64,000 nt of DNA, from NCBI GenBank assembly GCA_027008645.1, contig JALVEE010000219.1, positions 1 to 64,000 of the forward strand, in the 5' to 3' direction. Position 1 is the stretch's first letter. Every line of letters starts with the position of its first letter. Source of the DNA: Saprospiraceae bacterium. GTDB lineage: Bacteria; Bacteroidota; Bacteroidia; Chitinophagales; Saprospiraceae. Positions 1-64,000 of this stretch are shown here, in pieces. The translations under genes were made by a program, and so were the position numbers. The notes under the pieces were generated by a model. That model ran no database searches, was not told the origin of the DNA, and saw only the letters and a program-made list of their open reading frames with translations.

Positions 1-549
1 ATTAAAAAAGAATGCGATATTCCCATGATTTTGTTTCCGGGCAGTTCCTTTCAACTCAGTTACAAGGCTGATGCCTTACTATTGCTATCATTGATATCAG
101 GTAGAAATGCGGAGTTATTAATCGGCAAACATGTAGTTGTTGCACCATATCTTAAACTAAGCCCCTTGGAAATAATACCAACCGGATATATGTTGATAGA
201 CGGTGGAGTACCTACCACAGTGACATATATGTCCAATACCAATCCTATACCGGCAAACAAACCGGATATTGCCGCTAGTACTGCTATGGCAGGTGAACTT
301 CTCGGACTTCGCACTATATTTATGGATGCAGGTAGTGGAGCCCAAAATCCTATCTATAAAGAGATGATACAAGCGGTTTCCAACACCATAGATATTCCAT
401 TGATTATAGGTGGAGGAATCAAGACTCCTGAAAAAGCACATGAAAATGCAGAAGCAGGAGCTGACCTTATAGTCATCGGAGATATTATTGAAAAAACACC
501 GGAATTGCTACCTGAGTTAGCTGATTCTATTCATTCATTCAACAAATAA
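1..549 (+). CDS. Geranylgeranylglyceryl/heptaprenylglyceryl phosphate synthase family protein (5' truncated by window edge)
   Basis: Open frame runs from base 1 (IKKECDIPMILFPGSS...); TIM-barrel phosphate-binding motifs GYMLIDGG, IFMDAGSGA, LIIGGGIKTPEKA, ADLIVIGDII. Confidence 0.85.
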   Translation: MKKECDIPMILFPGSSFQLSYKADALLLLSLISGRNAELLIGKHVVVAPYLKLSPLEIIPTGYMLIDGGVPTTVTYMSNTNPIPANKPDIAASTAMAGELLGLRTIFMDAGSGAQNPIYKEMIQAVSNTIDIPLIIGGGIKTPEKAHENAEAGADLIVIGDIIEKTPELLPELADSIHSFNK

Positions 550-555
550 TTTATT

Positions 556-1506
556 TTGGCGAACAATGCAGTAGTCATCAGATCAACCGGCTCTTGGTAT
601 GAAGTGGCAACAAAGGAAGGCGAAATCGTAAAATGCCGTATAAAAGGTAAATTCAGGCTTGAAGGAATGAAACTAACCAATCCTGTCGCTGTAGGTGATA
701 TCGTTGATATAGAAATAGAAGATGTAGAGGAAAAAACAGGAATTATAAAAAAAATACACCCTCGAAAAAATATTGTAGTACGCCAATCTCCCCGCAAAAA
801 ACACTTTCTTCATCTCCTCGCCAGTAATATTGACCAAGCAGTGCTAATCGTAACAATCAATAAACCAAAACTAAAACAAGGTTTCATAGATAGATTTTTG
901 TTAATGACAGAACCCTACAATATACCGGTTTCAATTGTATTTAATAAATCAGATCTTTACAATGAGGGGGATATGAGGGTTTTTGAATATCTCAATAGTA
1001 TCTATCAGGAGATTGGGTACAACTGCTATCTTTGTTCTGCAACTGAAAATACAGGAGTAGAAGAAATAAAAAGTCAACTTAAAAATAAAATCAGTTTAAT
1101 TGCAGGACAATCGGGAGTTGGCAAATCGACCTTGATAAATACCATTCAACCAAATCTTAATCTAAAAACAAATGAATTGAGCCAATATACCGGCAAAGGA
1201 CAACATACTACAACATTTGCCGAGATGTTTGATTTGGATTTCGGAGGTAAAATTATAGATACTCCCGGTATAAAAAATCTTAGTTTCAACAACCTAGAAG
1301 TCTTGGATGTTGCTCATAATTTCAGAGAATTTTTCCAAAAATCCGACCAATGCAAATATTCCAATTGCACTCATAGAAACGAACCCGGTTGCGCAGTCAA
1401 AAAAGCAATCGAAGAAGAAGAAATATCAGAATTGAGATACTATAATTATCTGCAGATTCTCGAAGAAATCGAAGCTCAAAATTATTGGGAAAGACACAAG
1501 ATGTGA
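556..1506 (+). CDS. rsgA: Ribosome small subunit-dependent GTPase A
   Basis: Circularly permuted GTPase motifs NKSD, GQSGVGKSTLIN, DTPGI, then Cys/His zinc site (CKYSNCTHRNEPGC); TTG start. Confidence 0.93.
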   Translation: MANNAVVIRSTGSWYEVATKEGEIVKCRIKGKFRLEGMKLTNPVAVGDIVDIEIEDVEEKTGIIKKIHPRKNIVVRQSPRKKHFLHLLASNIDQAVLIVTINKPKLKQGFIDRFLLMTEPYNIPVSIVFNKSDLYNEGDMRVFEYLNSIYQEIGYNCYLCSATENTGVEEIKSQLKNKISLIAGQSGVGKSTLINTIQPNLNLKTNELSQYTGKGQHTTTFAEMFDLDFGGKIIDTPGIKNLSFNNLEVLDVAHNFREFFQKSDQCKYSNCTHRNEPGCAVKKAIEEEEISELRYYNYLQILEEIEAQNYWERHKM

Positions 1507-1686
1507 AAACAAAGTGTTTTCTAATTCGATAAGAGGTTAAAAACCTCTATCTCAGCTACTTTCACTACCCTGAGCCGAAGTGTCTCCGACCTCTCGGCGA
1601 AACCACACTCACCAACCCTGAGCCATCCTTCTGTACAGCAGAACTCCGACCTTTTGACAAAACCAAATATTTTATTACACACTACT

Positions 1687-2937
1687 CTACTCTATCACCT
1701 TTATTCCCACCAATCTGTCATATAGCCCACCAAATGGACGCAGGTAAACCAATATAGTATAATCGTTTTGTGTCTGATACCAAGAGCCCTCAAGATTGGA
1801 TAAATTGATATTTTCATCTTTGTCAACAGTGGCGTAATAATAGTCAAAAACTCCCTGTTTAAACAGGATTTTGCCGGTATATGCCTCCAATTCCTTATCG
1901 TACTTCAATTTATTTTCTTCGTACAGTTGCCAATCACAAAAACCACCAATCACATATACATCCTGATCCAGTAATGGCGCATTGGTTTTCAATGTAAAAC
2001 TTACATTTGTATATTCACTGCTAATGGCAGCATTGGGATTGTCGTGGTTAAGAAAAAGATAATTGCCATTTATATCTTTATGAAAGAAATAATTGCTAAA
2101 TCTCCGTATCTCATCCTCTTCCAATACAACTTCAACACCTCTTCTCCTGATATCTATTGATTGTATTTCCAAATTGGTATAGTGCAAACTTCTGGTGTCA
2201 AAATACCTGAATTCGTTCAGTGCTTCAAATACAAAAGGGTCAAATGCATCAAATTTGATATTGTCACCGACCAAATACTTCGGAGAAACATTACGTATGG
2301 CATCTATCCATTTATCATTTTGCAAAACCGTAACTTTTAGCTCTTTTAAGGGATCAACTATCCTAAAATTTTTATTGTTCAATACGATTTGAATACTCTG
2401 CGCTGTTCTATATCGCGATACATCTTTGGCATGATCCAATTCAGCCAATATTTTCAGTCTATTTTCAACCACCAAAAACCTTCTTGTAATAACAACATCA
2501 TCATTCTCGTCATATACTATCAATAAATAATTACCCGAAAGCAACCATTTTGTATTTTCATTAGGTAATCGCAGCCTGTAGTGAGTATATTGAAGCAGTG
2601 TAAAACTCGAACTCTTGCTATCCTTTATTTCTTCACCATTGAACCCGTCAAGAAAATCATCTTCTGATATTTCGTCGCTAATATTCCAGTCCATATCACA
2701 ATGAACAATCTTATAATAATAGTTCTTGCTATCACCATCGATATCGTCAAATTCAAAATACAAGGGTATGCCACTCAAGTTCGACACAGGATAAGAAAGG
2801 GGATTATTCCCTGCAAAAAACTTTACAGATTTTATATTTTCTTGATAAACATAATCCTCGTGATAAAAATCCTCTTGACTATTGGCAAAACCAAAAGCAA
2901 ACAAAAATAGAATAGCTATAAAAACCCGCATTGACAC
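1687..2937 (-). CDS. DUF5103 / type IX secretion system plug protein domain protein
   Basis: Signal peptide; NIKSVKFFAGNNPLSYPVSNL..., YKIVHCDMDW, TQNDYTILVYLRPFGGLYDRLVG typical of DUF5103. Confidence 0.8.
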   Translation of the reverse strand: MSMRVFIAILFLFAFGFANSQEDFYHEDYVYQENIKSVKFFAGNNPLSYPVSNLSGIPLYFEFDDIDGDSKNYYYKIVHCDMDWNISDEISEDDFLDGFNGEEIKDSKSSSFTLLQYTHYRLRLPNENTKWLLSGNYLLIVYDENDDVVITRRFLVVENRLKILAELDHAKDVSRYRTAQSIQIVLNNKNFRIVDPLKELKVTVLQNDKWIDAIRNVSPKYLVGDNIKFDAFDPFVFEALNEFRYFDTRSLHYTNLEIQSIDIRRRGVEVVLEEDEIRRFSNYFFHKDINGNYLFLNHDNPNAAISSEYTNVSFTLKTNAPLLDQDVYVIGGFCDWQLYEENKLKYDKELEAYTGKILFKQGVFDYYYATVDKDENINLSNLEGSWYQTQNDYTILVYLRPFGGLYDRLVGIKVIE

Positions 2938-3185
2938 TACTATTATTTATAATAAAAAACTAAAACTACCTAAATCCATCCCGAATACACTCAAAAAGTC
3001 AAAAGATAACAAAAAGAATCAATTTCAAATTTGATGTGCTTTCGTGCAGACACTATATTAACGCAAATCAACAATAAAATTATAAATATAACGCATTTAA
3101 CAATTATTTTATAATATCCCCAACCCTTTTTTCTTTTCTATCGTCTATACTATTAGATTTGATTAAATAATAAAAAAATATAATT

Positions 3186-4451
3186 ATGAAACACTTAGCC
3201 TTTTTACCATCAATTATATCATTATTCAGTCTTGTGATTTTCTTACAATCCTGTAGTTTTGACGAATGTAAAGAAACTCGCAGATATGTGTATTACAGAC
3301 CAGTTCACAAAACCGTAGAGCAAATAAGGGATATAAAAATCCTGGGTCCTGAAGCTCTTAAAAATCCGGGCAAAATCTATGTTTACGGCGATTATTTATT
3401 TGTGAATGAAATCAACAGAGGAATACATATCTTTGACAATAGCGATGTCAATAATCCTGTAAATCTTTCTTTCATTTCTATATACGGAAATGTTGATTTG
3501 GCTATAAAAGACAATATACTTTATGCAGACAATTTATTTGATCTGATAAGTATTGATATCACAGATCCTAAAAACCCGCGTTTTGTAAATTCGGTTAAAG
3601 AAATATTCAAAAAAGTATATAGTTCCAATAGGAAGTATGTAGTAGAATATATACCAACGGATACATCTGTAGTCATTGATTGCTCAAATCCGTATTGGGT
3701 ATACCAATATTATGAAAGAGATGGAGGCGTTTACGTTTCTAATGATAAGTTGGGCGAAAGTGGTTCTTCTTGGAATCCTCCACCTAATCCAAACGGAGTT
3801 GGTGGTTCGATGGCAAGATTTACTATCTACAAAAATAGCCTATATACGATAAATAGAAGTAAAATAAATGTTTTTAATATCACTAATCCACAGGCTCCGT
3901 ATTTGACCAATACCGTTAATGTCGGTTGGGGGATTGAGACTCTTTTCCCATACAAAGACAATCTGTTTATCGGTTCAAATACAGGCATGTATATTTACAA
4001 TCTCCAAAACCCCAACACACCTACTTTCCAATTTCAATTCAGACACGGTAGAGCTTGTGATCCCGTATATGCTTTGGGGGATTATGCCTATGTGACTTTG
4101 CGTACGGGTACCAGATGTGGAGGTGATGCAAATCAATTGGACGTATTGGATATAAAAGACCTTAAAAATCCTAAACTTATCAAATCTTATCAAATGTCCA
4201 ACCCTCACGGACTAGGAGTGATTGGAGATAAATTGATTCTATGTGAAGGTGCATTTGGACTAAAGGTTTTGGATATAAAAGACAAAAAAAATATAACAGT
4301 TCAATCAAAAATCGAATCAGGAGACTTCTTTGACGTCATTCCTCTTAGTGAAGATGATATTATAGTGGTAGGCAAGACAGGTTTGTACCAGTACAAATTG
4401 GATAATTATCAGTTGAAAGAATTAAGCTTGATACCAATTGCATTAGAATAG
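3186..4451 (+). CDS. LVIVD-repeat-type beta-propeller lipoprotein
   Basis: Lipobox LQSC; repeated blocks such as LDVLDIKDLKNPKLIKSY and FNITNPQAPYL. Confidence 0.7.
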   Translation: MKHLAFLPSIISLFSLVIFLQSCSFDECKETRRYVYYRPVHKTVEQIRDIKILGPEALKNPGKIYVYGDYLFVNEINRGIHIFDNSDVNNPVNLSFISIYGNVDLAIKDNILYADNLFDLISIDITDPKNPRFVNSVKEIFKKVYSSNRKYVVEYIPTDTSVVIDCSNPYWVYQYYERDGGVYVSNDKLGESGSSWNPPPNPNGVGGSMARFTIYKNSLYTINRSKINVFNITNPQAPYLTNTVNVGWGIETLFPYKDNLFIGSNTGMYIYNLQNPNTPTFQFQFRHGRACDPVYALGDYAYVTLRTGTRCGGDANQLDVLDIKDLKNPKLIKSYQMSNPHGLGVIGDKLILCEGAFGLKVLDIKDKKNITVQSKIESGDFFDVIPLSEDDIIVVGKTGLYQYKLDNYQLKELSLIPIALE

Positions 4452-4558
4452 GGTTGGTGATTTTCTTAGAGCAACAAGGTTATTCCGGCTATCCGAAGTA
4501 CAAAGTAATTTGATAGTGGATGGTGTAGAATTATTTTTACTTATAAAAAATTAAAAAA

Positions 4559-5323
4559 ATGACATATATTAAAAATTTTATTGCAATAATTATTTTGATT
4601 TGTATCTCAGTACAAGTTAATGCACAAAACAATGAAGTAACCAAAGATAAATTAGTATTAAAAAACGGAAGTATAATTTATGGCAAATTACTGAACTACA
4701 ATCCGGCAAAAACCATTGAATTCAAACTTGCGGACAACACCGTTTTGTCTATACCTGATTCAAATATTGTAAGTATTCAGACAAACTATATATCAGATCA
4801 AAACAATATGCAGGATAACAATACTAAAAGGTTTTATAGTTATGTCGCTTTCAATTTATCCCCGGGTAATAGTATTGTCAATAACAGATGGTACGGTAGT
4901 GGTATTTCGGGTACGGGTATTGGAGCGGAATATACGATGCAATTCCGCTTATCCAAGTATGTGTTTACAGGATTTGGGGCAGGGATACAGACATACAATA
5001 CATTCGAAAAAGCTATTTTTTACCCTGTTTTTGTTGATTTGATGACATTGGTTAAAAGCTCCAAATCCTCACCTTTTTTCAGATTACAATTGGGTTATAG
5101 CGCTATATCATCATCAAACGAAGATTATCTTACCGGTTATAAGGGTGGATTGATGTTTAATCCGGCTTTTGGGATAAAATTCGGGACAAAAAACCTGGAT
5201 TATACTCTGGATTTTAACTATAAATACCAAAAGGCATCTTTTGATTATAAATATGATAAAAGTTCCAGTACAAAAGATATTATTTACAGGAGATTTTCAT
5301 TTAGATTTGGAGTTTTATTTTAG
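4559..5323 (+). CDS. Outer membrane beta-barrel-like protein with N-terminal SH3-like strand domain
   Basis: Signal peptide, LKNGSIIYGKLLNYNP motif, alternating amphipathic strands, C-terminal RFGVLF. Confidence 0.6.
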   Translation: MTYIKNFIAIIILICISVQVNAQNNEVTKDKLVLKNGSIIYGKLLNYNPAKTIEFKLADNTVLSIPDSNIVSIQTNYISDQNNMQDNNTKRFYSYVAFNLSPGNSIVNNRWYGSGISGTGIGAEYTMQFRLSKYVFTGFGAGIQTYNTFEKAIFYPVFVDLMTLVKSSKSSPFFRLQLGYSAISSSNEDYLTGYKGGLMFNPAFGIKFGTKNLDYTLDFNYKYQKASFDYKYDKSSSTKDIIYRRFSFRFGVLF

Positions 5324-5334
5324 CAAAAGATTTT

Positions 5335-5874
5335 ATGAGCAAATATTCCGACAAGGATTTGATTGAAGCTTGCAAGAAAAATTCAAGGAAGCATCAAGAG
5401 ATTTTGTATCTAAAATATTTTGATACGATGTACGGAATGTGTTTGCGCCAGACATCAGATGAATCCGCATCTATGAGTATAGTGAATGACGGATTTCTAA
5501 AAGTCTTTAAAAATATAGAAAAATATCAATTCAAAGGCTCATTTGAAGGATGGATTAGAAAAATCATTTACAATAGTATGATAGACCATTTTAGAAATTC
5601 TTCAGGTAAGCAAAAATTTATTGAAATAGATAAGAAACTGAAATTTACGGAAATCGATACGAATATTGAGTACGAAGAACTATTGGAAATAGTGGACACC
5701 TTGCCGGAAAATAGTAAAAGCGTATTTATCATGTACGCTATCGAGGGTTATAATCACAGAGAAATAGCAACTATTAAAGGAATACCTGAGGGAACTTCCA
5801 AATGGTATCTGTCACAAGCCAAGAAAAAACTTAGGGAATTATTAAGCAAAAACAAACTGCAAAATATAATATAA
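5335..5874 (+). CDS. RNA polymerase sigma-70 factor, ECF subfamily
   Basis: Region 2 (FLKVFKNIEKYQFKGSFEGWIRKIIYNSMIDHFR) and region 4 (VFIMYAIEGYNHREIATIKGIPEGTSKWYLSQAKKKLRELL). Confidence 0.93.
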   Translation: MSKYSDKDLIEACKKNSRKHQEILYLKYFDTMYGMCLRQTSDESASMSIVNDGFLKVFKNIEKYQFKGSFEGWIRKIIYNSMIDHFRNSSGKQKFIEIDKKLKFTEIDTNIEYEELLEIVDTLPENSKSVFIMYAIEGYNHREIATIKGIPEGTSKWYLSQAKKKLRELLSKNKLQNII

Positions 5875-5881
5875 AAACGAT

Positions 5882-7126
5882 ATGGGAAAAAGAGATTTTG
5901 ACAATAATTTGAAATATCAAGGTTGGGACCAAATGAGTACTATCCTCGATAAAGAAATGCCTGAAAAAAGAAGAAGCAAGAAGCTATTTTTTCTTATTTT
6001 TCTAATTCCTTCTTTACTGTTTTTAATAGTATCAGGTATAAATATCCTTGAAAATAAGAAACAAAATTCAAGTAAATTTCAAGTAAAGGCTCAAGTCCAA
6101 AAAACAAAAAACAATACAAAAAGCATCAAATCATATAATACCTATACTGGTGATAATAGTCAAACTATCGAAGAAAAATCAAATACAAATATTTCTGAAA
6201 AATCTTCAACAAAATCGAATAGCAATACTCATATTAATAATACACAAAAATATATAAAAACAAAGCAGAAACAAAGCAGAAAAGCACAAACCGTTAAAAA
6301 TGATTTCGCCCTGTCTGAATTCGATTCAAGTAGCTCAAATACCGCGACAAAACCGGTAAATACCAGATTGTCCAAGACATCGAAAAACGATTATATCACA
6401 AATGTATCAAAGCTAAATTCACTACCTGTCCCAGATCTACAAACAAAGCAAAATATTGTTTACAATCCAATAATAAAATTAAAAAAACGCAAAAATATAG
6501 ACTTATTTAACCCCTTTGCAGGAACAAAAATGTACATTTATTCCATAAAAGAAGAACCAAAAACTAAATTTGGTTTGGAAATCGGAAATAGGTTCTCATA
6601 CAGCACAAGATTTTTTACGGATATTTCATTGGCTTATACTCAATCACAAATCGTAAGGCAGCAAATAATACTGAGGACAAAATTTATTAGCTCTATGGAA
6701 AGTAGTAATTATCTTTCTGAAAAAGATAGTATAGTTCTGAATAATAGAAGTTCAGACTTAAAGTTCGGAACATTGCACTTAAGTTTGGATCAAGGCTATA
6801 GATTTAACAACAAACTCAGTACTGCTATCGGAATAAGTATAGACTATACTAAATTGGTAAACAAATACGATTTTTCAGATCCACCTTCTGATTCAATTGA
6901 AAAGTTGTCAGGCTCTACAGATATAACACTCGATAGAATCAGGTATTCATCTCAAATCAATATATCGTACCGGATATTGCAAAATTTATCATTCAATATC
7001 GGTTACAAGCATTATTTTAACACTATCTACAAGATAAAAAGCTCTAAAGATACCGGATACTCAACGACAATCAATAACAAAAACAAGGTCTATAAAACAT
7101 ATATCGGAATAAGGTTTTGGTTCTGA
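5882..7126 (+). CDS. Putative dual-membrane-spanning anti-sigma-like protein: cytosolic N-terminus, TM helix, low-complexity linker, C-terminal outer membrane barrel
   Basis: Charged 32-aa N-terminus, TM LFFLIFLIPSLLFLIVSGI, Ser/Lys/Asn/Thr-rich linker, beta-strand-rich C-terminus ending GIRFWF; 7 bp after the ECF sigma stop. Confidence 0.65.
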   Translation: MGKRDFDNNLKYQGWDQMSTILDKEMPEKRRSKKLFFLIFLIPSLLFLIVSGINILENKKQNSSKFQVKAQVQKTKNNTKSIKSYNTYTGDNSQTIEEKSNTNISEKSSTKSNSNTHINNTQKYIKTKQKQSRKAQTVKNDFALSEFDSSSSNTATKPVNTRLSKTSKNDYITNVSKLNSLPVPDLQTKQNIVYNPIIKLKKRKNIDLFNPFAGTKMYIYSIKEEPKTKFGLEIGNRFSYSTRFFTDISLAYTQSQIVRQQIILRTKFISSMESSNYLSEKDSIVLNNRSSDLKFGTLHLSLDQGYRFNNKLSTAIGISIDYTKLVNKYDFSDPPSDSIEKLSGSTDITLDRIRYSSQINISYRILQNLSFNIGYKHYFNTIYKIKSSKDTGYSTTINNKNKVYKTYIGIRFWF

Positions 7127-7143
7127 TATATCCGAAAATAACA

Positions 7144-7173
7144 AAGGGCTTCAAGTCTTAACCTAAAGCCCTT
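7144..7173 (+). terminator. Hairpin, possible terminator
   Basis: AAGGGCTT ... AAGCCCTT stem 17 bp after the stop; weak downstream T-run. Confidence 0.45.
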
Positions 7174-7294
7174 ATAAAAGCAGAGTTTTTATAACTTACA
7201 CGTCAAAATTTCACTTTATTATCAAATAATTTCGGTGATTTGTCTTGTAAGACACGGATTAAATCAAAAAGGTTGGGTAAAAAGGTGTTTTTTT

Positions 7295-8608
7295 TTACGT
7301 TGACACCATTTGCATCAATAAAGTAGTGATGATAGCCCCTAATGTACCCACAGCATAGCCCAAAACAGCAAGTATTACTCCTACAGTGGCCAAAGAGGGG
7401 TGAAATGCCGCTGCGACTATTGGGGCAGATGCCGCTCCACCAACATTTGCCTGACTACCTACAGCCAAGAAAAAGTATGGTGCTTTTATCAATTTGGCAA
7501 CTATAATCAAAAGTAAGGCGTGTACCGACATCCATACCAGACCGATAACGATAAGCCCTTTATTGGCAAATATCAATGTTAAATCCATTTTCATACCTAT
7601 CGTCACTACTAAAATATAGATGAATACACTTCCAAACTTGCTCGCTCCTGCTCCTTCATAATTTCTTGCCGGAGTGAAGGAAAGGGTGATAGCTATAATA
7701 GTGGATATGCTTATCATCCAAAAGAATTCGGACTGTAAAAATGTGAACATATTTCTGGTGGTTTCCGAATCAATACCTTTGACAAAAGATTTAAAAACCT
7801 CACTTAAATATCCTCCTGCAAAATGAGCAAATCCAACAGTTGAAAATGCTATGGTTGCCAAAATAATTAGATCTGTCAATGAAGGATTTCTTTCAACTTT
7901 CTTTGAGAAAGTAGTTACTTTTTTCTTTAATGCTTCAATAGCCGAAAGGTCTGAATTCAACCAATTGTCAATCTTTTTTGAGCGACCTATCCCAAATAGC
8001 AAAACAGCCATCCATAAATTCGCAACTACAATATCCACAAATACCATACCTCCATATAATTTCTGATTATAGCCGTAAATCTCCAACATCGCAGTTTGAT
8101 TGGCTCCTCCTCCAATCCAACTACCGGCTAATGTAGATAACCCACGCCAAACAGCATCCGGACCTGCACCACCAACAGTTTCAGGCGAAACCAAAGAAAT
8201 CAGATAAACCGCTACCGGACCACCCAGAATGATACCCACAGTTCCCGTAAAAAACATAATCAATGCCTTAGGTCCAAGGTTAAATACCGCTTTTAAATCT
8301 ATGCTCAATGTCATCAGTACTAGTGCTGCCGGCAATAAATACCTGCTGGATACATAATACAGACTGGTTTTGTGGTGTACCAAAACTTCAGCTCCATTTT
8401 TGATTTCAGTGGTATCCCATTCCGGAGCTATTAAGCCCAATGTAGTTAGCAAAGCCGGAATCATATATGCCATAAATAGTCCGGGAATAAACTTATAAAA
8501 CTTTTCCCAAAATCCACCTTTTAGTGACTCTGTGTAAAATACAAACCCCAAACTCAACATCAATAATCCAAAGACAACGGTATCATTAGTAAACACAGGT
8601 GCAGACAT
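7295..8608 (-). CDS. DUF819 family integral membrane protein
   Basis: Polytopic hydrophobic protein; GSWIGGGANQTAM and VGSQANVGGAASAPIVAAAFHPSLATVGVILAVLGYAVGT motifs. Confidence 0.85.
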   Translation of the reverse strand: MSAPVFTNDTVVFGLLMLSLGFVFYTESLKGGFWEKFYKFIPGLFMAYMIPALLTTLGLIAPEWDTTEIKNGAEVLVHHKTSLYYVSSRYLLPAALVLMTLSIDLKAVFNLGPKALIMFFTGTVGIILGGPVAVYLISLVSPETVGGAGPDAVWRGLSTLAGSWIGGGANQTAMLEIYGYNQKLYGGMVFVDIVVANLWMAVLLFGIGRSKKIDNWLNSDLSAIEALKKKVTTFSKKVERNPSLTDLIILATIAFSTVGFAHFAGGYLSEVFKSFVKGIDSETTRNMFTFLQSEFFWMISISTIIAITLSFTPARNYEGAGASKFGSVFIYILVVTIGMKMDLTLIFANKGLIVIGLVWMSVHALLLIIVAKLIKAPYFFLAVGSQANVGGAASAPIVAAAFHPSLATVGVILAVLGYAVGTLGAIITTLLMQMVST

Positions 8609-8660
8609 ACTTAATTTTTTTTTGAACCCAAATATAAAATAAAATTTCTAATTTCTATCA

Positions 8661-8749
8661 GATGTATTTCATTTTTTCGCTTCTCCCATTCTTCACCTCT
8701 GACTCCTAAAGGAAGAATCATCCCATAATGCGAAAAAATGAAATGTGTC
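8661..8749. repeat. Short inverted-repeat-bounded intergenic element (GTGCATTTCATTTTTTCGC family)
   Basis: Left arm gatgtatttcattttttcgc; right arm gcgaaaaaatgaaatgtgtc (17/20 complementary); internally homologous to 41182-41269. Confidence 0.8.
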
Positions 8750-8753
8750 CTTT

Positions 8754-10007
8754 CTATCCTTCTAAACTATGAATAATCAACCCACTTCTTAATTTAGGCT
8801 CAAACCATGTAGTCTTTGGTGGCATTATATTACCCGAATCAGCTATATCGATCAATTGCTTCATCGAAACAGGATAAAGTGCAAATGCTACCTTCCAATC
8901 TCCGGAATCAACTCTTTTTGATAACTCGCCCAATCCTCTGATTCCTCCAATAAAATCAATCCTCTTCGATCTACGCAAATCCTTGATACCTAGAACAGGT
9001 TCCAATACATTTTCGGTAAGTACGGTCACGTCTAAAGTGCCTATGGGATCGCTATCGTCATAAGTTCCTTCTTTTGCAGTCAGTAAATACCATTTTCCAT
9101 CCAGATACATACTAAACTCATGCAATTTTGAAGGCTTTAAGATATCATCCGATTCTTTGATTATATCAAATTTACTTTTTATTTTCTCCAGAAATTCAGA
9201 AGAAGACAAACCGTTCAAATCTTTAACTGTTCGGTTGTAGTCCATGATTGCCAATTGATCATCCGGGAAATGAACTACCAAAAAATAATTGTATTCCTCT
9301 TCACCGGTATGATTTGGGTTTTTGGCTTTTTGTTCGGCTCCTACCAATGCAGCAGCTGCAGTTCTGTGATGACCATCAGCTACATAAGTATAAGGTATTT
9401 TCTCTGCAAATATCTTGGTGATATTATCGATGACGGCTCTATCATCGATTACCCAAAAGTGATGACCGATACCATCTTCCGATACAAAATCGTATTCAGC
9501 AGCTTTATTCTTGATAATATCATTCATTATATCGTCTAATTCCTCAACTTTTGGAAAAGCAAAAAACACCGGTTCAATATTAGCATTATTTACACGAATA
9601 TTTATCATCCTGTCTTCCTCTTTATCAGGTCTGGTCAATTCGTGTTTTTTGATAACTCCGGTAAGATAATCCTCAACTGAAGCACCGGCTACAATACCAT
9701 ATTGTGTTCTACCATCCATGGTCTGACCGTAGATGTAGTAATACTCCTGAGGGTCTTTTACCAATATACCTTCAGCCAGAAATCTGTCAAAATTCTCCCT
9801 TGATTTGTTATATACTTCATCGCTATGCTCATCAATACCCGGAGCAAAATCAATCTCTGCTCTGGTAATATGCAATAAAGAAAAAGGATTTCCCTCAGCC
9901 ATTTTTCTGGCCTCTTCAGAGTTCATAACATCATACGGAAGACTTGCCACCTTCTCAACTAATTCCTTTGGTGGTCTGATTCCTTTGAACGGTTTTATTT
10001 TTGCCAT
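8754..10007 (-). CDS. DUF1015 family protein
   Basis: IKPFKGIRPPKELVEKVASLPYDVMNSEEAR, YVADGHHRTAAA motifs. Confidence 0.9.
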   Translation of the reverse strand: MAKIKPFKGIRPPKELVEKVASLPYDVMNSEEARKMAEGNPFSLLHITRAEIDFAPGIDEHSDEVYNKSRENFDRFLAEGILVKDPQEYYYIYGQTMDGRTQYGIVAGASVEDYLTGVIKKHELTRPDKEEDRMINIRVNNANIEPVFFAFPKVEELDDIMNDIIKNKAAEYDFVSEDGIGHHFWVIDDRAVIDNITKIFAEKIPYTYVADGHHRTAAAALVGAEQKAKNPNHTGEEEYNYFLVVHFPDDQLAIMDYNRTVKDLNGLSSSEFLEKIKSKFDIIKESDDILKPSKLHEFSMYLDGKWYLLTAKEGTYDDSDPIGTLDVTVLTENVLEPVLGIKDLRRSKRIDFIGGIRGLGELSKRVDSGDWKVAFALYPVSMKQLIDIADSGNIMPPKTTWFEPKLRSGLIIHSLEG

Positions 10008-10195
10008 AACGTATTATTTTTATTGTGTGGACAAAAATAATATAAAAAAGGAAAAGTCAAAGCACTTTAAAAAGAAATATAGTATATATTCTTTGTTTAG
10101 GTAGTTACCAGGAATCTTATTCATTTTAGTATTAAAAGGAGTTAATATACTTTTCCTTTTCTCATTTGTTTAACAAATTCCGATAAACTTTTCAT

Positions 10196-10295
10196 TATAT
10201 GCAATTAAATATAGATTTATGCAAATATAAAAATTTATATGCAATTAAATATAAATCATTGAAAATACTTTATTTTATATGCAAATACATATAGC
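10196..10295. repeat. 20-bp-periodic AT-rich tandem repeat, five units
   Basis: Units start at 10196, 10216, 10236, 10256, 10276; tatatgcaattaaatata recurs exactly 40 bp apart (10196, 10236) and as tatatgcaaatacatata at 10276. Confidence 0.75.
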
Positions 10296-10359
10296 TTAGG
10301 TAAGACACCTATTTTAGTAAAGATACTAATTAATCGTAGAATGCTCCATACAAAAAGCA

Positions 10360-10583
10360 GGTGCATTTCATTTTTTCGCATACAAGTTTAATTTTTTTAT
10401 TTGCACAGACCGTCCCGCTTATGAAATCAATCCGTTTTACTTCTATATACTACCTCAATGTGCCGTTAGGCACAAAACATGGGTAAAAAAGGCTATTAAC
10501 CAACTAAAATGCGTGCCGTAGGTACGCTATGTTGCCCACATCAACAAAATTTCTTGTAATAACGCAAAAAATTGAAATGCACC
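10360..10583. repeat. Inverted-repeat-bounded intergenic element with internal hairpins
   Basis: aggtgcatttcattttttcgc ... cgcaaaaaattgaaatgcacct; internal hairpin TGTGCC-GTTA-GGCACA. Confidence 0.75.
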
Positions 10584-10629
10584 TCAAAAAGCCTGCTTAC
10601 TGTCAGATTGTAAATAATGGCAATATCAA

Positions 10630-10655
10630 AAAAGCGCTCCGTGAAGAGCGCTTTT
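10630..10655 (-). terminator. Rho-independent terminator for the superoxide dismutase gene
   Basis: AAAAGCGCTC-CGTGAA-GAGCGCTTTT perfect 10-bp stem followed by T-run on the minus strand. Confidence 0.85.
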
Positions 10656-10688
10656 AATAACAAAACTAAAAATTATTGACAATTAATC

Positions 10689-11294
10689 TTATTTTACTTT
10701 ATGGTATAGACGATCAACTTCTTCCCAATTTATTACATTGAAAAAATCACTGATATATCCACCTCTTTTATTTTGATGTTTTAGATAATATGCGTGTTCC
10801 CATACATCCATACCCAATATCGGGCTTCCTTTGATTTCAGCAAATTGCATCAAAGGATTGTCTTGATTCGCTGTAGATCCAATCCTAAGATTTCCACATT
10901 CAAAGGTCAACCAAGCCCATCCTGAACCAAATCTCCCCAGACCTGCTTTTGTGAATTTTTCCTTGAATTTGGCAAATGAGCCAAAGGTATCATCAATATG
11001 CTTTGCCAAATCACCTGAAGGTTGACCACCACCATTTGGTGACATTATTTTCCAATACATAACATGATTGAAATATCCTCCTCCATTATTTCTTACCGCT
11101 TTATTACAAGGATCAACAGTGGCCAATATCTCTTCAATAGTCATATTTTCCATATCGGTTCCTGCAATTGCTGCATTAAGACCATTAGTATATCCTTGAT
11201 GATGTCCTGTATGATGAACTCTCATAGTAGCTTCATCAATATAAGGTTCTAATGCATTGTAATCATAAGGTAATTCAGGTAATTCAAAAGCCAT
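10689..11294 (-). CDS. sodB: Fe/Mn superoxide dismutase
   Basis: MAFELPELPYDYNALEPYIDEATMRVHHTGHHQGYTNGLN ... DVWEHAYYLKHQNKR; start set at internal MAFELP (ORF track extends to 11333). Confidence 0.95.
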   Translation of the reverse strand: MAFELPELPYDYNALEPYIDEATMRVHHTGHHQGYTNGLNAAIAGTDMENMTIEEILATVDPCNKAVRNNGGGYFNHVMYWKIMSPNGGGQPSGDLAKHIDDTFGSFAKFKEKFTKAGLGRFGSGWAWLTFECGNLRIGSTANQDNPLMQFAEIKGSPILGMDVWEHAYYLKHQNKRGGYISDFFNVINWEEVDRLYHKVK

Positions 11295-11437
11295 ATTTCT
11301 GTTTTTATTTTGCGAATAATACAAATTTAACACAAATACAAGCTATTTGTTGGTCTTATTTTAATTTAATCTTAATAAATGTAGTGGAGGCGACAAATTT
11401 TTTACATTAACATTACATGATTATCATAATTTTTTTT

Positions 11438-12259
11438 CTATTCATTTAATGCCCATTTCAAAGCCTTTTCTTTCGTTGCTCTAAATATAGTGTTGTGTTT
11501 TTCTTTAGGTTCATAAGAATATTCCCATTGTAATTTGCTTGGTGCATTATCTTTTAAAATTTTAGCCAATTGATTCGTATATTGCGCAATGGAGTATTTA
11601 TGATTTTCCAGGCTTGAACCCGCAAACCAAAGTTTTATTTTTTTGTCCGGAAATTTTCTTAAAAGTTCATCCGCTTTTCTTACTAAGTAATGATCATTCC
11701 ACCATATTGAAGGATCTATAGCAATACAAAAATCAAAGATTTCAGGATGTTGCATAAATGTTTCCATCACAAAAAGTCCTGCTAAAGATTCTCCAATAAT
11801 TCCCTTTTTATCTGAAGTTCGGTATTTGCTATTTATATCCGGGATTAGTTCTTGAGTAATAAATGCTCGGAAATTTTTTGCTCCATCTGTCAAAGGACAA
11901 TATTGCTCATCTTCCTTTGTTTCCGAATACCCCGTTAAATCTCTTCCTCTGACAGTATTTTCGATTCCAACAAGAATAATTGGTTGAATAGATTTTTCTT
12001 TAATAAGTTTTTCTAATGTGTTCGCAATATGAGGAAAATCTTCTTTTATTCCACCATCAGGCATATACAATACAGGAAATGAATCATTGCCTTTTTCATA
12101 TGTTGGCGGAGTCCAAATGTTTATTATTCTTGTTTCTCCCACTTTTTTAGATTCTATCTTTATAGTGTCGTGTTTTGGAATCGGGTCATTATATTCAGGA
12201 GTATTATTACAAGCTATTATGAATAAAGACATCAATACTAAATAATTCAAATTTCTCAT
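11438..12259 (-). CDS. Alpha/beta hydrolase-fold esterase, lipoprotein
   Basis: Lipobox-like IIAC; nucleophile elbow GESLAG; esterase-D-type VLYMPDGG and WWNDHY. Confidence 0.8.
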   Translation of the reverse strand: MRNLNYLVLMSLFIIACNNTPEYNDPIPKHDTIKIESKKVGETRIINIWTPPTYEKGNDSFPVLYMPDGGIKEDFPHIANTLEKLIKEKSIQPIILVGIENTVRGRDLTGYSETKEDEQYCPLTDGAKNFRAFITQELIPDINSKYRTSDKKGIIGESLAGLFVMETFMQHPEIFDFCIAIDPSIWWNDHYLVRKADELLRKFPDKKIKLWFAGSSLENHKYSIAQYTNQLAKILKDNAPSKLQWEYSYEPKEKHNTIFRATKEKALKWALNE

Positions 12260-12297
12260 TTTATTCGGTTTTTTTAGTGAATGACAAACGACCCATT

Positions 12298-13263
12298 TTA
12301 TACCGTAAAAGGGTGCTTCGCCAAGGGCAATTTTGCAAAAGGGTGATAATCTCCTTTCAATCCTACCGGAATTTGATGTCTTATATCATGGACAATATCG
12401 ATTGCTTGTTTTGAATCTTCCAAACCAAATCCCTGTCCTGACAATATATGTTCATAACTCTTTGTGTGCAATTCTGTAAATCCTCCACTAAATTCAAATG
12501 TGTCATCACCTATAGTTATAGCTCTATAAGTTCTCAATCCCTTTGCACGAACATCTTCCGGTATAGTATTGTAGTTTATACTTAAAAAATATCTAACTCT
12601 TGCCCTGTCAAATTCAAGATACCCGGCAGCTCTATCATGAGTGTGAATATGGACGATATTCTTATTTATTTTTCCAAATATCCATCCCAACATATCAAAG
12701 AAATGCACTCCGATATTAGTAGCAATACCACCGGATTTTTTCACATCTCCTTTCCAACTGGTATAATACCAATGCCCTCTTGAAGTAAGATAAGCCAAAT
12801 CTATATCATAGATCTTATCCTTAGGCCCGTTTTCAATTTTATTCTTCAATTCGATTACACTTTGATGCAATCGCAGCTGCAATATATTGTATATTCTTTT
12901 ACCTGTTTCAGCCTCTTTATCTTGTAATGCTTCAAGATTCCAGGGATTGAGAACAATGGGTTTTTCACATATCACATCAGCCCCTCTATTAAGACCAAAT
13001 CTCATATGTGCATCGTGAAGGTAATTTGGAGTGCATATACTCACATAATCCAATTTTATGCCGTTTCTTTTTATCTTTTCAATATGTCTGTCGAAACGTT
13101 CAAACTCGATAAAAAAATCAGAATCAGGGAAAAAGCTATCCATTATTCCCACCGAATCAAATGGATCCAGAGCTGCAACAAGATTATTTCCCGTATCTTT
13201 AATCGCCTTCAGATGCCTTGGAGCTATATAACCGGCTGCTCCTATTAGTGCAAAATTTTTCAT
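12298..13263 (-). CDS. Gfo/Idh/MocA family oxidoreductase, WlbA/WbpB-like
   Basis: ALIGAAGYIAPRHLKAI, VSICTPNYLHDAH, CEKPIVLN, GGIATNIGVHFFDML. Confidence 0.85.
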   Translation of the reverse strand: MKNFALIGAAGYIAPRHLKAIKDTGNNLVAALDPFDSVGIMDSFFPDSDFFIEFERFDRHIEKIKRNGIKLDYVSICTPNYLHDAHMRFGLNRGADVICEKPIVLNPWNLEALQDKEAETGKRIYNILQLRLHQSVIELKNKIENGPKDKIYDIDLAYLTSRGHWYYTSWKGDVKKSGGIATNIGVHFFDMLGWIFGKINKNIVHIHTHDRAAGYLEFDRARVRYFLSINYNTIPEDVRAKGLRTYRAITIGDDTFEFSGGFTELHTKSYEHILSGQGFGLEDSKQAIDIVHDIRHQIPVGLKGDYHPFAKLPLAKHPFTV

Positions 13264-13307
13264 AGTGATAATATTATAAATAGTGAGTTAAAATGTGAAT
13301 GTTTTAT

Positions 13308-14711
13308 TTATTTCCCTATTGCGTTGACCTCAAAACCAATCTCTCTTAATTTTTTATGATCGAGAATATTCCTTCCGTCAAAAATATATGCAGGCTTATT
13401 CATGTTATCATATATTTTTTGCCAATCATAATCTTTAAATTCATCCCATTCGGTAATAACAGCTATCGCAAAAGCTCCTTTCATAGCGTCATAAGGATTA
13501 CCGGAATAATTTAGATATTTTCTATTTTCTTTCGGACTTCTTGTCTGTAGATAATCAATATCTTCAAACATTCTTTTTTTAGTGACTTTCGGATCAAAGA
13601 CAAAAATATCAGCCTTATCTTCCATTAAAATATCCGCGACATAAATGGCTGCTGATTCTCTAGTATCATTGGTATCTTTTTTGAATGCCCAACCTAGAAA
13701 TGCTATTTTCTTTCCTGACAATGTATTGTTCAATGAAGCGATTATACTATCTGCAAATCTGTTCTTTTGATAGTCATTTATTTTGATAACATTCTGCCAA
13801 TAATCCGCCACTTCATCCAATCCGTATGACTTGGCGATATAGACCAAATTCAATATATCTTTTTGGAAGCAGGAGCCACCAAAACCTACAGATGCTTTTA
13901 AAAACTTAGGACCGATTCTAGAGTCCATACCAATGGCTTTTGCTACTTCATCTACATCAGCTCCCGTTTTATCGCATAGTGCGGATATCGCATTTATCGA
14001 TGATATTCTCTGAGCAAGAAATGCATTTGCAACAAGTTTTGATAATTCCGATGACCAAATATTGGTTTGTAGAATCCTTTCATCCGGTATCCATTCCCTG
14101 TATATATCAGAAAGAGCCTCGATAGCTCTAAGACCATCCTCTGTTTGTTCCCCACCTATAAGTACCCTGTCAGGATTATTCAAATCCCTTATCGCTGTTC
14201 CTTCCGCTAAAAATTCGGGGTTTGACAACACCTGAAACTTCACACCATTACCGGTATTTGACAGAATTTTATTTACAGCTTGTGCTGTTTTAATCGGAAT
14301 TGTAGATTTCTCAACAACTATCTTATCCGTTTTTGCTACTTTAGCTATAGTTCTGGCACTTGACTCAATATATTTAAGGTCTGCCGCCATCCCCTTTCCC
14401 TTACCATAAGTTTTTGTGGGGGTATTTACCGACATAAAAATCATTTCGGCATATTCCAATTCTTTTTCCACTTCTGTTGAAAAAAACAAATTTCTTCCTC
14501 TCGCTTCTGCTACTACTTCTTTCAATCCCGGTTCATAAACAGGCAAATCATCAAGATTATCACTGTTCCATCGTTTGATTTTTTCAGTATCCAAATCCAC
14601 AACTGTTACTTTTATATGAGGACATTTTTGTGCTATTACAGCCATTGTCGGTCCACCTACATATCCGGCGCCAATACAACAAATTGATTTTATTTTTTCA
14701 GGAATATTCAT
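13308..14711 (-). CDS. ugd: UDP-glucose 6-dehydrogenase
   Basis: ICCIGAGYVGGPTMAVIAQKCPHIKVTVVD, VNTPTKTYGKGKGMAADLKYIE, GFGGSCFQKDILNLVY. Confidence 0.95.
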   Translation of the reverse strand: MNIPEKIKSICCIGAGYVGGPTMAVIAQKCPHIKVTVVDLDTEKIKRWNSDNLDDLPVYEPGLKEVVAEARGRNLFFSTEVEKELEYAEMIFMSVNTPTKTYGKGKGMAADLKYIESSARTIAKVAKTDKIVVEKSTIPIKTAQAVNKILSNTGNGVKFQVLSNPEFLAEGTAIRDLNNPDRVLIGGEQTEDGLRAIEALSDIYREWIPDERILQTNIWSSELSKLVANAFLAQRISSINAISALCDKTGADVDEVAKAIGMDSRIGPKFLKASVGFGGSCFQKDILNLVYIAKSYGLDEVADYWQNVIKINDYQKNRFADSIIASLNNTLSGKKIAFLGWAFKKDTNDTRESAAIYVADILMEDKADIFVFDPKVTKKRMFEDIDYLQTRSPKENRKYLNYSGNPYDAMKGAFAIAVITEWDEFKDYDWQKIYDNMNKPAYIFDGRNILDHKKLREIGFEVNAIGK

Positions 14712-14940
14712 TAGATTAATTATTATTTATTGGCTGGAAGAAAACAGGCACATACCTGATAATATGAACTAATATCAAGCCTGATGTATTTTCTTACAGT
14801 CACTGTTTTTCATTAGAGCACAAAGATATGCATTTGTTTTATCCAATATGAATTTTAATTATTTTTTTAACAAAAAAACATTTCCTCCAAACAAATTTAG
14901 GGTCTATTTTAATGATTGATGCCGTAAATTTTTTGCCCGA

Positions 14941-14998
14941 GCATAAGATTAGCCCCAAACTTCAGTTAGCCCAGAGTGCGCTTCAGCGTACTTACCCA
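14941..14998. repeat. Partial copy, opposite orientation, of the hairpin-rich element at 28.8 kb
   Basis: gcataagattagccccaaacttcagttagcccagagtgcgcttcagcgtactt matches the reverse complement of pieces within 28810-28890. Confidence 0.7.
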
Positions 14999-15078
14999 CT
15001 AAAAAAATAAAATTGAATAAATGTATCATTTTAGAATTTATTTGGTATAATTTGTATATTGCAGCCATAGTTGAGATT

Positions 15079-16518
15079 ATGAGTTTAAAAAGATTTGTCA
15101 AGGATACTGCCGTTTACGGAATCGCCACGATATTGCCTCGAGTGATAAATGTCTTATTGCTCAGACTGTTTACCAATGAGATGAAAACAGATCAATTTTC
15201 TGATGCAACTTATTTCTGGATATTTGCTTCTCTATTCAATGTTTTGTTGACGTATGGGATGGAAACTTCTTTTTTCAGGTTTTTCACAAAGTTAAATAAA
15301 AACAAAAAGGTCTTAAATACAGCTTTTAGTTCTATATTAATTTCAAGTTTTATTTTTCTCGCGGTAATATTGTTCTTTAGATCTCAAATAGCCGGCATAC
15401 TCGGATTTGATGTCAAGTACTTTACCATCTTGGTTTGGGTAACATTTCTCGATACTTTGGTTGTCATACCATATGCATATCTAAGAGTTACAAACCGTCC
15501 GCTAAGATTTGCATTCTACAAGATAACCAATATCTTATTTTATGTGATAGCAATTATTTTCTTTTTTAAATTTTTACCTTACTTGACTGATATCAATCCG
15601 GAATTAAGTTCCATATTTCAAAACAATAATAATGCTGTTTTCATTTTTTATTCCAGTTTTTTTGCAAGTGCAATGACTTTGGTTTTATTTGTTCCTATAT
15701 TAATAAATTTCAAGTTTGAAATCGACAAAAAGCTTTGGAAACAAATGATGCGATACGGTATCCCTATAATGGTGGCAGGTTTGGCTTATATCATCAATGA
15801 AAATTTGGACAAATACTTAATCAGGAGGATGATCAGTCCTGAGATTATGGGGGCTTATGCAGCTACATACAAAATTGGGGTATTTATGTCCTTGTATATA
15901 ACAGCTTTCAGGCTGGGAGCTGAACCGTTTTTTTTCAGCCAAAGCAAGGAGAGCGATGCTAAACAAAAATATGCTACGATTTTATTGTGGTTCACTATTG
16001 TGGGCTCGATTTTCTATGTATTTGTAGTGGCGTATATGGATATAATTTCCTCATTTTTTCTCAAAAAGCAAGAGTATTTGATTACTTTGGCTATTGTTCC
16101 TGTAATTTTATTAGCAAATCTATTGCTTGGTATATATTATAATCTTACTATTTGGTACAAACTAACTGACAAAACAAGATTTGGTATGTATTTATCTGTT
16201 TTTGGAGCTATAATTACCATATTAATCAATATCTTGTTAATTCCCGTTTTTGGTTTTATGGCAGCAGCGTGGGCTACTGTTGCAGCGTACGGCTCTATGG
16301 CTATTGTCTCTTATATTCTAAGTAAAAAATACTATCCTATTGATTATGATATAAAAAAAATAGCTTATTATTTATTAACATCAGCCTTATTATCTTATTT
16401 GATTTTCAAATACTTCTATGATGATCTAATAATAAAAACCTTGATTTTTACCGGATATGGACTAATGATTATCCTTTTAGAAAGGAAAAGTTTGGCGAAT
16501 ATGATACAAAAACAATAA
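15079..16518 (+). CDS. Polysaccharide flippase / oligosaccharide translocase (MATE/Wzx-like)
   Basis: MSLKRFVKDTAVYGIATILPRVINVLLLRLFTNE with many TM segments; start at internal ATG (ORF track starts at 15013). Confidence 0.85.
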   Translation: MSLKRFVKDTAVYGIATILPRVINVLLLRLFTNEMKTDQFSDATYFWIFASLFNVLLTYGMETSFFRFFTKLNKNKKVLNTAFSSILISSFIFLAVILFFRSQIAGILGFDVKYFTILVWVTFLDTLVVIPYAYLRVTNRPLRFAFYKITNILFYVIAIIFFFKFLPYLTDINPELSSIFQNNNNAVFIFYSSFFASAMTLVLFVPILINFKFEIDKKLWKQMMRYGIPIMVAGLAYIINENLDKYLIRRMISPEIMGAYAATYKIGVFMSLYITAFRLGAEPFFFSQSKESDAKQKYATILLWFTIVGSIFYVFVVAYMDIISSFFLKKQEYLITLAIVPVILLANLLLGIYYNLTIWYKLTDKTRFGMYLSVFGAIITILINILLIPVFGFMAAAWATVAAYGSMAIVSYILSKKYYPIDYDIKKIAYYLLTSALLSYLIFKYFYDDLIIKTLIFTGYGLMIILLERKSLANMIQKQ

Positions 16519-16532
16519 ATAAAATACACCAA

Positions 16533-17624
16533 TCAATGCACATAAACCCTCTTCACTCTTGGAGCTATTCTCGACAAGATTTCATATGAAATGGTATTGA
16601 CGGAACGAGCGCATTCTTGCAGGCTGATATTGCTGCCAAAAATCTCTACCTCATCACCTGTTTTGACACTATCCAAACCGCTTATATCAATATAACAAGT
16701 ATCCATAGAAACATTTCCCACAAAAGGGACTTTAGTTCCATTGACCCAAGCCATATTATTGTTGTTTCCAAAGATTCTAAATAATCCATCGGCATATCCC
16801 AATGGAATAATGGCTATTTTTCTATTGTTATTTTTTTTGTATCTAATACCGTATCCTATCCCATCTCCGGGTTTTATCGTTTTTATCTGAATAATTTTGG
16901 TTTTTAAAGTATGTACTGCTTTGAGTTCTTTTGAAATAATACCTGAGATATCATCTCCGTGCATCCCGATTCCAAGGCGAACCATATCAAAATGAGCTTC
17001 CGGAAATCTTATTATGCCGGCACTATTCAATATATGCCGCATTGGACTATTGGAAAGAACCGGTTGAATTTTATCGTACATTTTTTCAAACAATCGTATT
17101 TGCTTATATGTAAAACTATCCATTTCTTTATCCTCACTTGCTGCAAGATGTGAAAAAACAGATACTACTTTTATATTATTATTCGATTTTAAATATTGGA
17201 TTAATTCATTTATCCGGCTTTCTTCAAAACCAAGCCTGTGCATTCCCGTATCAAGTTTCAAATGAATCTTCAATTCGTCAATATCACATTTTTTAAACTT
17301 CTCAAATTGGCTAAAATCGTAAAACGCCGGTTCAAGATTATTTTCGAGCAATATTTTGAAAAAATCAATTTCAGGATTGAAAACCAATATAGGTTTTGTT
17401 ATCCCGTTTTGCCTTAATTCCACCCCTTCATAAGTATATGCTACAGCGAGATAATCTACACCTATCTTTTCATAAAACTTAGCCAACTCTATCGCACTTG
17501 ATCCATATCCCGATGCTTTTATTACCGCACAAAACTTCGTGCTCTGCCCTAAAAATGACTTGTAAATGTTTACATTATGTTCCAATGCATTGAAGTTAGT
17601 CTCTAATACTGTTCTTGACACCAT
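16533..17624 (-). CDS. alr: Alanine racemase
   Basis: AVIKASGYGSSAIELAK PLP-lysine motif, LDTGMHRLGF, VRLGIGMHG, GNVSMDTCYIDIS. Confidence 0.93.
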   Translation of the reverse strand: MVSRTVLETNFNALEHNVNIYKSFLGQSTKFCAVIKASGYGSSAIELAKFYEKIGVDYLAVAYTYEGVELRQNGITKPILVFNPEIDFFKILLENNLEPAFYDFSQFEKFKKCDIDELKIHLKLDTGMHRLGFEESRINELIQYLKSNNNIKVVSVFSHLAASEDKEMDSFTYKQIRLFEKMYDKIQPVLSNSPMRHILNSAGIIRFPEAHFDMVRLGIGMHGDDISGIISKELKAVHTLKTKIIQIKTIKPGDGIGYGIRYKKNNNRKIAIIPLGYADGLFRIFGNNNNMAWVNGTKVPFVGNVSMDTCYIDISGLDSVKTGDEVEIFGSNISLQECARSVNTISYEILSRIAPRVKRVYVH

Positions 17625-17631
17625 TTGCCCC

Positions 17632-18231
17632 TTACTGTTTTTTGGTTATAATCAAACCCTTATGCTTATTTAAAAGTATATCTTTGACTCTATTTTGCCA
17701 TATTTTTTTGAATTTTGACTGCTCGTCCTCCGTAGCTGTCCCACCAATACATTTTTGTAATAATGGAAGCATATCTTTATTTTGCTTTACTACTGATGGA
17801 TTATAAATCATTTTTATAGAATCTCCATTATACTCAAACTCAATGTCGCAATCCAAATTATCATCGTAAAACAATTTATTTTTTCTACTCATCCTCCCCC
17901 CAATACCTCCAAAACCACTTTCATCATTCACACCGAAAATATAGGCAGCTACATTTGCAACTACTCCATTAGTGCCATTCTCCTTAGATCCTTTTGCAAT
18001 AATCTTAATATTGCCTCTTTCGAGCAATTTACTTTCATTTGAAAAATAATCATTTGCCTTAAAACACATAAGATAAGCGCCGGCAACAGTTGGACACGAA
18101 TGTCCTGCAAACTTTACCACATCACTGTAATTAATTTCAATTATTCCATCCTCTATAGCTCCTAAAATATCACTTAAAGGATCATAAAGTTTGATTACCG
18201 GTATTTCTTTAAAAAAATCTGGATATTTCAT
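17632..18231 (-). CDS. FmdE-domain-like protein
   Basis: VVKFAGHSCPTVAGAYLMCFKA (GHxCP-type motif) and GSKENGTNGVVANVAAYIFG. Confidence 0.55.
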   Translation of the reverse strand: MKYPDFFKEIPVIKLYDPLSDILGAIEDGIIEINYSDVVKFAGHSCPTVAGAYLMCFKANDYFSNESKLLERGNIKIIAKGSKENGTNGVVANVAAYIFGVNDESGFGGIGGRMSRKNKLFYDDNLDCDIEFEYNGDSIKMIYNPSVVKQNKDMLPLLQKCIGGTATEDEQSKFKKIWQNRVKDILLNKHKGLIITKKQ

Positions 18232-18314
18232 ACTTCAATATATTAAAAAATTGTGAATATATGTTTCAAAGAACAAATATAATCAAAAACAATTAACCTG
18301 CATTTGGGTGGGTG

Positions 18315-18570
18315 TATTTAATTTTTTCGCATTGTGAGTTCTATCCATCGATTTTATGGAAAGATAATATTTCCCGCTGTACAGTGGGATAAATGTGAAT
18401 AACCGTGGGTGAAACCCGCGGTATCCGAACAAGTAAAATACAACTCCAGATGAGTTGAATATCCATACAACATAATAATTGATAATTGAACACCTTTCGG
18501 CGTTCATATTCCTTCTCAAATTTACCCCGCATTTCATACGGGGCTAATCATATTAAACCACAGTCGTGGT
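18315..18570. repeat. Multi-hairpin intergenic element
   Basis: Begins gtgtatttaattttttcgc; contains six short hairpins at 18373-18388, 18402-18422, 18441-18457, 18488-18505, 18525-18543 and 18557-18570. Confidence 0.75.
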
Positions 18571-18730
18571 TTTGCTCTCTCATATATAAACCAAAAATGC
18601 GTTTTACACATTAATCCCCCAAATAAGTTTTTTTAGGGCTAATCTAATATAGTCGGCATCCTGAAATCATTTACCGAAACATACAGAGTAGCTTTTAACT
18701 TCAGATAAGGGGTACGGGCAGTTGTGCCAT

Positions 18731-18764
18731 AAAAAAAGACTCCCTTCAACGTTTTGAAGAGGAG
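18731..18764 (-). terminator. Rho-independent terminator of the 1438-aa T9SS protein gene
   Basis: Minus strand: ggctcctcttcaaaacgttgaagggagtcttttttt. Confidence 0.8.
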
Positions 18765-18842
18765 CCCATCCCAAAAACAGTAAACAAATCTTTGGTCAAA
18801 GTTTGCCGGTCTCTGTTCAAGACCGGCAACTTCAACTATATC

Positions 18843-21800
18843 CTATTTGATTAAAATCATTTTCTTTGTAGCTGTATAATCTCCTGTCTCAAGTCTGTAG
18901 TACAATACTCCTGAAACATTCAAGTCAGATTTCTTGATTCTTACAGTATTCATTCCTTTCTCGAAGTCTTTTGAAATTACTTTCAATACTTTTCCTGATA
19001 GATCGTAGATACTCATTGTACCGGTTGAACTTTCAGGTAAGTTGAAACTAATGTCAGTATAAGTTGAGAATGGGTTTGGTGTATTTTGATACAACTCAAA
19101 TGTATTCTCATCTGAACCTCTGAATTGCAACTTCACGTCCATTACTTCAAGATTGCTATTGTATGCTTCTTTCTTAGTAACACTAGAGTTAATACTCATG
19201 ATATCACTCAAATTAGCATTTTTAACAGCATTGAACTTAAGTGTAAACAATGGCTCATCTGTACTTGAAATAATTTCACTATTTTTATCCCAACTCATTG
19301 TCAATTTACCATTTGTTACTCTACTTGTACCGATATTTGAATTATTAACTTCAATCAACCCTGACTCAACTCCTTCAAATTGCATTGCATTCACATCAAA
19401 ATCAACAGTGTATTGGAATCCTTCAACATTATTGAAATCACTTGCATATACAGGTACTTCAACTTGTCCGGCTTGTACATTCATATCATCAACTGACAAT
19501 ACCAACTCATCAGCACTTCTCGCTTCAAGTACATTCAATGACATATTAACATCTCCCAATTTTATTCCATAGTAGTTTACAAACATATCATCAGTTGGCT
19601 TGATTTTCAAACCTTTTGGCAACTCGTCAGTCATTGGATGTGACGGATTAGCAAATGTGTAATCTTTTGGCAAGAATATCCATGATTCTCCAATATCATC
19701 TATACTTCCAAGTATCAATTTTCTGATTTTCAATATATCTGATGCTGTGATTTTTTTATCATTATTAACATTAGCAGCAATCATCTCATAAGGATTAGCA
19801 AATTTCTTGATTCCTAACAAATGCTTTTGAATCAACACTATATCCAAAGTAGTAATTCCACCTAAATCATCACCATCTTTACTCAATGCTAAATTGTAGT
19901 TTCTATTTGAATTTACATCAAATTCAAAAGTTCCGTTTGTGCTTGTATTCTGTGGGGCTTCTTCGCTTCCTTGTAATTCAACTTTGACATTGCTGATAGC
20001 CTCATCTTCTGTAGTTGTTACCATACCTGAAACACTTACCAGACCATCAGGAGCATCACATGCATGATTGTTGTCTTGGAAGTCTATGTTTGTGATACAA
20101 TAATCTTGAGTAATAGTACCATCAGGCAATAATGCTGTAACCCACATTTCAACCGGCTCTAAATGTCCAACAGCAGGATCAACTGAATACCAACTTGGAT
20201 CAGGATTATCATTTCCACAGTAATAAGTTCTTCTTACATCAGTTGTATCAGCGCTGAATGAGTACTTCAAATCATATCCACATGGGTGAGATGACTTAGC
20301 ACAACAAACTTCTACTAACTGAGCACCAACTTCTATCATAGCCCAATCAGCTATACCATCTGTACCTGCATCCAAAGGCATCATTTCAATAACTATATGA
20401 TCTATACATCTAGGTGTAGGTTTCTTGCAGTTCTTAATTGTGAAGAATTTATCACAAACAGCTTTGTTTCCGCATTGATCCCATACAGTCCATACTATTC
20501 TGTGTTTTCCTATCGGATATGTTCCACTTGCAGAAGCAGTAGCTCCTGAGATAATAGGATTAGCAAAAGTTTTTGAGTCCACGTCGAAAGAGCCATCATC
20601 GTTATAGTCTATTCTATATCTCCACCTTAGATTATCATCAGTAGTACATCCATCATGAGCAGACATTGACAATTCGATATATCCACCTTCACATTCTGAA
20701 TCATAAGTACAAGTCTCTTTATCTTCACATGTAGTTGTAAATTCAGGTGGTGTATTTTCACTTATCATTATTACTTGATCCCAAGACCATGTATAGAATT
20801 TACCAGCTAATTCAGGATGTTTAGGATATGGATTAGGATATCTTTGACACCAATCCATTACGGTCCAATGTCTGATTACTTTGAAGCAAACTCCTTCTGC
20901 ATCAAGTCTATCATCATTGAAATGGAATACATCATCTTTGTAGTTAGCTGCTACCATCGCACAGTTATCATCATTCATTATTGGATAACCGGTCACATCA
21001 GGTCCGTATGCAGCTTCGTTAGAACACGCTGTCATATTTTTATCTCTAGGCCATATGATATTATCATCTGTGAATGGATGAGGATTAAAGAAGTGAATAG
21101 TTTGTGTACAGCTTGCTGAACCATTAGGATCTGATACTGTGAAAGTTCTAACTATTTCTCCTGTATTACATTGTGTTCTATTATCAACAAAAACATCATT
21201 CATCTCAAGATTACAGTTATCTCTTGACCAACCATCTTTGAATTTGAAATTTGTCTCAGGCTTATCACAATCCCATGTGTCTGTAGAGATTTGTCTGTAT
21301 TGAGAACCATAATTACCACTAATTGTGTGTACTTCTCTATTGTCATATCCTTGTACTACTGTACCAAATGCTTCAGCTAATCCTGCTTTGTCAAGTACAA
21401 ATGGATAAGTACACTCAACACATATACTTGGAGGACAAGTTATTTGTGGAGGAAGTTTGTCTTGAACAGTTACTTGTACCATACAGTCATTATGTCTTCC
21501 TCCTTTGTCCCAAACTCTCATTATTACGGTAACAGGATCATCTGTTATATCATCGCAACAGAAAGTAACATAGTCAAAGAAGTTATTTACATCCGTATCT
21601 ACATGACCTTCACAATCTATTTTATTATCCATTCTTCTTACTCCAAAATGATCAATAGAACAGTCATCATATGATCCGCTATCAAATGATGGAGCAAAAA
21701 TTTGAGCTTCACCATCATATGTCAATGATACTGTAGTAAATTGTTGACAAACAGCAACCGGCGGTGTGTTGTCTTCAACAGTAACAGTCCATTCACACTC

Positions 21801-23150
21801 AGTCTTGTTTCCGCAATTATCGTAAGCAGTATAAGTAACAGTATTAACACCAAGAGGTAAATCTCTTGATACAGTGTGTTTTGTTTCATTTGTATCGGCA
21901 AACATCACAGGATGTCCCAAATCATTCATTACTGCAATAGTCCACACAGTGTGTTCATGACACTCGTCAGTAATGGTAGGAACAGGGAATGTATATCTTG
22001 CACCACAATCCAATGCACCTGCACTTGTAGGATCAAAATTACCTACTGTATTTGTTGTGATTGTTTCATTTTCCGGACAAACTATAACAGGAGGTATCGT
22101 ATCAACCACCTCTATTGTTTGGAAATTTGGGAAAGTGAATAACCATGGATAATTACAAGTTTGTTCAGTTACTGACCAAGTTCTAAGTACTTTCTCAATA
22201 CATGTTGGACAAGTATTAATAGTTACATCTATATATGTTGCGGCAACCTTACAAGCAAAATTACAATTATTATCTAAAACAACTGTATCTGTTGCATCAT
22301 GCTGTGCCTTTTCAAAATCAGTTGGAAAATTATCCGGATATACCAAGTAAGGCCAACCTGTCTTGTTTGGGTCAAAATCTCCATTTGTGTCTTTGTAAGA
22401 ATCAGCATCCTTACAAGAAATAGCAGTACCGTGAGCTTGTACCAAATCTTTTGGCCATTTTACCATAGCACCTAACTCCAATTGAGTTAATCCGGTAACT
22501 CTAATAACAATACTACATGTATCGGACTGATTTCCTGATTCATCTATTGCTATAAAGCTTCTGTCTATTATTCTATTTACTAAAGGATCTACAGTAGGAT
22601 CTGAACAATCATTGTCCCAAATCTTATCATCTATCTTTACTATATTAAGCTTATTATCAGGAGTACAGTTATCTGCAACTACCGGAGTATAAACTTCTTG
22701 ATCGTAGCATTTGATATCAATAGTATCAGTAGGGCATGTAAATACAGGAGGCATTTTATCCGCAACATCAAAAGTTAACATCGCTGAATTCAATACATTG
22801 TGTGCTGCATCATGAGCTTCTATCATCAACATATACGGCCCACCAATAAATGTATTATCCAAGACAGCATTTTCTGTCATCGGAATAAGTACGGTTGAAC
22901 CATCCGCGCTTCTTACTTCAAATTCATAGTGGTCAGCAACGGCGCATTTTGCTCCGTCATCTGTCAGGAACATATTCTCCATAAGCATAGCATCGCAATT
23001 GTCATCGCTTAGTATCACATGAACGTGATCTTCAGCGTTCAATTGGCATTGTGCATTCAGCTGTGTGACACTGAAAGAAGTGAACAAAAAGGCTACTATC
23101 ATCAGCCAGTTTTTCACTGTTTTAGTTTTTGTAAAATTCGTTTTCTTCAT
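18843..23150 (-). CDS. Giant Cys-rich T9SS type A sorting domain protein with CarboxypepD_reg-like, dockerin-like and cohesin-like modules
   Basis: Signal peptide; repeated VEDNTPPVAVCQ / DKLPPQITCPP HYR-like blocks; ITTLDIVLIQKHLLGI...NNDKKITASDILKIRKLILG; QVEVPVYASDFNNVEGFQYTVDFD; C-terminal ELYQNTPNPF...GVLYYRLETGDYTATKKMILIK. Confidence 0.85.
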   Translation of the reverse strand: MKKTNFTKTKTVKNWLMIVAFLFTSFSVTQLNAQCQLNAEDHVHVILSDDNCDAMLMENMFLTDDGAKCAVADHYEFEVRSADGSTVLIPMTENAVLDNTFIGGPYMLMIEAHDAAHNVLNSAMLTFDVADKMPPVFTCPTDTIDIKCYDQEVYTPVVADNCTPDNKLNIVKIDDKIWDNDCSDPTVDPLVNRIIDRSFIAIDESGNQSDTCSIVIRVTGLTQLELGAMVKWPKDLVQAHGTAISCKDADSYKDTNGDFDPNKTGWPYLVYPDNFPTDFEKAQHDATDTVVLDNNCNFACKVAATYIDVTINTCPTCIEKVLRTWSVTEQTCNYPWLFTFPNFQTIEVVDTIPPVIVCPENETITTNTVGNFDPTSAGALDCGARYTFPVPTITDECHEHTVWTIAVMNDLGHPVMFADTNETKHTVSRDLPLGVNTVTYTAYDNCGNKTECEWTVTVEDNTPPVAVCQQFTTVSLTYDGEAQIFAPSFDSGSYDDCSIDHFGVRRMDNKIDCEGHVDTDVNNFFDYVTFCCDDITDDPVTVIMRVWDKGGRHNDCMVQVTVQDKLPPQITCPPSICVECTYPFVLDKAGLAEAFGTVVQGYDNREVHTISGNYGSQYRQISTDTWDCDKPETNFKFKDGWSRDNCNLEMNDVFVDNRTQCNTGEIVRTFTVSDPNGSASCTQTIHFFNPHPFTDDNIIWPRDKNMTACSNEAAYGPDVTGYPIMNDDNCAMVAANYKDDVFHFNDDRLDAEGVCFKVIRHWTVMDWCQRYPNPYPKHPELAGKFYTWSWDQVIMISENTPPEFTTTCEDKETCTYDSECEGGYIELSMSAHDGCTTDDNLRWRYRIDYNDDGSFDVDSKTFANPIISGATASASGTYPIGKHRIVWTVWDQCGNKAVCDKFFTIKNCKKPTPRCIDHIVIEMMPLDAGTDGIADWAMIEVGAQLVEVCCAKSSHPCGYDLKYSFSADTTDVRRTYYCGNDNPDPSWYSVDPAVGHLEPVEMWVTALLPDGTITQDYCITNIDFQDNNHACDAPDGLVSVSGMVTTTEDEAISNVKVELQGSEEAPQNTSTNGTFEFDVNSNRNYNLALSKDGDDLGGITTLDIVLIQKHLLGIKKFANPYEMIAANVNNDKKITASDILKIRKLILGSIDDIGESWIFLPKDYTFANPSHPMTDELPKGLKIKPTDDMFVNYYGIKLGDVNMSLNVLEARSADELVLSVDDMNVQAGQVEVPVYASDFNNVEGFQYTVDFDVNAMQFEGVESGLIEVNNSNIGTSRVTNGKLTMSWDKNSEIISSTDEPLFTLKFNAVKNANLSDIMSINSSVTKKEAYNSNLEVMDVKLQFRGSDENTFELYQNTPNPFSTYTDISFNLPESSTGTMSIYDLSGKVLKVISKDFEKGMNTVRIKKSDLNVSGVLYYRLETGDYTATKKMILIK

Positions 23151-23971
23151 GAGAACCATTGTTTTAAGTTAAAAAATACTGTTTATAGGGATGCCACATC
23201 ACCAATGACAATTGGTACATCTATCCCAAACAAATCAATTAATTTTTTGAGTTAATAAAATAAATCCGAGCAATGGCAAACCATCGCTTATACTATTATC
23301 ATACTACATCCCAATCAAAGGAATCTTTAAGGTTGGCTGCGTTGAACAATATGCCCTCACATAGATAATCCATATTTCCCGCTGTACATCAGGAAAGTGA
23401 AACCCTAAGCTATAAACAAATCAAGGCCGTCGCCAATCAAAGTCTATTAACCTAACATAATACCCAATAAATCATCTACGCTCTGCACACACCCTTCAAC
23501 ACAAATATGTAGTTTTCTTAGTTTGCAATTCTATATGCCGGACACATTCCATACATCAAATCAAATTGATGCAAGCAGCCGGCTTATATCAAACAGATAG
23601 TATATGTTTTTTAATAAAAATTTATCAAATCGTAAATAAAAATACTATTGATAAATCTTATCTATAAAAACTATTAAATACTATTACAAATTTGATATAA
23701 CAATATCTCATTATCATTAAATCACACAGGTTGGAATAATTGGCCTAAAATACAAATCGAATTAATCTTCTCAGTTATCAATTCAAATATTTTTTCCAAT
23801 AATGTATAGTTTTCTTATTATCACATTGCAAATATATAACTAATAATCATATGTGAGTAGAAAAGATATGCGGTATATTTTAGATTAATACATTTCGCTA
23901 TTTATATTATATTGTGATACAGGGTTATATAAAATATATTTTTTTATAATTTATAGGAAATTTATAAAAAA

Positions 23972-24772
23972 TTAATTTTTATGATAAACTAAAAGAGGGA
24001 TAGATGAGTTCAATGCCAATTTTTTTGTTAAACTTTTGTGAAATAATTTATCCCAAAATTTCCTGTGCTTTGTTGCCATTATCAATACATCTATATTCTT
24101 GTCTTCTATACACTTATTTATACCTTTAATAAAAGAGTTTGACTTAATAGTATTTATTGTAAAGTTGAGGTTTTCTATTTCAGAGATTTCCGAAAATTCT
24201 TCTTTCACAATACCGGAGTTAGAGATATACACAAAATGTAAAGTTGATTTATTTCTTTTGGCAAAATCTACAGCGCTCTTCAAAATATCTTTTTCCAATT
24301 TTTCAAGATGAAAAGCATAAAGTATATTTTTTATAGGTCTAAAGCTTGTGTTTCCCGGAATCAAGAACACCGGACATTTAGCCTTAGAAGCCACACCTGT
24401 TGAAATTCCTCCAAAGAACTTATTGATAATATTATTTGACCCGGTGGAACCCATAACAATAAGATCATAATCTCCTGAAACTTTAACAATAGTCTCAACC
24501 GTGAAACCTATTTCCAATAAATTATCAATTTCCAAATTATAATCTTCAGCTATACTTGAAATTGAGGACAGCAGGTTTTGCATATTCTCTTTCTTCACTT
24601 CTTGCATTCCCAGTGAAGCATCTACAATCTCATGTTGTGCAGGGTCAAATGAGGGTTGATAAACATGCAGAATAGTAAAAACCGTATCTGTATTCTTATA
24701 AAGGTTCAAAGCATAAACTATTGCATTCTTTGACACAGTAGAAAAATCTGTTGGAATTAATACTTTTCGCAT
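23972..24772 (-). CDS. Universal stress protein, tandem UspA-like domains
   Basis: MRKVLIPTDFSTVSKNAIVYALNLY; DLIVMGSTGSN; second domain DVLIMATKHRKFWDKLFHKSLTKKLALNSSIPLLVY. Confidence 0.88.
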   Translation of the reverse strand: MRKVLIPTDFSTVSKNAIVYALNLYKNTDTVFTILHVYQPSFDPAQHEIVDASLGMQEVKKENMQNLLSSISSIAEDYNLEIDNLLEIGFTVETIVKVSGDYDLIVMGSTGSNNIINKFFGGISTGVASKAKCPVFLIPGNTSFRPIKNILYAFHLEKLEKDILKSAVDFAKRNKSTLHFVYISNSGIVKEEFSEISEIENLNFTINTIKSNSFIKGINKCIEDKNIDVLIMATKHRKFWDKLFHKSLTKKLALNSSIPLLVYHKN

Positions 24773-25029
24773 GGTTTATTTTTTAATCCTTAAGAATATC
24801 TTCACCCAAAAAACTTTTAAAAGATAATTTCTGAATTCAAATCTATAAAAAAAATAAGATTTTAACTATTATTACAGCATAAATATAAAAAAATATTTTT
24901 TTTGGCATACATTTATAGAAATATTTCGTTGTATCTAGGTGTAGCTATTAATTTGTTTTAATGGCATGTTTTTTATGTTTGTATAATCAGAATTAACTAT
25001 TTTATAAATCCTAAAAGTATTTGTGTATT

Positions 25030-28000
25030 ATGAGAAAAATCTTACCCGTATTTTTTATTCTATTTGTTATCAATCTTTCAGCTCAAAATTTTTGGAGAGT
25101 TGTTGATGAGAGTTCTATTATCTTGGATAGAGATGCAGAGAGAGGAGTTATTCCTATTGACTACTCAAGCTATCATTTGGATATGAAAGCATTAGTGAAT
25201 TATCTAAAAAAAGCCCCTATACAGTTTAACAAGGAACACAAGTCAATTCCTGTCTATATTCCCATGCCTGATGGTAGCAATATGCTCTTTGATGTTGTGA
25301 AATCTCCTGTAATGATGAGCAAGTTAGCCCAAAAATTCCCAAATATTTCTTCCTACAAGGGAATAGCGCGCGATGATAAAAAAATAAATATCAGATTTAA
25401 TATTGGTTCAAAAGGATTTTTTGCTTCAATTTACAATAAGAAAGGAAATATCTATATCGATCCTTATGCAAGTGGCGTCAAGGACTACTATATAAGTTAT
25501 TATACCTACAATTACAAAGTTGATATAAGTGATATCAATCTAAGCTGTGGACTTGATTCTGATGATGTGATTTTTGATAAAAGTACAAATCTAAACGAAA
25601 TAAATTTTCCCGATGAACTCTTGGATTTCAGAGATGCTTCTGCTTGTGACTCGGTAAAACAATACAATTATAGACTTGCTTTGGCGTGTACGGGCGAATG
25701 GGGACAAAAACATGGAGGCACCAAGGAAGCAGCATTGTCAGATATGATCACTTCAGTCAATAGAATCAATCAGATATATGAAAACGAATTTGCTATTCAC
25801 CTCAATCTTATAGATGACAATGACAAATTGATATGGCTTGACCCGGATAATGATCCTTATAAGAATCCAACTATTGGAGGGGCTTTATTGGGCGAAAATT
25901 TTGATGCCATCAATAATACTATAAGCATGAAATCTTACGACATCGGTCATGTTTTTACCAATCGTTGTCAAGATGTTGGAGGTATTGCCAGGCTTGCAGC
26001 AGTATGCCAGACATATAAAGCTATGGGAGTAACTTGTCACTATTCCGATGATCTGAATTATATTGTCACCAATGTCACCTGTCATGAAATGGGACATCAA
26101 TTTAGCGCTAACCACACATTTAACAATTGTAGTGGAAACGAATCATTAGGTTCAGGGTTTGAACCGGGGGGTGGTACTACTATAATGGCATATTGTGGAC
26201 TTTGCGGTCCCAATGATGTTGATTACAAATGCCTTGAAACATTTCATTCGTATTCTATTCAGCAAGTAAAATATTATTCCAGAGAGGGCGGTGGTAGAAA
26301 ATGTGCAGAAAAAATATCCTCTGATAACACAGCTCCGGAGGTCAGCATAGATTATGACAACGGCTTTTATATACCAATACAGACGCCATTTGTTCTTAAA
26401 GGTAGTGCATATGATTGTGACGGAGATGATTTGGTATATTCATGGGAGGAAATAGACGCAGGTCCTCAATCAGATATTGGTCATCCGGAGGGTAATGCCC
26501 CTATTTTTACTGTTAGAGAGGTCTCTGACAACCCGGTAAGATATTTTCCTAATTTATACGATCTATTGTACAATCGAAGCAATAATTCTGAATTATTACC
26601 AACGTATGAAAGAGATCTCAAATTTAGATTTATAGCCAGAGATAATCACGAAGTTGCAGGTGGTACGGATTGGGTAGATATGAGTTTTAAAGCTGATTCC
26701 GGTTCAGGTCCTTTTTTAGTACGTTACCCAAACAATTTTTTAAAATTTAGAACAGGTGATTCTCTTAGAGTAAAATGGGATGTTGCAAATACCGACAACG
26801 ACAAAGTCAATTGTCAAAATGTAGATATTCTACTATCTGTGGACAAGGGTTATACTTATCCATACACTTTGAAATACAAAACGGCAAATGACGGAGAAGA
26901 ATTGGTCTATATGCCTGATACTATCACATCAAATGCCAGAATAATGGTAAAAGCATCCAACAATATATTCTTAGATGTCTGCAATTACAATTTAAAAATC
27001 AGGGAAAGGGAAGATACAAACTTCTTGTTTGATTTGGACGAAATTTCAGGTAGATTATGCTTGCCTTATTCAGTCAATTCCAAGATTTCCACAAGGGGGT
27101 TCAATGGTTATGAAGATTCCATTAAGTTCAAAGTAATAGGATTGCCTGAAAATGCGGAATACAAAATCACTCCGGAAATAATTAAGACAGGAGAAACCGC
27201 AAATATTGAATTCAATTTTGATAATGTCCAAAAAGACAGTTATTCAGAGGTATATGTACTCGGAATATCCACTAAGGGAGATACGGTCATAAGACCGATT
27301 ACTTGGGATATCTATTCCAATTATTATAAAGATATTAATGTTATTAGTCCGGAAGTCGGTAGTACCGGTCAAGCTCAAAATCCTGTTTTCAAATGGGAAA
27401 AAGATGTTGCATACGATTATGTAAACCTATATGTTTCTTCAGACCCCTCATTTCCTGAAGAAAAGACTTTTGTTCGCAACTATATTACTGATACATTTTA
27501 TCAACCGACAGAACTATTGGAATATTCCACTTTGTATTATTGGAAGCTAGAGTATGGAAATCCCTGTGGTACTGTAAGCCCTGACACACTCTATACTTTC
27601 TCTACTTTTGCAACGGATTGTAAAGACTACGTAGCAAATCTTACAGGAAAAGCACAAGATATAAAATCATCAGTAGTATTGCGTGATACGATAATCATTG
27701 AAGAAGATATTACTATAACCGATGTAAATGTAAAATTATCAGGAAGTCATACCAGATTCAGGGAAATATCAGCTTCATTAATTGCACCAAGTAATGATAC
27801 GATTCTATTGTTTAGACCCAGACCTTTCAATTATCAAGGTCCTTTCAATATGGCATTTGACGATCAAGCGTATTACAAGCTCAAATCTCCACCTAAGGGT
27901 ACCTTTAAACCTGACTCTCCTCTTTCAGTACTGATTGGTAAAAGTGGAAAGGGACCATGGACGCTTTTGATATCGGACAATAAGTATCAACAAAGTGGTA

Positions 28001-28638
28001 CTTTAAAAAAATTCGCATTAAATATCTGTGCTAAAATTGAATTGATAAATCCGGTTTTGGTAAACAATAATTTACTTAAAATTCCTTATAACAAACTTTG
28101 GACTATAACTTCTGATTACCTTAAAGCTACAGATGCCAATAATTCTGCAAGTGAATTGATATTTACCGTCGTAAAGACACCTTTGTTGTGTTCAATGTAT
28201 ATTGGCAACACCCAACTGTTTGTCGGGGACAGATTTACTCAAAAAGATATTGACAATGGTTTAATATCCGTGTTGTATCCGGGAGATGAAAAGGTTTTTG
28301 ATAAATTCTATTTTACGGTGATAGACGGTGTAGGTGGAGCGATTGGAATTACAGCATTCAATTTAGAGAGCGATTATAAGGTTAAAATTGATGAATCATT
28401 TGCAAATAAAATTCAATTATTTCCAAATCCGGCATCTAACTTTGTAAATATCAATATTGATCAAACCGGAACCTTTGATTTTGAAATTTTCAACTTAAAC
28501 GGACAAAAATTAGTATCAAAAAATATAAAGGGTGGATTCAGCTCTGTTGATTTAACAAAATTCAACGACGGTATTTACATTATAAAAATTCACAATAATC
28601 AATACAACTATGTAGGAAAAATCGTAAAACAGAGATAA
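25030..28638 (+). CDS. Secreted reprolysin-like zinc metalloprotease with P-domain-like region and T9SS sorting domain
   Basis: HEMGHQFSANHTF (HExxHxxxxxH); Fn3-like region; P-domain-like NVKLSGSHTRFREISASLIAPSNDTILLF; C-terminal LFPNPASNFVNINI...NGIYIIKI-type domain; start at ATG 25030. Confidence 0.88.
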   Translation: MRKILPVFFILFVINLSAQNFWRVVDESSIILDRDAERGVIPIDYSSYHLDMKALVNYLKKAPIQFNKEHKSIPVYIPMPDGSNMLFDVVKSPVMMSKLAQKFPNISSYKGIARDDKKINIRFNIGSKGFFASIYNKKGNIYIDPYASGVKDYYISYYTYNYKVDISDINLSCGLDSDDVIFDKSTNLNEINFPDELLDFRDASACDSVKQYNYRLALACTGEWGQKHGGTKEAALSDMITSVNRINQIYENEFAIHLNLIDDNDKLIWLDPDNDPYKNPTIGGALLGENFDAINNTISMKSYDIGHVFTNRCQDVGGIARLAAVCQTYKAMGVTCHYSDDLNYIVTNVTCHEMGHQFSANHTFNNCSGNESLGSGFEPGGGTTIMAYCGLCGPNDVDYKCLETFHSYSIQQVKYYSREGGGRKCAEKISSDNTAPEVSIDYDNGFYIPIQTPFVLKGSAYDCDGDDLVYSWEEIDAGPQSDIGHPEGNAPIFTVREVSDNPVRYFPNLYDLLYNRSNNSELLPTYERDLKFRFIARDNHEVAGGTDWVDMSFKADSGSGPFLVRYPNNFLKFRTGDSLRVKWDVANTDNDKVNCQNVDILLSVDKGYTYPYTLKYKTANDGEELVYMPDTITSNARIMVKASNNIFLDVCNYNLKIREREDTNFLFDLDEISGRLCLPYSVNSKISTRGFNGYEDSIKFKVIGLPENAEYKITPEIIKTGETANIEFNFDNVQKDSYSEVYVLGISTKGDTVIRPITWDIYSNYYKDINVISPEVGSTGQAQNPVFKWEKDVAYDYVNLYVSSDPSFPEEKTFVRNYITDTFYQPTELLEYSTLYYWKLEYGNPCGTVSPDTLYTFSTFATDCKDYVANLTGKAQDIKSSVVLRDTIIIEEDITITDVNVKLSGSHTRFREISASLIAPSNDTILLFRPRPFNYQGPFNMAFDDQAYYKLKSPPKGTFKPDSPLSVLIGKSGKGPWTLLISDNKYQQSGTLKKFALNICAKIELINPVLVNNNLLKIPYNKLWTITSDYLKATDANNSASELIFTVVKTPLLCSMYIGNTQLFVGDRFTQKDIDNGLISVLYPGDEKVFDKFYFTVIDGVGGAIGITAFNLESDYKVKIDESFANKIQLFPNPASNFVNINIDQTGTFDFEIFNLNGQKLVSKNIKGGFSSVDLTKFNDGIYIIKIHNNQYNYVGKIVKQR

Positions 28639-28643
28639 TCCAA

Positions 28644-28749
28644 ATGTAACTACTCAGGTCAAATATTTAGTGAAATCGAAATATAATACGTTGAATTATT
28701 ATGCTTTCATCTAGATAATCTATGAATTATACCACCTGGGTAGTTACAT
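28644..28749. repeat. Inverted-repeat-bounded element, MITE-like
   Basis: atgtaactactcaggt ... acctgggtagttacat (15/16 complementary) enclosing 74 bp. Confidence 0.65.
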
Positions 28750-28786
28750 CCAAATTTTAAAACTTTGTTACAGTAAAACCAAATGG

Positions 28787-29032
28787 GCGCATTTCATTTT
28801 TTCAATAGGCAAGTACGCTAAAGCGCACTCTACTCGTAATTTATGTTACTCCTATAACCCCTAACTGAAGTTAGGGGCTATTCTTATGCTTCAAAGCATA
28901 TAATTTTCAGCATAGCCGTAGCTATGGTGGAAATTATTAATGCAGTTATCGGCAAAAAGAACGAATACTTGGCCTGAAAGAGTATGCTTGACTTGACACT
29001 AGGGGTTGCAACTTCCTCCCTTGTAAGGGAGG
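28787..29032. repeat. Hairpin-rich intergenic element with outer gcgcatttcattttttc motif
   Basis: Perfect short-loop hairpins CCCCTAACT-GA-AGTTAGGGG (28858-28877), TATGCTT-CA-AAGCATA (28885-28900), CATAGC-CGTA-GCTATG (28911-28926), CCTCCCTT-GT-AAGGGAGG (29015-29032). Confidence 0.75.
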
Positions 29033-29061
29033 ATTGAGCTGGGTTCTAACATCAGCATATT

Positions 29062-30210
29062 TTATCTCACTACTCTTGATTTCCACTTGTATTTGCTTAC
29101 AAACAAGCTCAAAACACCTATAAATACGATATAAAAGGGATACCTCAATAAAGAGATTACCAAATTGAGGTAATTGATTTTTTCTTTAAAAAAACCGGCT
29201 ACCGATTTGATGAATAATATGTCTATTATTAATTTGGAAATAAGCAAGAAAAGTGTAAAATAGATTTGCCTGTAATCCAAAAACAAAATTAAAAATATAT
29301 TGGATAATATGATAAAATTCATGAGGAAAACCAATGCAATCACAGACTTCATTGCCAAACTATCGTATCCTTTTGTTTTAGTAGCCCAACGCAATCTTTG
29401 CCTGATAAAACCGGATAATGTTTTCTCCGGAAAGGTATAAACTATAGCCTCTGTATTTTTCAAAAAACTAATGGAATCCGGATATTTTTTCGCAATAGCT
29501 TGTACTAAAAACATATCATCACCGGAAGCAAAATCAGAAGCTGATGAAGAATAAACTCCTTTTCTATAACTCATATTTGCTCCGTTTGCCATATAATGCA
29601 ATCCCGATTTTATACCCGCGCAGGTTACACCCATAGTCGTCAACAATTCATATTTTTGAAATTGCTGCAAGGAGGAATTACCGGATTTATAAAACACTGG
29701 AGCGGTCACAAATTTGATTTTATCCTCACTGTATTTCATCGCATGAGATAATATCCAATTTTCCCCTGCGAATGTATCTGCATCCGTTTGCAAAATAATA
29801 TCGCCTTGAGCTTTGGAAATAGCGATTTCGATTGCTTTTTTCTTATAGTTATTTATATCTTCATTATCCAAATAGTTTTTCAGCTCGTAAAAACTAAAGT
29901 TTTTGTACTTAATATCCCTCAAAATTTCCAAGGATTTATCAGTAGAATAATCGTCAATATATATGATTTCAAACAAAGAATCAGGATAATTATTATTAGC
30001 GATGCTATTGATACATTTCTGTATATTATCTTCCTCATTCCGGCCGATAATTATAACTGAGACAAAAGGCTTGTCTATAAACTCAAAATTTCTATCCGGC
30101 TCGGGTTTATTCCAATAATACCAATAATAAAGCAATAGAAGAATATAGAAAAGTAAAATAAAAAGTGAAATCAAGTGAAATAATTGTAAGGTCATATCAT
30201 TAGAATTCAT
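29062..30210 (-). CDS. Glycosyltransferase family 2, membrane-associated
   Basis: VSVIIIGRNEEDNIQKCINSIANNNYP, YIDDYSTDKS, DADTFAGENW, RQRLRWATKTKGY, C-terminal TMs. Confidence 0.9.
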   Translation of the reverse strand: MNSNDMTLQLFHLISLFILLFYILLLLYYWYYWNKPEPDRNFEFIDKPFVSVIIIGRNEEDNIQKCINSIANNNYPDSLFEIIYIDDYSTDKSLEILRDIKYKNFSFYELKNYLDNEDINNYKKKAIEIAISKAQGDIILQTDADTFAGENWILSHAMKYSEDKIKFVTAPVFYKSGNSSLQQFQKYELLTTMGVTCAGIKSGLHYMANGANMSYRKGVYSSSASDFASGDDMFLVQAIAKKYPDSISFLKNTEAIVYTFPEKTLSGFIRQRLRWATKTKGYDSLAMKSVIALVFLMNFIILSNIFLILFLDYRQIYFTLFLLISKLIIDILFIKSVAGFFKEKINYLNLVISLLRYPFYIVFIGVLSLFVSKYKWKSRVVR

Positions 30211-30641
30211 TCAAAAAGGTCTTCATAATTATTGACTTTAACTTTCTTGAATTCATCGAGATCCAAAACTTCGGCATCTTTTTCTTCAACTTCTTCATAC
30301 TCGATATACTTTTTCTTGTCTTTTCTTTTAGTTTTAAAATTCATAAAAGCATTAAAGAATAAGGCAGCCGATACAAATGGAAAACCCAAAACAGTAAAAA
30401 TAACGGCAAGAATGCCTAAGAGTGTCCTGTACCGGAGTAACTCATAGATTACAATTCCAAATTTCATCAATACTCTATAATCCAAAATTGCAGCGAGAAT
30501 AATAAATACAGGAGCGAGAACCAAAAACAATTTGTAAATACTTTGTATGACTATATAAATAAGGAAAACCACTACAAACACCAGTATCAATCCCAGCCAA
30601 CTATTAGTTTTGTTATATGATTTGAATTGAAAATTATTCAT
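30207..30641 (-). CDS. Hypothetical membrane protein, translationally coupled to downstream GT2
   Basis: Three hydrophobic segments and an acidic C-terminus; overlaps the GT2 start by 4 nt. Confidence 0.7.
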   Translation of the reverse strand: MNNFQFKSYNKTNSWLGLILVFVVVFLIYIVIQSIYKLFLVLAPVFIILAAILDYRVLMKFGIVIYELLRYRTLLGILAVIFTVLGFPFVSAALFFNAFMNFKTKRKDKKKYIEYEEVEEKDAEVLDLDEFKKVKVNNYEDLFE

Positions 30642-30741
30642 CCTGCTTTTAATATTTGTAACAAAATTATAAATTTAACTCAAATAAATCAATTTTAAAT
30701 ATACAAATTCTCAAAAACAATCGATAAAAGTGCCAAAATAA

Positions 30742-30773
30742 GAAAAAGCCCCTCTTCTTTGCAGAAGAGAGGC
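30742..30773 (-). terminator. Rho-independent terminator of the 1573-aa T9SS protein gene
   Basis: Minus strand: gcctctcttctgcaaagaagaggggctttttct. Confidence 0.85.
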
Positions 30774-30811
30774 TATCCCAAAAACCGATTTTATTCGGCT
30801 ACGATGAATGA

Positions 30812-33800
30812 TTATTTAATCATAATCATCTTTCTAGTAGCAGTATAATCTCCGGATTCTAATCTATAGTACAATACTCCTGCTACATTGAGCTCCTTAT
30901 TGGAAATCTCAAGTTTATTGTATCCGGCATTTCCATATGCGTTATATACTTTTACGACTTTTCCTGTAACATCGTAAATTGTCATTGTGTAATCTGAAGC
31001 TTTAGGAAGATCAAATCCAATTACTGTTTTATTTGCAAATGGGTTTGGTTCATTTTGATACAATGTATATACATTATCTTCATTTCTAAATTCAAGCGAG
31101 ATAGAATTAACTTCAAGACTTGAACCCGTGTAAGCTTCTGCTCTTGCAATTTTATCACTTATACTCAAGACACCTTTAAGACTATTATCGGTACTTGCTT
31201 TAATAGTGATAGTAAACAAGACTTCACCGTCTTTTACATTTACTCCTTGTGCATTGTCCCAACTTAATACTAATTGGTTATTTACCAAATTGGCATTGGA
31301 ATTATCTATGTTTATAGCTCCCGGAACAATATCTTCGATATCGGAATTGGAGATATCCATAGTAAATTGAATACCATATACATCATTGAAGTTTTTGGCA
31401 TAGAATGGTATTTCCACCATTTCATTCTCTGTTGTTTTCACATTGTCAACTAATAGTTTGACAGTATTTGCATTTCTGCTTTCAAGTTTGTCTGCGCTAC
31501 CGTTTATATCTCCGATTTTTACGGCTTTAAAGTCTAAATTATTGATACTTGTGTTATTCACGGTAACAATCCTTTTACTTGCTTGATCCAACTCAGCATA
31601 AGCTTTCTTAGGATTTGCAAATTGATAATCTGAGGATATAGCAACCCAAGAGTCATTTTTAAACTCAGTTGTTTTTCCTAAAATCAATTTTCTCAATTGT
31701 AATATATCTGAAGCAGTTACGGAACCACTCTTATTAACATCAGCTGCAATCAAGCGATAAGGATCATCAATAGACTTGATTCCTAACAAATGTTTTTGAA
31801 TCAATACTATATCCAAAGTCGTAATTCCATTTAGATATTCGATATCTCTTGCTCCTGTTATAGTGTAATTGTCGTCTTCCAAGCTAAATGTAAATACACC
31901 ATTTTCATTTGTCATTACATCACTCTTGTTTTCAGTACTCGCCGCAGTCATTTTCATTCCTTTGAATAATTCTCCGTCCATTGTAACCGTACCTGATACT
32001 AAAGGATGAGGATCTGTTGCACAGTGATTGAAATTAATCTCCACACTTGCAAAATCATAATTTCCATCATCACATGAATTATTGTTAGCAAATTTATCCC
32101 AAACATATACTTGGATTGTCTTTGTATAATTTGCATTTTGAACATAATCACACAAGTATCTTCTCTGTGAAGTATGACTTGCAGCTATCCAAGCATCAGC
32201 ATCACCATTTGCATATGCTGCAAAAGTGCTAATTAAACCGGTTGCAGGGTCAAAGAAATTCATACCGTATTGATTCAATTGATGTTCCCATTTCAATGGC
32301 TCAACCTCAAACTTAGGTAAGAATGGTGAGAATGTGAAATACAAACCGGTCTTGGGCGTACAATTGTCATAAGAAGATAAACAACCGTTATCACAACCTC
32401 CTTTATCAAAAGATCTTGCTGTTAATTCAACCATACCATTTGTCATAACCGCTGTTGCCAAATCAACAAATAACGGTGTAGGTGGCTTCTTGTCAGCAAC
32501 TGTAAAGAATTGATTCTTGCTTGTTGCATTACCACAACCATCACCTACTGTCCATGTAACTCTGTAATTACCAACCGGTAGAGGCTCCAACAATATCAGG
32601 TATGCATCTGCTGTATTGTCGATATTATCTCTGTTTTTGTTTCCTTTTACTCCTTGAGCAGGTTTTGGTGTATAATTGTATGAATACTGAATAGTTTCCC
32701 ATGTATCCATATTTGTCACAATGTATTTCCAATTAAATTTCTGTGAGACATTGCAAGAATCTGTTGCATGAGCAGGTATTTTAAGATCATAAGCATAGCA
32801 ATCTGTTGATGCAAAACATTGATCTTCCACTTGAATCTCAGGTGTCTGAGAGTCTGTTACCATTAATACTTGTGTATATCTGTAATATCCGTCTTCAACA
32901 AGATTATAACAATCAAGTCTTCTTCCTTTTATCTGATCCACATTGAATTCTGCTCCGGTATTTGCTTCATATACACACCAATCTACAACAGCCCATTCTC
33001 TTACAATTTTGTAACAAGCACCATCTACAAATCTAAATGTGTCTTCTTTAACTATTTCCGCTGTAACTACATTACATGGATTTTCATCCCAAGTTGGTTC
33101 TTTTCCATCACCCAATTCATTAGAACAATCTGCTTTCACATCCTTTGGAAATACTATTGTACAAGGATCAAAAGGCTCTGCTGATTCAACTGTAATTTTC
33201 TGCCTGCATGTAGTTGATTTACTACACCCTGTAGCTGTCCAAGTTCTTATTATCTTAGCTCCACATACACCCAAATCTCTCTTGTCTGAATACTCCAATT
33301 CATAACCACAAACACTTATTACATTTGGCTTAAGCCTTGTGTTTACGTCAGGATCCAAACTTTCTTCACAAGTAACTGAAACCGGTGGACAGTCCAATAC
33401 AGGTGGAATCTTACATTCAAGATTGACTATACTCCAGCAGTCATTGTAGTGACCGAATAAATCACCGTTTGCACTCATTCTGTACGGATCAACAGGACCG
33501 TTACCCGGATCTTTATCAAATACTCTTAAAGATACCATCACACCATTATCGACATCTTCACAACAAAAGAATACTTCATCATCATACCATACATCATTCG
33601 CTTGTGTTGCCGGCTTATCATCTCCATTAAGATCTGAGCAACCTCCATCATAATTCAAATCGTCATTTACTCTCAATACTTTGAAGTAAACAGGATTACA
33701 ATTGTCAAATGATCCTGAATCAAAGCTATGTGCAAACACTTTTGCATTTCCCATAGCAGTGATACTCACTTGCTTGTGTTGCTCACATACTGGAATCGGT

Positions 33801-35434
33801 GGCACTCCGTCAAATACCGTCACATTCACACAACTCACATCTTCGTTTCCACAATCATCAGACACATGGTAACATATTTTGTATTCTCCCAATGGCAAAT
33901 TGTTAACAAACCAATTTTCGCCTGCATCTACCACACCATTGTGGTTAGCATCACCAACTACTATACCTTCAGCTGAAGTAACCCACCAAACAGGATTAGA
34001 ATCACAGTTGTCATTCAAATGATGTAAAGGAGGTACCGGTACATTAGCATTACATTCATATGCTTTAGTCTTAGCCGTAATATCATCAGGATCTAAGAAA
34101 GTAGGCGCAGTAGTGTCAGTAATCCTTATAATCTGTGTATGTTCATATATCAGACCAGTACAGTCATCAACCAAAGTCCAATATCTCAATATTTTTGTTC
34201 CACAAGGCACTCCGTCTGCCTTTGTATATACTCTATCTGTATAAAATACCTCTATCGTTCCGCAAGCATTGCTATATCCGCTTGGGTAACCTGTATATGC
34301 AGGACTTGGGTTTCCTGCTCCATCAACTGCATAATTTGTACTACATTCTATCATGTCGTGATCTCCGGGAAGACCATCCCAGTTCTTAGGCCATTCGAGG
34401 TTGTTGATGTCCACTCCCTTAAAGAAGTAGTCTGATGTACAAGTTGCTGTCATACCGGAATTATCCGTTGCTGTATATACCCTTTTCACGATGTATGTAC
34501 CACAATCAGGTCCATCCACAACAGTCTGAGTCCACGTTAGTTTTGCGTTACAATTATCACTTGCTGTTGCAAGAGGAAAATTGTAGTTTACTCCTTCCTC
34601 ATAGCATCCGTCATATACACATTCGGAATTGTAAAATGCTTCCGCCATTGTCACATCTGCTCCTTGAGGTGTAGCTATACTAAATTCATAGTTTCCTTCA
34701 TAATCAGCATCCAAGTCAGACAATACCACATAATAGGTAGTAGCTGTAGTCAAAGCTACGCTTCCGTCATATGCTCCTTGATTATCTTCATCAAATTGAC
34801 CGATTATATGCGGTACTAAATCTGCACAAGAACTGTTTGCATCAAATTCTTGATCCAAGACCCCTATTAATAACTTATGGTTATCATCACTTCCGGTAAA
34901 TGTATAAATACCCGGGGATGTCACGGTAATTGCATAAACATCATAGTAGTGATTTCCGTTTTCCAATCCCAATGCTGCTGCCAATGCAGCGCAATCTGCA
35001 GGTACCTCTGCTGATTCATCGGTGGCAGAAAATGATTCGGTAAATGGACTGGCAAACACAGATCCCGCCGGTAATGCTCCTCCTTCAGGACACTCGCACT
35101 CTATGGTTGGAGGCATTTTGTCCATTACGACAATCCTTCCCCAACAGTTGTTTCCTGTTGCTGTTTCAAATACGCCAACAATGTAGTTCCCCGGTTTTAC
35201 GGGATTTGCTACTGTCCCCGGAGAATTTATCGGGTTTGGCATTGTGTTGTAAATTCTGACTTCGTAAGCACTATAGTCAGCATACGTTCCTTCCAAGATC
35301 ATATCAGGATCTATCAATGCTGCACATTGATCATCAACTGAAACTTGGACATTCTTATTACAAGCCATTGAACCCTGCCCTACAGCAAAGTTTATGGTCA
35401 ATGCAAAAGAAAATAATAATAATAATTTTTTCAT
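30812..35434 (-). CDS. Giant T9SS type A sorting domain protein, paralog of 18843-23150
   Basis: Same C-terminal order: GMKMTAAS... regulatory-like, ITTLDIVLIQKHLLGIKSID...VNKSGSVTASDILQLRKLILG, cohesin-like MVEIPFYAKNFNDVYGIQFTMDIS, sorting domain TLYQNEPNPF...GVLYYRLESGDYTATRKMIMIK; start set at MKKLLLLFSF. Confidence 0.85.
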   Translation of the reverse strand: MKKLLLLFSFALTINFAVGQGSMACNKNVQVSVDDQCAALIDPDMILEGTYADYSAYEVRIYNTMPNPINSPGTVANPVKPGNYIVGVFETATGNNCWGRIVVMDKMPPTIECECPEGGALPAGSVFASPFTESFSATDESAEVPADCAALAAALGLENGNHYYDVYAITVTSPGIYTFTGSDDNHKLLIGVLDQEFDANSSCADLVPHIIGQFDEDNQGAYDGSVALTTATTYYVVLSDLDADYEGNYEFSIATPQGADVTMAEAFYNSECVYDGCYEEGVNYNFPLATASDNCNAKLTWTQTVVDGPDCGTYIVKRVYTATDNSGMTATCTSDYFFKGVDINNLEWPKNWDGLPGDHDMIECSTNYAVDGAGNPSPAYTGYPSGYSNACGTIEVFYTDRVYTKADGVPCGTKILRYWTLVDDCTGLIYEHTQIIRITDTTAPTFLDPDDITAKTKAYECNANVPVPPLHHLNDNCDSNPVWWVTSAEGIVVGDANHNGVVDAGENWFVNNLPLGEYKICYHVSDDCGNEDVSCVNVTVFDGVPPIPVCEQHKQVSITAMGNAKVFAHSFDSGSFDNCNPVYFKVLRVNDDLNYDGGCSDLNGDDKPATQANDVWYDDEVFFCCEDVDNGVMVSLRVFDKDPGNGPVDPYRMSANGDLFGHYNDCWSIVNLECKIPPVLDCPPVSVTCEESLDPDVNTRLKPNVISVCGYELEYSDKRDLGVCGAKIIRTWTATGCSKSTTCRQKITVESAEPFDPCTIVFPKDVKADCSNELGDGKEPTWDENPCNVVTAEIVKEDTFRFVDGACYKIVREWAVVDWCVYEANTGAEFNVDQIKGRRLDCYNLVEDGYYRYTQVLMVTDSQTPEIQVEDQCFASTDCYAYDLKIPAHATDSCNVSQKFNWKYIVTNMDTWETIQYSYNYTPKPAQGVKGNKNRDNIDNTADAYLILLEPLPVGNYRVTWTVGDGCGNATSKNQFFTVADKKPPTPLFVDLATAVMTNGMVELTARSFDKGGCDNGCLSSYDNCTPKTGLYFTFSPFLPKFEVEPLKWEHQLNQYGMNFFDPATGLISTFAAYANGDADAWIAASHTSQRRYLCDYVQNANYTKTIQVYVWDKFANNNSCDDGNYDFASVEINFNHCATDPHPLVSGTVTMDGELFKGMKMTAASTENKSDVMTNENGVFTFSLEDDNYTITGARDIEYLNGITTLDIVLIQKHLLGIKSIDDPYRLIAADVNKSGSVTASDILQLRKLILGKTTEFKNDSWVAISSDYQFANPKKAYAELDQASKRIVTVNNTSINNLDFKAVKIGDINGSADKLESRNANTVKLLVDNVKTTENEMVEIPFYAKNFNDVYGIQFTMDISNSDIEDIVPGAINIDNSNANLVNNQLVLSWDNAQGVNVKDGEVLFTITIKASTDNSLKGVLSISDKIARAEAYTGSSLEVNSISLEFRNEDNVYTLYQNEPNPFANKTVIGFDLPKASDYTMTIYDVTGKVVKVYNAYGNAGYNKLEISNKELNVAGVLYYRLESGDYTATRKMIMIK

Positions 35435-36158
35435 AAAACTGAGTTTTTGGGTTAAAAAAAATTCTAAATTTTTAAATTCATTTTTGTTCATTAAATAAAA
35501 GGAATTTTTCGTTTTCCTTTTTGTATCACACATAAGTCCGGTATTACGGTAAAGTCCTTTGACCTACCCGATCTTTCGCTAAGTATCCAAAAAAGTGAAT
35601 CCATCCATCAACACTACCTCCAATACAAGATTATAGTGCTATATAATATCTAAATGTAGTATTTGCGCTTTCAATCACATAAGTAATAAACACAAACTCG
35701 GATTTGACTAATTGCCCTGTTTGTAAATATACATACACAGACAACCCGATTAAAAATTAATTGGTCTTAATCTTTATCAGGTAAATTTTATCTTTAATAT
35801 TTTCATATTTTCGAGTTTTTGGTTAATAAATTATGTCATCGGTTACTAAAATCAAAAGCCTCTAATACATCTATATTGTAAAAATTGAGTAAAACAATAA
35901 AGTGTATTTTCTGCGCTTCTGTTTTACAAATGTATGCAAACCATAATTACCAACAAAATCAAAAATTCGGTATTTATTAATTATAAAAAAAATTGAATGT
36001 CTATAGATTTTTTAGCCCAATATATTATATAATTAAATTTTTCGTATGAATTATTAAAAAATGCGAGTTATACCGATAAATCCTTGTATAGCTCTGAATT
36101 TTAACATTTTAAAGGCAATAAAATAGCACTAAAAAAACTATTTCTGAAACTGATATTT

Positions 36159-37018
36159 GAAACCAAATCCAAGACTCGGAAGCTCAAAGAGATTCCGAAG
36201 CTGATTTAATTTTAGCTAACTTTTTTAAATCCGGCTTCACAATCTTCAGCTGGCTCAGGATTTCTCTTCGTTCAATCCTTCGGCTTCAGCTTGCGAGTCC
36301 TACCTCTCTCATTTGAATGAGATCCCGAAGCTGAATTTGAAACCGAATCCAAGACTCGGAAGCTCGAAGAGATTCCGAAGCTGACTTTGAAACCAAATCC
36401 AAGACTCGGAAGCTCGAAGAGATTCCGAAGCTGACTTAATTTTAGCTAACTTTTTTTCTAATCCGGCTTCACAATCCTTCGGCTGGCTCAGGATTTCTCT
36501 TCGTTCAATCTTCCTACGTCAGCTTGCGAGTCCTACCTCTCTCATTTGAATGAGATTCCGAAGCTGACTTTTGAAACCGAATCCAAGACTCGGAAGCTCG
36601 AAGAGATTCCGAAGCTGACTTAATTTTAGCTAACTTTTTTTCTAATCCGGCTTCACAATCTTCAGCTAGCTCAGGATTTCTCTTCGTTCAATCCTTCGGC
36701 TTCAGCTTGCGAGTCCTACCTCTCTCATTTGAATGAGATTCCGAAGCTGATTTTTGAAACCAAATCCAAGACTCGGAAGCTCGAAGAGATTCCGAAGCTG
36801 ACTTAATCTTAGCTAACTTTTCTTCTAATCCGGCTTCACAATCTTCAGCTAGCTCAGGATTTCTCTTCGTTCAATCCTTCGGCTTCAGCTTGCGAGTCCT
36901 ACCTCTCTCATTTGAAAGAGGTTCCGAAGCTAAATTTGAAACCAAATCCAAGACTCGGAAGCTCGAAGAGATTCCGAAGCTGACTTAATTTTAGCTAACT
37001 TTTTTTCTAATCCGGCTT
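36159..37018. repeat. Noncoding tandem repeat array, unit ~180-184 bp
   Basis: gaaaccaaatccaagactcggaagctc-type starts at 36159, 36339, 36389, 36573, 36756, 36938; last unit truncated at tccggctt. Confidence 0.95.
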
Positions 37019-37025
37019 ATAAAAA

Positions 37026-38741
37026 TTATTTAATATTCTTTTGTACAGCAAAAGGTATAACTCTAACACTGTATTTTTGAGTAGAAATCTTAGCAAAATA
37101 AATTCCTGATTTGAATTTTGAAACATCCAATGATATCGTATTTATCCCCGGGATAAATTTGTGATTAATCGAATAGAGCAATTGTCCGGCTGTATTATAA
37201 ACCACAATTCTTGCTTCTGAAGACAATTTGCTCTTTATTCTGATATTCATTTTATCAGAAGCCGGATTTGGGTAATATTTCAAAATTTCCAAGTCATATT
37301 TACCGGACAATAAATCATCAGTAGCATCATAATTTTTGAAACTAAAATCAACTATTACCGGAAAGTGATCTGAAGCATTGTCCGAATCTTGAGAATTGAG
37401 CTGAAAATCATCAAGCATCTCAGCTTGCATTTTTCTTGTAAATAGTATATATGAATTTTCTTTTTGAAGCACAGAACCTGTATAAATCATATAATCTAAT
37501 CTGCCTTTTGGATAAGAAGAATAATCACTATTCCAAGTAAAACTTGCAGGATAACCAATGGTTAAAGGTCTTGCATCTTCTAAAAACGAGGAATCCCAAT
37601 CAGGTAAAAAATCTGAGCCGTACCTTGAATTATTGCTTATATCCCCCTCGATAAGAGTCTGCCTTTGTCGATTGCTCCCTACAAAGTTCATATCACCCAT
37701 AATTATAATAGGAGTATTTTTTTTCAAGGGTATCGAACCCTTTTGATCTTTAGCCTCTCTGATAAACTGCGCAATAGCATCAACTTCTTTTTGCCTCTTA
37801 CTGTCCTTATCACAACAATAGAGGTGAGCGTTTATTATCAATATATCTTTATTAGCTTTTTTAACCAAAAAAGCAGCGTTTCCCTCAATTGGTTGTGATT
37901 TTGTAATAGGATATTTACTTATTATAATCAAATCAGAACCGATTTTAGCATGATACCAGTTACCTCCGAAATATGATTTTATTTTAGTTCTCATATCAGC
38001 TGAACTATGATTATACACTTCTTGAAAACACAAAATATCCGGACTTGCAGCCTGTATCAGTCTTCTATATGGAGGTTCGTTGAAGAAAAAATTATCTTTC
38101 TCTACATTATAGGACAAAATCCTAAGGTGTTCTTCATTAATCTTATTGATATTCACTGTTGGTGCATTAAAATCAGCATCTTTCATCGTATAAGCAAAGC
38201 CTCCTGTTTCATCTGGGATTTTATCTCCTCCCGCAACATCTTGAAATAAGAATACTTTTATTTTATTGTTGATATTTACAAGATATGATCCTGCTTTGAA
38301 TTTTCTCTTTATTGCCAATTCAAAAGTAGTGGAAGATACAGTCGGGAGAGGTATCAATCCAATGTCAGAATGTTTTAATGTAATTCTGTTTCCATTGCGG
38401 TAGAAAAAACCATAACGTTCACCGAAAAAATATGATATATCGGCACCCATACCATTAATTTTATATCCGGTATCAGAATTATTATCAATATCGATAAATA
38501 AAACAAAATCATTGTCATTTTGCAGGTTTACAAGTTTTCCTGTAGTAAAATTGATATACAAATATTCAGAATCATTGTCAATTGCAAATTTACCAAAATC
38601 AATTCCGTATTTTCCATCATTATTACTGTCAATATATCCGGCACTTACACTACTCCAGTCGTCATAAATACCATCAATAATTATTTGACTTTTTACAGAA
38701 AAAGGAAGTAGTAAAATGAATAAAAACCATTTATATAGCAT
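37026..38741 (-). CDS. Secreted endonuclease/exonuclease/phosphatase family protein with T9SS sorting domain
   Basis: LRILSYNVEKDNFF, DILCFQEVYN, IIIMGDMNFVGSNRQRQ, NASDHFPVIVDF; C-terminal ILKYYPNPASDKMNIRI...GIYFAKIST. Confidence 0.88.
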   Translation of the reverse strand: MLYKWFLFILLLPFSVKSQIIIDGIYDDWSSVSAGYIDSNNDGKYGIDFGKFAIDNDSEYLYINFTTGKLVNLQNDNDFVLFIDIDNNSDTGYKINGMGADISYFFGERYGFFYRNGNRITLKHSDIGLIPLPTVSSTTFELAIKRKFKAGSYLVNINNKIKVFLFQDVAGGDKIPDETGGFAYTMKDADFNAPTVNINKINEEHLRILSYNVEKDNFFFNEPPYRRLIQAASPDILCFQEVYNHSSADMRTKIKSYFGGNWYHAKIGSDLIIISKYPITKSQPIEGNAAFLVKKANKDILIINAHLYCCDKDSKRQKEVDAIAQFIREAKDQKGSIPLKKNTPIIIMGDMNFVGSNRQRQTLIEGDISNNSRYGSDFLPDWDSSFLEDARPLTIGYPASFTWNSDYSSYPKGRLDYMIYTGSVLQKENSYILFTRKMQAEMLDDFQLNSQDSDNASDHFPVIVDFSFKNYDATDDLLSGKYDLEILKYYPNPASDKMNIRIKSKLSSEARIVVYNTAGQLLYSINHKFIPGINTISLDVSKFKSGIYFAKISTQKYSVRVIPFAVQKNIK

Positions 38742-38853
38742 AAACTAATTGTTAATTTTTATAAAAGAACACCAAAGTTATAATCTTATTTTGCATTTAT
38801 ATAACAAATATGCATCAAATTGAGTTATTAAAATCAGAAAACAAAAATACTAT

Positions 38854-40083
38854 ATGAAGTTTTTTTCTGCAATGACTATGTTTTTATTGGTTCAAATATT
38901 GGGATTTGGACAAGGGCATGTTATTCATTTAAGGAATCCGTCTTTCGAAAGTTTTCCGGCTCAAGGTACTGACAAACCTTTCTTTTTACCCGGCTGGGGT
39001 GATTGTGCTCCATATTATTTTAGAAATGAAACCCCACCTGATATTCATTCCGGGGAATCGGATTTCTTTGGAGTTCACAAATTACCGATTGACGGAAATA
39101 CTTTTGTAGGAATGGTCACCCGTGGAGGAAATGAGACCTGGGAAATGATTTCACAGAGATTAAGTTCCGCTCTCTTACCTGATAAATGTTATGAGTTCAA
39201 GATAATGCTTGCCAGGGCAGACCAATATTTGAGCAAGGAAAAAAGAGACACTTCACGTTTTTACAATTTCAATAAACCGGTGAAATTGAGAATTTGGGGC
39301 GGTGTATCTGCTTGCAGGAAAACACAACTATTGGCTGAATCGGATCCGGTAATGAATACAGATTGGAAAGAATACACCTTTAGATTTAAACCAAAGGAAC
39401 TATACACATATATATTATTTGAAGTTTTTTATAAAACACCGGTTTTGATTCCTTACAATGGAAATATATTGTTGGATAATGCCGGCGATATTGTGGAAAT
39501 ACCTTGTCCTAACGATGACTTGTTAGCTTCGGTAGATATAGCAGTACCATCAACCAAAATAAAAAAGGAATTGCCTGAAACAAGGAAACCATCTATTACA
39601 AAACCTGTAAAAAACAGACCCAAAAAAGAAAATACAGCAATCGTAAGCAAACCTGCTGAAAATGCCATTGTTACCAACACACATAAAAACAAGCCGAAAA
39701 TATTGAAAAAGTTGAATAAAAATTCAATATCTATCGGACAAACCATCAAAATTAATAAATTGTATTTTGAAGCAGATAGTGCCAACTTGAAAGAAGATTC
39801 TTATGAGGTATTGGATGAGATATACGATTTTCTTAAGGAGAATCCTAATGTCATAATAGAAATTGGGGGACATACAAATGGATTACCCTCCAATGATTTC
39901 TGCAACAGACTATCAACAGCCAGAGCCAAAACCGTAGCTGATTACCTAAAGGCTAAAGGAATACCTGACTATAGAATTAAGTACAAGGGCTATGGCAAAT
40001 CAAAACCCTTATATTCCAACAAAACCCTTTTCGGTCGTAGAAAAAACCAAAGAGTAGAAATCAAAATATTAAGGATTAATTGA
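38854..40083 (+). CDS. OmpA family protein
   Basis: C-terminal KLYFEADSANLKEDSYEVLDEIYDFLKENPNVIIEIGGHTNG...RLSTARAKTVADYLKAKGI...GRRKNQRVEIKI. Confidence 0.88.
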   Translation: MKFFSAMTMFLLVQILGFGQGHVIHLRNPSFESFPAQGTDKPFFLPGWGDCAPYYFRNETPPDIHSGESDFFGVHKLPIDGNTFVGMVTRGGNETWEMISQRLSSALLPDKCYEFKIMLARADQYLSKEKRDTSRFYNFNKPVKLRIWGGVSACRKTQLLAESDPVMNTDWKEYTFRFKPKELYTYILFEVFYKTPVLIPYNGNILLDNAGDIVEIPCPNDDLLASVDIAVPSTKIKKELPETRKPSITKPVKNRPKKENTAIVSKPAENAIVTNTHKNKPKILKKLNKNSISIGQTIKINKLYFEADSANLKEDSYEVLDEIYDFLKENPNVIIEIGGHTNGLPSNDFCNRLSTARAKTVADYLKAKGIPDYRIKYKGYGKSKPLYSNKTLFGRRKNQRVEIKILRIN

Positions 40084-40084
40084 T

Positions 40085-41089
40085 TTATTTCAAATCCAAC
40101 AAAAATCCTATTGTAAAGTTAGCATCCCAATCAAAAACATACTGGTCACAACCGGTAGCATCTTGAATCGCTTTGTAGATATTGATTCCTGCTTCCATTT
40201 TAGCACCTTCGACCTTATAATCTTTTGGTGCTTTTAGAACCGTGTATCTTTCCTTGCCATTTCTTACTTCTTTTGCCAATTTGAAAGGTACACCTCCTAT
40301 CATAAAACACACATCGGTTCTTTTACTTGGAATCATCTTGGCCTTATTATAAACATCCCGGTAAGCGGTTTTGGCATTTACATTATTCTTGTAGTACTTT
40401 GCACCATAAGTCTCCAATCCCTTTATTGAGCCATCATTTTGAACCCAAGATATTTTGGTATTACCCGAACCTATATCCACTACAAATGCAGTAGCTTTAT
40501 ATCTTGTTGGCAATACCGATTTGAGGGCATATCTCGCTTCTTGCTCCGGAGTGACCGTATTGACAACATAATTCATGTTTTTTAACTCTTGGATGATTTT
40601 TTTTGTGGAATTGACTTTCATCGCACCTGAACTCACCACAAAATGTATATCCCTGCCGTTCACACCATAATCTAATATATTGGTAATATATTTTTTTAGT
40701 CCTCCTCTTATATCGGCTGCGGAAGCCATATTGTCATACACAAGGCTATTACCCCATTCCGCTTTTTTCAACTCCCAGTTTTTGTTTTTATCAATATTCA
40801 CAATAAAACTATTAAAACCTGATGCTCCTAATTCGACCACTCCCTTAAGTTTTCCGTTTTTTGGTTTTGTAGGAGTATAAGTAAAAGCTTTTCTGCTTGA
40901 AGAGTGCGAAATAGTAGTGGTATGTGATGTATTATCATTTGTCTTATGCTCTACCTTTTGTTCCGTAGTAGTCGAATCAGGGCTATTATCCGAAAATTTT
41001 GGTAAAAACTTTTGGAATAAAAAGAAAAGCGCTACCATTACTACCAATACTATCAATAGTTTTGAGAAAGTTGTTAATCTTGTGGACAT
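40085..41089 (-). CDS. Membrane-anchored actin-fold (ASKHA), Ppx/GppA-like protein
   Basis: N-terminal TM; VVELGASGFNSFIVNI, VVSSGAMK, TPEQEARYALKSVLP, AFVVDIGSGNTKISWV. Confidence 0.65.
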   Translation of the reverse strand: MSTRLTTFSKLLIVLVVMVALFFLFQKFLPKFSDNSPDSTTTEQKVEHKTNDNTSHTTTISHSSSRKAFTYTPTKPKNGKLKGVVELGASGFNSFIVNIDKNKNWELKKAEWGNSLVYDNMASAADIRGGLKKYITNILDYGVNGRDIHFVVSSGAMKVNSTKKIIQELKNMNYVVNTVTPEQEARYALKSVLPTRYKATAFVVDIGSGNTKISWVQNDGSIKGLETYGAKYYKNNVNAKTAYRDVYNKAKMIPSKRTDVCFMIGGVPFKLAKEVRNGKERYTVLKAPKDYKVEGAKMEAGINIYKAIQDATGCDQYVFDWDANFTIGFLLDLK

Positions 41090-41181
41090 AATATTATTAT
41101 TTTAATTATTTGAGTAATATTTTCATACGTTTTTCTGACTTTTTCACATAATGTAAGTCACTTGAATACTAATACATTTAG

Positions 41182-41269
41182 GCGTATTTCATTTTTTCGC
41201 TTTACCCATTGCTTTCCCCTCTGACTCCTAAAGGAGAATCAACCCACAACGCGAACAAATGAAATGCAC
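41182..41269. repeat. Short inverted-repeat-bounded intergenic element, second copy of the 8661-8749 type
   Basis: gcgtatttcattttttcgc ... gcgaacaaatgaaatgcac; shared interior ctctgactcctaaagga. Confidence 0.85.
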
Positions 41270-41336
41270 TTTAAGGTAATCGAACAAATGTACGATATTT
41301 GGAAATAAAAATATAAGTATTTGGTTGAAATTTTTA

Positions 41337-42086
41337 TTAGAACCTATTCATTTCAGGTTTAGAGTTATTTATTTTCAGTTTATTCATTGCCAATAAGGAA
41401 GCCTTTTGTTCTGCGGATTTCTTATTATATGCTTCGGATTCACAGATTTTTTTATTGTCAATCATCAAGGCTATCTTAAAAAAGTCTCTACCGTTTATTT
41501 TCTCCTTTTCATGAAGCGAGTAGTCTATGCTTTTCCCGTTTTTTTGTGCCCATTCGAGTAATTGACTTTTGTAATTGTCGTCGTGATTCTCCAGAGCTTT
41601 GATGTCTATTTGATTCCGGAGAATATTCCTGACAATAAATCTTTGGGTTTTTTTATATCCTATATCCAAATAAATCGCACCCACCAAGGCTTCAAGAGCA
41701 TTGCCCGCCATTGACCTACTCACTTTTCCAACTGCATATTCGGCCAATATTTTATCAAGTCCCATTTTTTGTGAGACTTCATTTAGCGTTTTTCTCTTGA
41801 CTATTTTGGATCTCATCTTTGTGAGAAATCCCTCATCTCTCAGAGGATATTTTTTAAATAAATACTCACCTACGACGACGCTTAAGACAGCATCTCCCAG
41901 ATACTCCAACCTTTCATTTGTAAATTTGTATTTGCTGTTGCTTTCCTGATAAGATTTATGCAGAAAAGCCAATTCGTATAAATACAACTTCTTCGGTATA
42001 AACCCGAGAATATCGTATAGTTTATACGCCAATTGTTTATTTTTTGAAAAATAAAGATTATACCTTTTCCTAATATATCCAACCAC
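41337..42086 (-). CDS. rnc: Ribonuclease III
   Basis: NERLEYLGDAVLSVVVGEYLF signature; C-terminal dsRBD YKSQLLEWAQKNGKSIDYSL...SAEQKASLLAM. Confidence 0.94.
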   Translation of the reverse strand: MVGYIRKRYNLYFSKNKQLAYKLYDILGFIPKKLYLYELAFLHKSYQESNSKYKFTNERLEYLGDAVLSVVVGEYLFKKYPLRDEGFLTKMRSKIVKRKTLNEVSQKMGLDKILAEYAVGKVSRSMAGNALEALVGAIYLDIGYKKTQRFIVRNILRNQIDIKALENHDDNYKSQLLEWAQKNGKSIDYSLHEKEKINGRDFFKIALMIDNKKICESEAYNKKSAEQKASLLAMNKLKINNSKPEMNRF

Positions 42087-42089
42087 TAT

Positions 42090-43337
42090 TTACTCACTAT
42101 ATTTTTTTAAAACAATAGAAGAATTATGCCCACCAAAACCAAATGTATTACTCAAAGCAATCTCTACATTTCTTTCCTGAGGCACATTGAATGTCAAATT
42201 CAATTTTGAATCTATCTTTGGGTCATCCTCAAAATGATTTATCGTTGGTGGAATCAAGGAATCATTGATAGCAAAGATAGAAGCGATTGCCTCAACAGCT
42301 CCTGCCGCACCCAATAGATGCCCCGTCATAGATTTAGTAGAACTAATGTTCATTTTATATGCGTACTCTTTGAATAGCTTTTTTATAGCCAGAGTCTCAG
42401 CTATATCTCCTAAGGGAGTCGATGTACCGTGGACATTGATATAATCTACATCCGTAACATCTATATTTGCATCTTCAATAGCTGTTTTCATCACCTGCAT
42501 AGCACCGTTGCCCTCAGGATGTGGAGCAGTGATATGATATGCATCGGCAGACATTGCTGCGCCAATGATTTCAGCATGTATTTTTGCGCCTCTCTTTATA
42601 GCGTGTTCGTATTCTTCCAATACCAAGACACCGGAACCTTCTCCCAATACAAAACCATCCCTACCGAGGTCAAAAGGTCTAGACGCGATTTTGGGATCAT
42701 CATTTCTTTGAGATAAAGCTTTCATTGAGCTAAAACCACCAATCGCAGTACGTGTAACCGCTGCTTCCGACCCGCCCGAAATCATAATATCCGCTTTACC
42801 AAACCGTATATAATCAAACGAATTGGCTATAGCCATAGATGCTGATGCACACGCGGCAACCGTAGCATAATTGATTCCGGTAAATCCGTATTTTATAGAT
42901 ATATGACCGGGTACTATATCGGGGATTAATTTTGGAATAAGAAAGGGACTGAACTTTGGTCCCGCACCTCTAAGAACATCTTTAGTGACCTCTTTTTCGA
43001 ATGTATCAAAACCACCAATACCACTTCCCATAATCACTCCCGCTCTTGTCAAGTCAATCTTATCCAAATCAAGTCCGGAATCCTGCATTGCTTCTTCAGC
43101 TGCAACAAGCGCATACTGTGAAAACGGATCCAGTTTTCTCCAAACTTTGCGGTCTAAATAATCATCCGGATTGAAGTTTTTTAGCTCACAAGCAAACTTT
43201 GTTTTAAATTCAGATATATCAAAATAAGTAATGAAATCGGCTCCCGAAACACCATTAAAAAGGCTTTCCTTATATTCCTTTATATTGTTACCAATGGGTG
43301 TCAAGGCTCCTATTCCTGTAACTACTACTCTTCTCAT
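42090..43337 (-). CDS. fabF: 3-oxoacyl-ACP synthase II
   Basis: MRRVVVTGIGALTPIGNN, VAACASASMAIANSF, VHGTSTPLGD, NTFGFGGHNSSIVLKKY. Confidence 0.95.
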   Translation of the reverse strand: MRRVVVTGIGALTPIGNNIKEYKESLFNGVSGADFITYFDISEFKTKFACELKNFNPDDYLDRKVWRKLDPFSQYALVAAEEAMQDSGLDLDKIDLTRAGVIMGSGIGGFDTFEKEVTKDVLRGAGPKFSPFLIPKLIPDIVPGHISIKYGFTGINYATVAACASASMAIANSFDYIRFGKADIMISGGSEAAVTRTAIGGFSSMKALSQRNDDPKIASRPFDLGRDGFVLGEGSGVLVLEEYEHAIKRGAKIHAEIIGAAMSADAYHITAPHPEGNGAMQVMKTAIEDANIDVTDVDYINVHGTSTPLGDIAETLAIKKLFKEYAYKMNISSTKSMTGHLLGAAGAVEAIASIFAINDSLIPPTINHFEDDPKIDSKLNLTFNVPQERNVEIALSNTFGFGGHNSSIVLKKYSE

Positions 43338-43470
43338 ACTTTTTGTTTTGAGGAACAAAAATAGTATTTTTTCTATTTTTAGCCGAGTTTTTTTAAGTTT
43401 ATTTGAGATATTAAAATTTCTTTTGTACCTTGCTGAACGATTTTTTTAGAAAATTTTTAAAAAGACTGAA

Positions 43471-45153
43471 ATGGAAAACAATAACGACATTTACGAAAAA
43501 AGAATTTGGTTAAATGAATATTCACCGGGAATTCCTGCTAATATTGATACAAATGAATATCCGACTGTACTTGGATTTATCAATGAGCAATTAAAAAAAT
43601 ATGCAGACTCCCCCGGATATTACAATATGGGGAAATGGCTAACATTTAAGCAGGTAGATACTTATTCCGACAATCTTGCAGCATATCTTCATTATAGGGG
43701 ACTTAAACCCGGAGATAAAGTTGCGATTATGATGCCCAATATTTTGCAATCCGTTATTTCAATTTTCGGTGTAATTAAAGCAGGTTTGGTCGTGGTAAAT
43801 ACCAATCCGCTATATACGCCAAGAGAGATGAAACATCAGTTTACCGATTCCGGAGCAAAAGCCATTATTATAGCAGATATGTTTGCTGCTAATCTCGAAA
43901 AAATAATCGCAGAGACAGATATCGATGTTGTCATCACAACAAGCCTTGGAGATATGCTTGGAGGTTTGAAAGGCGGAATGGTGAATTTTGTTGTTAAGAA
44001 TATCAAGAAAATGGTGCCAAAATACAATTTACCAAATTCAGTGAAATTCAAAACAGCCTTGAAAGAGGGGAAGAATAAATCTATAAAAGAGTTTTCTCAA
44101 GGCCCTGATGATTTCATCTTTCTTCAATATACGGGAGGTACAACCGGCGTATCAAAAGGAGCGATGCTCACGAATAAAAATATCGTTGCAAATATGCTCC
44201 AGATTAAATATATAATGCAAGGCACTTTGAAAGAAGAAGAAGAAATAATTTTAACCGCACTTCCACTTTATCACATATTTGCATTGACAGTTAATCTTAT
44301 GGCTATGTTAGCCCTTGGAGTAAAAAATGTTTTGGTCACAAACGCCAGAGATTTGGATTCCGTTGTTAAGGAATTCAAAACTCATAAGATATCGGTTTTT
44401 TCAGGCGTAAACACACTTTTCAATGCATTATTACACAATAAAGGATTCCAAGAACTCGATTTCTCTCCATTCAAAATAGTAGTGGCAGGCGGAATGGCTT
44501 TGCAAGATACAGTTGCCAATAAATGGAAAGACCTGACAGGATTGGTAATCGCTGAGGGATACGGATTGACAGAAAGCTCTCCGGTAGCATCTGTAAATCC
44601 TGTGGACGGCAATGCGAAAATAGGAACAATAGGTATCCCCGTACCATCCACATATATGAAGATAGTCAATGATAAAGGCGAAGCCGTACCTGTGGGTGAA
44701 TCCGGAGAAATTTTGATAAAAGGCCCTCAGGTAATGAAAGGCTATTACAATAGACAAGATGAAACAGATAAAGTCCTAAAGGACGGTTGGCTTTATACCG
44801 GTGATATCGGTAAAATGTTTGAAAATGGATATTTCAAAATCGTTGACAGGATGAAAGATATGATTTTGGTTTCAGGATTCAATGTATATCCCAATGAAAT
44901 AGAAGAGGTAGTAGCATCCCATCCAAAAGTATTGGAGGCAGCCGCAATCGGCATACCAAATGAAAAATCAGGAGAGGTCGTGAAAATATTTGTTGTAAAA
45001 AAGGACAAATCTCTTAAAGAAAAAGAACTAATCGACTATTGTAGAAAAAACCTTACTGCATACAAAGTACCTAAAGAAGTAGAATTCAGAAAAGAACTTC
45101 CTAAATCTAATGTCGGTAAGATTCTGAGAAGATTGCTACGAGAGGACAAGTAG
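43471..45153 (+). CDS. Long-chain-fatty-acid-CoA ligase / AMP-binding protein
   Basis: YTGGTTGVSKGAMLTN, EGYGLTESSP, DGWLYTGDIGK, GKILRRLLR. Confidence 0.94.
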   Translation: MENNNDIYEKRIWLNEYSPGIPANIDTNEYPTVLGFINEQLKKYADSPGYYNMGKWLTFKQVDTYSDNLAAYLHYRGLKPGDKVAIMMPNILQSVISIFGVIKAGLVVVNTNPLYTPREMKHQFTDSGAKAIIIADMFAANLEKIIAETDIDVVITTSLGDMLGGLKGGMVNFVVKNIKKMVPKYNLPNSVKFKTALKEGKNKSIKEFSQGPDDFIFLQYTGGTTGVSKGAMLTNKNIVANMLQIKYIMQGTLKEEEEIILTALPLYHIFALTVNLMAMLALGVKNVLVTNARDLDSVVKEFKTHKISVFSGVNTLFNALLHNKGFQELDFSPFKIVVAGGMALQDTVANKWKDLTGLVIAEGYGLTESSPVASVNPVDGNAKIGTIGIPVPSTYMKIVNDKGEAVPVGESGEILIKGPQVMKGYYNRQDETDKVLKDGWLYTGDIGKMFENGYFKIVDRMKDMILVSGFNVYPNEIEEVVASHPKVLEAAAIGIPNEKSGEVVKIFVVKKDKSLKEKELIDYCRKNLTAYKVPKEVEFRKELPKSNVGKILRRLLREDK

Positions 45154-45297
45154 GGGTTTTGTCTCATACGGTTACTATGTGGATATGGTTGATAGAGGGG
45201 TACATAATGCGGGTTAAAAGCCAGCAAGTACACTATATGATATATAAGTAGTGATAGGAAAAATGCTAATATTTTCGAAATTAAAAATACCAATGCT

Positions 45298-46863
45298 ATG
45301 AGACTATCAATAATTTTCTTGATTTTTATTTCTACCTATACTTTTTCTCAACCTGACCTTGATATTTTCAAGGACTATGAACCCAAATGGATACGTGCTA
45401 CATTTGACACCTCTGCCTTAGACATAGTTGGGTATGACGACCACTCTAGAATGCATTTTGTTCAGAGCATTCAAAAAGATGGTTATATATATGTATTGTA
45501 TAAATATAACCTTCAGGACAGGTTTAATGATGGAGGTTATATGGAAAAAATAGATGAATCAACCGGAGAAGAATCCTGGCATATCGTCTATGATCTTAGA
45601 ACGATAGAAATAGGTGAAAGACCTGATCGTTTTAGGATTAACGATAACGGAACTGTGGAAATAATCGGAGGGAGGGTTGCTGGACAGACAAGTGAAGGTT
45701 ATTGGCAAAATACTTTTGTTAGGAGAATGTATTCAAATAAATCAGGAGAATTCATTAGTTGGAATGGGGTTGATAAAACAGATAGCCTAAAAGCCTTGTT
45801 TTATAATAGTTGGGGTCCTATTGTATATTTCAAAGATAGTATTTATATGGAGAGTGATATTTTTGTATCGGCAGACCGTGATTCTATAAATTACATATTC
45901 TTGGATTCAACGGGTTATGAGATATCCAGAGGTGCAACATATTTTGAAGCATCATCAGATTCTGTAAATACGATTCAGTCAATGTTATACAAGGACGATA
46001 CAACTTTAGTCACAAGTTGGTTTTCCGAGTCAACATATTTTCAACTTCATTCTGACTATAAGTTCCATTATTATATTAATTTATATAATAATAAGGATAT
46101 GCAAATGTTAAAAAGTATCGACCTGACCAATGATTTCAAAAACTCAAAAAACAGAATTAGGTTTGAATTAGAATATGTAGATGAAGATATAATGGCGATA
46201 TATCATCTAAATGAACCAGAACCCTTGCATTACGAACCATACCTGTACTTTTACGATTATGACGGTAATCGTGTGGATAGTGTGGATTTGAAAAAGTATA
46301 ATCTATTAGTTAATAAAATAAAAAAAATATCAAAAAATGAGTACTTGATAGTTGGCACATATCCTGTCGGAAGTTACGGTGACTATAATCTTTATTTTTA
46401 TAAAAAAACCATTGGTAATGATTTAGTATTATTGAGAAGATTTGAAATGGAAAAAGAAAATGAAGGCTATCATATATATCCACAAAATATATTTATTAAT
46501 GCCGGTAATGCCATAATTGTGGGAAAATATAGGAAGAAAGTAGATTTCGGCAATGATTTTCTTTATCCAATTACTATATGCTTTAAAAATGATGACATTT
46601 TTACAGCGACTAAAGAAATTACAGACTTACCTCAAGTGCCAGTATCCCCAAATCCAACAAAAGATTATCTCCATATTTCCTGTGAAGCTACTGCCGATGT
46701 TCTGGAAATAATAGATCAAATGGGAAGAATCATTATGGAAAAAGAAAATATAAATTGTAAAGAAGAGATAGATGTTTCAAAATTAAATTCCGGTATGTAT
46801 TTTATACGAGTATCTGATAAAAAGGGAAAGCTTATAGGAATAAGCAAGTTTGGTAAAATATAG
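45298..46863 (+). CDS. T9SS type A sorting domain protein, tandem paralog copy 1
   Basis: Signal peptide; C-terminal VSPNPTKDYLHISCEATADVLEIIDQMGRIIMEKE...LNSGMYFIRV. Confidence 0.82.
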   Translation: MRLSIIFLIFISTYTFSQPDLDIFKDYEPKWIRATFDTSALDIVGYDDHSRMHFVQSIQKDGYIYVLYKYNLQDRFNDGGYMEKIDESTGEESWHIVYDLRTIEIGERPDRFRINDNGTVEIIGGRVAGQTSEGYWQNTFVRRMYSNKSGEFISWNGVDKTDSLKALFYNSWGPIVYFKDSIYMESDIFVSADRDSINYIFLDSTGYEISRGATYFEASSDSVNTIQSMLYKDDTTLVTSWFSESTYFQLHSDYKFHYYINLYNNKDMQMLKSIDLTNDFKNSKNRIRFELEYVDEDIMAIYHLNEPEPLHYEPYLYFYDYDGNRVDSVDLKKYNLLVNKIKKISKNEYLIVGTYPVGSYGDYNLYFYKKTIGNDLVLLRRFEMEKENEGYHIYPQNIFINAGNAIIVGKYRKKVDFGNDFLYPITICFKNDDIFTATKEITDLPQVPVSPNPTKDYLHISCEATADVLEIIDQMGRIIMEKENINCKEEIDVSKLNSGMYFIRVSDKKGKLIGISKFGKI

Positions 46864-47007
46864 GATAATATAAAATAATTGTCAAGTTGTATATACAAAT
46901 AGAATTGGATTTAAAAATATAGAACAACTGAGAAATTAAAAATTATAGATTTCGTCCCTATGATTTTATTATAAATTAATATTTTCGAAATTAAAAATAT
47001 CAATGCT

Positions 47008-48567
47008 ATGAGACTATCAATATTTTTCTTAATTTTTATTTCTACCTATACTTTTTCCCAACCTGACCTTGATATTTTCAAGGATTATAAACCCAAATGG
47101 ATACGCGCTACATTTGACACTACTGCTTTAGACATTATTGGGTATGACGACTACTCTAGAATGGATTATGTTCAGAGCATTCAGAAAGATGGTTATATTT
47201 ATGTATTATATCAATATAACCTTCAGAACAGTGTTAATGATGGAGGTTATATGGAAAAAATAGATGAATCAACCGGAGAAGAATCCTGGCATATCGTCTA
47301 TGATCTTAGAACTATAGATGTTGGTGAAAGACCTGATCGTTTCAGAATTAACGATAACGGAACTGTGGAAATAATTGGAGGCAGGACTGCTGAACGGACG
47401 AACGAAGGTTATTTACAAAATACTTTTGTTAGGCGAATGTATTCAGATAATTCAGGAGAATTCATTAGTTGGAATTGGGAGGATAAGACAGATAGCCTAA
47501 AAGCCTTGTTTTATAATAGTTTTCCTCCTATTATATATTTCAAAGATAGTATTTATATGCAGAGTGGTTTTTTTATTGGAGGAGACCGTGATTCTATAAA
47601 TTACATATTCTTGGATTCAATGGGTTATGAGATATCCAGAGGGGCAACATATTTTGAAGCATCATCAGATTCTGTAAATACGATTCAACCAATGTTATAC
47701 AAGGATGACACGACTTTAGTCACAAGTTGGCTTTCCGAATCTACATATTTTCAACTTCACTCTGACTATAAGTTCCATTATTATATTAATTTATATAATA
47801 ATAAGGATATGCAAATGCTAAAAAGTATTGACTTGACCAATGATTTTAAAAACTCAAAAAACAGGATTAAGTTTGAATTAAAATATGTAGATGAAGACAT
47901 AATGGCAATATATCATCTAAATGAACCGGAACCCTTGCATTACGAGCCATATCTGTACTTTTATGATTACGATGGTAATCGTGTAGATAGTGTGGATTTG
48001 AAAAAGTATAGTATTATGCATAACCAAATCAAAAGGCTTTCTAAAGATGAATTTCTTTTAATCGGGAAATATACAGTAAAGAACGAAGATGATCTTAGTC
48101 TATATTTTTATAAGAAAACTTTGGGTAAAGAAATTGAGTTATTAAAAAAAATAGAGTTTAAAAATAGAGCACATTTCATTTCACCTAGAAATATTTTTCT
48201 AACACAAGATAATAACATAGTAGTTGTGGGGTATTTTGGAGTTAACGAAATTCATCAATATTTAAATAATCCAATCACCATATGTTTTAAAAACGAAGAT
48301 ATTTTTACAGCCACTGAAGAAATTACAGACTTACCTCAAGTATCAGTATCCCCAAACCCAACAAAAGATTATCTCCATATTTCCTGTGAATCTAATGCCA
48401 ATATTCTGGAGATAATAGATCAAATGGGAAGAGTCGTAATGAAAAAAGAAAATATAAATTGTAAAGAAGAGATAGATGTTTCAAAATTAAATTCCGGTAT
48501 GTATTTCATTCGAGTGTATGATAAAAAGGGAAAGCTTGTAGGATTAAGTAAGTTTGGTAAAATTTAG
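47008..48567 (+). CDS. T9SS type A sorting domain protein, tandem paralog copy 2
   Basis: Near-identical to copy 1 in the N-terminal ~330 aa and C-terminal ~80 aa. Confidence 0.82.
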   Translation: MRLSIFFLIFISTYTFSQPDLDIFKDYKPKWIRATFDTTALDIIGYDDYSRMDYVQSIQKDGYIYVLYQYNLQNSVNDGGYMEKIDESTGEESWHIVYDLRTIDVGERPDRFRINDNGTVEIIGGRTAERTNEGYLQNTFVRRMYSDNSGEFISWNWEDKTDSLKALFYNSFPPIIYFKDSIYMQSGFFIGGDRDSINYIFLDSMGYEISRGATYFEASSDSVNTIQPMLYKDDTTLVTSWLSESTYFQLHSDYKFHYYINLYNNKDMQMLKSIDLTNDFKNSKNRIKFELKYVDEDIMAIYHLNEPEPLHYEPYLYFYDYDGNRVDSVDLKKYSIMHNQIKRLSKDEFLLIGKYTVKNEDDLSLYFYKKTLGKEIELLKKIEFKNRAHFISPRNIFLTQDNNIVVVGYFGVNEIHQYLNNPITICFKNEDIFTATEEITDLPQVSVSPNPTKDYLHISCESNANILEIIDQMGRVVMKKENINCKEEIDVSKLNSGMYFIRVYDKKGKLVGLSKFGKI

Positions 48568-48752
48568 GATAATAGAAAATATTGAAGTTAGCACAACAAT
48601 TAAAATCAGGTTGAAAATCGATGAAATATGATTAAACCCCGGCATTTTTATAATATGTTAGAAAAAAAATCTATTTTTACGTGCTGTACTACAAAATCTC
48701 CATCTCTTTTGTAGTATTGATTTTTGTATTATTTATTAACTAAATCACTTTT

Positions 48753-50390
48753 ATGAAGCGATTACTAACTTCTTTAGCTATATTATTTGTTCCGTATTTA
48801 TCATTTGCAACAGGAATAGCCGAAAAAATAGAAAATAGATTTAAGCCTGTATCTGATGCAGTGTTTAATTTTGTTTTTACACCTGTAAATATTGCAGGGA
48901 TGGATGTTCCGGTTGTATTAATAGTATTGTTACTTGGAGCTTTGTTTTTTACCCTTTATTTTAATTTTGCAAATATCAGATATCTTGGAGTTGCAATCAA
49001 TGCTGCCAAAGGAAAATACGATGAAATGGATCATCATGTCGGGGAAACACTATATGGTGACCCAACTCCAAATGATGATGGTGATGTGTTTGAGACTCCA
49101 ATGAAAGAAGGTGTAGTTGGGGAGGTTACACATTTTCAGGCTTTAACCGCTGCATTATCGGCAACTGTAGGATTGGGTAATATCGCCGGAGTAGCGGTAG
49201 CGATTGCCTTGGGAGGTCCGGGGGCTACCGTTTGGATGATATTAGCCGGATTTTTGGGAATGTCAACGAAATTGGTGGAAGCTACTCTTGGGGTAAAATA
49301 CAGGGAAGTAGATGATAAGGGAAAGGTTTATGGTGGACCGATGTATTATTTGAACAAAGGATTTAAAGAGAAAAATCTCACTATAATCGGTAAAATATTG
49401 GCTGCACTATTTGCGATTATGGTTATAGGGGGCTCTTTTGGTGGAGGAAATATGTTTCAAGCGAATCAAGCAGCAGCTCAATTCAAATTGCTTTTTGGTA
49501 TTGATTCTTTTTTTGACATTGATTCCGGTTTTGTTTTTGGTGTATTTATGGCATTTTTAGTAGGAATAGTAATCATTGGCGGTATTAAAAGAATCGGTAA
49601 AGTTACAGAAAAGATAGTTCCTTTTATGGGTATCATGTACGTAGGTGCAGCAATTGTTATTTTGGGATTAAACTTTCAACATATTCCTGAAGCATTTAAA
49701 ATAATTTTTAGAGGTGCATTTTCTCCTGACGCTGCACTTGGGGGTGTAATCGGTGTTGTAATAGTGGGATTTCAGCGAGCGGCCTTTTCCAATGAAGCCG
49801 GAGTTGGTTCTGCTTCAATCGCTCATTCAGCGGTAAAAACGAGGTTTCCGGCCAGTGAAGGTATAGTCGCATCGATTGGCCCATTCGTGGATACCGTGAT
49901 TATTTGTACTATGACAGCGTTGGTGATTATCATTACAAATATAGACGCCAATCTTTTTGACTATGCCAATTTGGATAGCGCAAATAACGTAATAATGAAC
50001 AATGGGCAGCATTTGGGTGGAGTTGATTTGACTTCGGTAGCATTTGATTCTGCGATTCCCCATTTCTCAATTTTATTGACCTTTGCTGTAATTTTATTTG
50101 CGTTTTCTACAATGTTATCATGGTCTTATTACGGCCTGCAAGGATGGAAATACTTATTTGGAAAAGGAACTAAAACCGATCTTACATATAAAGTTTTGTT
50201 TTTATTTTTTGTAGTAGTTGGTGCATCATCAAGTCTTGATTCAGTAATCAATTTTTCTGATGCTATGATTTTTGCAATGGTATTTCCAAATATGATTGGA
50301 CTTATATTCTTTGCTCCAACTGTCAAAAAGGAAATAAAGATATACTTGGATTCTATTAAGAATTTTTATCATCAAAAATCATTACAATAA
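48753..50390 (+). CDS. Sodium:alanine/glycine symporter (AGCS family)
   Basis: ATVGLGNIAGVAVAIALGGPGATVWM, GGPMYYLNKG, FQRAAFSNEAGVGSASIAHSA. Confidence 0.93.
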   Translation: MKRLLTSLAILFVPYLSFATGIAEKIENRFKPVSDAVFNFVFTPVNIAGMDVPVVLIVLLLGALFFTLYFNFANIRYLGVAINAAKGKYDEMDHHVGETLYGDPTPNDDGDVFETPMKEGVVGEVTHFQALTAALSATVGLGNIAGVAVAIALGGPGATVWMILAGFLGMSTKLVEATLGVKYREVDDKGKVYGGPMYYLNKGFKEKNLTIIGKILAALFAIMVIGGSFGGGNMFQANQAAAQFKLLFGIDSFFDIDSGFVFGVFMAFLVGIVIIGGIKRIGKVTEKIVPFMGIMYVGAAIVILGLNFQHIPEAFKIIFRGAFSPDAALGGVIGVVIVGFQRAAFSNEAGVGSASIAHSAVKTRFPASEGIVASIGPFVDTVIICTMTALVIIITNIDANLFDYANLDSANNVIMNNGQHLGGVDLTSVAFDSAIPHFSILLTFAVILFAFSTMLSWSYYGLQGWKYLFGKGTKTDLTYKVLFLFFVVVGASSSLDSVINFSDAMIFAMVFPNMIGLIFFAPTVKKEIKIYLDSIKNFYHQKSLQ

Positions 50391-50396
50391 TTTTAT

Positions 50397-50894
50397 TTGC
50401 TTGTGATCGAGGTTTATTTATCATTGGGGAGTAATATCGGAAATAGTTACCTGAATATTAACAAAGCTATTGAAAAAATTAGTAAAAGTGACGGGATTGA
50501 AGTCAGAGTAATATCACCCTATTATATCACAGAGCCTTGGGGGAAAACCGATCAAAATGATTTTTTGAATTGTGTGGTTAAGATTGAAACCGATTATTCA
50601 CCTTGGTACTTATTGAGATTATTTCAGGAAATAGAAAAGGATTTGGGTAAAGATATAAAGGTTAGGTGGGGAGAAAGAACTATTGATATAGATATGATTT
50701 TATACGGTCAAAAGATCATATATGAAAAAAAATTAATAATTCCTCACCCAAGATATCATAAACGTAATTTTGTTTTAATACCTTTGTGTGATATTTCTGA
50801 TAAGATTTTGGATCCATACAGAAAAGCATTGTCAGGCGAATTATTGCAAGGAGTAAAAGATAAAAATAAAGTAAAACTTTTTGATGAAAATTGA
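50397..50894 (+). CDS. folK: 2-amino-4-hydroxy-6-hydroxymethyldihydropteridine pyrophosphokinase
   Basis: EVYLSLGSNIGNSYLNINKAIEKI, RWGERTIDIDMILYG, IPHPRYHKRNFVLIPL; TTG (or in-frame GTG) start. Confidence 0.94.
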   Translation: MLVIEVYLSLGSNIGNSYLNINKAIEKISKSDGIEVRVISPYYITEPWGKTDQNDFLNCVVKIETDYSPWYLLRLFQEIEKDLGKDIKVRWGERTIDIDMILYGQKIIYEKKLIIPHPRYHKRNFVLIPLCDISDKILDPYRKALSGELLQGVKDKNKVKLFDEN

Positions 50895-51537
50895 TTTTCC
50901 ATATAGGTATATAGCTGTAGAGGGTAATATAGGAGCGGGTAAGACTTCTTTTACCAAGATGGTAAGAGATGAATACAATTGCCGTTTGATATTGGAAGAA
51001 TTTGCAGACAATCCATTTTTACCTCTATTTTACGAAAATCCCAAAAGATATGCTTTTACGGTAGAGTTGTTTTTTATGACCGAGAGGTACAAGCAAATGG
51101 AAGATAGTCTTGTGGCTCAACAAAGTTTGTTTAGTGATTTTACTATTTCTGATTATGTTTTTATCAAAACCTTGATTTTTGCCAGAAAGAATCTCAATGA
51201 AAAAGAATTCCGGCTTTTTCAACAGTTGTTCACCACACTTCAACAAAATTTCCCTAATCCTGATTTGCTGGTTTATCTACATCGCAATGTCGATATCTTA
51301 TTAAAAAATATCAGTAAAAGGGGAAGAGATTATGAGCAAAATATCCAAAGAGAATACCTCTATAATATCCAAGACTCCTATTTTGAATATTTCAGAAATA
51401 TTGTTTCATTTCCTGTTCTTATTATTGATCTCGGAGATATTGACTTTATAGCCGAAAAACAATATTACGATATACTCAAATCGGTAATTGCCAAGGAATA
51501 CACACCGGGAGTACACAGAGTTAGTTTGAGTGTGTAA
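50884..51537 (+). CDS. Deoxynucleoside kinase
   Basis: YIAVEGNIGAGKTSFTKM P-loop, LEEFADNPFLPLFYENPKRYAFTVELFFMTERY, DLLVYLHRNVDILLKNISKRGRDYE. Confidence 0.93.
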   Translation: MKIDFPYRYIAVEGNIGAGKTSFTKMVRDEYNCRLILEEFADNPFLPLFYENPKRYAFTVELFFMTERYKQMEDSLVAQQSLFSDFTISDYVFIKTLIFARKNLNEKEFRLFQQLFTTLQQNFPNPDLLVYLHRNVDILLKNISKRGRDYEQNIQREYLYNIQDSYFEYFRNIVSFPVLIIDLGDIDFIAEKQYYDILKSVIAKEYTPGVHRVSLSV

Positions 51538-51618
51538 GATAATTCTAATGGATTACTGCCATTAACCAATTTTTCTTTTTGGCACATTTTCAAATAACTT
51601 TCGTTTATAATGGTACAT

Positions 51619-51677
51619 ATAGTGACTGCAAGAAAACATATCAAATTTTAAATTGATTCTTATCGTACAGTCACTAT
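51619..51677. repeat. Inverted pair of the TTTCTTGCAGWCACTAT motif
   Basis: atagtgactg ... cagtcactat arms with near-palindromic centre. Confidence 0.7.
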
Positions 51678-51713
51678 CTACAATTTTGTAGCAAAATTTT
51701 AAAGTTTATTGCC

Positions 51714-53759
51714 ATGAAAACGAAATTATTCTTTTTTTCTGTTTTGTCTATTTTTTTATTATCCGGATTTTTAATAAATACTACTTCAACAACTCTTGAA
51801 GGCATTGTTGTAGATAAAGATGGAAACCAACCTTTGGAATTCGCATATGTCAAATTATTTAAGAAAGGAAGTTTAATAACCGGAATCCAAACAGATATAG
51901 ATGGAAAATATTTATTTTCAAATATCCAACCCGGAGTTTATGATATTGAGGCAAGTTATTTAGGCTACGAGTCAAAAAAAATATCAGGGTTTATTATTGA
52001 AGATAACAAAAAAAATATTCTAAATTTCGCACTCTCTCCAGCAAATGTACAATTGGAAGATCTTGCAGTAAAAGCGTATAAAGCTCCTTTGATAAATATC
52101 GATAATACTACAACAAGTGGTATTGTAACATCAGAAGCTATCTCTAATCTACCAACTAAAAGTGTTGGCGCCATGACTACTACTACAGCGGGAGTTTCAA
52201 CAAATAAAAATTTTAGAAGAAGCAAAACAAAATCATCTGCTATTTTAATAGATGGAATTAGAGTCGGAAATGAAAGAAGTTATATCGAGCCTAAATATGA
52301 TATCGAAATAGAACCCTATGCAAAACCCAATACTGAATCATATGAACTTCCAAAAGAAAATTCATTTATTTCAGTTAAAAAAGAAGCGCTTTCGACTTTT
52401 TCAATCGATGTCGATAGAGCCGCTTATAGCAATATCAGAAGATATCTGAATATGGGAAGTATGCCACCAAAAAAGGCGGTAAGAATAGAAGAAATGGTTA
52501 ATTATTTTGATTACAACTACGATGTGCCTGATGATGGAAAAACTTTTCATGTATATTCTAATGTTGTGACCTGTCCATGGAATGAAAAACACCGGATTTT
52601 GCATCTTGCATTAAATACTAAAAAGGTAAAAAAAGAAGATCTTGCACCTTCTAATTTTGTTTTCCTAATCGATGTGTCAGGAAGCATGAACAGCCACAAC
52701 AAATTACCATTGGTTATTTCTTCTTTCAAATTGTTGCTGAACCAACTAAGAGATGATGACAAAGTTGCTATCGTCGTATATGCCGGATCAGCCGGTTGCC
52801 CACTTGAATCAACCAAGGTCTCTGAAAAAGAAAAAATATTGGCTGCTCTTGATAAACTAAGGGCAGGAGGATCTACTGCCGGAGGTCAAGGTATTAAGCT
52901 CGCTTACAAAATAGCTAAAGATAATTTCATCAAAAATGGTAATAATAGGGTTATACTTGCAACAGACGGTGATTTTAATGTTGGTATTAGCAGCAATAGC
53001 GGATTGGAGGAATTGATAAGTGAAAAGAGAAAAGAAAATATTTTTCTTTCAGTCTTGGGCTTTGGAATGGGTAATTACAAAAGTGATAAAATGGAAATCC
53101 TTGCAGATAAAGGAAATGGAAATCACGCATACATAGATAATATGAATGAAGCTAGAAAAGTTTTTTTGAAAGAATTGACAGGCACATTATATACATTGGC
53201 TAAAGATGTAAAAGTTCAGATTGAATTCAATCCTGCATTTGTTCAAGCATATCGCTTAATAGGCTATGAAAATAGAATGTTGCAAAAAGAAGATTTTAAT
53301 AATGACAAAATCGATGCGGGTGAAATAGGTATCGGACATAGCGTAACCGCATTGTATGAAATAATCCCGGTAGGAGTTGAAAGCGATTTTTCAGGTAAAA
53401 TAGATGATTTGGTCTTTCAGGAAGAAGAAAAAAAGGAGTTTACCAATAATAAAGATCTGGGACTCTTCAAAATCAGGTACAAAAATCCTGAAAGTGATGT
53501 AAGCAAAAAAATTCAGTTTATGATTAGTCCTAAAGTTACGCCATTAGAAAAAGCAGAAAACTCTTCACAATTCGCAATTGCCGTAGCAGAATTCGGATTG
53601 CTACTCAAAAATTCCGATTATAAAAAAGATGCCAGCTATAAAAGCGTACTCAGATATGCAGTCTTAAGTAAAGGACAAGATAATGACGGATACAGATCCG
53701 AATTTATAAATTTAGTGAAAACAGCAAAAGCCTTGGATAACAGTTTAGTCCAAAAATAA
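51714..53759 (+). CDS. von Willebrand factor type A domain protein with carboxypeptidase-regulatory/TonB-plug-like N-terminus
   Basis: LEGIVVDKDGNQPLEFAYVKLFKKG..., VFLIDVSGSMNSHNKLPLVISSFKLLLNQL, ILATDGDFNVG. Confidence 0.92.
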   Translation: MKTKLFFFSVLSIFLLSGFLINTTSTTLEGIVVDKDGNQPLEFAYVKLFKKGSLITGIQTDIDGKYLFSNIQPGVYDIEASYLGYESKKISGFIIEDNKKNILNFALSPANVQLEDLAVKAYKAPLINIDNTTTSGIVTSEAISNLPTKSVGAMTTTTAGVSTNKNFRRSKTKSSAILIDGIRVGNERSYIEPKYDIEIEPYAKPNTESYELPKENSFISVKKEALSTFSIDVDRAAYSNIRRYLNMGSMPPKKAVRIEEMVNYFDYNYDVPDDGKTFHVYSNVVTCPWNEKHRILHLALNTKKVKKEDLAPSNFVFLIDVSGSMNSHNKLPLVISSFKLLLNQLRDDDKVAIVVYAGSAGCPLESTKVSEKEKILAALDKLRAGGSTAGGQGIKLAYKIAKDNFIKNGNNRVILATDGDFNVGISSNSGLEELISEKRKENIFLSVLGFGMGNYKSDKMEILADKGNGNHAYIDNMNEARKVFLKELTGTLYTLAKDVKVQIEFNPAFVQAYRLIGYENRMLQKEDFNNDKIDAGEIGIGHSVTALYEIIPVGVESDFSGKIDDLVFQEEEKKEFTNNKDLGLFKIRYKNPESDVSKKIQFMISPKVTPLEKAENSSQFAIAVAEFGLLLKNSDYKKDASYKSVLRYAVLSKGQDNDGYRSEFINLVKTAKALDNSLVQK

Positions 53760-53807
53760 TGTTCCCAAAATTGGAATTTTTAGTGTTTTGTTTTATCATT
53801 GCGTTGT

Positions 53808-54101
53808 ATGCGAATCATTACAAGAGAAACACTTAAATCATTTTGGGAAGAATATCCGGATTGTGAGCAAAGTTTACTGGCTTGGTATAAGGTAGCAAAA
53901 AAAGCAAAATGGCTTAATTTTAACGAAATGAAATCTCAGTTTGGTAGTTGTAAAATTGTTGGTTCTGATAGAGTGGTATTTAAAATAAAGAGAAATAAAT
54001 ACCGGTTAATAGTGAAAATCACATTTGTTAATCAAATTATATGGATTAGATTTATAGGAACTCATCAGAGATCTAATAAAATTGATGCTAAAACGATCTA
54101 A
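53808..54101 (+). CDS. HigB-type mRNA interferase toxin
   Basis: MRIITRETLKSFWEEYPDCEQSLLAWYK...KIVGSDRVVFKIKRNKYRLIVKITFVNQIIWIRFIGTH. Confidence 0.88.
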   Translation: MRIITRETLKSFWEEYPDCEQSLLAWYKVAKKAKWLNFNEMKSQFGSCKIVGSDRVVFKIKRNKYRLIVKITFVNQIIWIRFIGTHQRSNKIDAKTI

Positions 54102-54470
54102 ATGGAAATAAAATTAATTAGAACAGAAAAAGATTATACGGAAGCTTCTGAGAGGTTAGAAGAAATATTTCATTCAAAACCCGGAACTCAAGAAAATGAG
54201 GAATTGCAAATCCTTGTTATGTTAATGGAGAAATATGAAGATGAATTAATTGGAGAATTCCCCTACCCTGACCCAATTGAGGCTATTAAATTTAAAATGG
54301 AGCAAATGGGAATAGATCAAAAGGAACTGGCGAAAATAATAGGATTGCGTAGTAGAGCATCGGAAATATTGTCAAAGAAAAGACCTATGAGTATAAACAT
54401 TATTAGAAAAATAAGTAGGGCATTAGCTATTCCCGCCGATATATTAATTCAACCGTACGAAACAATATAA
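54102..54470 (+). CDS. HigA-type antitoxin with XRE HTH
   Basis: Starts at the base after the toxin stop; DPIEAIKFKMEQMGIDQKELAKIIGLRSRASEILSKKRPMSINIIRKISRALAIPADILIQ. Confidence 0.88.
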   Translation: MEIKLIRTEKDYTEASERLEEIFHSKPGTQENEELQILVMLMEKYEDELIGEFPYPDPIEAIKFKMEQMGIDQKELAKIIGLRSRASEILSKKRPMSINIIRKISRALAIPADILIQPYETI

Positions 54471-54598
54471 TACAAGAGAGAACAAGCATGAAATATCATA
54501 TTTCCTATAGATCGTACGAAGCATAATCGAGACCGATACCAGTTAAAAAGGGTACTCCGATGTGCAAATTAAACCAAACCATCTGCCTCCCTTAGGCT

Positions 54599-55408
54599 TC
54601 AGTTTAAAAAATGATTAACAGCGTCTCTGACACTTCCGTATTTTTGCAGAAGTTTTTTGGCTTCTGCATAATCGGAAATTCCGGTTTTTTTCATAATCAT
54701 TTTGGTGCCTCTGTCCCTTAGTTTCTCATTGGTTATTTGCATATCCACCATCTTATTGTCTTCGACATGCCCGAGTTTAACCATAACAGAGGTGGTAATC
54801 ATATTCAAAACCATCTTTTGCGCTGTACCGGCTTTCATCCTGCTACTTCCAGTGACAAATTCAGGTCCGACTATAACTTCAATTGGGAAATCAGCCTTTT
54901 TTGCTACCGGTGAATCGGGACTACAAGTAATACTTCCTGTACTAACACCATTTTTTTGGGCATAAGCAAGTCCGCCTTCTACATAAGGAGTAGTTCCCGA
55001 TGCAGCAATTCCAACCACAAAATCATTTTCATCAATATTGTATTCCAGCATATCTTTCCAAGCTTGATCAGGGTCATCTTCCGCCCATTCAACCGCACGG
55101 CGAATAGCAGTATCACCTCCGGCTATAATACCTATCACAAGATCATACTCTGCTCCAAAAGTAGGAGGAATTTCCGATGCATCCAATATTCCTAATCGAC
55201 CGCTTGTTCCTGCCCCTATATAAAATAGCCTGCCTCCATCTTTCATTTTATCATATACTGCATCTACTAACTTTTCAATTTGAGGAATTTCTTTCTCAAC
55301 AGCATTTGCCACTTTTTTATCCTCTTTATTAATATTTGTCAATAGTTCTCTTGTGGACATCTTTTCGAGATGTCTATACAATGAATCTTTTTCTGTCTCT
55401 CTCACCAT
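54599..55408 (-). CDS. murQ: N-acetylmuramic acid 6-phosphate etherase
   Basis: GGRLFYIGAGTSGRLGILDASEIPPTFG, IAGGDTAIRRAVEWAEDD, GPEFVTGSSRMKAGTAQKMVLNM. Confidence 0.95.
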   Translation of the reverse strand: MVRETEKDSLYRHLEKMSTRELLTNINKEDKKVANAVEKEIPQIEKLVDAVYDKMKDGGRLFYIGAGTSGRLGILDASEIPPTFGAEYDLVIGIIAGGDTAIRRAVEWAEDDPDQAWKDMLEYNIDENDFVVGIAASGTTPYVEGGLAYAQKNGVSTGSITCSPDSPVAKKADFPIEVIVGPEFVTGSSRMKAGTAQKMVLNMITTSVMVKLGHVEDNKMVDMQITNEKLRDRGTKMIMKKTGISDYAEAKKLLQKYGSVRDAVNHFLN

Positions 55409-55470
55409 TTGATCCGTTTTATGTATATTATAGCAAATTTACTGCCAAAAATGAAATGCACCCAAATGAC

Positions 55471-56241
55471 TTAACCCTTCACCCATTCTTTAAATTCCTT
55501 TACCTTAGCCCTGCTAATAACGGTATTCAAATTTACGGCTTCCGGATTGAGTTCTAAAATCAATTTGTAATTGAAAAAATTACTGATTTTGCTTATTGAA
55601 TCGATAAAAACAATCATTTGCCGGTTTATACGATAAAATCTCTTGGGATTCAATTTTTCAGCCAAAGTATCAAGGGACTCATCAATCATATACCTTTTTT
55701 TATCCTTTGTCCTGATAAAAGTCACTTTGTCTTCTGAATAAAAATAGGCGATATCATCAATTTTCACTATTTCCAATGAATCTCCCTTATTTATCAAAAA
55801 ACGGGACTTATAAGATTTTTGAGAGCCGGAAATTGAACCAAGCAACTTATCAATATCAATATTTGTACTTTTAGAAGAATAGGCGCTTTTAAGCCTATTG
55901 AATTTATCAATACTCGCTTTAAGTTTGGTAGCGTCTATTGGTTTCAACAAATAATCGATACTGTTTATTTCGAATGCTTTGAGTGCATATTCATCATATG
56001 CCGTAGTGAAAATAATCGCAGTATCGATTTGTACTTGCTGAAAAATATTGAAACTCAATCCATCTGAAAGATGTATATCCAAAAAGATCAAGTCGGGTTG
56101 AGGATTGTTTTTTAACCAATTCACAGTACTGTCAATGCTGTCCAAAATAGCCAAAACCTCAATACCTGAATCGATCTCCAATATCATACTTTTAAGTCTC
56201 TCTGCAGCTCTATTTTCATCCTCAATTATTATTACATTCAT
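55471..56241 (-). CDS. LytTR-family response regulator
   Basis: Receiver MNVIIIEDENRAAERLK, DLIFLDIHLSDG, TAYDEYALKAFEINSIDYLLKPID; LytTR DNA-binding C-terminus. Confidence 0.93.
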   Translation of the reverse strand: MNVIIIEDENRAAERLKSMILEIDSGIEVLAILDSIDSTVNWLKNNPQPDLIFLDIHLSDGLSFNIFQQVQIDTAIIFTTAYDEYALKAFEINSIDYLLKPIDATKLKASIDKFNRLKSAYSSKSTNIDIDKLLGSISGSQKSYKSRFLINKGDSLEIVKIDDIAYFYSEDKVTFIRTKDKKRYMIDESLDTLAEKLNPKRFYRINRQMIVFIDSISKISNFFNYKLILELNPEAVNLNTVISRAKVKEFKEWVKG

Positions 56242-56477
56242 TTTTTCTGACTCTGATTTTTATTGATAAACTTATCTGAAATTAAAAAAATTGTCTGTTT
56301 CCTTGCAGACACTATCCAATACCAATTTAACTCTAAAATGTCGAACATAATCCATTTTAATTCTCCAATATTTATAAAAGACCATATAGTTAATTTGGTA
56401 TAAAATGTAAAAATAACCCATTTGGGTGGGTTTTAAGGATTAGTTTATGTATAATTTTGTATTAAAATAAAAAACTT

Positions 56478-56918
56478 ATGGAAATAGCAAATCTAAACCA
56501 AATCAACAACAGTCCTGATATCTGGGAAAAAAGAACAAATACTTTTCAATCATTTTTAAATAATAGACTGATTGTATCTGTATCAAAATCAATTCACTTG
56601 CTCCCACTTGATTCTATAGTATATCTTAGTGCTGAAAGCAATTATTGCAATATCACAATGAGTGACGGTAAGTCAATCCTGAGTTCAAAAACATTAAAGT
56701 TCTATGAGACGCTACTTATTGATAAAGGATTTTTAAGAGTTCATTCCGGTTTTTTGATAAATCTAAACAGAGTTTCAAAAATTTGCAAAAAAAATGGCTT
56801 CAATATACAAATGGATACAGGAAAAATTATTCCAGTCTCTCTAAGTTATAAAAATAACTTGTTCAAGTTTTCTTCCATAAATAGCTTATGCGAGAAAACA
56901 CATCAAATTAAAAATTAA
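56478..56918 (+). CDS. Stand-alone LytTR DNA-binding domain protein
   Basis: IHLLPLDSIVYLSAESNYCNITMSDGKSILSSKTLKFYETLL...FLRVHSGFLINLNRVSKI; no receiver domain. Confidence 0.85.
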   Translation: MEIANLNQINNSPDIWEKRTNTFQSFLNNRLIVSVSKSIHLLPLDSIVYLSAESNYCNITMSDGKSILSSKTLKFYETLLIDKGFLRVHSGFLINLNRVSKICKKNGFNIQMDTGKIIPVSLSYKNNLFKFSSINSLCEKTHQIKN

Positions 56919-56931
56919 TTATTGTATCAAC

Positions 56932-57384
56932 TCACAATTTTATATCGATATCCTTCAATGTGAGATGCGTACCGTTATCTTTGACCTCCTTGGCAAAATC
57001 AAGTATAGTCATTTTTTGAAACTTGTCTTGAAGTTGTTCTTTGAATGGAGCTACGATATGATGAATAGGACAAGGATTCTCATCACTACATACCGGAAGT
57101 CCTAAAAAACATCCTTCAAAAATATCTTTATTATCGATAGCGATTATAATATCATCGATATGTTTATTGAGATTTTTTTCACTCATATAAAAACCTCCTT
57201 TTGGACCTTTTGCGGAAGAAACAATATTGTACTTAGCTAATTTTTGCAATAATTTTGCAATAAAAGCATCAGGCATATCCAAATTTTTTGAAATGTCTTT
57301 TCCGTTGAGTTTTTCTCCTGTGTTGACCTTTTCGGTTAGATACAACACAGCTCTAATTGCGTATTTGGCAGCGTTTGTAAGCAT
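56932..57384 (-). CDS. Rrf2 family transcriptional regulator
   Basis: MLTNAAKYAIRAVLYLTEK, ISKNLDMPDAFIAKLLQKLAKYNIVSSAKGPKGGFYM; Cys cluster CFLGLPVCSDENPC. Confidence 0.92.
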   Translation of the reverse strand: MLTNAAKYAIRAVLYLTEKVNTGEKLNGKDISKNLDMPDAFIAKLLQKLAKYNIVSSAKGPKGGFYMSEKNLNKHIDDIIIAIDNKDIFEGCFLGLPVCSDENPCPIHHIVAPFKEQLQDKFQKMTILDFAKEVKDNGTHLTLKDIDIKL

Positions 57385-57389
57385 AATAA

Positions 57390-60300
57390 TTATTTCCACA
57401 AATCTTTTAAAGCATCTTTTACTTTATTCTTCACTTTCTTTTTTTGTTTCTCCAATTCTTTTTTAGCTTTTTCTTTTAGCTCTTTCTCCTTATCCTTTGC
57501 TTTTTTCTTAATTTTATTCTTAGTTGAATCAATTACTTCATTGGCTTTTTTCTCCAGCTCTTTTTTCTTATCATTCACTTCCTTTTTTATTTCTTTTTTA
57601 GTCTCGTCGATTTTATTCTTGACTACTTCTTTGCCGGATTTGCCCGAAGTCCCCACAAACTTAATACCAATTTTCGGCTTATTGTATTTCCCGGTCAAAG
57701 TAATATCCAAATTTAGAATTGTTCCAACTTCTAAGTCAATTCCTTTTGACTTTGCTTGTGATGTGATGAAATCTATACCTTTGTTCAAGTTATTTCCACC
57801 GGGCAATTTACCAATTTTGGATTTTGGTATTTTTGCGTGAATGATATAGTCTATGGTTTTGTCGAGTTTACTGCTTCCGGCTATATTGAATTTCATATCA
57901 TCATATTCATAATCAAACGGATTAATTTTTACTGTTCCATCAACTATTTCAAAACTATTTTTTGTATCCTTGATTTCCATATTGTCCAATGAATTTATCC
58001 GGAGTTTTGAAGCCAAATTGTTAAGTCCCGGGTAATTCTTGATATATGCATTGATAGTATGGATAAGTCCTTTGGCTGTTATGCTTGAAAAATCAGGCAA
58101 AAAACCGTCTGAAAGCTTGCCTTTGAAACTGAAATCAGCATTAAAAACACCCCTGATAAACTCAGATAACGGAGCGAGGGTTTTGAAACTCACAACCGAC
58201 TTGTACATCTCTTCATATCTCATTTTTGACATTCTATATCTGATGTCAAACTCCGGTTTTTTATCGGGTGGTGTGGAGAAAATACCGTCAACTATCATAG
58301 TGCCTCCCATGCCTTGTGCCTTGAAATTATCAAAGCTAATCGCTTGGTTTTTTACACTTAATTTACCTTGAAGATTTTTTAGATTTTTACCCGTATAATC
58401 AACTTGAGAAACATCGGTATTAATAGTCAAATCCATTTTATCAGGCACGGTAAAATTTTCTTCAGAAGAATTTTGCTGATTTGATGTATCTTCACCCATA
58501 AATTTATCCATATCAAAATAAGGGGAATTGATACTCAATGTGCCATTAAGAGTTTTGTCCTGCAATACCCAAGACAAAACATTATCTAATCTACCTTTGA
58601 TATTAAGTTTACTATCAGACAATATAAGATTCTGATTATTTATCCTGAGAGTATTATGGGAGTACTCTCCGTTTAGCTTCATATCCCTTATATCATAGTC
58701 ATCATATTTCAATTTACCTATTTTATAGTCAAATATTGCATTTAGTCTGTCTTTTAGAAAGATAAAAGTACTCTCATCTTCTTTTGAATTATCATTTTGG
58801 TTTGTATTATCATCACTTATCCATTCATTTGCATCGAAGACTTGGCTTTCTCCGGATAAATTTATACTTATGGATTTATTTTTAGAAAAATAGTTCAATG
58901 GCTCTTGTATCGTTATTTTGCCGTTGACATCCGACTTTCCTGCCATCATTATTAGATTGTTGATATCTATTTTGTGGTTTGTAAAATCGAGCTTAGCATC
59001 ATTTATTTTGATTAAAGGGAATTCCGCATAAGTCATAGATAAATTATCAACATCAGCTTTCCCATTAAGCTTTTGATATGACAAGGACTTGTTGAATTCA
59101 AAGACCAAATCCGTAGTTATCTTTCCATCCAAATCACTGATATCTTCCACAGGAAAAGCCTTGGATAAAGCTCCTAGATTTAATACCCCCTTGAATTTAC
59201 CTTTACTCATTGGATCATCAAGAATATTTTTTATTTCCATTGCTATTTCCATTTTCTCTTTGCCTGCTCTGAAAGTCATTGGGGAGATAGAAATAAGGGT
59301 ATTATTCAATGATTCTCCTGTTTTTTTGATACTGATATTTGCATTTATATCTTGGATAGGCAGGGGCATATCCGGATATTTTATATAGCCGTTTTTAGCA
59401 TTGATATCCAGATTAAAATCAGGATATATTTCTTTATCAAAAAAGTATTTTCCCTTGATATTTCCCTTAAAACTAAAGTCACCTTTTGCATCGACAGAAT
59501 TATAATCTTTAGTAAAAGCATTTGGTATGATAGAAAATATTTCTTTGAAATTATTTCCGGGAGCTTTTATATTGAGGTCTATATCAGCATATTCATCATC
59601 AATGTGAAATTGTCCTCTTGATATAAGTTTCAGATCATTTAGTTTTAGCGTATTCTCTTTGATTTTGAACAGCATTTTATTCAAATCCGTATCAAAATCG
59701 ATATCCCATTTTATTTTAGCATTTTTAAGATAATGCATATTGCCTGATTTGAAACTAAATCCGTCAATTTCGGTCTTTGTATCCAAATCAAAAACCACAT
59801 CTTTAAAATCACCTTTTCCCCTATGATTAAGATTCTCTATTTCGACTGTTTTACCGGATTGTAAATCTCGATATCTGATTTTGGCATTCACAATGGAATA
59901 GCTCTCTAATCCAATATCCTTAATCTTTGATTTTTCCTCGTTTGAACTACCGGAATCTTTCTTGATAATATCGTAATTTGCTTTTCCATCCGGCAAAACA
60001 ATTATATTCACAACGGGAGATACCACCGAAAAGTCCGTTATCTTTATTTTGTCCGAAAAAATCGAGAGTATATCCATTTCCAGATTTACCTCTTTTGCAT
60101 AAAAAAAGCTGTCATTTTCAAATTCTCCAATTCCTTTAATATTTATATCTTTTATGCTTGTATTCAGATTGGGAAAGCTCTTCAATAAAGAAAGTTCTAT
60201 ATCCTCAAAATCCACTTTAGCCTCTACGTTTTCGTTGATTTCTTTATTGACAAAATCTTTTATGTCGTCCTTAAAAAAATAGGGCAAAGCCAAAGCAGCG

Positions 60301-60398
60301 ACAAATAGCAGTAAGATGAATATCCCAATACCTATGAATATTTTTTTAATCAATGATTTTTTCTTTGGCTCTTTGATATCTTTGTTCATCGGTAACAT
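57390..60398 (-). CDS. AsmA-like family protein
   Basis: N-terminal TM, LLKSFPNLNTSIKDINIKG, long beta-rich region, AsmA_2-like C-terminus, Lys/Glu-rich tail. Confidence 0.85.
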   Translation of the reverse strand: MLPMNKDIKEPKKKSLIKKIFIGIGIFILLLFVAALALPYFFKDDIKDFVNKEINENVEAKVDFEDIELSLLKSFPNLNTSIKDINIKGIGEFENDSFFYAKEVNLEMDILSIFSDKIKITDFSVVSPVVNIIVLPDGKANYDIIKKDSGSSNEEKSKIKDIGLESYSIVNAKIRYRDLQSGKTVEIENLNHRGKGDFKDVVFDLDTKTEIDGFSFKSGNMHYLKNAKIKWDIDFDTDLNKMLFKIKENTLKLNDLKLISRGQFHIDDEYADIDLNIKAPGNNFKEIFSIIPNAFTKDYNSVDAKGDFSFKGNIKGKYFFDKEIYPDFNLDINAKNGYIKYPDMPLPIQDINANISIKKTGESLNNTLISISPMTFRAGKEKMEIAMEIKNILDDPMSKGKFKGVLNLGALSKAFPVEDISDLDGKITTDLVFEFNKSLSYQKLNGKADVDNLSMTYAEFPLIKINDAKLDFTNHKIDINNLIMMAGKSDVNGKITIQEPLNYFSKNKSISINLSGESQVFDANEWISDDNTNQNDNSKEDESTFIFLKDRLNAIFDYKIGKLKYDDYDIRDMKLNGEYSHNTLRINNQNLILSDSKLNIKGRLDNVLSWVLQDKTLNGTLSINSPYFDMDKFMGEDTSNQQNSSEENFTVPDKMDLTINTDVSQVDYTGKNLKNLQGKLSVKNQAISFDNFKAQGMGGTMIVDGIFSTPPDKKPEFDIRYRMSKMRYEEMYKSVVSFKTLAPLSEFIRGVFNADFSFKGKLSDGFLPDFSSITAKGLIHTINAYIKNYPGLNNLASKLRINSLDNMEIKDTKNSFEIVDGTVKINPFDYEYDDMKFNIAGSSKLDKTIDYIIHAKIPKSKIGKLPGGNNLNKGIDFITSQAKSKGIDLEVGTILNLDITLTGKYNKPKIGIKFVGTSGKSGKEVVKNKIDETKKEIKKEVNDKKKELEKKANEVIDSTKNKIKKKAKDKEKELKEKAKKELEKQKKKVKNKVKDALKDLWK

Positions 60399-60403
60399 AT
60401 TGT

Positions 60404-61108
60404 TTATTTATCTTTGAAAAAAGGTATTTCCCGTATTTTTCCAATAAAATATTCTTTCTCGATTATATCCGAATTCAATAGATTCCGGAATGATTTACGG
60501 GCGTCTTTCAAATAACCGATTTTTTCGTAAATAACCGGAATAATATACATTGAATAAGCATAATGTTTGCTTTTTTTGAAATTGGATTTGTTCACTATAT
60601 CAAGGAAAAACGGCAATGCGTGTTGAATATTTCCACTTCGGTAATAATTGGTGCCAATATCAAAATTATGCACTTCTTCATTGTATTTTTTATCCAAATG
60701 AATTCCCCTGATCGAAAAACAATTGTCAGTACAATTCTCCACCAAATCCAGGGTTTTTATCGTATCGCTAATTGTGGGAAAAACCAATTGAAAATTGACA
60801 ACCTGACCCGGGATATTGAATTTGTGCATATCAGGACAATTTTCAATTCCCTCGGATTTTATCATATCAAATTTGATTCTCTTCCCGGGAATGGATATAA
60901 AAACATCCTTATTTACACAGAAAAATCCTTTTTTTACTTCATTTTTTAGCGTCAAATAGAAAATTGTAGATTCAGGAGTTTTTTCGATTTTGGTGATATT
61001 CAATGTAGGGTGGCTTTTGATATCCACTACAGGATTATCGATTGTCTGTGCATTGATTATTGAGTTCATCACAAAAAACAAAAGTATAATAGAGTAATAT
61101 TTAAGCAT
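60404..61108 (-). CDS. Hypothetical secreted protein with TPR-like C-terminus
   Basis: Signal peptide; DIGTNYYRSGNIQHALPFFLDIVNKS...YEKIGYLKDARKSFRNLLN. Confidence 0.6.
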   Translation of the reverse strand: MLKYYSIILLFFVMNSIINAQTIDNPVVDIKSHPTLNITKIEKTPESTIFYLTLKNEVKKGFFCVNKDVFISIPGKRIKFDMIKSEGIENCPDMHKFNIPGQVVNFQLVFPTISDTIKTLDLVENCTDNCFSIRGIHLDKKYNEEVHNFDIGTNYYRSGNIQHALPFFLDIVNKSNFKKSKHYAYSMYIIPVIYEKIGYLKDARKSFRNLLNSDIIEKEYFIGKIREIPFFKDK

Positions 61109-61313
61109 AGATCAATAGTTTGATAATAAAACCGCTTAAATATCCAATTTGGTATAAATGAGCTGTAAAATTGCAGTTTATTAACAAAACTTACTTTTTG
61201 GGGCAAACCTACCCCCTCATCCAATCTCCATAAGCCTTACGCTCCCCCTTATGTTTATCTTCCATTTCATTCCAGAAAAAAAATAGGGGAAAGTAGCAAC
61301 AAAACGCTAAAAA

Positions 61314-62153
61314 TTACCAGCTTTCTTCAAAAGATTTTCCGTTAGCTAAATCCTTTGTCAGTTCTATCAAACCTGCGTGTTTGATGATGCTTTTGACTTT
61401 TCTAACCCAGCTTTTTCTATAATTGTATGAATTCCTTTTTCCTCCTATTCCATTTATAAAAATATATGCGGTTTCTTTTGTCAACAAAGTTTTTTTACCA
61501 TTTTTTTTGACGAGTTTATTCATTAGGTCAATAGTCTCTTTATAGGCTTTAATATTTTTTTCTTTATCAATAATTAATTGTATGAAGTCATCTATATTTT
61601 GAGTGTAGGCGATACTTCTTTCTCTCGGGTGATACTTGAAATAAGCCAAATTGTACTTAGAGCCTGCTAATTTTCCCGGACGATAATCTTTTTTTTTGCT
61701 TCTCGGTCTGTTTTCCCAGAGCAATTTATCATCATCGTATTTGATTATTTCCAAAGAATCGTATAGTATCTCTCCGGTCGATTTTAGTTTCGGCAATCGC
61801 AATGCAGGTAATGTGGTATCCGCTTTCCCCGCTCCTAATGCTAAAACATTGCCTGTTATCTGACTAACATAGCTTCTATTCCATCCCGATTCCAGACCTG
61901 CGATTGCGAGCAATGCTGCCGGAGGAATATTGTGGTTTAGACATATTTCGGTTGCCTTTTTAGCCATCATTTGGTACAGAGCGGTAACGTGAGGATATTT
62001 TCTGAGTTTGTACTGAGCTATTTTTTTACTCTTGATAATTTCCTCCTTGGGTATATGAACAAAATCATATGTACCGGTAAAATGCTTATACAAAAAATAT
62101 GAACCGGTAGCTAATACCAACAAAGCAATTAAAAGCTTCAATTTCACAGACAA
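61314..62153 (-). CDS. Glucosaminidase (Bax-like) domain protein
   Basis: N-terminal TM; ICLNHNIPPAALLAIAGLESGWNRSYVSQITGNVLALG. Confidence 0.75.
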   Translation of the reverse strand: MSVKLKLLIALLVLATGSYFLYKHFTGTYDFVHIPKEEIIKSKKIAQYKLRKYPHVTALYQMMAKKATEICLNHNIPPAALLAIAGLESGWNRSYVSQITGNVLALGAGKADTTLPALRLPKLKSTGEILYDSLEIIKYDDDKLLWENRPRSKKKDYRPGKLAGSKYNLAYFKYHPRERSIAYTQNIDDFIQLIIDKEKNIKAYKETIDLMNKLVKKNGKKTLLTKETAYIFINGIGGKRNSYNYRKSWVRKVKSIIKHAGLIELTKDLANGKSFEESW

Positions 62154-62182
62154 CTATTTGGGGTTAATAAATATATTGTTTT

Positions 62183-63610
62183 CTAGAAAATAGCATATTT
62201 GAATCTCATACTAAGGTCGTAATTGAAGCCTTTTGAAATAAAAGGTGTTAATAACCTTACACCTCCCCACTCATATCTCTGTAAATAAAATCCGTTATAC
62301 CTGTATTGTACATTATTGTATAATAGTAAAAGATTGATATCAAATCGTGCCCGAGGTGAAATATAATATGAAAATTTGTTTGTCCATGCCATAGTATAAG
62401 TTGGGGAGTCTGTATCTATTTCGATTTTAGATTTTAATAATTGGAAAAGAGCAAAATCAAAATTAGAATAATATGTGCTTCTTGAAGTGATATAATATGA
62501 ATAGTTAACAAATACTTGTGGAATAATACTTAGTAAACTATTATTTTTACTTTTATTATTTATAGCTGAGATTTTTGAATAGTCCAAGTTTATAGAATAG
62601 CCAAAATCAATTTGCTTGAAAATATTCAGGGGTATATAATATTGATCTCTGAACTCAATTCCCAATCCATAAGAATAATAGTTTTGATGAGATAAAATAC
62701 TTTCACCATCAATCAAGCTGTAATGTGGGCGCAAATCTAATGCAATAATTTTCCCGGCAAATCTCCTCGGATGCAAAAATCTGCTATATTCAAATACATC
62801 TGACATTGTTGTGAAATATGATATATCATCATTTGTAATCAAGCCTTTTTCCTGCATTATTTTATCGATTGCCTTTAGCTTTTCGATTCTTTTTATTCTG
62901 GAATCGAAGAATCGCGCATTTTTTATTTTTGAAACTGTCTCTGCGATAGATACAATATCGATGTCATCAGGGACTTTTTTGAGTCTATTTATTCTCGAAA
63001 ACTCTTTGAGCATCCTTATGGTAGTCCAAGCATCGGTCACATCTTCCAATCTTCCATATCCCATTCCTAAACCTATAGTCGTTCCCCAAAAAGTACCGTT
63101 AAAAATTCTATGATTTAAATAATATCCAAATTGGTCTCCGTTGTTTATACTTAAATCACTTTTAACGTCAATTTCAAAAAATCTTTTAGAACCATTGTAA
63201 AACTTAAAATTATCATTTATGTTATAAGAAATATTTAAACCGGTGTCATTTATTTTTTTATTATTATCTTTATTTCTATAATTTTCCCATGCAACTCCAA
63301 GCTGGATCGTATTATTCCCTTTCATCTGAAGACGCGGACTATTCTTAAAAATTTTGTTATTTATAAAAAACATAAAAGTCAAATCTTTGTAATCTTCTTT
63401 TGATCGTATATCCCAGGTATTGCTTGTGGAATTAAGAATAAAATTCATATCAAGGCTTTTGTAATCTATCACCGGAAGAGCATATTTTTTTAAATCAAAT
63501 TTGTCCAATTCAGGGTGAAACCTCAATTCAATATCACTTGATTGGCTAATAATAGTACTATGAGTAAAAAATGATAACAAAATGACTAATAACAGGGTAA
63601 TTTTTTTCAT
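62183..63610 (-). CDS. Hypothetical outer-membrane-like protein
   Basis: MKKITLLLVILLSFFTHSTIISQ signal peptide, amphipathic strands, C-terminal MRFKYAIF; start set at internal Met. Confidence 0.55.
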   Translation of the reverse strand: MKKITLLLVILLSFFTHSTIISQSSDIELRFHPELDKFDLKKYALPVIDYKSLDMNFILNSTSNTWDIRSKEDYKDLTFMFFINNKIFKNSPRLQMKGNNTIQLGVAWENYRNKDNNKKINDTGLNISYNINDNFKFYNGSKRFFEIDVKSDLSINNGDQFGYYLNHRIFNGTFWGTTIGLGMGYGRLEDVTDAWTTIRMLKEFSRINRLKKVPDDIDIVSIAETVSKIKNARFFDSRIKRIEKLKAIDKIMQEKGLITNDDISYFTTMSDVFEYSRFLHPRRFAGKIIALDLRPHYSLIDGESILSHQNYYSYGLGIEFRDQYYIPLNIFKQIDFGYSINLDYSKISAINNKSKNNSLLSIIPQVFVNYSYYITSRSTYYSNFDFALFQLLKSKIEIDTDSPTYTMAWTNKFSYYISPRARFDINLLLLYNNVQYRYNGFYLQRYEWGGVRLLTPFISKGFNYDLSMRFKYAIF

Positions 63611-63796
63611 GTCTTTAATTTTTTGTTTTATAATTGTCATATTAGTTTTTTCTTGCAAACACTATTTAGGACATAAATTTAGAAAAAAAACTGAAAATAC
63701 AGATAAAAAAGCTTGTTTTATTTTTTAAAAATTAATAAAAAAATCAAATAAAGCACATGGGAATACTGTTAATTAGAAAAACAAAAAACTAAATCA

Positions 63797-64000
63797 ATGA
63801 ACACTACTAAATTTAATAAATACTTAAAAAAAATAAAAGCATTTGATAGTCTTGTAGATGATTTGTCCGATCTGTCATTTGTAGAACGTGATTTATTAAA
63901 AGACTATATAAAAAAATTGTACGAGTCTGTATCAGAATTGGACGATAGTGATAAAATTGAAAAAAAACAAAAAAAGCATAAAAAGAGTATTGTAGCTGAA
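63797..64000 (+). CDS. Hypothetical protein, 3' truncated by window edge
   Basis: ATG at 63797, open frame MNTTKFNKYLKKIKAFDSLVDDLSDLSFVERDLLKDYIKKLYESVSELDD... to the window end. Confidence 0.6.
   Translation, partial: MNTTKFNKYLKKIKAFDSLVDDLSDLSFVERDLLKDYIKKLYESVSELDDSDKIEKKQKKHKKSIVAE

Follow-up and report, generated by a model that had tools for sequence, protein, structure and literature searches.

Dual-Membrane Anti-Sigma Factors and Related Systems

The Dma1 and Dma2 proteins of Bacteroides thetaiotaomicron, together with Das1 and Das2, were reportedly described by Pardue et al. in PNAS in 2024. Proteins of this type carry an anti-sigma domain at the N-terminus and a beta-barrel at the C-terminus, connected by a transmembrane (TM) helix and a long disordered tether, and are encoded beside an ECF21 sigma factor, an arrangement in which Das and Dma work as a sigma/anti-sigma pair (PMC13088901). 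Several other systems bear partial resemblance. Firstly, FecR, FecI and their TonB-dependent receptor likewise pass a surface signal to an ECF sigma factor through an anti-sigma factor with one TM helix, but the periplasmic domain of FecR is soluble and depends upon a separate TonB receptor, whereas in the locus considered here the barrel lies within the presumed anti-sigma factor. Secondly, Dma3 shares the TM-tether-barrel logic but is fused to a sigma domain, which in the present case is encoded by a separate gene. Finally, the porin-like barrels of PF13568 and PF13505 (OMP_b-brl) and OmpW share the 8-stranded barrel fold, but here a TM helix and tether take the place of the signal peptide.

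The locus lies within a 64,000-nucleotide stretch of DNA (hereafter the window) from a 4.09-Mb Saprospiraceae-type draft genome, the closest named relative of which is Saprospiraceae MAG JALVAD01. It encodes a 414-aa protein that shares with Dma1 and Dma2 an N-terminal segment presumed to bind sigma, a single TM helix, a long disordered tether, a predicted C-terminal barrel and an adjacent ECF sigma gene, a likeness drawn from the published description of Dma architecture. The present system differs in its occurrence in Saprospiraceae, in the propeller lipoprotein and second outer-membrane barrel that lead the operon, in its W..M...LD.EMP motif, in its predicted own promoter, and in the presence of nine such pairs within a single genome. 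Regulators of this kind are already known from gut Bacteroides; the present one belongs to a conserved four-gene operon that is apparently self-regulated. We consider it likely that the four genes belong to a single outer-membrane signalling operon under its own control, in which the 414-aa protein acts as an anti-sigma factor of the Dma type.

Organization and Conservation of the Operon

On the plus strand, the gene for a beta-propeller lipoprotein is followed by those for a second outer-membrane barrel, the sigma factor and the Dma-type protein (Table 1), with gaps of 11 nt between second barrel and sigma factor and 7 nt between sigma factor and Dma. A sequence-only reading of the window had placed an ECF sigma gene between a gene for a secreted, barrel-like protein and the 414-aa ORF, and all three ORFs were found where that reading had put them. 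The unit of 4559-7126 that it delimited holds with respect to these three genes but not to its left boundary, which moves to 3186, or to 3120 when the promoter is counted. The first gene and the promoter did not figure in that reading. A scan of window positions 1-20000 against Rfam gave no match.

Table 1. Features of the predicted signalling operon (window coordinates)
Feature	Position	Strand	Basis
Predicted ECF-sigma promoter, CCAACC-N16-CGTC	3120..3145	+	Conservation; 64 bp before lipoprotein start codon
Beta-propeller (LVIVD-like) lipoprotein, 421 aa	3186..4451	+	Weak Pfam/TIGR matches; conserved start and position
Predicted outer-membrane protein (second barrel), 254 aa	4559..5323	+	NCBIfam below cut-off; AF2 at low confidence; Foldseek; homologs
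ECF sigma factor, 179 aa	5335..5874	+	Pfam/NCBIfam matches; sigma clade
Dma-type protein, 414 aa	5882..7126	+	AF2; ortholog alignment; hydropathy; published Dma architecture
Predicted cytoplasmic N-terminus, residues 1-34, presumed sigma-binding segment	5882..5983	+	Motif conservation
Predicted inner-membrane TM helix, residues 35-56, N-in by positive-inside	5984..6049	+	Hydropathy; AF2
Predicted disordered periplasmic linker, residues 57-214, Ser/Thr/Asn/Lys rich	6050..6523	+	pLDDT; composition
Predicted C-terminal 8-stranded outer-membrane beta-barrel, residues 215-414, ending RFWF	6524..7123	+	AF2; Foldseek; ortholog Pfam

The family-wide adjacency that had been proposed as a check is indeed observed: the order lipoprotein, barrel, sigma factor, Dma recurs in related genomes and is kept across many Saprospiraceae genera, more than expected by chance. 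The sigma gene lies directly upstream of Dma in about 20 related loci, as it does in the window, and in many loci the two ORFs meet end to end or share about 10 nt. Homologs of the upstream barrel were found in 35 of 61 related genomes and, by a count of coordinates, lie on the same strand and at most about 1.4 kb from a sigma gene of this type in 25 of the 35. The lipoprotein and second barrel are also encoded without an adjacent sigma factor or Dma (for example at loci L062, L064, L094 and L099), so that another primary role is possible for both. Judged by gene order and by a promoter that appears self-targeted, the two look to be tied to the Dma-sigma pair.

Architecture of the Dma-Type Protein

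Searches of Pfam and NCBIfam with the 414-aa ORF returned no family above cut-off. Matches to TcpA and Presenilin were dismissed as chance, and one to NF041647 (2.9e-6, score 26 against a cut-off of 435) as a low-complexity match of the TM segment and linker. The FecR domain (Pfam/NCBIfam) was likewise not matched, and the adjoining genes do not have the look of TonB receptors. The layout read earlier from the ORF, a charged N-terminus, one TM segment, a long linker and an RFWF end, is borne out, with 34 residues assigned to the N-terminus and 158 to the linker. Residues 35-56, directly preceded by KRRSKK, are the sole hydrophobic segment above threshold (KD 2.77). The linker is composed of 50% S/T/N/Q and 17% K/R and, if each residue adds as much as about 0.34 nm, could reach about 50 nm, which exceeds the need of the periplasm.

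An AF2 model based upon an alignment of only 9 diverged sequences contains a helix at residues 3-25, a TM helix from residue 31, an unstructured stretch at 77-214 and eight long strands at 215-412. The barrel alone is well predicted, with pLDDT values of about 86-93 in the best strand blocks; values fall below 50 over residues 50-218 (about 26-40 in the linker), and the mean for the whole protein is 51.9. The sequence-only reading had allowed that failure to predict a C-terminal barrel would count against it, and eight strands are predicted there. In Foldseek searches, the best solved matches of the barrel were the OmpT/Pla family (5.7e-5) and OmpW (2.4e-4), with low TM-scores and poor superposition. 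Among 20 relatives, PF13568 (OMP_b-brl_2) is matched by 9 and PF13505 by 8, and the window protein itself matches PF13505 at 0.013 only. Comparison of the barrel profile with Bacteroidales proteins of like layout gave a probability of 94% (E 1e-7), the Bacteroidales profile, built from three proteins, aligning with the Saprospiraceae profile over the barrel. A common origin of the Dma barrel and the upstream barrel was also considered and is unsupported (hhalign probability 50%). Taken together, the AF2 model, the OMP_b-brl and OMP_b-brl_2 matches of orthologs, the Bacteroidales profile similarity and the published Dma description agree with the dual-membrane architecture first proposed from the ORF, and the 414-aa protein probably reaches from the cell interior to the outer membrane.

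Barrels are exported proteins, and the hydrophobic stretch ends in a small-residue pattern (V-S-G), such that the segment might be an unusual cleaved signal peptide and the 414-aa protein an ordinary outer-membrane barrel with no anti-sigma function. Cleavage is, however, unlikely given an N-region of 34 residues and a hydrophobic stretch of 22, with positive charge mostly on its N-terminal side. Moreover, the N-region carries a motif that is invariant in 20 proteins, a degree of conservation not expected of a signal peptide, while the possible cleavage site is unconserved and Dma always immediately follows the sigma gene in the loci examined. This reading is accordingly regarded as very improbable.

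The N-Terminal Motif and the Sigma Factor

The N-terminus of the Dma-type protein comprises a predicted helix and the motif G-W15-xx-M18-xxx-L22-D23-x-E-M26-P27, followed by the basic KRRSKK. The family form of this motif is W-x2-M-x3-L-D-x-E-M-P, in which W15, M18, L22 and P27 are invariant in all 20 Dma proteins that carry this N-terminus. Mean pairwise identity among the 20 proteins is 0.54 over residues 13-27, compared with 0.21, 0.13 and 0.17 in the TM segment, linker and barrel, respectively, making the predicted cytosolic N-terminus the most conserved part of Dma by far. On this conservation, residues 1-34 are presumed to be the sigma-binding segment.

The product of the preceding gene is, by its domain matches, an ECF sigma factor, an assignment made at the ECF level only (Sigma70_r2, 4e-10; Sigma70_r4_2, 1.9e-13; TIGR02937, 76.9 bits, where the cut-off is 42.9). 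Among 45 sigma factors placed in one tree, the 22 that adjoin a Dma of the W..M..LDxEMP type form a single clade (support 100/99), within which the window sigma falls, and none of 500 shuffles was equally clustered; the FecR-linked sigma factors of the same genome form a separate clade (100/100). Such tracking of the N-terminal motif by the sigma clade is expected of a dedicated sigma/anti-sigma pair, although it is an indirect sign and partly a matter of shared ancestry. Instead of being bound by Dma as proposed, the sigma factor could be held by another anti-sigma factor, the barrel protein being simply a co-transcribed target. That explanation is hardly probable at all: the cluster contains no other anti-sigma gene, the motif and the sigma clade are concordant, and the published homologous Das/Dma form a sigma/anti-sigma pair (PMC13088901).

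The Lipoprotein and the Second Outer-Membrane Barrel

The 421-aa lipoprotein matches TIGR04312 (2.2e-9) and, weakly, the Pfam families Beta_propel (1.7e-4) and LVIVD (0.0065). Its lipobox, LQSC, is followed by SFDEC, and its relatives mostly start with C-x-K/E/Q-D-x-C, of which C-x2-D-x-C is conserved. The export signal of Bacteroidetes surface lipoproteins has been given as K-(D/E)2 or SDDDD (PMC5080379), and the resemblance of SFDEC to this signal makes surface exposure plausible. A second homolog of the lipoprotein in the same genome (C73; L105 1-1609) is divided between two ORFs, after which comes a barrel-like start, has neither a sigma gene nor the promoter motif, and is possibly degraded.

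The 254-aa protein has a predicted signal peptide, an SH3/Sm-like N-terminal beta-domain (residues 30-74) and an OmpW/NspA-like barrel (residues 124-254). Its AF2 model, of low confidence (pLDDT 51.5), places about eight strands at the C-terminus; Foldseek matched the model to OmpW/NspA with a probability of 0.99-1.00 but E values of 0.15-0.28, and the NCBIfam match to the LA_0442/LA_0875 N-terminal family (2.1e-5) is below cut-off. Conserved linkage and a common promoter make this protein a candidate partner of Dma.

The same observations lend themselves to a different division of labor, in which the lipoprotein and second barrel are the sensor and Dma, though a true sigma regulator, is a passive tether that is pulled or cleaved upon assembly or loss of the pair. 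The pair is more widespread and more conserved than the sequence of the Dma barrel, which is highly variable (17% identity), and the promoter is common to all four genes. Set against this are the own-genome paralog C195 and loci L070, L072 and L081, which belong to the same sigma clade and are without the pair, as well as the Bacteroides Dmas, which work without it. A purely passive Dma is thus held to be rather unlikely, albeit a reading of some weight. At L070, L072 and L081, all Saprospiraceae sigma/Dma loci, two small lipoprotein-like genes lie upstream in place of the propeller lipoprotein and barrel.

A Predicted Self-Targeted Promoter

Promoters recognized by ECF sigma factors usually have the layout AAC...CGT. 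Related genomes G002, G003 and G001 keep the core and spacing of the predicted promoter, which lies at -64/-65 in the first two and at -221 in the third. Of 27 lipoprotein upstream regions, 9 contain the pattern AACC-N16/17-CGT(C/A), compared with 0.28 expected from mononucleotide shuffles (two of the 27 rows represent one locus, and several regions are not long enough to assess); none of 46 sigma upstream regions contains it. In about six genera the pattern precedes the gene that opens the operon, and at L084 and L086, which lack the lipoprotein gene and begin with the barrel, it precedes the barrel. It is also present at a second lipoprotein-barrel pair without sigma factor in G003 (L099); it was not found in several sigma-bearing loci (L082, L085, L087, L047), and the paralog clusters of the window's own genome are without it. 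The position of the motif before the first gene, and never before the sigma gene, suggests autoregulation of the whole operon, with the window sigma recognizing the site at 3120-3145.

A genome-wide regulon was also sought and set aside. The strict pattern AACCYTT-N13-CGTC has, besides the 3120-3145 site, two matches that fall within coding genes. The reversed control gives as many (3 and 3), and for that reason we make no claim of trans targets in this genome.

Spread of Dma-Type Pairs

The same genome contains eight further pairs of a sigma factor and a protein with TM segment, linker and C-terminal domain (C195, C13, C309, C42, C188, C273, C228 and C323), and the barrel profile of seven of these paralogs matches that of the window family (probability 97%). 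FecR-type sigma factors are present as well, and the pair at C323 (L026) adjoins a system resembling FecI, FecR and a TonB receptor. At the paralogous clusters C13 and C309 (L029 and L030), a lipoprotein of about 600 aa, sigma factor and Dma are followed by a large secreted protein with dockerin-like repeats, which makes the Dma pairs there possible regulators of surface adhesins. Beyond the Saprospiraceae, Bacteroidales sigma loci L077, L078 and L080 encode proteins of like layout, and the barrels of the two that were scanned exceed Pfam cut-offs.

Other arrangements are seen in the wider set of loci. At L073 (4992-7226) and L076 (4986-7312), a possible split Dma consists of a sigma factor, a short one-TM protein (227 and 248 aa, respectively) with a 'W..L' motif, and a separate secreted protein, which at L073 matches OMP_b-brl_2 (2.4e-13) and at L076 has no Pfam match; this could be an unfused or ancestral form of Dma. 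The L073 record (PBYL01000161.1) is labelled Thalassovita (Pseudomonadota) and carries a sigma factor and genes of Bacteroidota type, and is probably misbinned or misnamed. Finally, sigma factors of the wider group at L028 (3395-4318) and L010 (3342-4599) are accompanied by short one-TM proteins (127 and 221 aa) with no barrel.

Proposed Mechanism and Significance

The order of the genes, the protein architecture, the conservation of the motif, the clade of sigma factors and the promoter motif with its position are all read from sequence, and from them we infer a scheme of sigma binding, topology, autoregulation, sensing and release. The cytosolic N-terminal helix of Dma, with its W..M...LD.EMP motif, would keep the ECF sigma factor inactive at the inner membrane, in which the TM helix would be anchored, while the disordered tether would cross the periplasm and lead to an outer-membrane barrel of 8 strands. 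The sigma factor would be freed by an outer-membrane change that is detected either by the Dma barrel or by co-encoded partners, for which the probably surface-exposed propeller lipoprotein and the second barrel with its periplasmic SH3/Sm-like domain are candidates. Once freed, it would act at the AACC-N16-CGTC promoter to transcribe the operon that encodes it; sensor proteins and Dma would rise in concert, closing a feedback loop.

A bolder proposal, offered tentatively and as somewhat short of probable, is that the propeller lipoprotein, the barrel with the SH3/Sm-like domain and the Dma barrel constitute a Saprospiraceae-wide sensory module, a single complex in the outer membrane from which information on its assembly or on its ligand state passes to a dedicated sigma factor with its own operon as sole or main target. 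As to what Dma barrels sense, the lipoprotein and second barrel provide concrete candidate sensors, and the self-targeted-looking promoter offers a readout from one promoter. The present genome, with its nine pairs, extends Dma-type signalling beyond gut Bacteroides.
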